A DNA stretch of 33,588 nt from a virus, in IMG/VR virus record IMGVR_UViG_3300034063_000640, positions 1 through 33,588 of that record, one strand, 5' to 3'. The translations under genes were made by a program, and so were the position numbers. Under the pieces are notes generated by a model, which had not been told where the DNA came from, searched no databases, and saw only the letters and a program-made list of their open reading frames with translations. The first letter of the stretch is position 1, and every line of letters begins with the position of its first letter. Positions 1-33,588 of this stretch are shown here, in pieces.

Positions 1-127
1 TAGGTTTGACCCCGAGCAGAATGTGGAGGGTGGCAGTAGGTATCTTGCTCAACAGTTAAAAGAGTTTGGTCAACCTGAGCTTGCCTTAGCTGCCTACAAC
101 TGGGGACCAAGAAACATTGAAAATGCT
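1..127. repeat. Left copy of 127-bp terminal direct repeat
   Basis: The first 127 bases are identical to 33462-33588. The repeat lies inside one open reading frame that reads continuously from the right end into the left end. It therefore marks a circular (or circularly permuted) molecule opened at an arbitrary point. An overlap of exactly 127 bases equals a common maximum k-mer of short-read assemblers, so it is probably an assembly overlap rather than a biological terminal repeat. That last point is inference. Confidence 0.95.
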
Positions 128-241
128 GTCGCAAAGTTACGAGCTGAAAAGAAAGATGTAACTTGGGAAAACGTGTTGAGCGTGGTGAAGGTGCCACGAG
201 AAACACGAGAATATGTAAACAAGGTAATGAGATTGGTTTAG
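1..241 (+). CDS. C-terminal part of ejection-protein lytic transglycosylase (gene continues from 31849)
   Basis: This is the 3' end of the gene that starts at 31849; the codon frame here begins at position 2. It encodes the end of an SLT-type transglycosylase domain, including the AAYNWGP motif that follows the catalytic core in this family, and stops with TAG at 239-241. An internal GTG at 23 gives an apparent 72-residue reading frame, but this is not a separate gene because the frame is open across the joint. The S74 fibre gene follows after 9 bases. Confidence 0.93.
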   Translation, partial: RFDPEQNVEGGSRYLAQQLKEFGQPELALAAYNWGPRNIENAVAKLRAEKKDVTWENVLSVVKVPRETREYVNKVMRLV

Positions 242-250
242 GAGAATAAC

Positions 251-1444
251 ATGGCTTGGAGCGGAGGAACCTTCACGAGAGCAAATCCAACTTGGACGAC
301 TGATGCTAGTTTGGGCATTGGTATTGAGGCTGGGCGTCATGATGCTCAAGACAACGACTTCACTACTGGCATTAACCAATGCTTGAACAAGGATGGTAGT
401 AACTCTGCTACTGCCAACCTTAACCTTGGTGGCTACTTGCCTACTAACATTGGTGCTGGCACTGCTGCTGCTCCTGCTATTTGTGCTGGTAATGACATTG
501 ATACTGGCATCTTCTCTCCTGCTGCTAATCAAATTGGTATCGCTACTAACGGCGCTGAGAGAGTTAGGATTGATAATACTGGTAAGGTAGGTATTGGGAC
601 TACTGCGCCAACTTATGACTTTGAGGTAGCTGGTACAGCTACTCGCTGTCAAATTACTAGATTTAGTGCTGATACCGGAGGAACTCAAATAGATTTTGCA
701 AAATCTCGTGGTGCTACTGTTGGCACTAATACCATTGTGCAAAACGGAGATATTTTAGGCGTTTTACGTTTTTCCGGTGCGAACGGGACAGGATTTACGG
801 AAGCCGCATACGTTGCTGGATGGTGTGACGGAACTCCTGGCGCTTCAAATGATATGCCTGGACGTATTACCTTTGCTACAACAGCAGATGGCGCAGGCAC
901 CGCTAGCGAGCGGATGCGAATTACTGCCGGAGGTTTTCTATTCGTAAATACTACCACCAATTTTAGCGCAGATAGAATGTGCCTTGCGTATGATGCGACT
1001 CAAAATGGTCTTGGCATCAGAGACAACAACGACACCAGCGGTACTACCTTCGCAGTTTTTAGAAACTCAACAAATGGAATTTGCGGATCTGTTACACGAG
1101 TTACGACCACGAACGCTGTAAATTATAATACCTCGTCTGATTATAGATTAAAGGAAAACGTAGCACCGATAGCCGACGGATTGCAAAGGACGTTGCAGCT
1201 AAAGCCCGTTTCATTCGATTGGATTGACAGCTCTGAATCATCCGAAGGCTTTATCGCCCATGAAGTCGCAGAAGTCTTTCCTCACGCTGTTTCCGGCATA
1301 AAAGATGATATTGACGAAAACGGACAACCTAAATACCAAGGGGTTGACTACGGCAAGATTACGCCAATTCTGGCCGCTGCAATTAAAGAACTAAACGCCA
1401 AAGTAGAAGCTCTTGAAGCTCGTATAGCAGCGTTGGAAGCATGA
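251..1444 (+). CDS. Tail fibre/spike protein with C-terminal S74 intramolecular chaperone
   Basis: A 397-residue late virion protein. The ATG follows a GGAG box by several bases and the preceding transglycosylase gene by 9 bases. Residues 1-130 are Gly/Ala/Asn-rich with fibre-like text such as KVGIGTTAP (112-120). The C-terminal ~105 residues form a peptidase S74 domain: the SDYRLK motif (296-301) holds the Ser/Lys self-cleavage dyad, followed by GFIAHEVAEVFP (333-344), VDYGKITPILAAAIKEL (365-381) and a terminal coiled coil. In known S74 fibres and spikes the domain trimerises the protein and is cut off before the serine; this is family knowledge. It probably binds the host surface. The 3' end overlaps the next gene by ATGA. 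Confidence 0.9.
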   Translation: MAWSGGTFTRANPTWTTDASLGIGIEAGRHDAQDNDFTTGINQCLNKDGSNSATANLNLGGYLPTNIGAGTAAAPAICAGNDIDTGIFSPAANQIGIATNGAERVRIDNTGKVGIGTTAPTYDFEVAGTATRCQITRFSADTGGTQIDFAKSRGATVGTNTIVQNGDILGVLRFSGANGTGFTEAAYVAGWCDGTPGASNDMPGRITFATTADGAGTASERMRITAGGFLFVNTTTNFSADRMCLAYDATQNGLGIRDNNDTSGTTFAVFRNSTNGICGSVTRVTTTNAVNYNTSSDYRLKENVAPIADGLQRTLQLKPVSFDWIDSSESSEGFIAHEVAEVFPHAVSGIKDDIDENGQPKYQGVDYGKITPILAAAIKELNAKVEALEARIAALEA

Positions 1445-1860
1445 AGCAGCTTAGGTTAGTCAGAGTATCAGAGCATGACGGCGCTACGCTGGGAGTGCTC
1501 TGTATTGATGATGTGCCTGAGTTTGTTACGTTAGAGGATGCTTGGAGGGATAACGAGCGACAGATAAGTTGTATCCCTGTTGGTAGGTATAAGCTCAAAC
1601 CTAAAGTGAGTCCTAAGTTTGGCAGCACTTGGCAGGTAATGGATGTTCCTGAGCGGGATCATATTTTGTTTCACGCTGGCAATACGCACAAGGACACGCA
1701 TGGCTGTATCTTGCTTGGTTTGCAGTTTGGAAGGCTAGGCACCGAGACAGCTATCCTTGCCTCTCGCTCTGCTTTCTTGCAGTTCTTGCAAAAGATGAGT
1801 CCCGACAAGGAAGCTCAGTTGATTGTGATAGATGCTTATGGCGGTGGGAGGGTACATTGA
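1441..1860 (+). CDS. DUF5675 family protein in lysis-like cassette
   Basis: A 139-residue protein whose ATG overlaps the stop of the fibre gene (ATGA), implying translational coupling. It has the conserved features of DUF5675: FVTLEDAWRDNERQISCIP near residues 29-47, GRYKLKPKVSPKFGSTWQV, and ILFHAGNTHKDTHGCILLG near residues 75-93. The family is common beside holin and endolysin genes in phages. Its conserved His/Asp/Cys residues could form a catalytic or metal site, but the biochemical role is not established. The position between fibre and holin-like genes suggests a late role in lysis or cell-wall handling. Confidence 0.85.
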   Translation: MKQLRLVRVSEHDGATLGVLCIDDVPEFVTLEDAWRDNERQISCIPVGRYKLKPKVSPKFGSTWQVMDVPERDHILFHAGNTHKDTHGCILLGLQFGRLGTETAILASRSAFLQFLQKMSPDKEAQLIVIDAYGGGRVH

Positions 1861-2099
1861 CAGAAGGAGATTTTACCCAACTTCGCTATTGGCTGGATAT
1901 GCTGATTAAGGCTGCTATTGGCGTTGTGATTAGCATTGTTGGCTTGGACTATAGGTCGGTAAAGAATTCTCTGCATGAGCTTGAGCAGAGTAAATATAAG
2001 GTCACCATGGAAGTGCAGGTGATACAGGCTGAGTTGAGCCTGATTAAGCAGCGCCTTGAGCGCATAGAGCAGAAGCTAGACAGGGTGCTCGACAAATGA
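1857..2099 (+). CDS. Small membrane protein with coiled coil, holin-like
   Basis: An 80-residue protein starting at TTG, whose TTGA overlaps the preceding stop; GGTGGGAGGG just upstream is the Shine-Dalgarno box. One hydrophobic segment (about residues 14-30, IKAAIGVVISIVG) is followed by a long amphipathic helix (about 40-80) with heptad-like Leu/Ile spacing and charged residues (LIKQRLERIEQKLDRVL). The layout resembles small phage holin or XhlA-like accessory proteins, although XhlA has the coiled coil before the membrane segment. Another start is the ATG at 1896, which would shorten the N terminus to the edge of the membrane helix. Role in lysis is inferred from context. Confidence 0.7.
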   Translation: MTEGDFTQLRYWLDMLIKAAIGVVISIVGLDYRSVKNSLHELEQSKYKVTMEVQVIQAELSLIKQRLERIEQKLDRVLDK

Positions 2100-2920
2100 T
2101 GAGAGTGCTCGTAACGATACTATTAGTATCTATATGGGCACCGATAGCTATTGCAGCACCTAGTTTGTTAGCTCTTTGTCACAAGGATTGGAACTGTGCT
2201 GCCACTGTAAAGCTCTATAAAGGTTTTGAGCCGCTTGAAATTGGCTGGTTAGAGAAAACCTTTGCCCCTGATTGTAAATGCGCTGACAGGCTTTTAAAGG
2301 ACCGTAGGGACAAGGTAGTTCGGGTGCACCTGATTAACTCACCTTGCATGAGAAATAAGCGTTGTGGACGCTATGAGGTATTGTGGGGGTATAACAAGGT
2401 ATCTGCAAATAGGGCGGTACATATCTCTGAGTCGAGGCTTAATAGGCGGTTTAATCGGGTATTGGCTACGACGGCAAAGCGGTTAGAGAAGGCTAAGGGT
2501 AACCTTAGCTGCTTTGTTAGTCCTTGTTTGGAGTGCGATTTGAATGGACGAGCACGAAGAGTTTTGGCTGATAGGGTATCTGTTGCTTTGCCTCAGTGTA
2601 TTTTGGTGGACAATCCTTACCGGCAGGGTTGTCTCAGGGGAAGCGTATGTGAGTCCCACGGAGGCTCTCCTAGAGCTGTTACGCCTTGTATAGTGGACAT
2701 GGATGGTACGAGCGGCATAGAGCTTGACGTATCAGATTGGGCGAGACGGTATCGTAAATGTGAGTTACGGTATTACTGGGAACCTTGGATGAATTGCAAT
2801 CGGGGTAGCTTTGTAGACCCAAGGCAAAGGGATTGTAAGTTTAGCAATAGGTACTTTGAAAAGACTAGGGAGATATTATGCCAATCATTCTATCAATCGT
2901 CAGGCACTTGCTCACGTTAG
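2096..2920 (+). CDS. Secreted cysteine-rich protein in lysis-like cassette, glycosidase-like
   Basis: A 274-residue protein whose ATG overlaps the preceding stop (ATGA); a second ATG follows immediately. Residues 1-20 are a clear signal peptide, with likely cleavage in AIA/AP. The mature part has 18 cysteines, an even number suited to disulfides in the periplasm. Motifs seen: VRVHLINSPCMRNKRCG (75-91), FVSPCLECDL (140-149), ILVDNPY (169-175) and VCESHGG (184-190). Alternating strand-like blocks with Glu/Asp after strands look like a TIM-barrel glycosidase, and E146 is a candidate catalytic acid. I cannot assign a family with certainty. It could be the cell-wall hydrolase of this cassette, because no other candidate is encoded here. 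Confidence 0.6.
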   Translation: MMRVLVTILLVSIWAPIAIAAPSLLALCHKDWNCAATVKLYKGFEPLEIGWLEKTFAPDCKCADRLLKDRRDKVVRVHLINSPCMRNKRCGRYEVLWGYNKVSANRAVHISESRLNRRFNRVLATTAKRLEKAKGNLSCFVSPCLECDLNGRARRVLADRVSVALPQCILVDNPYRQGCLRGSVCESHGGSPRAVTPCIVDMDGTSGIELDVSDWARRYRKCELRYYWEPWMNCNRGSFVDPRQRDCKFSNRYFEKTREILCQSFYQSSGTCSR

Positions 2921-3066
2921 CCGCTGGAGGTTTATTGACCTTCGGCATCGAAGAGAGGGACGCAGCAAATCTTGTCCACGCCGCTGAGCCGGTTGTGGCT
3001 GGTGCTGTCTTGTATGGCGTCTCTCAGGCTTGGAGTTTGGTCGATAAGAAAAAACGACCTAAGTAA
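2878..3066 (+). CDS. Small two-helix holin-like membrane protein
   Basis: A 62-residue protein that overlaps the end of the preceding gene by 43 bases in another frame. AGGGAG lies at the right distance before its ATG. It has two hydrophobic stretches (about 3-23, LSIVRHLLTLAAGGLLTFG, and 38-54, VVAGAVLYGVSQAW), an acidic turn between them, and a basic tail KKKRPK. The pattern of RH-LLT-GG, an acidic turn, then a Trp-containing helix and Lys-rich end matches small phage holins. It ends the + strand late operon and overlaps the convergent early gene by 8 bases. Confidence 0.75.
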   Translation: MPIILSIVRHLLTLAAGGLLTFGIEERDAANLVHAAEPVVAGAVLYGVSQAWSLVDKKKRPK

Positions 3067-3400
3067 GCCTGTTTTTGACTCGACGACAGCGGGTCAGGTT
3101 GTAGCCTATGATGTCACCTTCTGTGGCGTGATTGGCTAAATATCTGGCCCGTTTTCTTATTGTGTCTGCCGCTTCGTGGTCATCGAATAGCAGTTCGCAA
3201 AGGTATTGCAGGTTGTTAGGGCAGGAATCCTCTTCAAACAAGAACCAATTCAGTGAGCGTTTTTGTTTAATGTTTAGTTCTTGATACCAACGTACATAAT
3301 CGACTAAGGCCCTATCAATAACTGCAAGCCACAAGATGTGTTCAGGTGGTACATTGGGTGGAGTTTCTATGCTTAACAAGTTGAATTCGTAATCTTTCAT
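3059..3400 (-). CDS. Conserved small phage protein of unknown function
   Basis: A 113-residue protein, last gene of the - strand early operon; its 3' end overlaps the late operon's last gene tail-to-tail by 8 bases. Conserved-looking parts are LWLAVIDRALVDYVRW, LNWFLFEED, LQYLCELLFDDHEAAD and IRKRAR. A similar arrangement of an IDRA-like segment, WFLF and a CE-LFDD block occurs in small phage proteins near replication genes, from memory. It looks mostly helical with no secretion signal. The ATG overlaps the stop of the nuclease gene upstream (ATGA), so the two are probably translated together. Function unknown. Confidence 0.75.
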   Translation of the reverse strand: MKDYEFNLLSIETPPNVPPEHILWLAVIDRALVDYVRWYQELNIKQKRSLNWFLFEEDSCPNNLQYLCELLFDDHEAADTIRKRARYLANHATEGDIIGYNLTRCRRVKNRLT

Positions 3401-3705
3401 TTCTGTAGTTTAAGCCAATCTTCTAAGTACATCGTCACCAGCCAGGGGCGGTTGTTCTTACGATGCACAACGATAGGCGTTCGGTCCCCACAATCTCGTG
3501 TGGCTTGGTCGATAGCTTTATCGATGTTTAGGGCTTCTACCATTTTACACTCGATGTGGTAATGAGCCAGCTCAGTACACTCAACATCGGAGTCACCAGC
3601 TTTACCACAGAACTGTTGAGTACGGTGAGCAGAAAAGCCGTAATCTTTAAGACGATTGGCTAGTTCTCGCTCTGCACGAGCGCCTTTAGCACGAGAGTTT
3701 ACCAT
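3397..3705 (-). CDS. PDDEXK Holliday-junction-resolvase-like nuclease
   Basis: About 102 residues from the ATG at 3705, which overlaps the upstream stop as TGATG and has GGTGGA before it; a TTG at 3708 would add one residue. Near the start are SRAKGARAERELANRL with a conserved Glu, then GDSDVE and HIECK, giving the E...D...ExK layout of the PD-(D/E)XK fold. A basic patch TRDCGDRTPIVVHRKNNRP follows, as in archaeal Hjc-type and phage resolvases. It probably resolves branched DNA made by replication and RecT-driven annealing before packaging. It sits at the distal end of the early operon. Confidence 0.8.
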   Translation of the reverse strand: MVNSRAKGARAERELANRLKDYGFSAHRTQQFCGKAGDSDVECTELAHYHIECKMVEALNIDKAIDQATRDCGDRTPIVVHRKNNRPWLVTMYLEDWLKLQK

Positions 3706-4034
3706 CAATCCACCAAGTGTAGGTCGGTTATTGCAATTAAATCAGGCTTGTTTTTTCTTTTTAGTTTTTCAACCGTTGCTTGTAATGGCTGAGCAAAAAC
3801 ATCTTGTAAAGCATCTGCGCTCGGTTCGTTACTGCCTGTGAGCTTTTGCCATAAGTAAGCTACAGGACAATCTTCAATATCACCGCTTACTCTCAAATAC
3901 ATGTTGAGACGTCCTAAGTAAAAACCATCTAAAGTTTCAAAAACAAGTTGTGTTGCTTGCGGTGAAGTTCTGACGCCGACAAACTGCACCAAATGGCGGT
4001 CGGTACTTAAATGCTCATCGTGTTCGCAGCGCAT
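3705..4034 (-). CDS. Hypothetical early protein
   Basis: A 109-residue protein of the early operon. Its stop overlaps the start of the nuclease gene (TGATG), which implies coupling. The sequence has no signal peptide or membrane segment. It begins with an acidic/His-rich piece (MRCEHDEHLSTDRHLVQF), contains a strand-rich stretch (QLVFETLDGFYLGRLNMYLRV), and ends with ATVEKLKRKNKPDLIAITDL. I do not recognise the family. The tight spacing suggests it works with the nuclease, but this is only context. Confidence 0.65.
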   Translation of the reverse strand: MRCEHDEHLSTDRHLVQFVGVRTSPQATQLVFETLDGFYLGRLNMYLRVSGDIEDCPVAYLWQKLTGSNEPSADALQDVFAQPLQATVEKLKRKNKPDLIAITDLHLVD

Positions 4035-4042
4035 GGTTTAAT

Positions 4043-4306
4043 TTACCAGTTACGACAGGACCAGTATCGAGCTTTGGTTTTTGGTCCTGGGTTTTCGCAG
4101 TTGTGCCTAGCTCTAAAAGATTTGCGGCGCTCAGGCTCATTCTTACGAATTTTCATGTTTGGGTCACCAAAGCGTACTTTGATTACGTTGCCATTTTCGT
4201 TTTTGACGTACACAGCAAATTTCTTGCGCTCGCCTGGTGTGCGAAAAGGTTTGTTAAGGGATACCTGACGCTCAAGGCTTTTACGGATGTTACTTTCCTT
4301 TGGCAT
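4043..4306 (-). CDS. Small basic phage protein with GDPNMKIR and SFRARHNC motifs
   Basis: An 87-residue basic protein. The C-terminal half contains KKFAVYVKN, VIKVRFGDPNMKIRK, PERRKSFRARHNCENPGP and TKARYWSCRNW. This block recurs in many tailed phages, alone or at the end of larger proteins near head-maturation genes, and is usually annotated as conserved hypothetical; this is from memory. Two Cys and one His could bind zinc. The start ATG has no Shine-Dalgarno box. A promoter-like TTGCAG, 17 bases, CACACT pattern lies such that transcription would begin at or very near the ATG, so the mRNA may be leaderless. Confidence 0.75.
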   Translation of the reverse strand: MPKESNIRKSLERQVSLNKPFRTPGERKKFAVYVKNENGNVIKVRFGDPNMKIRKNEPERRKSFRARHNCENPGPKTKARYWSCRNW

Positions 4307-4332
4307 GTCAAGAGTGTGACTGAAGGTAGTTT

Positions 4333-4351
4333 TTTCTGCAAGCTAAGTTTT
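4333..4351. repeat. 19-bp direct repeat, copy 1 (promoter-like)
   Basis: The 19-mer TTTCTGCAAGCTAAGTTTT occurs here and again at 4471-4489, flanking a terminator-like hairpin. On the - strand it contains CTTGCAGAAA. TTGCAG followed 17 bases later by CACACT could be a -35/-10 pair for the gene starting at 4306. Confidence 0.7.
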
Positions 4352-4370
4352 CATGATGCAGTCTGAAGGC

Positions 4371-4413
4371 AAAAAAAAACCACTCGATACCTTGGCGGGG
4401 ATGAGTGGCTTTT
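4371..4413 (-). terminator. Intrinsic terminator on the - strand within the early operon
   Basis: Read on the - strand, a stem CCACTC/GAGTGG (4403-4408 with 4380-4385) has a 17-base loop and is followed by nine uridines (4371-4379). It lies between the zinc-ribbon gene ending at 4481 and the gene starting at 4306. It would stop or attenuate the main early transcript, leaving the last four genes to a promoter at 4310-4350. The U run is seen; activity is inferred. Confidence 0.7.
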
Positions 4414-4470
4414 GAATGGTGCTAAAGGAATTGCTCCTCTGTCTTTTAATATCTTGAATCACCTTTAACT

Positions 4471-4489
4471 TTTCTGCAAGCTAAGTTTT
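4471..4489. repeat. 19-bp direct repeat, copy 2
   Basis: Identical to 4333-4351. This copy overlaps the last codons and TAG stop of the zinc-ribbon gene on the - strand, so here the sequence is both coding and a possible -35 region. Confidence 0.7.
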
Positions 4490-4669
4490 AAGACGCTGGC
4501 AGTATTCCCAAAAGTCTTGCCATGTAGCGGGGTGCTGGAAAGGCTCAACTGGCTCGCCGCACTCTTGGCAGGTATTGCTTGAGGTAGCAAAGTCAAAGAC
4601 ACCATCGCAGTGTGGACACTTCCAATAATCTGCCTCAACCTCATCCTTCATGCGGTGTTCGATGCCCAT
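4481..4669 (-). CDS. Small zinc-ribbon protein, MGIEHRMK start
   Basis: A 62-residue early protein with two Cys pairs, CPHC (18-21) and CQEC (34-37), a typical zinc ribbon. It ends with PATWQDFWEYCQRLKT. The start overlaps the upstream stop as TAATG. The first eight residues, MGIEHRMK, are identical to those of the next upstream gene because both starts lie in a 25-bp direct repeat. The methionine at residue 7 could be the real start in both. No partner or target is known; small zinc ribbons in phages often bind nucleic acid or host protein. Confidence 0.7.
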   Translation of the reverse strand: MGIEHRMKDEVEADYWKCPHCDGVFDFATSSNTCQECGEPVEPFQHPATWQDFWEYCQRLKT

Positions 4670-4670
4670 T
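4646..4670. repeat. 25-bp direct repeat over start codon, copy 1
   Basis: Identical to 4867-4891. On the - strand it spans the start codon of the zinc-ribbon gene and encodes MGIEHRMK. The two copies delimit exactly one small gene (221-bp period). Confidence 0.9.
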
Positions 4671-4890
4671 ACTCAATTACCGTACCTTTTATACACACGT
4701 TGCCAAAACTACCTTGTCGCACAAGTATTCCACCCTTTTCCTCACAGGTATTTGATTGTTTTTTCAAAAGCATAAAACAACCAATTACTATTGCTATTGC
4801 CGCAAGAAAGATAATGCAGCCAGGAGGCTGATAGTAAACGTCAACGTATCGAGGTAGGTGTCCGTTCTTCATGCGGTGTTCGATGCCCAT
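4669..4890 (-). CDS. Small single-pass membrane protein, MGIEHRMK start
   Basis: A 73-residue protein with one membrane segment near residues 24-42 (GCIIFLAAIAIVIGCFMLL), a short basic KK anchor, then a C-terminal piece with two Cys (NTCEEKGGILVRQGSFGNVC). The start codon directly follows the upstream stop (TAAATG). It shares its first eight residues with the downstream zinc-ribbon protein through a 25-bp repeat. It could be a membrane-acting accessory such as an exclusion or host-takeover protein, but nothing in the sequence decides this. Confidence 0.7.
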   Translation of the reverse strand: MGIEHRMKNGHLPRYVDVYYQPPGCIIFLAAIAIVIGCFMLLKKQSNTCEEKGGILVRQGSFGNVCIKGTVIE

Positions 4891-4891
4891 T
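4867..4891. repeat. 25-bp direct repeat over start codon, copy 2
   Basis: Identical to 4646-4670, at the start of the small membrane protein gene. Recombination between the copies would delete exactly that gene and leave the next gene's start intact. Confidence 0.9.
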
Positions 4892-5241
4892 TATTTATCT
4901 TCAAATCTTTCTGAGCGCATCCTATCGAGTAATCTTTTGCTTTGTTCCGACAACTTATTTTCCCAATGCTCAATAATTTCTTTTTTTGAAAGTTTATTAA
5001 TAGTAGCCAAATACAATGCTCGTTCTTTCTGGTGCGCCTCCTCAATTAGCTTTTTAGCTTCTGCGTACTTGGCTTTCTCATCGGCTATTGCAGCACGATA
5101 TCCGTCCATATAACCAGAGCAAAATGCGCTACTTACTTCATAAGGCGCTTCGTTGCCATATCGCTTCCAGCCAGCATCATCAGCGTATACACACGCTTTT
5201 AGTGACAATTCATCGCTATCAATGTCATCTATGAATATCAT
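4891..5241 (-). CDS. Hypothetical coiled-coil early protein with GY-AA module
   Basis: A 116-residue protein. An acidic start (MIFIDDIDSDEL) is followed by SSAFCSGYMDGYRAAI (about 37-52), which resembles a short module in two other early genes (16: AFLAGYKAAK; 6413-6580: CFIAGHKAAL). The rest is a long charged helix rich in Ala, Lys and Glu, likely a coiled coil. The ATG overlaps the upstream stop (TAATG). I do not recognise the family; small proteins with this module are common in phage early operons. Confidence 0.7.
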   Translation of the reverse strand: MIFIDDIDSDELSLKACVYADDAGWKRYGNEAPYEVSSAFCSGYMDGYRAAIADEKAKYAEAKKLIEEAHQKERALYLATINKLSKKEIIEHWENKLSEQSKRLLDRMRSERFEDK

Positions 5242-5789
5242 TATTCAGCCGAATAAATATCAGTTTGTCTTTTTAGGCCAGACGGAAAGGTAAAGTTCTC
5301 ATCTGTAAAACTTAATTCCTGAAATACAACATGGTTTGTAGGCTGTATGGTAAGGCGTCCGTTTTCTAGTTGGATAAAACAAAACTCTTTAGCTTGCTCA
5401 GGGTAGGCAGAGAAGCCATCGCCAACAGGTGCAGCGGTGAACAGGTAAGTGCCGATATGCTCTCGTCCATTAGCCTTAGCCTTGCATGTTAAGCCGCTAA
5501 GGTAAGTGTACTCCAAGCATGTAAAGTCCTCGCCGTAACAATCCCAGTGCTGAGCCTCTTTCGGTGTCCATGTTGGTGTTGGCAGAGTAAAGGCTAAGCC
5601 ATGAGCCGGTACATTGCGATATATCGCCCCAGATTCAAGCAGAACGGTACATCCCCAGGTACGCCCAGGGTAGGACACCAACCCAAACCAGACGCAAGGG
5701 ATGAAGCCTGTAGGCTCTTGGTGAGTGTAGCGACTGTCAACGTAACAGTAGAGGTGTCGAGGTAGTTCGCCTACAAGGGTGTTTTTCAC
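5241..5789 (-). CDS. Conserved phage hypothetical protein
   Basis: A 182-residue protein starting at GTG (5789), which overlaps the upstream stop as GTGA and is preceded by a strong GGAGGAGAA box. It is rich in aromatic residues: VWFGLVSYPGRTWGCTVLLESGAIYRNVPAHGLAF is followed by WTPKEAQHWDCYG and LTCKAKANGREHIGTYLFTAAPVGDGFSAYPEQAKEFCFIQL (these runs are split here as residues 33-66, 74-86 and 100-141). Confidence 0.55.
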   Translation of the reverse strand: MKNTLVGELPRHLYCYVDSRYTHQEPTGFIPCVWFGLVSYPGRTWGCTVLLESGAIYRNVPAHGLAFTLPTPTWTPKEAQHWDCYGEDFTCLEYTYLSGLTCKAKANGREHIGTYLFTAAPVGDGFSAYPEQAKEFCFIQLENGRLTIQPTNHVVFQELSFTDENFTFPSGLKRQTDIYSAE

Positions 5790-6259
5790 TTCTCCTCCTT
5801 CGGTGCTTCGGGTAGCGGCATCCAGTGGGTAACATCATTCTCTCTATAAACCCATTCGTCGGATCCCTCCCATGTATACTTCCAGTCCTGATCGCCTTTA
5901 TAGCGAGACCTTACTCCCAACACTTTCGGGATGTCGTTCAAGTATTGTCCGAATACTAAAACTTCTTCACCTTCCTCCGGCAGCCGCTCCTTAACGCTGA
6001 TCCATTTTGCTGGCGTCGGCAAATTGGTTTTATCGTGGTCATAAATGATGGTTTTTAAGCCTTCGCACTCATCTGCCATTCCAGCAACAGTATCGTTGGC
6101 TTCTTGGAGTAGCTTTTCCAACTGGAGAATATGATCCTTTGCGGCTTTATAGCCAGCAAGGAAGGCAACTTTTAATTCACCCGAAACTGTCGGGTCATGG
6201 TCTGCATACCAGCGACCTGAAGCCCATTCCTCTGCCATCTGCTCAGGTGTCTTAGTCAT
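5786..6259 (-). CDS. DUF551 domain protein
   Basis: About 157 residues from the ATG at 6259, which overlaps the upstream stop (ATGA); a GTG at 6268 would add three residues. The N-terminal part has EQMAEEWASGRW and VAFLAGYKAAKD, a module shared with the 55-residue protein encoded at 6413-6580. The C-terminal part matches DUF551: WISVKERLPEEGEEVLVF, ending in THWMPLPEAP. DUF551 is widespread in phages and prophages of enteric and other Gram-negative hosts; its function is not established. The combination of an N-terminal early module with DUF551 looks like a domain fusion. Confidence 0.85.
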   Translation of the reverse strand: MTKTPEQMAEEWASGRWYADHDPTVSGELKVAFLAGYKAAKDHILQLEKLLQEANDTVAGMADECEGLKTIIYDHDKTNLPTPAKWISVKERLPEEGEEVLVFGQYLNDIPKVLGVRSRYKGDQDWKYTWEGSDEWVYRENDVTHWMPLPEAPKEEK

Positions 6260-6456
6260 ATTCCCCACATCTTATTATAGTCATCCTCAGTTATCTGATG
6301 CTCTTGCAAATCCACTAAGCCACGGCACCACCTGCCTCCACATAGCACCGCTAACAGTTCCGTCACAACCGTTGTAGCTTTGCCGCATTGAGGACAAGTA
6401 AAAAACCATTGCTTAGTCGTCGCTTTGCTTTTCTTTTGCCTTTTCTTTCGTTTCAA
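6256..6456 (-). CDS. Small zinc-ribbon protein with basic N terminus
   Basis: A 66-residue protein with a highly basic start (MKRKKRQKKSKATTK), then CPQCGK (about 21-26) and a second pair CGGRWC (about 39-44), which together form a zinc ribbon. The only usable start in frame is TTG at 6456, which overlaps the upstream 55-residue gene by 44 bases. AAGG lies about 10 bases before it. A lysine-rich tail plus zinc ribbon suggests nucleic-acid binding. The unusual start makes the exact N terminus less certain. Confidence 0.65.
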   Translation of the reverse strand: MKRKKRQKKSKATTKQWFFTCPQCGKATTVVTELLAVLCGGRWCRGLVDLQEHQITEDDYNKMWGI

Positions 6457-6580
6457 GTGCTGCCTTGTGACCTGCTATGAAGCATTCCGTGGCAGTGCGA
6501 TACTGGTTGTGTTCGTTAAAATCGCTTTCGCCAAACCGACCAAACAACCATTCATCCGCTAATTCTTCAACTGTTTTCAT
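6413..6580 (-). CDS. Short early protein (55 aa) with AEEW/GHKAA module
   Basis: A 55-residue reading frame, ATG at 6580, stop TAA at 6413-6415, preceded by AAGAGAG. It reads MKTVEELADEWLFGRF, then a short variable part, TATECFIAGHKAALE and a Lys/Glu tail. It aligns with the N terminus of the DUF551 protein (EQMAEEWASGRW...AFLAGYKAAK), so it is a stand-alone version of that module. It overlaps the downstream zinc-ribbon gene by 44 bases and fills what would otherwise be an unexplained gap. Function unknown. Confidence 0.7.
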   Translation of the reverse strand: MKTVEELADEWLFGRFGESDFNEHNQYRTATECFIAGHKAALETKEKAKEKQSDD

Positions 6581-6591
6581 AAGTGCTCTCT

Positions 6592-6879
6592 TTAAAACGG
6601 AATATCATCATCAAAGGCTGTTTCTTCACGCACTATTTTGCGGGATGCAATAGCCTCAGCCTCGTGTGTAGCCTTATCGCTTGCATAGCCGATAGCCTCT
6701 TCAATCATAGGGCCCAGTGCTTCAAGGTCAGTCTTGTAGAGATATTTAGAGTCCTTCCACTGGTCTGTTTGCTTGCACTTGTAACGCTTGCTAAGGGTAA
6801 AGCTGTAGCCTCCGTTGCTGGCTTCCCAGACTGCTATCGCCAAACCTTTGTTTCTAATTGTTTTCACTGGACCGCTCAT
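6592..6879 (-). CDS. PC4/YdbC-like ssDNA-binding protein with SSB-type tail
   Basis: A 95-residue protein, ATG at 6879 after GGAGAGAT. The core IRNKGLAIAVWEA, YSFTLSKRYKCKQ, DQWKDSKYLY and LEALGPMIEEAI resembles the small PC4/YdbC ssDNA-binding fold. It ends in FDDDIPF, the acidic-hydrophobic tip used by bacterial SSB to recruit repair and replication proteins. It probably coats ssDNA during replication or annealing together with RecT encoded nearby. It is a paralogue of the next upstream gene, with which it overlaps by 26 bases; only this copy has the tail. Fold assignment is inferred. Confidence 0.75.
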   Translation of the reverse strand: MSGPVKTIRNKGLAIAVWEASNGGYSFTLSKRYKCKQTDQWKDSKYLYKTDLEALGPMIEEAIGYASDKATHEAEAIASRKIVREETAFDDDIPF

Positions 6880-7165
6880 ATCTCTCCTTCACTTTGTCTA
6901 GTACGTTATCGATTGTTGTTTTAGTTGTCTCGACACCCTTTGGAAGCTCTACGACCGCTGCTTTTTTCGCGCCCCACGTTGCTGCTCTCAAAAACATTTC
7001 GCCTATCTCTCGCAACTCGTCTAAGTACAGCGTTTTAGTCTGCTTCCATTGTTGTGTTTGTTTGTCTTTATAGTGCTTTGCAAACTCAAACGACAGCTTG
7101 CCTTGATTTTCCCAGATTATTAGTTGAGCGTTTTTTGCTTTGAACGCTCCTATTCTTTGTCCCAT
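6854..7165 (-). CDS. PC4-like paralogue without SSB tail
   Basis: About 102 residues from the ATG at 7165, chosen because GAGGAAG lies 4 bases upstream; a longer frame from 7243 would overlap the upstream gene heavily. The core (QLIIWENQGKLSFEFAKHY, KDKQTQQWKQTKTLY, LREIGEMFL) aligns with the downstream protein at W-E, S-F, Y-K, K-Q-T, Q-W-K and L-Y. The last 35 residues are a charged helix (DNVLDKVKERYERSSENN) instead of the DDDIPF tip. The pair looks like a tandem duplication followed by specialisation, perhaps heteromeric. Confidence 0.72.
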   Translation of the reverse strand: MGQRIGAFKAKNAQLIIWENQGKLSFEFAKHYKDKQTQQWKQTKTLYLDELREIGEMFLRAATWGAKKAAVVELPKGVETTKTTIDNVLDKVKERYERSSENN

Positions 7166-7322
7166 AATCTTCCTCAATCGTTTGCTTGATCCACCGCAGA
7201 GCATCGACTTGTCCGAGTTCAAATTGAGATAAAATCTCCTCACTCTCGAACGTGTCTATGATGCGGCTTAGTTCTGTGTGCAGGTCACTTATCGTTTTCA
7301 ATGAATACCTCAAGAGCTTCAT
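7086..7322 (-). CDS. Small helical early protein, start uncertain
   Basis: A 78-residue frame from ATG 7322; a TTG at 7301 (71 residues) has the better GAGG box and a smaller overlap with the upstream gene (17 instead of 38 bases). The central part LHTELSRIIDTFESEEIL and FELGQVDALRWIKQTIEED is clearly protein-like and helical. The last 25 residues overlap the start of the PC4-like paralogue in another frame. No family recognised. The position between a ribbon-helix-helix protein and ssDNA-binding proteins suggests a recombination or regulatory accessory. Confidence 0.6.
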   Translation of the reverse strand: MKLLRYSLKTISDLHTELSRIIDTFESEEILSQFELGQVDALRWIKQTIEEDYGTKNRSVQSKKRSTNNLGKSRQAVV

Positions 7323-7467
7323 CGATTGCGTCAGTCATCCACACTCGCTTGTTGTCTGCGTAGGCTTTCAAAAAGTTCAGATATTCTTCTCGGATATACA
7401 GGGTGTACCTGACGAATCCGTCGCGAATCTTTTTGGCTTTTGGTTTGGTTTCCTTCTTTTTGCTCAT
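7285..7467 (-). CDS. Ribbon-helix-helix DNA-binding protein
   Basis: About 60 residues from ATG 7467, with GGAG 5 bases before it; a GTG at 7473 is less likely. A Lys-rich N terminus (MSKKKETKPKAKK) leads to a strand-helix-helix unit: FVRYTLYIREEYLNFLKAYADN and VWMTDAIDEALEVFIEN, typical of CopG/Arc-type dimers. Such proteins bind operators through the paired strand. It sits directly after RecT and after a small hairpin at 7480-7491. It may autoregulate or control the early operon. Confidence 0.75.
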   Translation of the reverse strand: MSKKKETKPKAKKIRDGFVRYTLYIREEYLNFLKAYADNKRVWMTDAIDEALEVFIENDK

Positions 7468-7479
7468 ATACACTCCATT

Positions 7480-7491
7480 GGGCTCTCGCCC
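7480..7491 (-). promoter_or_regulatory. Leader hairpin before the ribbon-helix-helix gene
   Basis: On the - strand GGGC-GAGA-GCCC forms a 4-bp stem with a GNRA-type tetraloop. It lies 12 bases upstream of the ATG and just before its GGAG box. Similar small hairpins precede several other early genes. Confidence 0.55.
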
Positions 7492-7496
7492 TTAAC

Positions 7497-8288
7497 CTAA
7501 TTGCTTTCCGTTTGAACAGGCTCATAACCTTCCTTGATATACTGAGTGAGTTTTGCGAGACGAATTGGGGAGCGCCAAATGTTAGGCTCTACTTCCTTGG
7601 CTTCAGACGACACAAGATAGTCTGTAGCCGATTGTCGCTTTCCCTGGTCAATAGTGCTGATATCATAGTAAGTCGTGACTGCACGTTTCTTTACTGCCTC
7701 GACTTCTGCGTTAGTAATCTTTTGAATACCCAGCACTTCGCCTGTCTTTTTGCTTACTACTAGCTGCTCATCGTCATTTGGAACGATAGTAGCTTGGGCA
7801 TACTGTGCTGGCATCTCCTCTGCTGTGTACAAGCCGCCTAGCTCTTGTATGAACGCTTCACGCAGGGCGAGGCTTTTCGCACACTTTGACAGCATTACTG
7901 ACGGCATCTGCTGCCAGATTGGAGTGCTCTTCTTGTACTCTGCCATGTATGCTGTAGCTACTGACGGAAAGCGGCGGTCCTTCCGGTAAACCTTAGCAGT
8001 TGCCGCTATTAGCTTACCTTCGTCCCACTCATAATCGACTTCCATCCCGTCGAATTGCGGGTGAGAGTTAGCTATTCGCAGGAAGCCGTTGATCCCTGTC
8101 ATGAGTTGTAACCGCCCACCGGCTTTGATTGCCCACACCTCTTTGGTGATAGGGTTTAGTCCTGTGCTTCGTACTATCTCGCCGAATAGCTGAAACTCAG
8201 CATCTGTGAGTCCTGGTGCTACGCTGTTACGCAGAGCGTTCAACATTTCTAGTGGTGAATTTGTTGTTGTAGTTAGTTCTTTAGTCAT
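7497..8288 (-). CDS. recT: RecT/Bet family single-strand annealing protein
   Basis: A 263-residue protein of the RecT/Bet annealing family. Signature parts are TGLNPITKEVWAI (42-54), GGRLQLMTGINGFLRIA (57-73), the WQQMPSVMLSKCAKSLALR block (125-143), and GGLYTAEEM (151-159). The first 160 residues form the annealing core and the rest is a variable tail ending with SPIRLAKLTQYIKEGYE. It anneals complementary ssDNA in recombination and replication repair. The start ATG overlaps the upstream gene by 8 bases. No Exo or RecE partner is encoded next to it; the only nuclease is the resolvase-like protein at the far end of the operon. Confidence 0.93.
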   Translation of the reverse strand: MTKELTTTTNSPLEMLNALRNSVAPGLTDAEFQLFGEIVRSTGLNPITKEVWAIKAGGRLQLMTGINGFLRIANSHPQFDGMEVDYEWDEGKLIAATAKVYRKDRRFPSVATAYMAEYKKSTPIWQQMPSVMLSKCAKSLALREAFIQELGGLYTAEEMPAQYAQATIVPNDDEQLVVSKKTGEVLGIQKITNAEVEAVKKRAVTTYYDISTIDQGKRQSATDYLVSSEAKEVEPNIWRSPIRLAKLTQYIKEGYEPVQTESN

Positions 8289-8520
8289 GGTCAGTTACCT
8301 CAAATAATTCGTAGACCTCTGGTGTAGCGTTATAAATACAATCATCGATTGCATCGTTTAAACTTTCCGTATCGTTGTTTGTCATTGCTGATAAGTTGTT
8401 CCAACCTACATAGGGGTCAAAGTAGAGTCTTCCGTCGGAAGTAAATTTACCTCTTACGGTAAACTCAACTCCTTGGTGTTCTAGTATGTAGTCTGGAAAC
8501 TGTGCTTGTAGTACCTTCAT
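8281..8520 (-). CDS. Small acidic early protein before recT
   Basis: A 79-residue acidic protein with a very strong ribosome-binding site (AAGGAGGAAGGATATATG). It contains EHQGVEFTVRGKFTSDGRLY (about 14-33), a strand-rich part, and an acidic C-terminal half (NNDTESLNDAIDDCIY...). Its end overlaps the recT start by 8 bases, so recT translation is probably coupled to it. No family recognised; it could be a DNA mimic or RecT partner, judged only by charge and position. Confidence 0.68.
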   Translation of the reverse strand: MKVLQAQFPDYILEHQGVEFTVRGKFTSDGRLYFDPYVGWNNLSAMTNNDTESLNDAIDDCIYNATPEVYELFEVTDHD

Positions 8521-8551
8521 ATATCCTTCCTCCTTAAAAGGTGTGCATACA

Positions 8552-9037
8552 TTATCTCACGAGTGTAGATAGTGCAATGACCTTTTGTGCATATTGTTTA
8601 CCCTCTTTGCAATTTACTTTGCCGCAGTTGTAGACGGTGAGTGCAGCCGATACATCGCCCAGTCTGTCAAGCTCCTGTCTCAGTATGAGAGCGCCGCACC
8701 TGACATTTGCTACTGCATCCCATAGCTGTTCATGCTCTAAGCCACATCGCTTAGCATTAAACGGCATGACCTGAGACAAGCCCCTGGCACCTACCCTTGA
8801 CTCTGCTTCTCGCTTGTAACCTGACTCAACCTTTACCAAGGCATGAAGCAATCGAGGCTCTAAGTCAAAAGCCTTCGCCGCTCTCGTTACTTCAGCCTCT
8901 ATGAGCCCCCTGGAAGGCTCTACAGGGCGCTTTAATAGCCTAGCCTGATGATAAACAACCGTTTCAGGTAAAGCGGTGTAGCAAGCGACTAAAGCGATTG
9001 CGGCGCATAACAAGCCGCCGCATGATTCACTGCTCAT
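8552..9037 (-). CDS. Early membrane-anchored lytic transglycosylase (SLT fold)
   Basis: A 161-residue protein. Residues 9-20 are hydrophobic with LVAC at 17-20, which can be a lipobox, although the N terminus lacks the usual positive charges. The catalytic core is SLT-type: LLHALVKVESGYKREAES with E71, VGARGLSQVMPF (82-93) and VYNCGK near the end. It would cleave peptidoglycan between MurNAc and GlcNAc. It is translated from an ATGA overlap with a 53-residue membrane peptide. It lies in the early operon, not with the late lysis cassette, so it may act in envelope remodelling or exclusion, or be the true endolysin. Confidence 0.85.
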   Translation of the reverse strand: MSSESCGGLLCAAIALVACYTALPETVVYHQARLLKRPVEPSRGLIEAEVTRAAKAFDLEPRLLHALVKVESGYKREAESRVGARGLSQVMPFNAKRCGLEHEQLWDAVANVRCGALILRQELDRLGDVSAALTVYNCGKVNCKEGKQYAQKVIALSTLVR

Positions 9038-9195
9038 CGCCGTGTTACCGTTTTAACTGCTTGGGCAGGGTCATCACCAAACACATAAACCCTGACGCCT
9101 ATTGTGCAAGTGACGATGCCGACGAAAAAGGCGACGTGAAGAACAGTGACAGCGATACCCGTAGGGGTGAAAAGTAGTTCCTTGATAGCTTTCAT
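9034..9195 (-). CDS. 53-residue membrane peptide coupled to the transglycosylase
   Basis: ATG at 9195, preceded by AAGGAG at good distance; stop TGA at 9034-9036 overlaps the start of the transglycosylase gene (ATGA). It reads MKAIKELLFTP, then a membrane helix (GIAVTVLHVAFFVGIVTCTI, about 13-32), then VRVYVFGDDPAQ and a basic tail KTVTRR. The topology and size resemble small holins or membrane anchors. It fills the gap between the transglycosylase and the lipoprotein. Function inferred from its partner. Confidence 0.78.
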   Translation of the reverse strand: MKAIKELLFTPTGIAVTVLHVAFFVGIVTCTIGVRVYVFGDDPAQAVKTVTRR

Positions 9196-9205
9196 GACTG
9201 TCTCC

Positions 9206-9406
9206 TTACTTTACGTTATCCACAGGTTGTCCACAGGTTTCCCACAGGTAGCATTTAAGCGGTACGTTGTGGGTCGCTTGTGACTCTTGGCGCTCGTCTA
9301 TACGACTGATCCAGAGCTTGCCGCCGACCTCCATCCCTGTACATGCTGAGCAAGCGAGCATACACGATGCAAGCAGGAATTTTCCGATTGTAAATAGGTG
9401 TTTCAT
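9206..9406 (-). CDS. Small early lipoprotein
   Basis: A 66-residue protein with a charged start (MKHLFTIGK), hydrophobic stretch and LASC at 12-15, a good lipobox; further Cys follow at 19 and 22. The mature part (TGMEVGGKLWISRIDERQ and PLKCYLWETCGQP) has two more Cys. The leader GGATATATG and a hairpin (9424-9443) precede it. Small lipoproteins in phages serve as Rz1-type spanins or as exclusion proteins; the length suits either, but no Rz partner is seen. It belongs to an early envelope group. Confidence 0.75.
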   Translation of the reverse strand: MKHLFTIGKFLLASCMLACSACTGMEVGGKLWISRIDERQESQATHNVPLKCYLWETCGQPVDNVK

Positions 9407-9423
9407 ATATCCCCATTGTTAAA

Positions 9424-9443
9424 CTCTGCCGATATTGACAGAG
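9424..9443 (-). promoter_or_regulatory. Leader hairpin before the lipoprotein gene
   Basis: On the - strand CTCTGTC-AATATC-GGCAGAG pairs over 7 bp (one U-G). It lies 17 bases upstream of the ATG-proximal GGGGATATATG box, between the secreted protein and lipoprotein genes. Confidence 0.55.
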
Positions 9444-9476
9444 GCTCTACCCCCCACAGCGTAGGGGATAGCGTCT

Positions 9477-9797
9477 CTACCAATCGAAACCTTTGATAGG
9501 ATTGCCCAAGGCATCGTTCGGGACCACTTTTTGGATAGTCTCTCGTTTGGTCGCCTTGGTTATACCTTGCGCTCTTGCAAACGGGTCAACCACCTCCCTT
9601 TCAGTAGTAACTACGCTCCAGCCTGTGCCCCAAGGACCGCCGTTATTTGGCACCGGCAAGACCGGCTGAACGCCGATATTTAGCTCGTTGTTGCGGGGTG
9701 CGTATTCGTCCAGGTCGTTGCCGATCATCCAATCGTAGCCATCCTGAGCCATGGCAACCGAAGGGATAAGTAAACCGGTTAGTAGTAGTGCTTTCAT
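9477..9797 (-). CDS. Secreted early protein of unknown function
   Basis: A 106-residue protein with a textbook signal peptide: MKALLLTGLLIPSVAMA, cleaved before QDG. The mature chain is about 89 residues, rich in Pro, Asn and Gly (IGVQPVLPVPNNGGPWGTGW), with a charged middle (TTEREVVDPFARAQ) and a basic helix (ITKATKRETIQK). AAGGAAAA precedes the ATG and the upstream gene ends one base before it. It is the first of four consecutive early genes whose products enter or cross the inner membrane. No family recognised. Confidence 0.75.
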   Translation of the reverse strand: MKALLLTGLLIPSVAMAQDGYDWMIGNDLDEYAPRNNELNIGVQPVLPVPNNGGPWGTGWSVVTTEREVVDPFARAQGITKATKRETIQKVVPNDALGNPIKGFDW

Positions 9798-9798
9798 G

Positions 9799-10038
9799 TT
9801 ATTTTCCTTGAATTACATTACTTAGTCTTTCTTGACGTTGCTCGGACGTCAGCCAATCTAAACTAGCGACATGCTCAATTTCGCTCATTAAACGCCTATG
9901 ACTGACACCATTTTTGTATGCTTCGTAAAACGGAATTGTCAGCATCAACATGTTGAATGATAGCGTTTCTGGACATAATCGTTCGCAATAACTCAGATAT
10001 TTATTCCAAGTATATTTATATTCATTTTCTCTCTTCAT
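9799..10038 (-). CDS. Small early protein of unknown function
   Basis: A 79-residue protein starting with the GGATATATG leader and preceded by the hairpin at 10055-10068. It is charged and helical, with YTWNKYLSYCERLCPETL (about 9-26), a short hydrophobic part MLMLTIPFYEAYKNG and a basic-acidic tail (SLDWLTSEQRQERLSNVI). No signal peptide or metal site beyond two Cys is visible. Cytosolic; function unknown. Confidence 0.68.
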   Translation of the reverse strand: MKRENEYKYTWNKYLSYCERLCPETLSFNMLMLTIPFYEAYKNGVSHRRLMSEIEHVASLDWLTSEQRQERLSNVIQGK

Positions 10039-10054
10039 ATATCCCTTTCGCTTG

Positions 10055-10068
10055 GGGCTTAATTGCCC
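10055..10068 (-). promoter_or_regulatory. Leader hairpin before the 10038 gene
   Basis: GGGC-AATTAA-GCCC on the - strand, 16 bases upstream of the start codon at 10038 and between the stop of one gene and the ribosome-binding site of the next. It is nearly identical to 10396-10409. Confidence 0.6.
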
Positions 10069-10070
10069 TC

Positions 10071-10382
10071 TTAGTAGTTACCCAGTTTAAATTCGCCCAC
10101 CATTTCCTGCGCCATATACTCAGCAAGTTTAAGGCGCTCAGACCGAGGGAACATACCTTTCACTGAATCGGTCATGCTGCCGAACTCTAAAAGGTACTGC
10201 TTTGCGGCTGGTAACAGGCAGTAACGGTCAATGTACGCAATTGCTCGATCAAGGCTGTAGGTGCCTTTCTGATGGAACTTGCCAAGGGTTTTATACCCTG
10301 GTTCATAGTAGGCTCGCCCCACGTTGTTCTTGCAGTACAACTCAAGCTCAATCATTTCGTGCGTTAGTGATTCTCTATTCAT
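10071..10382 (-). CDS. First gene of the inner early operon, unknown function
   Basis: A 103-residue protein. The start carries the GTGAGGATATATG leader. It is helical, with MNRESLTHEMIELELYCKNN, YYEPGYKTLGKFHQKGTYS and LAEYMAQEMVGEFKLGNY. It has no signal, membrane or metal motif. A -35/-10 pair (10420-10449) lies just upstream, so this gene opens the transcript that continues to the envelope group and recT. Function unknown; a role soon after infection is inferred from position. Confidence 0.68.
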   Translation of the reverse strand: MNRESLTHEMIELELYCKNNVGRAYYEPGYKTLGKFHQKGTYSLDRAIAYIDRYCLLPAAKQYLLEFGSMTDSVKGMFPRSERLKLAEYMAQEMVGEFKLGNY

Positions 10383-10395
10383 ATATCCTCACTCG

Positions 10396-10409
10396 GGGCT
10401 TTATTGCCC
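10396..10409 (-). promoter_or_regulatory. Leader hairpin before the 10382 gene
   Basis: GGGC-AATAAA-GCCC on the - strand, directly upstream of the GTGAGGATATATG start region. It matches 10055-10068 except for one loop base. Confidence 0.6.
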
Positions 10410-10419
10410 TCTCTTAATG

Positions 10420-10449
10420 ACTATACACACTCAGATGATAGTCGTGCAA
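10420..10449 (-). promoter_or_regulatory. Predicted early promoter
   Basis: On the - strand TTGCAC (10444-10449), an 18-base spacer and TATAGT (10420-10425) form a sigma-70-like promoter. Transcription would start near 10413 and enter the gene at 10382 through the small hairpin. The TTGCA element is shared with the promoter predicted at 12491-12519. Confidence 0.6.
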
Positions 10450-10508
10450 GATAATATTCGGATATTTTGCAGGTTACTTGAGGAAAAATGCTAACCCGCT
10501 GAAACGGC

Positions 10509-10550
10509 AAAAGAAAACCCCGCTACGGTATCGCTACGCATAACGGGGTT
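10509..10550 (-). terminator. Hairpin/terminator in the divergent leader
   Basis: AACCCCG (10516-10522) pairs with CGGGGTT (10544-10550). Read on the - strand it is followed by TTTTCTT, so it can stop leftward transcripts that would interfere with the early promoter at 10420-10449. Read on the + strand it has no U run but sits directly before AGGATATATG at 10551-10560, like the leader hairpins of early genes. The loop holds a direct repeat GCTACG. Confidence 0.55.
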
Positions 10551-10557
10551 AGGATAT

Positions 10558-10629
10558 ATGATACATTTAGGATATCAGATAAATCCGATTTACGCCAAGG
10601 ATTTTATTCGGTACGATGCCGGAGAATAA
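10558..10629 (+). CDS. Possible 23-residue leader peptide
   Basis: A short frame with ATG at 10558 and stop at 10627-10629. It starts with the exact AGGATATATG signature seen at early genes on the other strand, and is preceded by a 7-bp hairpin. It would encode MIHLGYQINPIYAKDF and a short acidic end. It lies just before the hairpin and ribosome-binding site of the initiator gene, so it could be a leader peptide or a small regulator. Very short; no direct evidence of expression. Confidence 0.35.
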   Translation: MIHLGYQINPIYAKDFIRYDAGE

Positions 10630-10669
10630 AAAAAGGGGCGGTTACTCGTCAAAGTTAAACCACCCCTTT
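10628..10669 (-). terminator. Intrinsic terminator on the - strand, leader hairpin on the + strand
   Basis: AAAGGGGCGGTT (10632-10643) pairs with AACCACCCCTTT (10658-10669) with one mismatch in 12. On the - strand it is followed by seven uridines, a strong intrinsic terminator for leftward transcripts that run antisense through the initiator gene. On the + strand the same hairpin sits immediately upstream of AAAGGAACATC-ATG, the initiator's ribosome-binding site, and may affect its translation. Confidence 0.7.
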
Positions 10670-10680
10670 AAAGGAACATC

Positions 10681-11235
10681 ATGAACAAACATACCAAAAA
10701 AACTCGTTGGGGAATAGTGGACTATGATCTCGTTGATCAAGGTATCCCCATTCTTGAGACAATCGTCTACAGCTACATAAAACGGTATCAGCGAAACAGG
10801 GGGTCAGTTTGGGCTTCCATCCCTCATATCGCTAAAGACCTACGCATGTCCGAAAGTTCCGTTCAACGGTACATCAAACATCTGCTAAAGGTTGGACTGC
10901 TCAAAGATAGCGTCAAAGGTAGGGGGAGATACCTGACTGTGACCCATGTCAAACTGACTGAAACCCCTGTCAAATTGACTGACGACCCTTGTCAATCTGA
11001 TATGAATGACCCTTGTCAAATTGACATGCTACCGAAGTTAGATCACCGAAGTTATATACCGATCAGTAATAACCGATCAGATATAAATACTAAGATTAAA
11101 CCTAAGACTGGTGTAGTTAAGGGGGAGAGTGTGAGAGGGGTAGCGGCTCCCCCAGCCAGAAAGCCGCTTAGTGCTCAAACCCGAGATTGGCTAGCTGAAA
11201 TGACTGGTGTCAGTCTTGATGACCTACCCGATTAG
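10681..11235 (+). CDS. Winged-helix replication initiator (lambda O-like) containing the origin
   Basis: A 184-residue protein, the only long + strand gene in the early region. AAAGGAACATC precedes the ATG. Residues 22-88 form a winged helix-turn-helix as in phage replication proteins and HTH_36 (IPHIAKDLRMSESS, then VQRYIKHLLKVGLLKD and a wing with KGRGRYLTV). Residues 88-140 are a low-complexity linker whose DNA carries four iterons and a 13/14-mer array. The C terminus (LSAQTRDWLAEMTGVSLDDLPD split as 163-184) could recruit a host helicase loader. It probably binds its own gene to start theta replication. The phage encodes no polymerase or helicase that I recognise. Confidence 0.8.
   Translation: MNKHTKKTRWGIVDYDLVDQGIPILETIVYSYIKRYQRNRGSVWASIPHIAKDLRMSESSVQRYIKHLLKVGLLKDSVKGRGRYLTVTHVKLTETPVKLTDDPCQSDMNDPCQIDMLPKLDHRSYIPISNNRSDINTKIKPKTGVVKGESVRGVAAPPARKPLSAQTRDWLAEMTGVSLDDLPD
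10942..11025 (+). other. Origin iterons: four 17-bp repeats with dyad symmetry
   Basis: Four copies of ACCCNTGTCAAATTGAC-like sequence start at 10942, 10963, 10985 and 11009 (spacing 21, 22 and 24, about two helical turns). The core GTCAAATTGAC is an 11-bp palindrome around a central A; copies two and four are perfect in it. They lie inside the initiator gene in the encoded linker, as the iterons of lambda ori lie inside gene O. They are the likely binding sites for the encoded winged-helix protein. Confidence 0.8.
11031..11090 (+). other. AT-rich tandem 13/14-mers with GATC, candidate DNA unwinding element
   Basis: Four tandem units begin with ACCGA at 11031, 11045, 11058 and 11072: ACCGAAGTTAGATC, ACCGAAGTTATAT, ACCGATCAGTAATA and ACCGATCAGATATA, running into AT-rich sequence. 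GATC occurs at 11041, 11061 and 11075. The array directly follows the iterons. Its layout recalls the 13-mers with GATC of bacterial oriC and the AT-rich half of lambda ori. Confidence 0.7.
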
Positions 11236-11291
11236 CCTTTAAAGCCTCTAGGACGAACGCTATTGAAAGATAAAGGGTTGGGGTAGGGTTA

Positions 11292-11325
11292 CCCCTAGGT
11301 CACAGGGTAAAATGCAACCTAGGGG
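11292..11325. terminator. Strong inverted repeat between convergent genes
   Basis: CCCCTAGGT (11292-11300) pairs perfectly with ACCTAGGGG (11317-11325), with a 16-base loop. It lies between the + strand initiator gene and the - strand gene ending at 11343. Neither side has a proper U run, so it may be a weak or factor-assisted terminator, an mRNA 3'-end protector or a protein-binding site. Confidence 0.5.
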
Positions 11326-11342
11326 GGTTTAGAGGGTAACGG

Positions 11343-11726
11343 TTAGTAGCCGACGTAGTAAAACCAACGGCCATCACTCGACTGAAACAAACTGCTACTT
11401 ACCTGACCTGATTCCTGAGCTTCGGTGTAACTTTCATAAGACGAGTAATCTTCCATCTCTCGGATTGCCGAGGCTACATCCTGAATCATAGCCGCTTGAA
11501 CCTCAGCATCCGACCATCTCCTCGCATCATCACCGAAACCCATCGATGCAAAATACTCACGAACTTCCTCACACTGCTCAGGTTTGAGTAAGGGTGACCG
11601 TTTGGCATACTCCTGAGAGTTATCCCAGGTTAATGCTCCTGCTCTATCGCCTAATTCTGCTACACTGCCGCTAAGATATGGCATGTAGTCGGAATCGTTA
11701 ACCATATTTGTAACTTCAATTTCCAT
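11343..11726 (-). CDS. Acidic early protein of unknown function
   Basis: A 127-residue protein with many Asp/Glu and few basic residues. The start has the GTGAGGATATATG leader, part of a 23-bp sequence identical to that at the next upstream gene. Middle part: LLKPEQCEEVREYFASMGFG and RRWSDAEVQAAMIQDVASAI; end: SLFQSSDGRWFYYVGY, which looks like a strand hairpin. No family recognised. Its acidity and early position are typical of host-takeover or anti-defence proteins, but this is only a guess. Confidence 0.68.
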   Translation of the reverse strand: MEIEVTNMVNDSDYMPYLSGSVAELGDRAGALTWDNSQEYAKRSPLLKPEQCEEVREYFASMGFGDDARRWSDAEVQAAMIQDVASAIREMEDYSSYESYTEAQESGQVSSSLFQSSDGRWFYYVGY

Positions 11727-11746
11727 ATATCCTCACTTGCTTAGTC
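11724..11746. repeat. 23-bp leader repeat, copy 1
   Basis: On the - strand GACTAAGCAAGTGAGGATATATG, shown here in part as GTGAGGATATATG, is identical to 11921-11943. It holds ribosome-binding site and start codon and here also covers the stop of the upstream gene. Confidence 0.85.
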
Positions 11747-11923
11747 GTTATCGAGTTGAATAAAAGAGTATTCTTTCGCTATCTCATCATCAGTCCACTT
11801 TTCTATGTCGTAACGTAGCCCCAACTTAATCAAAAATTCCCATTCTTTCGGATTATCGCAAGCGCATTCAAACCTGTCGTCAATCAGCGCCTGAATCATT
11901 TTCTGTTTCATTTCTTCGTGCAT
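11741..11923 (-). CDS. Small acidic early protein
   Basis: A 60-residue acidic protein (MHEEMKQKMIQALIDDRFE, then CACDNPKEWEFLIKLGLRY and KWTDDEIAKEYSFIQLDND). Start with the same 23-bp leader as its downstream neighbour. Helical with two close Cys, no signal peptide. It is unknown. Part of a run of four small early proteins (12456 to 11343) that are the first to be transcribed from the divergent region. Confidence 0.62.
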   Translation of the reverse strand: MHEEMKQKMIQALIDDRFECACDNPKEWEFLIKLGLRYDIEKWTDDEIAKEYSFIQLDND

Positions 11924-11943
11924 ATATCCTCACTTGCTTAGTC
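11921..11943. repeat. 23-bp leader repeat, copy 2
   Basis: Identical to 11724-11746. On the - strand it is the ribosome-binding site and start of the 60-residue acidic gene. Confidence 0.85.
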
Positions 11944-11953
11944 TCATCAGTAC

Positions 11954-11990
11954 GGGCACAACCCGCAGACTCCCCAAAGGGAGTTTCGAC
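11954..11990 (-). promoter_or_regulatory. Double hairpin in the early intergenic leader
   Basis: Two small inverted repeats stand side by side: CGGG-TTGTG-CCCG and ACTCCC-CAAA-GGGAGT (6-bp perfect stem). They occupy the 68-base gap between two early genes. They may be attenuators, mRNA-processing sites or protein-binding elements. Confidence 0.5.
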
Positions 11991-11991
11991 C

Positions 11992-12195
11992 TTACATCGG
12001 CACAATTCTAATTTTGAGTGGAACGCTACTGTTATTACCAGCGGAAATGTATAAGGCATAAGATTCTAGTCGCTCTACTGCCTCATCATCAGATTCAGCT
12101 ATACCCGTGTAAACCGTTCGACCGTTGACGGTTATCATGTATTCTTGACCCTCCGATATAGCTACCTCATCTCTCGTAGTGTTTTTGATTGTCAT
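11992..12195 (-). CDS. Small acidic early protein with strand-rich fold
   Basis: A 67-residue protein starting at GGAGGATATATG. The sequence GQEYMITVNGRTVYTGIAES, DDEAVERLESYALYISAGN and VPLKIRIVPM suggests strand-strand-helix-strand, and is mildly acidic. The palindrome CTTTTAATTAAAAG lies immediately before its ribosome-binding site and includes the upstream stop. No family recognised. Confidence 0.65.
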   Translation of the reverse strand: MTIKNTTRDEVAISEGQEYMITVNGRTVYTGIAESDDEAVERLESYALYISAGNNSSVPLKIRIVPM

Positions 12196-12204
12196 ATATC
12201 CTCC

Positions 12205-12218
12205 CTTTTAATTAAAAG
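12205..12218 (-). promoter_or_regulatory. Leader palindrome before the 12195 gene
   Basis: A 14-bp perfect palindrome, CTTTTAATTAAAAG, directly upstream of GGGAGGATATATG on the - strand. It overlaps the last codons of the upstream gene. Position matches the hairpins before other early starts. Confidence 0.5.
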
Positions 12219-12456
12219 CGCGTGTTAGCGTTTGAACAAACTCTTTAACCGAGATATCGCCCACCGTGTTTTGTTGTAAACCGTCTACGACATATCGTTG
12301 TAGCCAAGTGTTATACCCTTTCACTGAGACCTGCTTCCCTGCTACACAACCCACAAAAGCATACCAATGGTCCTTATTACCTTTGCGTGTTGTATTAATT
12401 AGGTGAACAAACTCCTCAGCCGTTATGCTCTTTTCGGTATAGTCTAGTATTTTCAT
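12208..12456 (-). CDS. First gene of the early operon, unknown function
   Basis: 82 residues from ATG 12456, which has GGAGGACAT directly before it; a longer frame from 12522 would begin upstream of the predicted promoter's start site and is unlikely. Text: MKILDYTEKSITAEEFVHLI, then NTTRKGNKDHWYAFVGCV, AGKQVSVKGYNTWLQRYVV and ISVKEFVQTLTRAFN. It looks like a compact alpha/beta protein. A promoter (12491-12519) lies about 40 bases upstream, so this is the first early product. Function unknown. Confidence 0.68.
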   Translation of the reverse strand: MKILDYTEKSITAEEFVHLINTTRKGNKDHWYAFVGCVAGKQVSVKGYNTWLQRYVVDGLQQNTVGDISVKEFVQTLTRAFN

Positions 12457-12490
12457 ATGTCCTCCGTAGTCACTATTGACTGTACTCACT

Positions 12491-12519
12491 AGTATGACAG
12501 TAAGATGCAGGGTATGCAA
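12491..12519 (-). promoter_or_regulatory. Predicted main early promoter
   Basis: On the - strand TTGCAT (12514-12519), a 17-base spacer and CATACT (12491-12496) form a sigma-70-like promoter reading into the first early gene. The following leader has symmetric pieces (GTCAATAGTGAC) that may be an operator. It shares TTGCA with 10420-10449. Confidence 0.55.
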
Positions 12520-12562
12520 CAAGAGAATGCAGATTTTTAGGGGCTAGCGTTATTTTTGTTTT

Positions 12563-12572
12563 GACTATAGTC
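12563..12572. promoter_or_regulatory. Palindromic operator-like site overlapping a -10 box
   Basis: GACTATAGTC is a perfect 10-bp palindrome. Its TATAGT (12566-12571) could be a -10 box for the + strand gene, with the ATG at 12578 and GTG at 12580 at or beside the start of transcription. A dimeric repressor bound here would block that promoter. Confidence 0.45.
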
Positions 12573-12579
12573 TAAGTAT

Positions 12580-12891
12580 GTGTGGTTACATGCGAGCCAA
12601 TCACAGAATGGTAAACCAGCATGGTTAGGTAAGAGAACCTCGAACGCTCGAATCAAGGTAGGGCATTACCACACTATCGCTCAACCTAAGGGCAATCTGT
12701 ACCAGGCAGTACGCAAGGTAACAGGTATGCCGCGGAGTACGTTCAGTAAGGCACTAGGCATTACGGAGTATCAGCTACGGTACAGGGAAAGGGTCAAGCG
12801 TACCTACCACCTGTGTGAGATACTAGCTTTGTTCGTCGCCTCCGGTATGACATGGGATGACTATGGTGAATTATTAAACGATGTCGCATAG
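12580..12891 (+). CDS. HTH-like regulator upstream of the late operon
   Basis: A 103-residue basic protein. The frame starts at GTG 12580 without a Shine-Dalgarno box; a shorter start is ATG 12727 (AAGG upstream, 54 residues). The part LYQAVRKVTGMPRSTFSKAL, GITEYQLRYRERV and YHLCEILALFVASGMTWDDYG looks like a Cro/C1-type helix-turn-helix protein. It is divergent from the early operon and directly precedes the late one, so it may switch early to late transcription or repress the early promoter. Identification is by pattern only. Confidence 0.62.
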   Translation: MWLHASQSQNGKPAWLGKRTSNARIKVGHYHTIAQPKGNLYQAVRKVTGMPRSTFSKALGITEYQLRYRERVKRTYHLCEILALFVASGMTWDDYGELLNDVA

Positions 12892-13069
12892 TTACTACTT
12901 TACGAGAACCAAAAAACTATTAACCTATGCATAAACCTATAGCAATATCAAATGGTTAGCGTGAAATACCCTAATAGAGTTTCCAAAATCCAAACGAATT
13001 CGAAAACGCAACGGGTACCAGTTATCGCCATATCCCACCTCCCATACAAAAATCCCACCCCTAGTTTTT
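12892..13069 (+). promoter_or_regulatory. Late control/packaging-site region upstream of TerS
   Basis: A 178-base gap without a gene. It holds a direct repeat AACCTAT (twice near 12922-12945), an AT-rich first half, and a pyrimidine-rich second half with ATCCCACC at 13032-13039 and again at 13052-13059 (20-base spacing). No Shine-Dalgarno box precedes TerS. The region is the natural place for the late promoter and for cos or pac, but I cannot point to the exact element. Confidence 0.4.
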
Positions 13070-13567
13070 ATGAGTGAAGACGATTTAAAACAGCTTTCTG
13101 AATTTCAAGAGCCTATTGTATTAGAAAATCCCGATACTTCTCCAAACGCTGTTTTAGAGGTATTGCCTCCGGTGTTGAGGGAGATTCCGCAGACTCGGCA
13201 TCATGTAAAGGATGAGCAGTTGGGTTTGCAGATACGGGATATGGCAAAGCTAGGACTAGGCAAGCAGAACGTGGCATTAGCTGCGAGGGTGAGCGTGTAC
13301 ATCCTTGAGAAGTATTACCTAGACGAGTTCTTGGAGGGTCAGGCTGACATGCAGCGTGGATTAGCGGCTAAGGCTGTGTCTGAGGCTATGGAGGGCAATA
13401 CGGCTATCTTGCTTCATTTGCTAAAGACGAAGCTAGGGTGGAGTGAGCATCAGACGTTAGAGATTAGTGGTGAGATTAGGAATGTTGTTAGTTCAAGACC
13501 GTTAACGAAGGAAGAGTTTATACAGAGGTATTTGACGCAAAATGGAGAAGATGGTTCGGGAGAGTGA
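13070..13567 (+). CDS. terS: Terminase small subunit
   Basis: A 165-residue protein directly upstream of the terminase large subunit. The N-terminal ~50 residues are acidic and variable. From residue 55 it is helical: DMAKLGLGKQNVALAARVSV resembles a helix-turn-helix, then YILEKYYLDEFLEGQADMQR, LAAKAVSEAMEGNTAILLHL and LKTKLGWSEHQTLEISGEI, the usual TerS pattern. It would recognise the packaging site and regulate TerL. There is no Shine-Dalgarno box before the ATG (a C-rich tract precedes it), which is unusual for a late gene. Confidence 0.85.
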   Translation: MSEDDLKQLSEFQEPIVLENPDTSPNAVLEVLPPVLREIPQTRHHVKDEQLGLQIRDMAKLGLGKQNVALAARVSVYILEKYYLDEFLEGQADMQRGLAAKAVSEAMEGNTAILLHLLKTKLGWSEHQTLEISGEIRNVVSSRPLTKEEFIQRYLTQNGEDGSGE

Positions 13568-13745
13568 GGTTTATCGGTGTCCCAAGTGTGAGCATGTAAC
13601 GACGGTAAAAGTTGCATGTGAGGAGGTTCCGTATGTTAGTTTGTTTGCTGGTGCTGTTGGACCTTATTTTGTGTGTCAGAATCCTCGGTGTGATGTAGAG
13701 CGGATTTACGGCACTAACGCTGTGATGGTGAGTGGGCGTGGTTGA
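13542..13745 (+). CDS. Small zinc-ribbon protein between TerS and TerL
   Basis: A 67-residue protein overlapping the TerS gene by 26 bases; ATG at 13551 with GGAGA is an alternative start. It has CPKCEH near 13-18, a central hydrophobic part (VPYVSLFAGAVGPYFVC) and CQNPRC near 45-50, forming a split zinc ribbon. Its 3' end overlaps the TerL start by 14 bases. It may assist packaging or bind DNA; function is inferred from place. Confidence 0.65.
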   Translation: MEKMVRESEVYRCPKCEHVTTVKVACEEVPYVSLFAGAVGPYFVCQNPRCDVERIYGTNAVMVSGRG

Positions 13746-15159
13746 ATTAGGTCATGACAAGGCTGATGAGAACATTGTCTGGGCTCCACAAGCTGGACCG
13801 CAGGAGATGTTGGTTCAGTGTCCGATAACATTAGTCGGGTATGGTGGTGCTCGTGGTGGAGGTAAGACCGACGGAGTTTTGGGTAAGTTTGCTATTAAGC
13901 AAGAGCAGCTAGGAGCTGACTTCAATGCTATCTTTTTTCGTAAAGAGTTGCCTCAAGCTGATGACCTTATTGAAAGAGCTAAGCAGATATATTTGCCGCT
14001 CAAAGCGCATTGGCAGGACCAGAAAAAGCAGTTTACCTTCCTCAAGGGTGGTAGGTTACGTTTTAGACCTTTAGCTAACGATGCTGATGCTGAGAAGTAT
14101 CAAGGTCAAAACCTCTCAGATTGCGCTATAGAAGAGGCTGGTAACTACTCTGACCCTTCCCCTATCTGGAAGCTGTTTGGCGCTCTACGGGGCAAGGGAG
14201 GCGGTCAAATCATCCTTACGTTTAACCCTGGTGGTGTAGGTCATAGCTGGCTTAAAGAGTTGTTTATCAAACCTCATCCGATGGGCAAAAAGGTATTAGA
14301 AAAGAAACTACCTAATGGCAGCGGGTTTGATTACATCTACATCCCGAGTCGAGTACACGATAACCAGATATTGCTTGCTAGGGATCCTGAGTACATAAAT
14401 CGGTTACACATGGTTGGTAGTCCTGAGCTTGTCAGGGCATGGTTGGAGGGTGATTTTGAGATACATGAAGGCTCTTATTTTCCTGAATTTAATGGCAAGC
14501 ATATTATTGCACCTTTTAACCTACCTAAGCATTGGCCTCGCTACCTTGGTTTTGACTGGGGCTACCGTTCTCCTTTTGCCGCTGTATGGGGCGCTGTATC
14601 TAGTGGGCGTGATGACAAAGGTAACGAAGTCCCGTATCCAAAAGGAGCAATCGTCATTTATCGAGAGCTTACCGGAAAGGGAGTTGATAATGTTGAGCAA
14701 GCTAATCGAATTGCAGCAGCCTCCATTGGAGAGAATCCAATAGCCGTAGCTGACCCTAGCATCTTTAGCCATGAAGGTGGTCCTAGCATTAATGACCAGT
14801 TCAATACTGTGTTTGCAAGATTTAAACACCCTAGTTTTAGACCTGCTGACAATGACCGTATCTCGGGGTGGTCACAGGTGCGGCAAAGGCTAGTGTCTAA
14901 GCCGCCGCTGCTATACATTTTCGCTACTTGCCCATACTTGCTGGAAACTCTACCATCCATGTCAATCGATAAACGCAATCCAGAGGACTTAGACACAAGC
15001 GGCAATGACCATGCCGTTGATGCTTTGAGATACCTCTGTAAAGCACGACTGATTGATGCTAAGTGGGAACAACCAGCAGAAGTTTTCAACAAAGGATTGA
15101 TAAAATTGCAAGCGTACATCTCACAAATGCGACAAAACAACCAACGAGCTAGAATATGA
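13732..15159 (+). CDS. terL: Terminase large subunit
   Basis: A 475-residue packaging motor. The start used is GTG 13732 (GTG 13738 is possible). The ATPase has Walker A GYGGARGGGKT (36-46), a DCAIEEAG block (130-137) matching Walker B and the catalytic Glu, and coupling motif LTFNPGG (162-168). The C-terminal RNase H-like nuclease shows D275 in LGFDWGY, D341 in AVADPSIF, and D430 in DHAVDALRY. It translocates DNA into the prohead and cuts it. The 3' end overlaps the portal start (ATGA). Confidence 0.95.
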   Translation: MGVVELGHDKADENIVWAPQAGPQEMLVQCPITLVGYGGARGGGKTDGVLGKFAIKQEQLGADFNAIFFRKELPQADDLIERAKQIYLPLKAHWQDQKKQFTFLKGGRLRFRPLANDADAEKYQGQNLSDCAIEEAGNYSDPSPIWKLFGALRGKGGGQIILTFNPGGVGHSWLKELFIKPHPMGKKVLEKKLPNGSGFDYIYIPSRVHDNQILLARDPEYINRLHMVGSPELVRAWLEGDFEIHEGSYFPEFNGKHIIAPFNLPKHWPRYLGFDWGYRSPFAAVWGAVSSGRDDKGNEVPYPKGAIVIYRELTGKGVDNVEQANRIAAASIGENPIAVADPSIFSHEGGPSINDQFNTVFARFKHPSFRPADNDRISGWSQVRQRLVSKPPLLYIFATCPYLLETLPSMSIDKRNPEDLDTSGNDHAVDALRYLCKARLIDAKWEQPAEVFNKGLIKLQAYISQMRQNNQRARI

Positions 15160-17783
15160 AAGTTCAACCAAAACCTACCGTTGAAAAGTATAGTGGTCGC
15201 TGGTGGAAAAGTGAGATTTCTCGTGCAGAAGAACGCCGCAAAAAGTTCATAGAAGCAGCAGAAGAATCAATTCGAGTTTATAACGCTCAGAAACAAGTCG
15301 GTGTTTTAAATGACGCTGAAAGACGACTTAATGTTTGGTGGTATTGTACTAACACTCTTCTTCCTGCTTACTATTCTTCAACTCCCAAAGCAGAAGTAAA
15401 TCTAAGAAAACGAACAGGAAGCCTTCCCTATGAGCTTGGCTCAGTAGTTCTTGAGCGTAACGCACAATACGCTATGGATGTTCACTTTGACTTCGATAAA
15501 GTCGGCTATCAAGCAAGTCTGCAATTTTTGCTTACCGGTCAAGCCGTTCTTTGGGCTCGCTACGTTGCTGAGTTTGAAACTGTTTATGAAGAGTACGCAG
15601 TAATTCGTGACCCAGAAGGTAAACTCATCGACGGTAACGGCAAAGAATATGACGGTGACGAGGAAGAACTAGAAGAACGAGAAGGTGGTATCCTTATCGG
15701 CGGTTTGCAGGTTCAACGCAAGGTAAGCGAAAAAGCTATTTTGGAAGTTGTTCAATACAACGACTATTTCTGTAACGATGCTCGTAGCGAGGCTGAAATC
15801 GAATGGCAAGGTAGACGAGCTTTCATGGACAGAAGCCAAGCTACCGCCGTCTTTGGTCCTGAGATAGCTGATCAACTTACCTACGATAGCTATCCAGAGG
15901 TGATGAAAAAGGATATCGCTCGTCGGGACGATAAGTTTGAAGGTAAAGCCGAACTCTATGAAATCTGGGATAGACCATCACGAAAGGTTTATTGGATTCA
16001 AAAGGGTGGAGATAAGACCCTGCTTGAAACCTCAGAACCTCCAATTCGCTTTGAAAAGTTTTTCCCTTGCTCTGTTATTCGTCAGTCTGCTGATCCTGAC
16101 AGCGTTATTCCTGTCTCAGATTACAGCCATGTAAAAGACCAAATCCTCGAAGTCGAGCGGCTTACAACCCGTATCCACGCTGTCACTCAGGCTATTCGTA
16201 CTAACAGCCTCTACGATGCGACTTTGGGGAACCAAGTTGAAATGCTGATGACCGGTGACCTAAAACTCATCCCAGTCACTAATTGGCCGTCCTATAAGCA
16301 ACGTGGCGGCTTGGCAAACGGTATCGAGGCAATGAACATCGAACCGTACATGAACGCTCTCAACATCCTTCAGGGCGCTCGACAGACCGCTCTACAACAG
16401 CTTTACGAAACACTAAAAGTATCTGACCTGCTTCGCGGTACATCAGAGCAATACAAATCTGCTACAGCAAATAGGCTTGAGAATCAGTGGTCCTCTATGG
16501 GACTCATCGTGCGGCAAAACATGTTCGCTAAGTTTGTCTCTGACGCTATCAGCAATCTTGCTACCATCATCGCTGAGCAGTTTGACGAAGAGACCATCTT
16601 TGATGTTGCCGACGCCGATGCTCTTATTGAGCCGACTCTACCACCTCCTCCACCAGCTCCAGAACCTATGCAACCACCTATGCCACCAGGTGAGCCAGGT
16701 ATGGAAGGTATGATGCCGCCAATGGAAATGATGCCACCGCCTCCGCCTCCATACGACCCGCTGGCAGAAATTGATAAAGTCAAACAACAAATTCTTGACG
16801 TTTTGCGAGACGACAAAAAACGAAGTTATCGCATCCAGATTGCTACAGACTCTATGATGGCAATCGACCAACAACAGCAACAACAAGAAGCATCTATGCT
16901 TATTCAGACGGCAGGTGCCTTCTTTGACCAGATGCGAGGACTTATCGACCAGTACCCACCATTGCTGGATTTCTCCATCTCCTTGTTCCAAAACATGATA
17001 AAACGCTACAAGGGAGGCAAGGAAATCGATGGATTGTTTACGAAAGCTCTCATGCAAATTGGTGAGATTTCTAAAGCGAAAGAGGAAGCTGCGAAACAAC
17101 CGCCGCCGCCGGATCCGGTAATGCAAGAAGTACAGGGTCGCTTGCAGATTGCTCAAATCGAATCTCAAGCTCGACTACAAGCAGCGCAAATGGAGATGCA
17201 GGACAAAGCAGCTAAGAATCAACTTAGCTACCAAGACCAGCAACTCAAAATGCAACGTGATCAACTCGAAGCACAACTCAAGGTTCAAGACCAGCAATTT
17301 GAGCAGTACCTTAAACAACAAGAACTTCAAGTTTCTCAACAAGAACTTCAAGTCAAACAATCTCAAGTTCAAGTTGAAATGCTTAAAGTTCAAGCATCGT
17401 CTCAGTCAGATGCTAACAAACAAGCAATTCAGCAAGAAACAAATCGCATGGCTCAGATTCTCGATTTGCAAAAACTTGAGCTGGAACAACTGCGAATCAA
17501 ACTCTCTGAGTCTGAAAAACTCATGGAAGAACGCAGATTGCAAGCTGAACTGCAAATCGAAAAGATTGGTAGAAGCATGGAACTCCTGCAACGGCCAGTC
17601 ACACCACCACAGACCCCACAGATTGTTCAAATGGAAAAACCAAAGAAAAAGAAGCGAGGCACCATCATTACAGATGACTTAGGTAATCCTGTGGGTATCG
17701 AAATTACAGAAGAACCTGAAAAAAGAGTAGGTAAACTTATCACTGACGAAACTGGAAATGTTTTAGGTATGGAAATGGACTGA
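15156..17783 (+). CDS. Portal protein with long Pro-rich and coiled-coil extension
   Basis: An 875-residue portal, ATG overlapping the TerL stop. The N-terminal ~490 residues carry the portal core of short-tailed phages (RLNVWWYCTNTLLPAYYSS, FLLTGQAVLWARYVAEFE, QILEVERLTTRIHAVTQA). A Pro/Met-rich hinge follows (about 493-540, with runs of six prolines). Residues about 645-825 are a Gln-rich coiled coil with heptads. The last 40 residues hold two copies of a 16-residue unit (835-850 and 859-874: GTIITDDLGNPVGIEI, GKLITDETGNVLGMEM). The length is well above the usual portal size; the extension may form a barrel or internal core. Confidence 0.88.
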   Translation: MKVQPKPTVEKYSGRWWKSEISRAEERRKKFIEAAEESIRVYNAQKQVGVLNDAERRLNVWWYCTNTLLPAYYSSTPKAEVNLRKRTGSLPYELGSVVLERNAQYAMDVHFDFDKVGYQASLQFLLTGQAVLWARYVAEFETVYEEYAVIRDPEGKLIDGNGKEYDGDEEELEEREGGILIGGLQVQRKVSEKAILEVVQYNDYFCNDARSEAEIEWQGRRAFMDRSQATAVFGPEIADQLTYDSYPEVMKKDIARRDDKFEGKAELYEIWDRPSRKVYWIQKGGDKTLLETSEPPIRFEKFFPCSVIRQSADPDSVIPVSDYSHVKDQILEVERLTTRIHAVTQAIRTNSLYDATLGNQVEMLMTGDLKLIPVTNWPSYKQRGGLANGIEAMNIEPYMNALNILQGARQTALQQLYETLKVSDLLRGTSEQYKSATANRLENQWSSMGLIVRQNMFAKFVSDAISNLATIIAEQFDEETIFDVADADALIEPTLPPPPPAPEPMQPPMPPGEPGMEGMMPPMEMMPPPPPPYDPLAEIDKVKQQILDVLRDDKKRSYRIQIATDSMMAIDQQQQQQEASMLIQTAGAFFDQMRGLIDQYPPLLDFSISLFQNMIKRYKGGKEIDGLFTKALMQIGEISKAKEEAAKQPPPPDPVMQEVQGRLQIAQIESQARLQAAQMEMQDKAAKNQLSYQDQQLKMQRDQLEAQLKVQDQQFEQYLKQQELQVSQQELQVKQSQVQVEMLKVQASSQSDANKQAIQQETNRMAQILDLQKLELEQLRIKLSESEKLMEERRLQAELQIEKIGRSMELLQRPVTPPQTPQIVQMEKPKKKKRGTIITDDLGNPVGIEITEEPEKRVGKLITDETGNVLGMEMD

Positions 17784-17784
17784 T

Positions 17785-18210
17785 ATGACAAACGTACTTT
17801 ACCCCAAATACAAAGAGAAAATTCTTAACCCAGGCACACTTGGCATTACATCGGGAACTGCCGTTGATTTGATTGATGACACAATCAAAATTGCGCTTAT
17901 CGATACCGGCACCTACACCTACAACGCAGCGGATGAGTTTTGGACTTCGGCTTCTAGTGCGTTGGTAGGAACTGCACAAACACTCGGCTCAAAGTCAGTT
18001 ACAAGCGGTACATTCGATGCAGCAGATGTAACTTTTACTTCCGTCACAGGAGTCAGTGTGGAAGCACTGATCATCTTTAAAGACACAGGAACAGCAGGAA
18101 CAAGTTCACTCATTTGCTTTATAGACGTCGCCGCAAGTGGACTTCCTGTCACTCCAAACGGCGGTAATATCACCGTAACCTTCAACGCTTCAGGCATTTT
18201 CTCTATATAG
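17785..18210 (+). CDS. Conserved virion-associated protein
   Basis: A 141-residue protein, 1 base after the portal gene. It has the pattern of a common phage protein found after portals: YKEKILNPG, DLIDDTIKIALIDTGTYTYN, DEFWTSAS, VTSGTFDAADVTFTSVTG, EALIIFKDTGTAGTSSLICF and LPVTPNGGNITVTFN. It is strand-rich and probably part of the head or tail surface. From family memory such proteins are annotated as structural or tail-associated; the exact place in the particle is not known. Confidence 0.75.
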   Translation: MTNVLYPKYKEKILNPGTLGITSGTAVDLIDDTIKIALIDTGTYTYNAADEFWTSASSALVGTAQTLGSKSVTSGTFDAADVTFTSVTGVSVEALIIFKDTGTAGTSSLICFIDVAASGLPVTPNGGNITVTFNASGIFSI

Positions 18211-18214
18211 TGTT

Positions 18215-18661
18215 ATGGACTACACAGCACTTTGCGATGAGTTGAAAAAGCCGATATATCAGGACAAAAGCGACCAAGACGCTGCTGATATAATCAATGC
18301 CAAAACTGAAGTTGTGCGACAACCTGTCGAATGTGGAGCGTTAAAAGCCTACGCAATTAAGCAAGGTTTCTACGCTACTATCGAAGAAGGATGTACAGCG
18401 TCAGACGTAGGCGAACGCAGGTTGTGTCTTAACATTAAAGCCTGGATCGACGACGTAGGAAACCGATTGCAAACAGTCGATATGGATGATCCAATCACTC
18501 AGGATATGATGGTCGGATTAGTGGGTTACAGCATCATCAATGCAGTAGAGGAACAAGCTATGTCGGACATGGCAAACGTAACTGTCAAATGGGTCGATAT
18601 GTATGGCTATGGAGAACTAGGTATAGGACTCGTACAAGCAGCAAGGAGAATCAATGGCTGA
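18215..18661 (+). CDS. Conserved hypothetical virion-region protein
   Basis: A 148-residue protein. No Shine-Dalgarno box before the ATG, which follows the preceding stop after 4 bases. Helical: MDYTALCDELKKPIYQ, DAADIINAKTEVVRQPV, LKAYAIKQGFYATIEEG, LCLNIKAWIDD, DPITQDMMVGLVGYSIINA. The pattern of a YxxLxxEL start, AA-xxN and a late DDP..... motif resembles small phage head-region proteins of unknown role. It overlaps the next start by 8 bases. Confidence 0.7.
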   Translation: MDYTALCDELKKPIYQDKSDQDAADIINAKTEVVRQPVECGALKAYAIKQGFYATIEEGCTASDVGERRLCLNIKAWIDDVGNRLQTVDMDDPITQDMMVGLVGYSIINAVEEQAMSDMANVTVKWVDMYGYGELGIGLVQAARRING

Positions 18662-19160
18662 CGTAAAATTTAGTTATCCATCGTCAACAACAGTAACAAT
18701 TTCACTTGCTAGTTTGGCATCAGACACTAACCTGCTTGCAGGTCGTCAATCCACCGAAATTGACAATACTACTAACAAATACCTAGATTATTTGTTGTCG
18801 GGAAAGATAAGGGTAAACACCACTGTCGCTCCAACAACAAACAGAGCCATTCAAGTGTTTGTAGTTGCAATCACTGATGGCACTACATATCCCGATCAAT
18901 TCACCGGTTCGGATGCAAATAGAAGCGTAACTTCTGCAAATCAAAAGAATCAAATTTGTAGGTTTGCAGCAGAGATGGTTATTGATGCTACTACAGGAGT
19001 TACATACTGGTTCTCCGGTGTATCAGTTGCAGCAATTTTTGGCGGTGTTTTGCCAACGAAATTTGTTGTTTGGGTAGTTCATAATACAGGGCAAACTCTT
19101 TCCGCTACATCAGGGGATCATGTTATTTCTATACAACCTGTATTCCAGACGGTGACATAA
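18654..19160 (+). CDS. Conserved virion protein, strand-rich
   Basis: A 168-residue protein with AGGAGA before its ATG. It contains ASDTNLLAGRQSTEIDNTTN, KYLDYLLSGKIRVNT, IQVFVVAITDGTTYPDQFTG and IFGGVLPTKFVVWVVHNTGQ, a pattern shared by a family of phage proteins found near portal and head-fibre genes (memory). Probably a beta-sandwich on the capsid surface. The order of this gene, 17785-18210 and the LamG protein is typical of such structural clusters. Confidence 0.75.
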   Translation: MADVKFSYPSSTTVTISLASLASDTNLLAGRQSTEIDNTTNKYLDYLLSGKIRVNTTVAPTTNRAIQVFVVAITDGTTYPDQFTGSDANRSVTSANQKNQICRFAAEMVIDATTGVTYWFSGVSVAAIFGGVLPTKFVVWVVHNTGQTLSATSGDHVISIQPVFQTVT

Positions 19161-19161
19161 T

Positions 19162-20571
19162 ATGTCTCGGCGACCGCCGCAAAACGGTTTATTTTGTTGG
19201 TGGTTACCTTGGGCTGGATCTACCGGTGTTAACCAACTAATCGACCGTTCAAATTGCCTTAACCACGGTACGATGAGTGGTTTTACTGGCTCGTCGGATT
19301 GGGTCGTTGATGGCGGCTGGGCACTCAACTTTGACGGAACTAATAACTACGTCGTAAGCGAGGATTATAGTTCGTTTCGAGATGCGCTCGGAGGACGGCG
19401 CTTTACATTCAGCGGTTGGATGAAAACCGCAACAGCGGGATTTGGACAGGTTTTTGGTGGAGGCGTTGTTGGTGTAAATGACCCTTCTATATTCATTCGA
19501 GCCAGCACCACAACCAACACACTACTTAACTTTTTGTGCAGAAACGCCGCTGGAACTGTTAACTGGGACATTACTAGCACTTCGGCAGTAAACACTGATA
19601 AGTGGATTCATGTCGCAGCAGTTGTTGGTGGAAGCGGAGCGGTTGGCGCTCGGCTGTATATTAACGGAATAGAAGAAGCAAGCCAGGTAACGCTTGGTGG
19701 TAATCAAAGCACAACCTGGGAACGGTTCGGAATTGGCGCGTCTTTTCGTGCAGCCATAGGAACATTCTTCAATGGCTGCTTAGATGATGTGCGTTTATAT
19801 AATCGAGCGTTGACTGCCAGCGATGTACGCTCTCTTTATCTCTCCGGTCGAGGTGCTGGTTTCCGAGAAAGCACCGTTTCTAAATACAATCTGGCTCTTA
19901 CTCAAGACATCTCTCTCAATACGATTGCAGCCACTACTACCGTTTATAATCCAACAGTAGCTGCTACAGCTAACGTAAATCTTAATGCCATTGCTGCAAC
20001 AACAACGGTTCCCAATCCAACCATCACAACCACAGCGAACATAAATCTAAACAGAATTACGGCAACGACCAATGTTTATCAACCGACCATCGTTACCGGC
20101 GATTTCATCAATTTAAATTTAATACCTGCAACAACACAAGTTTATCAGCCAACACTTACAGCAGGTGCGGTCAACATCAATCTTAATCTCCTTGCTGCTA
20201 CGACAACGGTTTACAATCCGACCGTTGAACTTGTTGTTGAATCGACAGACAAATCTGACATTCTTAGCAAAGGACTAAAAAAGAAAAGGAGGAAAAAACA
20301 AGAGGAATTAGACGAAGAAAACGTCGCAGCACAAATTCTAAAAGCCAGGCAGAATAAGCCAGAGCCAAGTAAAGCGGTTAAAAAACCTTTCGACATAAAG
20401 ATAGGAGTTGAATCTGAAGAGGCTCCGCAAGTTAAAATAGAAGCATCAGAATCAATAACAGCAGAACAGCAGGAAGAAATCGGGCAAATTGTAGCGCAGC
20501 ATCAAGCTATGATAAAAAAGAACAAACAACTTAGGGCTCTCCTTATGCTCGCTACTATGGATGAACTATGA
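19162..20571 (+). CDS. LamG-domain virion protein with tandem ATTTVYNPT repeats
   Basis: A 469-residue protein. Residues about 50-230 form a concanavalin/LamG-like domain: WALNFDGTNNYV, RFTFSGWMKT, WIHVAAVVGG, ARLYINGIEE, GCLDDVRLYNRALTASDV. Residues 249-355 hold five tandem ~21-23-residue units built on INLN-x-I-x-ATTTVYNPTV. A Lys-rich linker (KKKRRKKQEE, near 373-382) and an acidic helical end follow. It is likely a capsid or head-fibre protein that binds glycans. The repeated unit is seen in several phage structural proteins (memory). Confidence 0.8.
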   Translation: MSRRPPQNGLFCWWLPWAGSTGVNQLIDRSNCLNHGTMSGFTGSSDWVVDGGWALNFDGTNNYVVSEDYSSFRDALGGRRFTFSGWMKTATAGFGQVFGGGVVGVNDPSIFIRASTTTNTLLNFLCRNAAGTVNWDITSTSAVNTDKWIHVAAVVGGSGAVGARLYINGIEEASQVTLGGNQSTTWERFGIGASFRAAIGTFFNGCLDDVRLYNRALTASDVRSLYLSGRGAGFRESTVSKYNLALTQDISLNTIAATTTVYNPTVAATANVNLNAIAATTTVPNPTITTTANINLNRITATTNVYQPTIVTGDFINLNLIPATTQVYQPTLTAGAVNINLNLLAATTTVYNPTVELVVESTDKSDILSKGLKKKRRKKQEELDEENVAAQILKARQNKPEPSKAVKKPFDIKIGVESEEAPQVKIEASESITAEQQEEIGQIVAQHQAMIKKNKQLRALLMLATMDEL

Positions 20572-20885
20572 AATATAAATTGTTTCAGTATTGTCATAAG
20601 CAACAAAAAGTTGTGCCAATCGAAGAAGTACATAGAGAGTATCAATCACATGCACGAGACCTGTTCATACAGGACGAAATGGAGCCAACGAGAAATCCAC
20701 TAAATCCAAAAGAAATTTATACAAGCAAAAGTAAATTACGAGCTGCTTATCGTGCGGCTGGTGCAATAGAAGTGGGCGATGCCTACGACAGAGGTTATAC
20801 GCCTGAAAGAGAATCAGGCGCTACTGAGCGTAGGCTCGTTCAAAACATAAAAGCAAAGATGATAGAAAGGTATAGAAATGGATGA
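20568..20885 (+). CDS. Conserved head-region protein upstream of scaffold
   Basis: A 105-residue basic protein whose ATG overlaps the upstream stop (ATGA). Conserved-looking part: FIQDEMEPTRNPLNPKEIY, TSKSKLRAAYRAAGAIEVGD, then a variable basic end. The pattern DEMxPxxxP, TSKSxxR and EVGD is common in small phage proteins placed before scaffold and capsid genes (memory). Its task in head assembly is not known. Confidence 0.75.
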   Translation: MKYKLFQYCHKQQKVVPIEEVHREYQSHARDLFIQDEMEPTRNPLNPKEIYTSKSKLRAAYRAAGAIEVGDAYDRGYTPERESGATERRLVQNIKAKMIERYRNG

Positions 20886-21915
20886 AAATGTAACTGAGGT
20901 AGCTGCGGAAGATGTAACACCTGATCGAAATGAAGGTGATTTACAAATCAGACAATCACTGCGAAAGCAACTTCACAATCAAGAAGAACAGCAAACTAAG
21001 GAAGAACCCGTTCAAGAATCCAATCAAGAAGAAGCAGAGGTTGAAGTTCAAGCACCGGCGGCGCAACCTGAGCAAGTAGTTTACGCACCTCCTTCGGATA
21101 TGAACAAAGCCGAAAAAGAGGCTTTCCTGAATCCTACGTCTGAGAACGCTCATATCCTTCAAGGTTATTTAAATCGACGTGCTCATGAAACTAGAACTCA
21201 ATACGACCGAAAGGCGCAAGAGTTAAATCAGCTTATCGAGCGCAACTCTTCGGTTTACAACACTATAAAGCAATACGAAGAGGATTACGCCAAAGAAGGC
21301 ATTTCCATCCAAGACGTAGCAAAACGCTCAGTCGCTTGGGACAGAGCAATGCGTAATGATCCTTTGACTACAGCTAGGGAATGGCTGGAGGCTTACGGAC
21401 TATCACCAGAAGATTTAGTCGGTGATTATCAAACGCCGGTTCAGCCAGCGCAACAAAATGCCAATTTCCTAACTCGGGAAGAGGCAGAGCGAGTTGCTGA
21501 CGAACGCTGGAAAGCCTTACACGCTGAGCAAGAAAAAAAGGCAGTTGAGTACATGAACCAAAAGATTGTAGAATCTTTCATGAACCAGAAGCCTTTGTTC
21601 CGCGACCCCGAAACCGCTAGTCAACTAGAAGGTGAAATGGCCCCCGTGGTTAAGGCTTTAACCCAGACAGGCAGGTATAGCTCCCAAGAGGAAATCCTAG
21701 AAACTGCCTACAATTATGTGGTGAATGGCAATCCGGTTTTTGCCAGCTTGAATCAAAAACTTCAGGCTAAACCGGCAATACAGCAGCAACTGCAAGTCGT
21801 CCAAAAGGCGAAGCAAGCTGCCAAATCAATATCTGGCTCTGCTGGCAGCGGAACCCCCAGGGTAGTAACGAAAGATATTCGGGATAACCTGCGGCGGCGC
21901 ATGGCTGGCGATTAG
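20878..21915 (+). CDS. Scaffolding protein
   Basis: A 345-residue protein directly before the capsid gene, overlapping the previous gene by 8 bases. The N-terminal 75 residues are acidic, Gln/Glu-rich and disordered. The middle is helical (NAHILQGYLNRRAHETRTQ, LIERNSSVYNTIKQYEEDY, NDPLTTAREWLEAYGLSPED). The C-terminal end is basic with RDNLRRRMAGD, matching the capsid-binding tail of scaffolds. Position, charge pattern and length fit a scaffold that is removed on maturation; no protease gene is seen. Confidence 0.85.
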   Translation: MDENVTEVAAEDVTPDRNEGDLQIRQSLRKQLHNQEEQQTKEEPVQESNQEEAEVEVQAPAAQPEQVVYAPPSDMNKAEKEAFLNPTSENAHILQGYLNRRAHETRTQYDRKAQELNQLIERNSSVYNTIKQYEEDYAKEGISIQDVAKRSVAWDRAMRNDPLTTAREWLEAYGLSPEDLVGDYQTPVQPAQQNANFLTREEAERVADERWKALHAEQEKKAVEYMNQKIVESFMNQKPLFRDPETASQLEGEMAPVVKALTQTGRYSSQEEILETAYNYVVNGNPVFASLNQKLQAKPAIQQQLQVVQKAKQAAKSISGSAGSGTPRVVTKDIRDNLRRRMAGD

Positions 21916-21933
21916 TCACCTCAAAGCCAAACA

Positions 21934-21960
21934 GTTATCCCTTAAACTATAAAGGATAAC
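21934..21960 (+). promoter_or_regulatory. Hairpin covering the capsid ribosome-binding site
   Basis: GTTATCC (21934-21940) pairs perfectly with GGATAAC (21954-21960), and the next CTT/AAA pairs after one mismatch. The right arm holds AAGGATAA, the Shine-Dalgarno region of the capsid gene (ATG 21965). It can regulate capsid translation, for example by opening when ribosomes pass the scaffold stop. Confidence 0.6.
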
Positions 21961-21964
21961 CAAA

Positions 21965-22921
21965 ATGGCTAATTTAGAGGAAGCAATCGTTGCAACCCTC
22001 TTCGACCAGTCGGATGCAATCGCTGATGAGGTGCTTCACCACAATCCAGTGCTTGCTTCGTTGGACGAGCAGGGACTTATTCGTAAATTCTCAGGTGGAT
22101 ATGAGCTTCGTAAGCCAATCATGTACAATGATTCGGCTCAGGGCGGTTTCTACGCTGGATTTGATTCATTTAACCTTGCTGCTATCGACGACCTTACAGC
22201 GTTCCGATTTGCTATCAAACAGTGCTATGAGCCTGTAGCAATCTCGGGTCGTGACCGTCGTGCTAACCGTGATGAGGCTGCTCTCCTTGACCTTGCAGAA
22301 AGCAAGATTAAGGCTGCTGTTTCTCGCCTCAAGAATACCGTTTCTACCTCGCTTCGTGGCGATGGAACTGGAAGCGGAGGACTTGAGTTTGATGGTTTGA
22401 AGAAGGCTGTATCGACTTCTCCATCAAGCGGAACATACGGAACCATTGATCGTGCATCGAACACATGGGCTCGTAACCTGGCAGTAAACACAACCCTTTC
22501 CGCTTCTAATGTTCAGGAGACTATCACTGACACGATTTCGCAAGTTACTCGTGGTGATGAGCAGCCTGACCTTGGAATTATGGATCGTGTTGCTTGGAAG
22601 TACCTCCACAGCTCGCTCACCGCTATTCAGCGCATTCAGCTTCCTACCAAGAAAGCTGTAGCTGGATTCCGTGTGCTTCAGTACGACGGATGCGATTTCG
22701 TATTCGACGGTGGATACGGTTCTTCAGTGCTTGAGACAAATTCATGCCGACTTCTTAATACGAAGTATTGGTCGATGGATTTGGTTCGTGGTGCAGACTT
22801 CAAACCGCTCGCTCCAGAAATGGCGCGACCAGTTGATCAAGATGCTTTCTTCACGGTGATTATCGTTGAAGGAAACCTCTGCTGCGCTGCTCCTGCACTC
22901 CAGGCTGTAATTTACGCTTAA
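21965..22921 (+). CDS. Major capsid protein, HK97-type fold
   Basis: A 318-residue protein following the scaffold. It shows the pattern of phage capsids of this class: LIRKFSGGYELRKPIMYND near 37-55, GGFYAGFDSFNL, AFRFAIKQCYEPVAISGRD, a Gly-rich loop LRGDGTGSGGLEFDGLKKAV near 128-147, and GTYGTIDRASNTWARNLA near 155-172. The C-terminal part has strands with a Pro-rich end (DFKPLAPEMARPVDQDAFF) as in the P domain. It builds the icosahedral head. RBS in a hairpin upstream. Confidence 0.9.
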   Translation: MANLEEAIVATLFDQSDAIADEVLHHNPVLASLDEQGLIRKFSGGYELRKPIMYNDSAQGGFYAGFDSFNLAAIDDLTAFRFAIKQCYEPVAISGRDRRANRDEAALLDLAESKIKAAVSRLKNTVSTSLRGDGTGSGGLEFDGLKKAVSTSPSSGTYGTIDRASNTWARNLAVNTTLSASNVQETITDTISQVTRGDEQPDLGIMDRVAWKYLHSSLTAIQRIQLPTKKAVAGFRVLQYDGCDFVFDGGYGSSVLETNSCRLLNTKYWSMDLVRGADFKPLAPEMARPVDQDAFFTVIIVEGNLCCAAPALQAVIYA

Positions 22922-22939
22922 TAGTGGAGGAAACAGAAT

Positions 22940-23425
22940 ATGTCAGGTTCGGGATCATTTGGAGTAAATTATAAGAAGTCGTTCACTGGAACTGAGCTTC
23001 CGTTGCCAGCCACTGTTGGCGCTGTAGGTTCTTTGCCAGAGGGCAAATTCATTTTTGTTCAGGCTGATGGTGCAGTTGCACAGTATGCTTTCGTCAAGAT
23101 TTCTGACGATGGACAGGCCGATGAACTTACAACCACTAATGCTGGTTCTAATAACCTTCAGGTAGGTGTCGCTCAGGTAGCTGCTGCTGACAACGAGTAT
23201 CTGTGGGTTTGGATCGGCGGTCCAGGTGGTGGAGGAGTTGGTTCGGGTATCAAAGGTAAAGTAGCTGCAAGCTACGCTGCTGATGCTAACCTGAACACAA
23301 CTGCTACTGATGGTGTTGCTGATGATACTTCAACAACTCGTATTCATAACGTAGTAGGACTTACTACTGTTGTGGGTGCTGGTTCAGTTGAGCTTAAATC
23401 AAGCGGATACCTTCGCGTGAATTAG
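22940..23425 (+). CDS. Capsid decoration/stabilisation protein
   Basis: A 161-residue beta-rich protein right after the capsid gene, with TGGAGG before its ATG. Pattern: GKFIFVQADGAVAQYAFVKI, NLQVGVAQVAAADNEYLWVW, KGKVAASYAADANLN and GAGSVELKSSGYLRVN. It resembles small head proteins that follow capsid genes in many phages (memory). An intrinsic terminator follows, so this gene closes the capsid transcript. Confidence 0.8.
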   Translation: MSGSGSFGVNYKKSFTGTELPLPATVGAVGSLPEGKFIFVQADGAVAQYAFVKISDDGQADELTTTNAGSNNLQVGVAQVAAADNEYLWVWIGGPGGGGVGSGIKGKVAASYAADANLNTTATDGVADDTSTTRIHNVVGLTTVVGAGSVELKSSGYLRVN

Positions 23426-23431
23426 TTAAAC

Positions 23432-23458
23432 GGGGCGGCTAGTACAGCGCCCCTTTTT
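23432..23458 (+). terminator. Intrinsic terminator after the capsid genes
   Basis: GGGGCG (23432-23437) and CGCCCC (23448-23453) form a perfect GC stem with a 10-base loop, followed by five thymidines. It may reduce downstream transcription and raise capsid transcript level. Confidence 0.85.
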
Positions 23459-23472
23459 ACAAGGATTTCAAT

Positions 23473-23778
23473 ATGGCAAGCGCAACCACATTGATTGGAC
23501 TTGGTATGCCAGCGGAGCTTGCTTCGGCGGTTTCTGATGGCGTCAACAGCAACGTAGTTAATGCTACGGCTGCCGGTGTTCGTACCAAACAAGCAATCAA
23601 CAATGTAAACGACACTACCCCTACTGCCGCTGAGCTTACGACTTCGTTCGGCGCTCCAGCGACTGTGGGCAGTGGATTTGTGGGTGTTGTAAAAGATGCA
23701 GACGCTGATACTAACTGCTTTGTAGTTGTGTCAAACGGAACGTCCTACTTCTACCTTAAGTTCACGAAGGCTGTATAA
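23473..23778 (+). CDS. Conserved virion protein, head-fibre-like
   Basis: A 101-residue protein between two intrinsic terminators, with AAGGATTTC before its ATG. Start MASATTLIGLGMPAELAS and later PTAAELTTSFGAPATVG, SGFVGVVKDADADTN and VVVSNGTSYFYLKFTKAV are typical of a small phage structural family (memory). It probably attaches to the capsid or tail hub. Being bounded by terminators at 23432-23458 and 23785-23810 suggests separate dosage control. Confidence 0.75.
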   Translation: MASATTLIGLGMPAELASAVSDGVNSNVVNATAAGVRTKQAINNVNDTTPTAAELTTSFGAPATVGSGFVGVVKDADADTNCFVVVSNGTSYFYLKFTKAV

Positions 23779-23784
23779 GCTCAA

Positions 23785-23810
23785 TGGGGGTGAAAAGCCC
23801 CCAAATTTTT
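23785..23810 (+). terminator. Intrinsic terminator after the 23473 gene
   Basis: TGGGGG (23785-23790) and CCCCCA (23798-23803) form a perfect stem with loop TGAAAAG, followed by AATTTTT. Second terminator in 350 bases. Confidence 0.85.
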
Positions 23811-23819
23811 AGGTGATTT

Positions 23820-24074
23820 ATGCCAGATTTTACCCCTTCAAACCCAACTGCTCTTTTTTCAGCTCGTCGTGTTGCTGCTGTCACGCCCTCTGACTCCACT
23901 GACCTTACTGGTTGTAGAGCTTTATGGGTAGGCGGCGCAGGTGTTGTAAGCCTGAAATGCGTCGATGATTCAGCGGCTGTTTCACTGACTGTACCAGCAG
24001 GGACGCTCTTACCAGTGTTTGCAAAAAATGTTATGGCCGCTACGACTGCAACTCTTATTGTTGCGCTTTACTAA
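23820..24074 (+). CDS. Small spike-base-like virion protein
   Basis: An 84-residue beta-rich protein. Pattern: ARRVAAVTPSDSTDLTGCRA, LWVGGAGVVSLKCVDDSAAV, PAGTLLPVFAKNVMAATTAT and LIVALY. This matches small conserved proteins of phages and gene transfer agents placed near head spikes (spike base type, from memory). RBS AGGTGA is 6-7 bases before the ATG. It could be an attachment point for the LamG protein encoded next. Confidence 0.75.
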   Translation: MPDFTPSNPTALFSARRVAAVTPSDSTDLTGCRALWVGGAGVVSLKCVDDSAAVSLTVPAGTLLPVFAKNVMAATTATLIVALY

Positions 24075-24087
24075 TTGGGGAATCCTA

Positions 24088-24843
24088 ATGTTAATAGGCG
24101 TTGGTGGTGTTGCCTTAACACAAAACAGAGGTAAGGCAGCTTTTGACCCCAAAAGCATAAGTGGATTGCTCGCCTGGATTTCTGCTGATAGCGGCATCAA
24201 AGATTCAGGGGGTAACTTAATTACGACCGATAACACCACGGTTTACACTGCTACTGATCGATCTACAAACAATAAAAATTTAGTTAACAGCGGTGGGACT
24301 GGTCCGAAATGGCGAAGTGCAGCAAACGGCATTAACGGACTCCCAGTATTGCAATTTAACGGCACAACCGAGTTTTTAAACTTTGCAACAAATGTAACGC
24401 CATTAGCCAATTTTACATATTTTATGGTGGCAAAGCCGACTCGGACGGGCACCTACGGCTTTGAAAATAGAGCGCAAGGATTGATCGTAGGTGGTACAGG
24501 ATTGTCAATCGGAATGGTCACAACAAATGCGTATGTAGTTTGTCGAAATGCAGCAGGGACCGTTTTAGACTTTTTCGGTAATGCAACCATGACCAATCAA
24601 TCTACAGTAACCGTCACTGTAGGAACAGGTGGAGGCAAACTGAGAGTCAATAAAACACAAGTTGCAAGCAATGCTAGTGCTACTACTTTTGGGCTCGGTT
24701 CCGCTGCAACTGAGTACGTCGGTAGAGACCCAGGTACCTTTTTTCAAGGAATGATTTGCGAAGTTTTGATATATAATTCAATCTTGTCTACAGACAATGT
24801 GAGTTTGGTAGAAAATTACTTATCTTCCAAATGGAACACTTAA
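24088..24843 (+). CDS. Second LamG/concanavalin-like virion protein
   Basis: 251 residues from ATG 24088 (TTGGGGAAT upstream); a longer frame from 24019 overlaps the previous gene and is less likely. A lectin-like fold: ISGLLAWISADSGI, LPVLQFNGTTEFLNFA, FTYFMVAKPTRTG, GGKLRVNKTQVASN and FFQGMICEVLIYNSILS. The last segment corresponds to the strand seen in the first LamG protein (FFNGCLDDVRLYNRALT). It probably decorates head or tail and binds polysaccharide. Confidence 0.78.
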   Translation: MLIGVGGVALTQNRGKAAFDPKSISGLLAWISADSGIKDSGGNLITTDNTTVYTATDRSTNNKNLVNSGGTGPKWRSAANGINGLPVLQFNGTTEFLNFATNVTPLANFTYFMVAKPTRTGTYGFENRAQGLIVGGTGLSIGMVTTNAYVVCRNAAGTVLDFFGNATMTNQSTVTVTVGTGGGKLRVNKTQVASNASATTFGLGSAATEYVGRDPGTFFQGMICEVLIYNSILSTDNVSLVENYLSSKWNT

Positions 24844-24855
24844 AGGCAAGAAAAT

Positions 24856-25548
24856 ATGGCACAAATTGATTGGCAGAGCATAATGAATGGTAACTCGCAG
24901 CCGAAGAAACGGTATAGCGGAGCCAACATAAAGTTCTTCTACGCTTACAACGAAAACAGAGAAAAGTCTTTGCATGAAGGTCGTCCTATCTTTGACGAGA
25001 TTCCTTCTATCAGCATCCAGTACCCAGGCATGGATGAAACCGTTCGTCGCATCGAGCCCCAGGATATTCACGAATATCCCGAACTCTACGCTCGGTTTAA
25101 AGCTGGTTCTGACCCAGTATCAGAGGGCTCTCCCATAGCGGAGTGGACCCTTATGACTGGTTCTGCCATGCGAGAGTTGCAGTACCTTGGTTTTAAGACA
25201 ATCGAACAGCTTGCCTCTGCCTCTGACGAAGTAAAACGCAAGCTCGGTCCATTGTCGAAGTTTGTAAAGCTGGCTCAAGAGTGGCTTGCTGCTGCTAAGT
25301 CCGAGCAAGCTGATGTGGTTAAGCTAAGGCAGTTGCTTGATGTAGAAACTTCTCGTCGTAAACAGTTAGAGCACAAGGTTGAACTTTTGCTTCAACGTAT
25401 TGAGGGCAATGAAGGCATTGACCTTCGTGAACAACGAAAGGAGGTGATCCCGCCACTTGAGGCTCTTGAAGAGGGCATCATCGAAGCACAGGACGAGCGA
25501 AGTGAAGTGCAAGAAGTAAGACGGAGAGGACGACCTAAAAAAGTATGA
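24856..25548 (+). CDS. Conserved head-tail region protein with basic end
   Basis: A 230-residue protein. Conserved-looking part: EIPSISIQYPGMDETVRRIE, YPELYARFKAGSDPVSEGSP, EWTLMTGSAMRELQYLGFKT and EQLASASDEVKRKLGPL. The second half is a coiled coil (LRQLLDVETSRRKQLEHKVE) ending in RRRGRPKKV, an AT-hook-like tail. Similar proteins lie between capsid and adaptor genes in related phages (memory). Its tail suggests contact with packaged DNA or the portal interior. The end overlaps the adaptor start (ATGA). Confidence 0.75.
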   Translation: MAQIDWQSIMNGNSQPKKRYSGANIKFFYAYNENREKSLHEGRPIFDEIPSISIQYPGMDETVRRIEPQDIHEYPELYARFKAGSDPVSEGSPIAEWTLMTGSAMRELQYLGFKTIEQLASASDEVKRKLGPLSKFVKLAQEWLAAAKSEQADVVKLRQLLDVETSRRKQLEHKVELLLQRIEGNEGIDLREQRKEVIPPLEALEEGIIEAQDERSEVQEVRRRGRPKKV

Positions 25549-26402
25549 CGATTGCCACGGTTATTCAAAATGTTGCAAATGAAGCTGGCTACACCGTAGA
25601 AAGCAATGTTCTCGCTTCTACAGAGGTTACCACCAAGCAGCTTCTTGCGATTGCCAATAGGATTAACCGTGATATCTTTGAAGCGTATCCTTGGCCTAAG
25701 TGCTACGCTTCTGGTTCAATAACGCTGGTAAACGGACAAGCAACGTACGCTTTACCAGCGGCTTTTTCCTACTATCACTACGAAACATTCTGGAACCAAA
25801 GCACCCGTTGGAGGGTACTTGGTCCAATGACAGAGCAGGAATACGCTGAGATACAAGGCTTCGGTTTAAATACCGCAGTCTATCAACGGTTTCAAATCAG
25901 AGGCATCACCAACTCAGAATTGCTCATTTCTCCCACGCCTGGTGCAAGTGGAGACATCATCATTTTCGAGTACATTGCAGACCGTTCTGTGCGTCCCGTA
26001 ACCTGGACTGCTTCTACAGCGTTTGCCGCTAACTCCTACTGCTTCTACAACGGCAATTACTATCAGACGACTGCTGGTGGCACCACAGGGGCTACAGCAC
26101 CAACGCATACAAGCGGAAGCGTATCAGATGGTGGTGTGACATGGACGTACTACAACGGCGCTTACAACGAATTCTTAGCCAATACAGACAGAAGTATTTT
26201 CCAAGAAAAGCTATTGGAGCAGGGTGTATTGGAAAGATTTGCTGAGATTCACGGGTTGGATAGTATCCGTCCACGATTCGATGTGCAGCTTAATGAGGAA
26301 TTTAGTCGGGACCAAAACGGTAAAGTTCTCTACGCTGGAGGACACATGCGTGACCCGATGTTTGCTAGAAATGGCGTAGCAGTATTTGGAACCTGGATTT
26401 AA
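25545..26402 (+). CDS. Head-tail adaptor with inserted carbohydrate-binding-like loop
   Basis: A 285-residue protein. N-terminal helices (VIQNVANEAGYTVESNV, QLLAIANRINRDIFEAYPWP) and a strand-rich middle (GQATYALPAAFSYYHY) match connectors of the P22 gp4/T7 gp11 type. Residues 154-203 (WTASTAFAANSYCFYNG, TGATAPTHTSGSVSDGG, VTWTY) form an inserted module of a type often seen in phage tail and glycan-binding proteins. The C terminus is helical. It joins portal and nozzle. The inserted module may be exposed on the tail. Confidence 0.8.
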   Translation: MTIATVIQNVANEAGYTVESNVLASTEVTTKQLLAIANRINRDIFEAYPWPKCYASGSITLVNGQATYALPAAFSYYHYETFWNQSTRWRVLGPMTEQEYAEIQGFGLNTAVYQRFQIRGITNSELLISPTPGASGDIIIFEYIADRSVRPVTWTASTAFAANSYCFYNGNYYQTTAGGTTGATAPTHTSGSVSDGGVTWTYYNGAYNEFLANTDRSIFQEKLLEQGVLERFAEIHGLDSIRPRFDVQLNEEFSRDQNGKVLYAGGHMRDPMFARNGVAVFGTWI

Positions 26403-26404
26403 CT

Positions 26405-27565
26405 ATGAACGGACAAGAACCATCTATTACTCAGACTGACCCTAGAGCTTATTATCTTTGGTTACAGACACAGCGTGTGCCGCCTTATCAGGCAGTTCAA
26501 ATGGTACAACAGCGATTTGGTGCGCCGAAGTCACCGGAAGAACAAGCCCGTCAACGAGCTAATCAAGCTCAAAGCAACGCATTGGCTCAAACAGGTGGAA
26601 CTATCGGTGGTATTCTTGTTACCCAGGAGGCTTTAAAAGGATTCCCTAATCTAGCTGGTTTATTTGGTAGTGGGGCAGGAACAGCAGGAGCAACAGCTAT
26701 GCCAACTGCGCTAGGTGGTGCGGGTGCTTTAGGTGGCGCAACTGGTGCAGGTGCGGTGGCTACTCCAGTTCCCATTGGCGCTCAAGTTGTAGGTGGAACA
26801 GCAGGAACAGGAACTACTGCCGGTGCTAGCACTTTAGGCTCAGTCGGTTCTGTAGCTTTGCCAGTAGCTTTGACCGTGGCGGCATTATCAACAGCCTGGG
26901 AAACCGGCATGAAAGATATTTTGCGCGGTCGTGGCACTAGAGAAGATTACATAAACCAAGCCGTAAACATGGCAACGGGTTTTGGTCCTAACTTGGCTCT
27001 GAAGTTAATGGGCAAGCGTTCTATTGGTAAGATGATGACAACCGGCAAGTCTGATGCTCAGTTGTTGCGTGATGATTTTAGAGGAATGTTACGTCAAAGT
27101 GGCGTTGCTGATGACAATTTCAATGTGGCCTTAGCAGATGGTTCTACATTCAACGTAGGGCTTGATGGCAAAACTAAATATCAAAACGTAGGTAAAAACA
27201 TCGATGGCAAAACTAGCAGAAATGCTTGGGATGTAGACTTTTCAAATCCCTTGGCTAATTTTGCAGTAGGGCAAATCGACCCTCTGATTCGGAACATATA
27301 CAAAGGGATGGATGGCAAAGTTAAGCCTGAGCAATATACTGGAATGCTTGTTAATGCCGTTACCTCAAACGCAAAATCGGAGAAAGATGTTTTAGCCAAC
27401 ATACAAACTATGTTGAGCAAATCAACTTTCAATCAACAACCAGGACAGCAGGGTGCGCCACAAGTAAGACCACCTGCGCCAAATGCTCCTCAAGTTCAAA
27501 TTCCACCTCAAGCAAAACCAGCAAAACAAACAATAAATAATCTTCTAAAACCAAAAGGAAAATAA
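26405..27565 (+). CDS. Internal virion/ejection protein, Gly/Ala-rich
   Basis: A 386-residue protein. A helical start (PRAYYLWLQTQRVPPYQAVQ) and Gln-rich segment lead to a long Gly/Ala/Thr-rich hydrophobic region (about 60-175, such as GGAGALGGATGAGAVATPVP) like the membrane-active parts of ejection proteins. The C-terminal half is hydrophilic and ends with a Pro/Gln-rich tail. It is one of four proteins in this region that probably enter the host with DNA. Gene order and composition, not homology, support this. Confidence 0.65.
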   Translation: MNGQEPSITQTDPRAYYLWLQTQRVPPYQAVQMVQQRFGAPKSPEEQARQRANQAQSNALAQTGGTIGGILVTQEALKGFPNLAGLFGSGAGTAGATAMPTALGGAGALGGATGAGAVATPVPIGAQVVGGTAGTGTTAGASTLGSVGSVALPVALTVAALSTAWETGMKDILRGRGTREDYINQAVNMATGFGPNLALKLMGKRSIGKMMTTGKSDAQLLRDDFRGMLRQSGVADDNFNVALADGSTFNVGLDGKTKYQNVGKNIDGKTSRNAWDVDFSNPLANFAVGQIDPLIRNIYKGMDGKVKPEQYTGMLVNAVTSNAKSEKDVLANIQTMLSKSTFNQQPGQQGAPQVRPPAPNAPQVQIPPQAKPAKQTINNLLKPKGK

Positions 27566-27566
27566 C

Positions 27567-28172
27567 ATGGCAAGAAAAACTGCAATGAAGAAAGAGCCCA
27601 CTGTAAGCGTTGCTCTACCTAATTCAGAAAAAGAAAGATTGGGAATGCCTACCCGACCTCCTGTGCGTCAACAGCTACAGCGCTTATCACCAGGAGTTTA
27701 CCGCAATCAAATGGGACAACTGACGACTTCCACGGGACGAGCGTTACCAAGACGCAATCCCCAGCAACAACCAGGCAATCGAATTAGCGATGCTATGAAT
27801 CAACAGCCGCAGCAACGACCTGACATTGCTACAAGACCTCCAGCCCCACTTGGCTCTCCTGCTGGTGACTCATTCCAACAGCCAGGCGCAACATCGGCTA
27901 TTCCTAACACGTTCGGACAGGTGCCACAGATACCAGCAAGAGGACAATTTCCTCTTATGCCTGGAATAACACCAGAACAATGGGCAGCTTTACAAGCATA
28001 TATGAAACAAAACATGCAGTTCCAATCTGCTTCAACACAACCATCCATGCCACCTATGCAGCCACCTAACAACAACATGAATGCAAACCCTGGGATGGAA
28101 AATCAAGAGCAGTATCTCATGCCAGCAGTAATGCCTTACAACTACAATCCGTTTAACAAATTGCAAGGGTAA
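27567..28172 (+). CDS. Disordered Pro/Gln-rich virion protein
   Basis: A 201-residue protein, 1 base after the previous gene. Very rich in Pro, Gln, Met and Asn (RRNPQQQPGNRISDAMNQQP; FPLMPGITPEQWAALQAYMK is the only folded-looking part). Its stop is followed at once by the nozzle ATG (TAAATG). It may be an internal or tail-associated protein that unfolds for ejection, or an assembly linker. No family recognised. Confidence 0.62.
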   Translation: MARKTAMKKEPTVSVALPNSEKERLGMPTRPPVRQQLQRLSPGVYRNQMGQLTTSTGRALPRRNPQQQPGNRISDAMNQQPQQRPDIATRPPAPLGSPAGDSFQQPGATSAIPNTFGQVPQIPARGQFPLMPGITPEQWAALQAYMKQNMQFQSASTQPSMPPMQPPNNNMNANPGMENQEQYLMPAVMPYNYNPFNKLQG

Positions 28173-29708
28173 ATGGCTTTTCAGGGTTTCACAATGTCAC
28201 CTCCCTATGGAGGTTTGGACCTAGTAAGTCCGATAGACAACATGGACCCAGCCTATGCGCTGGACTTGGTAAACGTGTTCCCTGGAAACGGGGCTCCAAC
28301 TGTTAGACTGGGGTACACGCAATTTGCTGACATTGGTGTTGCCACACCAATTAACTTCAGTGCGTCTCTTATCAAAGCAGACGGAACCCAACTCCTTGTT
28401 CTTGGTACAAGTAATAAGCTCTACTCTGTTACTACTGCGGGTGTAGCAACTAACAGGACAGGAGCTACTACGCCGACTTTAGGTGAGTGGCAAACGGTAA
28501 CGTACAACAATCGAATTTACCTTTGTAACGGTCAAGATACTGCACAGGTATGGGATGGCACTGCTGCTACTTTTTCTAATCTTACTTTTACTGGCGTTAC
28601 TTTAAGCAGTCTTGTAAACGTCACAGCTTATAAAGAGCGTTTATACTTTGTAGAAAAAAACACCGCTAAAGTGTGGTACGGCGGTTTGCAAGTGACTGGC
28701 ACAGGCGGCACTCCAGCTCTTACCAGCTTTGATTTCAGCTATGTATTTACTCGTGGTGGCTATCTCGTAGGCATTGGCAGCTTTAGCAATACCACTAGCA
28801 CAACGTCACAAGATTACTTCTGGGCAATAAGTTCAGAGGGTGAGATTGTCTTTTACAACGGGGTATATGCTGGTGATCCTACCACTTGGGGAATTGTTGC
28901 TCGTTACGTTATTGGTAAGCCTCTTGGTTATCGTGCTTTCGTTCGTGTCAACAATGACGTCTGGGTAATTACTGAACAAGGCATTGTACCACTATCAGGA
29001 CTTTTTCAATCCGACCCAGAGCAAGCTCTCAATGCCATCAGTTATAGAGTCAATCCACTAATCTCAGAGGCTGCTACATCTTTTGAGTTTGACCACCAAT
29101 GGCATGGATTTTTCTGGCCTCAAGGCAGACGAGTATATATTCACATCCCGACTTCGGGGAGCGGAGGTTATTTTCTAGTATACAGCATTGATACAAAAGG
29201 TTGGACAAAATTCCAGTTGTATCAAGATGTGCATAGTACAAGTTCCTGTTTGTTCAATAAACTACCCTACTATACGTCCTCTACTGGAATTGTTTGGAAG
29301 GGTGAGACAGGACAAGCCGATGCCGTCACTGCTACAGATAGTCAGGCTATTGCATTTTCGGGTCGCACAGCGTTTAGCTTTTACGGCTCTAGGTCAAACT
29401 ATAAAGCCTTCAAAGACATCAGACCTATTCTAAGGACGAAGAGAGGCATAACCTTAAATCTTGGACTAGATACTGATTTTAAACAGGGTACAGCGATAAC
29501 CTCTGTGACCTCTCCTACAAGCACATTCACCCCTTGGGGTAGTCCTTGGGGTAGTCCTTGGTCCTCCGGACTGGAATACGTTTTCGACCGTTACGCTACT
29601 AAAGGTCAAGGTCATTGTGCGGCTATACGTTTTGGTGGTTCCGTAAAGAATACAACCATGCAAATACTTGGATTTGAAATAAGATACGATATGGGTGGAC
29701 AGGTATAA
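28173..29708 (+). CDS. Tail nozzle/DNA-stabilisation protein, beta-propeller type
   Basis: A 511-residue protein that resembles P22 gp10-type stabilisation proteins and tail nozzles. It has repeated blade-like units: GLDLVSPIDNMDPAYALDLV at the start, RLGYTQFADIG, LVLGTSNKLYSVTTAG, EWQTVTYNNRIYLCNGQDTA, VWDGTAATF, AYKERLYFVEKNTAKVWYGG and FVRVNNDVWVITEQGIVPLS. A tandem GSPWGSPWSS piece lies near residues 454-463. It plugs the tail and holds DNA. It lies amid ejection-protein genes. Confidence 0.82.
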   Translation: MAFQGFTMSPPYGGLDLVSPIDNMDPAYALDLVNVFPGNGAPTVRLGYTQFADIGVATPINFSASLIKADGTQLLVLGTSNKLYSVTTAGVATNRTGATTPTLGEWQTVTYNNRIYLCNGQDTAQVWDGTAATFSNLTFTGVTLSSLVNVTAYKERLYFVEKNTAKVWYGGLQVTGTGGTPALTSFDFSYVFTRGGYLVGIGSFSNTTSTTSQDYFWAISSEGEIVFYNGVYAGDPTTWGIVARYVIGKPLGYRAFVRVNNDVWVITEQGIVPLSGLFQSDPEQALNAISYRVNPLISEAATSFEFDHQWHGFFWPQGRRVYIHIPTSGSGGYFLVYSIDTKGWTKFQLYQDVHSTSSCLFNKLPYYTSSTGIVWKGETGQADAVTATDSQAIAFSGRTAFSFYGSRSNYKAFKDIRPILRTKRGITLNLGLDTDFKQGTAITSVTSPTSTFTPWGSPWGSPWSSGLEYVFDRYATKGQGHCAAIRFGGSVKNTTMQILGFEIRYDMGGQV

Positions 29709-29710
29709 TT

Positions 29711-30658
29711 ATGGCTAAAACAGCATTGGCAAAAGACCCAAAAAGCAAAGATAAAAAGCCTAAGCCTCAATCTGCTTGGGAGAAAGAGAAAGCTGCACTT
29801 GCGGCTATGGATCCTTCTGACCCTAAATTCTCAGCTCAATTAAAAAAGGTGCAAGAGGTTGGTAAAAAGCAAGGCGTCAGACCTGAAATTATTACTGCTA
29901 TTACTCGCAGAGCTGAAGCACGAAAAGGTCAAGCACCGGCTGGTCCACAACAGCCAACACTAGAGGAATTGTCTGAGCAACCCATTCGTGAAGGCGCTGG
30001 AGCTTATACTGACATAGTTGGTCAGTTTAGAGAGTTTGATCCGTACAAAATGCAACAGAAGTACGAGATGGGTTTTACAGAGGAAATGAACAAAGCTAGA
30101 CAGAACGTCCTGTCTCAGTTTGAAAGACGTAACGCTGAACAGTTTGCTAGGGAGCGTCAAGCCACTGAGCAATCGATTGTAGAGCGAGGTTTGGATCCTA
30201 ATTCTCCAGCGGCTCAAGGACTAATGCGTGACCTTAACGATAGGCAAGACAGAGCCAGACAAGAGGCCCAGAGCGCCGCAGAGCAAGCTGCTTATCAAGT
30301 GCAGCAACAAGCGTTTGGTCAGGCTGGACAGTTAGCTAATATGCCATACGAACAATGGCAAGCTATTCAAGGTCCTTACATGGCTGGTTTGGCTAGTCAG
30401 TATACAGGACAAGCTGCAACACAACAGCAACAGTTTGACCTTGAGAAATTAAGAGAAGCGGCTCGATTGCAAAAAGCGGCTGGGCGTGGTGGTGGAGGGG
30501 GAGGCTATGATGCCTCTGCCGCAGAGCGACAATGGGCTCAGTACGTCATGAACCAGTATGGGCAACAACAAGGTGGACAACAACCTTCCTCCGCTGGACA
30601 ATCAGTGGCACAAGGCATTATGCAAGGCGGCATGTTGGCAGTCGCTAATCGAGGGTAA
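29711..30658 (+). CDS. Internal virion/ejection protein, Gln-rich helical
   Basis: A 315-residue protein with a Lys-rich start (MAKTALAKDPKSKDKKPKPQ), a helical middle (KMQQKYEMGFTEEMNKARQ; QFARERQATEQSIVERGLDP; RDLNDRQDRARQEAQSAAEQ) and a Gln/Gly-rich end (LQKAAGRGGGGGGYDASAAE). The composition resembles ejection proteins of short-tailed phages. No membrane helix or enzyme motif is seen. It is likely released into the host or forms part of the internal core. Confidence 0.66.
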   Translation: MAKTALAKDPKSKDKKPKPQSAWEKEKAALAAMDPSDPKFSAQLKKVQEVGKKQGVRPEIITAITRRAEARKGQAPAGPQQPTLEELSEQPIREGAGAYTDIVGQFREFDPYKMQQKYEMGFTEEMNKARQNVLSQFERRNAEQFARERQATEQSIVERGLDPNSPAAQGLMRDLNDRQDRARQEAQSAAEQAAYQVQQQAFGQAGQLANMPYEQWQAIQGPYMAGLASQYTGQAATQQQQFDLEKLREAARLQKAAGRGGGGGGYDASAAERQWAQYVMNQYGQQQGGQQPSSAGQSVAQGIMQGGMLAVANRG

Positions 30659-30661
30659 GTT

Positions 30662-31849
30662 ATGGCAGGTGAAGAGTTATACGGAGCTTTGTCTGGACTA
30701 AACTATGATCCAGCAGAAACAGGTTGGGGAGCAAGCCAACAGGTACTTGCTTCATCTTTACCTGGCTTGATGAACCCATATCAGAGTGCTGGTACGAATA
30801 TCGGCATAGCTCTTGGTGGCGCTCTTATAAGCGGCTTGCTTGGCTATCAGGCTAGACAATCAGCGGCTGAGCAATCTCTTGCGGCTAATCGACTTGCTGT
30901 TCAGCTTTTAGAAGCTCCTAGCGCAACACAACGACTGAACATTATCGAATCCACCCCAGACACCTTAATGCAAGAAAAGCTATTAGGCGTCAATACTCGC
31001 CTTGCTGCTCAGCAAGCGGCTCAACAACAACTTATAGGACAGGAAATTGCTAAGCAAAAGGCATTAGCTGAGTTTGAGCTTGGACCGCTTGGAACTCAAT
31101 TATTTGAAAGGGGGATAGCGAAAGAAACACAAAGACAAGCGGCGATTACTGGGGCATACAAAGAGCGCCAAGAATTGGAAGATGAGTTGCTTCGGGGTCG
31201 AGCCTTACAGCGAAAACAGTTAGGACTTGAGGACGTAGATGTACCTCGCGCTTTATTCACCAAAGCCGTAGAGAGAAATGCTTCGTCCGATTTAGCACTT
31301 GATGTTGCCGGTGCTATCGATACCTACAAGTCTATACCAGAGTTTGCTGCGGCTAAAAACATATCTGCTTTTGGTGATGATCAATTAAAATCAAGATTAA
31401 GAAATCTTGCAACAATAGTTGTACAGTCTCGTACAGGACTTGCTGCGACGGATCGTGAACGTACAAACCTTGATAAAATTTTGACTGGAGATTTTACAGC
31501 GGTTGAACCTGAAACTGTATCAGGTATTTTACGACGTTTTGCTCAGGACGAGAAAAAAATAGCTATGGATATGGTAGCGGCAGGAACTCAACGACCAGAG
31601 GCTTTTGTAAGTGAACTTCGTCAGGCTTTGCAAGAAGGTAGGCAAACTCAATTTGGCGCACGAACCCCAGGATATGCTGCGCCTTCTTTGCCATCAGTTG
31701 TTGCAGAACCATCAACAAACGCTTTAAAAGCAGGGCAAGATTTCATGACCAGCTTAAAGTCTAAGTATGGCTCCGATTGGAAAACTAAAATCACAGATAA
31801 TGAGAAAGCTACATTAACAGCTCTAGTTAATGCAGCAAAAGGACAGTAA
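30662..31849 (+). CDS. Internal virion/ejection protein, helical
   Basis: A 395-residue protein. A short hydrophobic helix (GTNIGIALGGALISGLLGYQ, about 44-63) is followed by long Ala/Gln-rich helices (NTRLAAQQAAQQQLIGQEIA; LFERGIAKETQRQAAITGAY) and a C-terminal globular part (EFAAAKNISAFGDDQLKSRL; GLAATDRERTNLDKILTGDF). Typical of ejection proteins that form a channel through the envelope. Its stop overlaps the transglycosylase start (TAATG), so the two are made together. Confidence 0.68.
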   Translation: MAGEELYGALSGLNYDPAETGWGASQQVLASSLPGLMNPYQSAGTNIGIALGGALISGLLGYQARQSAAEQSLAANRLAVQLLEAPSATQRLNIIESTPDTLMQEKLLGVNTRLAAQQAAQQQLIGQEIAKQKALAEFELGPLGTQLFERGIAKETQRQAAITGAYKERQELEDELLRGRALQRKQLGLEDVDVPRALFTKAVERNASSDLALDVAGAIDTYKSIPEFAAAKNISAFGDDQLKSRLRNLATIVVQSRTGLAATDRERTNLDKILTGDFTAVEPETVSGILRRFAQDEKKIAMDMVAAGTQRPEAFVSELRQALQEGRQTQFGARTPGYAAPSLPSVVAEPSTNALKAGQDFMTSLKSKYGSDWKTKITDNEKATLTALVNAAKGQ

Positions 31850-33588
31850 TGGCTGATTTATTCGATGAAGCTGACGCATTGTTTAGCGCTCCTGCTGTTT
31901 CAGCCACGCCTGTAGCAACGCCGTTTCCAGGTGCTGAACAAGTTGCGGCATCTGCGCCACAATCTTCATTACTTTCTAGTCTATCGTCTTATATTCCTAG
32001 CTTACAAACTATTGCACAAGAATCCACAGGGCTTGCTGGTAGCTTAGCTGGAGGCAAGGTTGGAGTTTTGGCTGGCACTTCTTTAGCACCCCTCACGTTT
32101 GGATTGTCAATTCCCGTTGGAGGTGTTTTAGGAGGCGCACTAGGTTATCTTGGCGGTTCCACGCTAGGTAAAGCCGGTGCAGAGCTTGCTGCCGGAGAAG
32201 AGGCTGATTTAGCCAAAATTGCACAAGCGCAAGTCGAACCTGCTTTAGTAGGAGCTGGTGTCGAATCTTTATTGATGGGTGCTGGTCCAGTCGGTCGAGT
32301 TTTAGCCACTGCCGGCAAAGGTGCCAAACGAGCGGCATACGGTTTTAGAGCTGGTGACTATGCAAAGACGCTTGGTAAACGACAAGCGGTTAAGACTGCT
32401 GAAGGCGAAACAATTAGTTTAACGCAACAACAAGCAGACAATGTAATTGAAAAAGGTTTTCTTGGTTCTTCGTCTAGTCCATCAAGGCAACTTAATACAC
32501 TTGATGCGAGCATGGATGAAACTAATCAAGCTATTTCAACACTGCTCAAAAATGTCGATGAGGTAGTCAAAACACCACAATTTATAGATGTAGTCAAAGC
32601 GAATCAAAAAGGCGTTTTTGGTGCTGAGAATGAGAGACTCTATTCTTCTAAAATTGGTGAATTAAAAGACAAGCTAAACACTCTTCGAGGTTCAGCTAAA
32701 CTTGAGTACATGCAAGAGCAAAAAAAGTTTTATGGTTCTAAGTATGATCCAATGGCTACAAGCGCCGATGGTAAGTTTAACAGAGCCATGTATCACGAAT
32801 TACAGGCAGCTATTGAGCGATATGCCCCTGAAGTAAAGTCCCTAAATAAAGACTTGCAAGGAATGATTCTTACTCGTCCGGTTATTGCCAGAGAGCAAGC
32901 GAAAGAAAGCAGTGGTATTTTGACTGCGATCAATCTCGCTCGCACAGCAGGATTTACTACTGGTGGTTTATTTGGCGCTGGTGCTCAAGGTCTTTTAGGT
33001 CCGGTAGGCGGTGCTGCATTAGGTTTAGGTGGTGCTTTCTTGTCGTCTCGTACAGGTAGGAGACTACTTGCTTCAGCATTGGAAGGCGCTGGAACTGCGT
33101 TACCTCAAGTTGCGGGCGCTGCTCAACCACTAGCTGCTGTTGCTCGTGGTTTGATGGCTCCCTCAGAAGCAGTAGTTGAAACTCCTATGGCCGCACCTGT
33201 CATGACTGAGACGGCACCTACACCGAGTGTAGATGTGTTTAATGAGGCAGAAAGTCTCTTCACTGCGCCTGAACCTCAGAAGGTAAAAGTTGGCAAGCAA
33301 GACGTTTCGATTCCACAAGGTGAAGGATATGCCCCACCTGATTTAGTCAAAGCGGTGATGCAGGTTGAATCAGCAGGTAAACCCAAAGCTGTTAGCAGCA
33401 AGGGTGCTGCTGGTTTGATGCAGCTCATGCCAGCTACGGCTAAGGATTTAGGTGTTGAGGATAGGTTTGACCCCGAGCAGAATGTGGAGGGTGGCAGTAG
33501 GTATCTTGCTCAACAGTTAAAAGAGTTTGGTCAACCTGAGCTTGCCTTAGCTGCCTACAACTGGGGACCAAGAAACATTGAAAATGCT
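31849..33588 (+). CDS. Ejection protein with C-terminal lytic transglycosylase domain (continues at 1-241)
   Basis: The main part of a 617-residue gene that runs off the right end and finishes at 241. N-terminal part: MADLFDEADALFSAP and two Gly-rich hydrophobic segments (about 63-105, and around 372-405) suited to membrane insertion. Residues about 461-474 repeat the N-terminal motif (VDVFNEAESLFTAP). The SLT domain starts near 494: VMQVESAGKPKAVSSKG with catalytic E507, then GLMQLMPATAKDLG from 522 and AAYNWGP in the left-end part. It digests peptidoglycan for DNA delivery. Confidence 0.9.
   Translation, partial: MADLFDEADALFSAPAVSATPVATPFPGAEQVAASAPQSSLLSSLSSYIPSLQTIAQESTGLAGSLAGGKVGVLAGTSLAPLTFGLSIPVGGVLGGALGYLGGSTLGKAGAELAAGEEADLAKIAQAQVEPALVGAGVESLLMGAGPVGRVLATAGKGAKRAAYGFRAGDYAKTLGKRQAVKTAEGETISLTQQQADNVIEKGFLGSSSSPSRQLNTLDASMDETNQAISTLLKNVDEVVKTPQFIDVVKANQKGVFGAENERLYSSKIGELKDKLNTLRGSAKLEYMQEQKKFYGSKYDPMATSADGKFNRAMYHELQAAIERYAPEVKSLNKDLQGMILTRPVIAREQAKESSGILTAINLARTAGFTTGGLFGAGAQGLLGPVGGAALGLGGAFLSSRTGRRLLASALEGAGTALPQVAGAAQPLAAVARGLMAPSEAVVETPMAAPVMTETAPTPSVDVFNEAESLFTAPEPQKVKVGKQDVSIPQGEGYAPPDLVKAVMQVESAGKPKAVSSKGAAGLMQLMPATAKDLGVEDRFDPEQNVEGGSRYLAQQLKEFGQPELALAAYNWGPRNIENA
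33462..33588. repeat. Right copy of 127-bp terminal direct repeat
   Basis: Exact copy of 1-127. Joining 33461 to 1 restores a full transglycosylase gene in frame, which supports a circular unit of 33,461 bp. See the left copy for interpretation. Confidence 0.95.

What the first reader, a model, noticed from the sequence alone, without database searches (positions are those of the whole stretch)
8552..9797. Four consecutive early genes for envelope proteins, including a second transglycosylase
Seen: secreted protein (9477-9797), lipoprotein (9206-9406), 53-residue membrane peptide (9034-9195) and membrane-anchored SLT transglycosylase (8552-9037), the last two coupled by ATGA, all in the early - strand operon upstream of recT. 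Known: phage lysis genes are normally late, and the late cassette here (1441-3066) is separate. Inference: this group may remodel the envelope early, block superinfection, or act as a lysis system regulated differently.
Basis: partly seen in the sequence, partly recalled or inferred. Interest (0 to 1): 0.65.

Follow-up and report, generated by a model that had tools for sequence, protein, structure and literature searches.

The report
Accessory phage cell-envelope cassette near recT
Next to its DNA-recombination gene this uncultured virus of bacteria carries three tightly linked genes, for an outer-membrane lipoprotein, a tiny inner-membrane protein and a membrane-tethered wall-cutting enzyme, which recur as an optional unit in several unrelated virus groups and are separate from the virus's usual lysis genes, so they probably alter the envelope of the infected cell, perhaps to shut out competing viruses.

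Summary
The four ORFs are real (conserved, dN/dS 0.05-0.09). They are not one unit. The core is three genes: a small lipoprotein (9206-9406), a 53-aa single-pass peptide (9034-9195) and an N-terminally anchored SLT transglycosylase with intact catalytic motifs (8552-9037). In 55 of 55 IMG/VR sequence groups holding all three, the order is the same. Peptide and transglycosylase genes overlap as [AG]TGA in 54/60. The secreted gene (9477-9797) follows recT and is separable.

The trio occurs beside recT, beside ERF, between a family-B DNA polymerase gene and a RecA-like gene in T4-like phages, and in a 59-kb phage. Lipoprotein and peptide have no homologue in Pfam, PHROGs, NCBIfam, PADLOC, PDB, 50,697 phage records or 84,980 prokaryote genomes. 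Every recT/ERF-group record tested (23/23) also has a late lysis-type region on the opposite strand, and relatives lacking the trio keep it. So it is an accessory envelope cassette, not the main lysis cassette.

Most likely function: superinfection exclusion (about 0.38). Auxiliary lysis or lysis timing is a close rival (0.30); an anchored SLT endolysin with an overlapping upstream regulator is known in Campylobacter phages. Early transcription is inferred from position only.

The parts
9206..9406 (-). LIPO: 66-aa lipoprotein precursor, about 45 aa mature, lipobox SAC-TG; conserved C[TS]GxExG[GA][KR]...RVDERQES...PLKCY...C
   Evidence: 10 invariant residues in 45 diverse sequences; +2 residue T/S predicts outer membrane
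9034..9195 (-). TM: 53-aa single-pass membrane peptide (LLFTPTGIAVTVLHVAFFVGIVTC...GDDP)
   Evidence: no family match
8552..9037 (-). LT: 161-aa N-terminally anchored SLT-type lytic transglycosylase; catalytic Glu71 and GARGLSQVMP/YNCG motifs intact
   Evidence: PF01464 E 1.5e-19; Glu71 invariant in alignment A4; lipobox-like LVAC at residue 19
9034..9037 (-). ATGA stop/start overlap of TM and LT
   Evidence: [AG]TGA in 54/60 and TAATG in 3/60 relatives
9477..9797 (-). SEC: 106-aa secreted protein (signal peptide AMA-QD); associated with recT, not a core member of the cassette
9424..9471 (-). two hairpins between SEC and LIPO (stems 9447-9471 and 9424-9443)
   Evidence: folding z = -2.7; hairpins with unrelated stem sequence at the same place in many relatives
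8281..8520 (-). 79-aa gene between cassette and recT
7497..8288 (-). recT-type single-strand annealing protein, the cassette's usual neighbour
   Evidence: PF03837 E 2.5e-29
1441..1860 (+). late region: DUF5675 protein (HAGN..THGC motif)
   Evidence: PF18925 E 8.2e-33
1857..2099 (+). late region: 80-aa TM plus coiled-coil protein
   Evidence: sequence; weak PHROG matches only
2096..2920 (+). late region: 274-aa secreted (b/a)8-barrel protein, hydrolase-like fold, candidate lysis enzyme
   Evidence: AlphaFold2 pLDDT 91.2; best VIA-align Z 14.6 to GH5 mannanases
2878..3066 (+). late region: holin of the Pam3 gp28 family
   Evidence: PF23987 E 8.8e-8
33217..33588 (+). first SLT domain, inside a long virion-type ORF that continues at 1-157 through the terminal repeat

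Best explanation
A mobile, accessory three-gene envelope cassette carried in the replication/recombination (early-type) region. The lipoprotein is predicted to sit on the periplasmic face of the outer membrane, the 53-aa peptide in the inner membrane, and the transglycosylase to be tethered to the inner membrane and made in coupled amounts with the peptide. Shown by sequence: gene anatomy, conservation, order, overlap, intact active-site motifs, accessory status, and separation from the late lysis-type region. Inferred: the proteins act during infection on the envelope of the infected cell, most likely as superinfection exclusion at the periplasmic/inner-membrane stage. On this view the transglycosylase opens peptidoglycan locally so that the lipoprotein and peptide can meet or reach the entry channel of an incoming phage, whose own virion carries a related SLT domain, and stall DNA entry. 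Confidence in 'accessory envelope cassette, not the main lysis cassette' is about 0.85; the confidence given here is for the exclusion mechanism.
For: Same order in 55/55 sequence groups. Present in at least three phage backgrounds: recT/ERF group, T4-like, and a 59-kb phage. Dispensable: absent between SEC and recT in L173, L174, L165, L202 and G020, and G020-G024 keep DUF5675 and the virion SLT. On the strand opposite the late DUF5675 gene in 23/23 records. The lipoprotein plus membrane-peptide pair can lack the enzyme (L098), and in L197/L200 the same slot holds an unrelated lipoprotein plus membrane-peptide pair without an enzyme. In T4-like contigs the cassette directly follows the DNA polymerase gene, the position of the T4 exclusion gene imm after gene 43. 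Known precedent: small early outer-membrane lipoproteins such as T5 Llp exclude superinfection from the periplasmic side (PMC9586334).
Against: No sequence similarity to any known exclusion protein was detected in the libraries searched. The proteins evolve slowly, whereas receptor-jamming proteins might be expected to diversify. An exclusion system does not obviously need a peptidoglycan lyase. The composition (outer membrane, inner membrane, wall enzyme) also fits lysis. The polymerase-recA interval is variable in T4-like phages, so the imm position may be coincidence. No expression or functional data.
Confidence: 0.38

Rival explanations
1. Auxiliary lysis or lysis-timing module. The anchored transglycosylase is an endolysin of the membrane-tethered (SAR-like or TMD-anchored) kind, the coupled peptide is its holin-, releasin- or inhibitor-like regulator, and the lipoprotein helps disrupt or brace the outer membrane.
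For: Firehammervirus F379 has a TMD-anchored PF01464 endolysin with a small upstream overlapping gene that inhibits it, outside any cassette (PMC7692668). Mu uses a single-TMD releasin for a SAR endolysin (PMC9239132). Peptide-LT overlap or TAATG in 57/60. The LT anchors are often Gly/Ala-rich. No o-spanin-like lipoprotein was found in the late region.
Against: A separate late region with a holin-family protein and DUF5675 is present in every recT/ERF-group record of the first set, and DUF5675 remains in relatives without the trio. L099 has its own GH24 lysozyme on the opposite strand. L098 keeps lipoprotein and peptide but not the enzyme. The peptide is too short for an i-spanin and the lipoprotein is not Pro-rich.
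Confidence: 0.3
2. Specialised transglycosylase that makes room for a phage-made or host trans-envelope complex, in the way IagB, EtgA or VirB1 serve secretion systems, for a purpose other than exclusion or lysis (for example uptake or export during infection).
For: LT resembles the specialised LT IagB (NCBIfam E 1.5e-6, below that family's cut-off) and EtgA (PDB profile hit 6.6e-5); it is nearly always beside a lipoprotein and a membrane peptide.
Against: No other candidate subunits of a trans-envelope machine are linked to it. Matches to tail and housekeeping LTs are stronger.
Confidence: 0.14
3. Chance neighbours, or the main lysis cassette in an unusual place.
For: None beyond proximity.
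Against: 55/55 conserved order, including unrelated phages, rules out chance. A separate late lysis-type region and natural absence of the trio argue against the main lysis role.
Confidence: 0.05

Closest known systems
T5 Llp / T1-family Cor superinfection-exclusion lipoproteins
   Same: very small phage lipoprotein, outer membrane, expected early expression
   Different: no sequence similarity found; here always with a membrane peptide and nearly always with a transglycosylase; strongly conserved rather than receptor-specific
T4 Imm and Sp (spackle)
   Same: small envelope proteins encoded among replication genes; the T4-like carriers have the trio directly after the DNA polymerase gene, as imm follows gene 43
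   Different: no homology detected; Sp is known to inhibit lysozyme (own knowledge), here an enzyme with intact catalytic motifs is encoded
Campylobacter Firehammervirus F379_024/F379_025 pair (PMC7692668)
   Same: membrane-anchored PF01464 endolysin with a small overlapping gene just upstream, outside a lysis cassette
   Different: F379_024 is 106 aa with no known motif and the endolysin 224 aa with a coiled coil; no lipoprotein partner; here a separate late lysis-type region exists
Phage Mu SAR endolysin gp22 with releasin gp25 (PMC9239132)
   Same: membrane-tethered wall enzyme plus single-TMD partner
PRD1 P7 transglycosylase
   Same: 39-40% identity over about 100 aa, among the best-scoring LT matches in 50,697 phage records
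   Different: annotated there as transglycosylase / DNA-delivery protein of a different kind of phage, without the lipoprotein and peptide partners
IagB/EtgA/VirB1 specialised transglycosylases
   Same: small SLT enzymes encoded with trans-envelope machinery
   Different: weak similarity only; no secretion genes nearby

Membership tests
SLT-type lytic transglycosylase (PF01464) | SLT domain above gathering score with catalytic Glu and GLxQ / YNxG motifs | tested here: met
   70.2 bits against cut-off 21.3; Glu71 invariant in A4
Lipoprotein (type II signal peptide), LIPO | n-region, hydrophobic stretch and lipobox Cys in 9206-9406 | tested here: met
   invariant Cys22 in 45 aligned sequences; -1 residue G or A in those listed
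Lipoprotein (type II signal peptide), LT anchor | lipobox Cys at the end of the LT anchor | tested here: inconclusive
   lipobox-like Cys in 38 of 59 LT anchors (one of these, L179, is probably a false match), absent in the rest; recT-clade n-regions mostly lack K/R
[quoted passage not shown]
   Gly/Ala-rich anchors fit, but a positive n-region is missing in the window protein and release cannot be tested
Two-component spanin | i-spanin with long periplasmic coiled coil plus Pro-rich o-spanin | tested here: not met
   the peptide has only about 15-20 residues beyond its TM segment; the lipoprotein is not Pro-rich
Holin | match of the peptide to a known holin family | tested here: not met
   no Pfam, PHROG or NCBIfam match for 9034-9195; the late 2878-3066 protein is the holin-family member
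Holin | forms membrane holes at a set time | not testable with these tools
   needs an expression assay
Superinfection-exclusion protein (Llp/Cor/Imm/Sp) | sequence similarity to a known exclusion protein | tested here: not met
   no match in Pfam, PHROGs, NCBIfam, PADLOC, PDB or 50,697 phage records
Superinfection-exclusion protein (Llp/Cor/Imm/Sp) | blocks adsorption or DNA entry of a second phage | not testable with these tools
   needs experiment
Superinfection-exclusion protein (Llp/Cor/Imm/Sp) | expressed early | tested here: inconclusive
   position only: replication/recombination neighbours and strand opposite the late genes in 23/23

The most novel reading that the evidence does not exclude
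A previously undescribed, phage-mobile trans-envelope device in which an outer-membrane lipoprotein and an inner-membrane peptide, supplied with their own coupled peptidoglycan lyase, form an exclusion barrier or checkpoint across the envelope of the infected cell. It would be a new mechanism of superinfection exclusion, shared by the recT/ERF phage group and T4-like phages.
Probability: 0.25. Interest if true: 0.78.

Novelty: new variant of a known kind. Interest (0 to 1): 0.52.

Why it matters
Two of the three core proteins belong to families absent from the protein-family libraries searched, from 50,697 phage records and from 84,980 prokaryote genomes, yet they are common in metagenomic phages and move between unrelated phage lineages as a fixed unit. 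A wall-degrading enzyme in the early-type region, with lysis-type genes kept elsewhere, asks what a phage gains by cutting the wall before lysis. The unit is under 1 kb and directly testable in a laboratory host.

Tried and rejected
Main lysis cassette: rejected because the late DUF5675 and holin-family genes coexist with it in all recT/ERF-group records tested and the trio is dispensable. Four-gene unit: rejected; SEC occurs without the trio in six sequence groups with ample downstream sequence, and the trio without SEC in eight with ample upstream sequence. Prophage or bacterial origin: two scans of genome contigs found no relative. Known phage relatives: no lipoprotein match and one chance peptide match in 50,697 records; no DNA match to the region. 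Llp-like fold: the AlphaFold2 model of the lipoprotein is low confidence (pLDDT 66, pTM 0.32), so no fold comparison was made. o-spanin complementation test: no late-region lipoprotein was found with or without the trio on the parts held, so it is not informative. Promoter and terminator scan 6800-13100: no more hits than in shuffles. Papers on an early transglycosylase plus lipoprotein unit: none found.

Full report
What is there. Only the transglycosylase has a family match: Pfam SLT, E 1.5e-19. The other three have none in Pfam, PHROGs, NCBIfam or PADLOC beyond a hit of signal-peptide length. The window carries an exact 127-bp terminal repeat and is an IMG/VR record of 33,588 bases, so it is most likely a complete phage. 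Late genes (terminase, portal related to those of Myxococcus phages Mx8/Mx9, tail genes, lysis-type region) run on the + strand. The second SLT domain of the genome lies in a long + strand virion-type ORF across the record ends.

Relatives. tblastn-confirmed scans of IMG/VR with the LT, lipoprotein (A2), peptide (A1), secreted protein (A3) and a joined profile (A5) returned some 240 loci. Those of the first four scans collapse to 71 sequence groups plus the window. In the 55 groups that hold lipoprotein, peptide and LT on the same piece, the order is lipoprotein-peptide-LT on one strand in all 55, and the lipoprotein-peptide gap is 40 nt or less in 51. The peptide stop and LT start overlap as ATGA or GTGA in 54 of 60 and adjoin as TAATG in 3 more, so translational coupling is probably a conserved feature. 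dN/dS is 0.05-0.09 for all four genes, like recT, so the small ORFs are real genes under purifying selection.

Three plus one, not four. The secreted gene SEC precedes the trio in 45 of the 55 groups, in the recT clade only. It stands beside recT without the trio in L165, L173, L174, L197, L200 and L202. The trio occurs without SEC in the ERF clade (L148-L152), in L050 and L089, and in L099. Neighbour identities: ERF family E 1e-16 in L030; DNA polymerase B upstream in L050 and L089; RecA downstream in L040. The RecA-like protein of L040 is closest to that of Methylophilales phage Melnitz and Pelagibacter phage HTVC008M (58% identity); neither annotated region shows the trio. The trio is thus a mobile unit found in at least three phage backgrounds, of 34% to 67% G+C.

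It is accessory and not the main lysis cassette. All 18 recT/ERF-group records in a first set carry one DUF5675 gene and a Pam3-gp28-family holin gene, and five of a second set carry DUF5675 with the trio LT. In all 23 the DUF5675 gene is on the strand opposite the trio. Five related records without the trio (G020-G024) have only the virion SLT but keep DUF5675; G020 also shows the holin and the barrel protein, and SEC directly followed by recT. L098 has lipoprotein and peptide but no LT, and neither DUF5675 nor that holin family. L099, a 59-kb phage, has the trio on one strand and a GH24 lysozyme plus a barrel-protein homologue on the other. In L197 and L200 the slot between SEC and recT holds an unrelated lipoprotein (88 aa) that overlaps a 61-aa membrane peptide, without enzyme. 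The constant element is therefore a lipoprotein plus a membrane peptide; the enzyme is the part that can be missing.

Late region. The 274-aa secreted protein (2096-2920) has a confident (b/a)8-barrel model (pLDDT 91.2), best aligned to GH5-type glycoside hydrolases (Z 14.6, rmsd 3.3 over 226 residues, 8% identity; Foldseek E values all above 0.001). It is conserved through the group, including genomes without DUF5675 or without the trio. It is a candidate late lysis enzyme, but that is inference.

Anatomy of the core proteins. Lipoprotein: invariant lipid Cys, +2 residue T or S (outer-membrane routing by the usual rule, established knowledge), motif RVDERQES and a PLKCY...C pair that could form a disulfide. 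Peptide: conserved IK..LF, LH, VG, T, G and G.DP around one hydrophobic stretch. LT: catalytic Glu71, Cys98 and Cys114 invariant in the alignment; Cys138 and Cys143 lost together; invariant YH..R just after the anchor. A lipobox-like Cys is present in 38 of 59 anchors (one likely false), and the other anchors are plain short hydrophobic segments. So lipidation is not required for the design, whereas membrane tethering is constant.

Mechanism. Shown by sequence: overlapping genes for an inner-membrane-type peptide and a tethered wall enzyme next to a small lipoprotein gene, in the replication/recombination region, dispensable, mobile, separate from the late genes. Inferred: the group acts on the envelope before lysis. 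I favour superinfection exclusion for these reasons: accessory distribution; early-type location; substitution of the slot by another lipoprotein-peptide pair; occurrence without the enzyme; the position directly after the polymerase gene in T4-like carriers, where T4 has imm; and the precedent that small periplasm-facing lipoproteins exclude superinfection (T5 Llp, PMC9586334). A lysis role is close behind. Firehammervirus phages use a TMD-anchored SLT endolysin with an overlapping upstream inhibitor gene (PMC7692668), and Mu pairs a SAR endolysin with a single-TMD releasin (PMC9239132). A specialised enzyme for a trans-envelope complex is a third option (IagB-like similarity).

Limits. No transcription data; 'early' rests on position. 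Host unknown; no relative in 84,980 prokaryote genomes. IMG/VR contigs are often fragments, so absence of the trio was accepted only where SEC and recT are joined on the same piece. Contigs that share identical 300-mers were merged before counting; the counts are of sequence groups, not of independent evolutionary events.

Noticed in passing
window 2096-2920 (+); homologues in most loci, e.g. L099:9654-10877 (-), L058:8806-9786 (+): A Cys-rich secreted (b/a)8-barrel protein sits between the coiled-coil membrane protein and the holin in the late region; no family match, glycoside-hydrolase-like fold. It may be an undescribed class of phage lysis enzyme.
   Followed up: partly
window 1441-1860 (+): The DUF5675 protein has an HAGN...THGC motif reminiscent of L,D-transpeptidases and is nearly universal in this phage group, always with the late genes.
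   Followed up: partly
window 9424-9471 and the same place in relatives: Strong hairpins between SEC and LIPO with unrelated stem sequences in different lineages (z to -5.5), not followed by a U-run; possibly a processing or attenuation site that separates expression of SEC from the trio.
   Followed up: partly
L197:791-1242 and L200:1896-2347: An unrelated lipoprotein plus membrane-peptide gene pair, overlapping by one base, in the slot where the trio normally lies.
   Followed up: partly
G002:22816 (-), G012:14633 (+), L197:2352 (-), L200:3460 (-): A second small lipoprotein family with a CW.T(D/E)K...C.P-like motif; downstream of the cassette on the same strand in G002 and G012.
   Followed up: no
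window 1-127 and 33462-33588: Exact 127-bp terminal repeat; the record is opened inside the virion SLT gene.
   Followed up: yes
L050:1937-3043 and L089:6822-7928: The family-B DNA polymerase ORF beside the trio is only 368 aa and seems to lack the N-terminal part, as if the polymerase gene were split in these T4-like phages.
   Followed up: no
window 10681-11235 (+): A replication-initiation (O-like) gene lies on the + strand inside the otherwise - strand early region.
   Followed up: no
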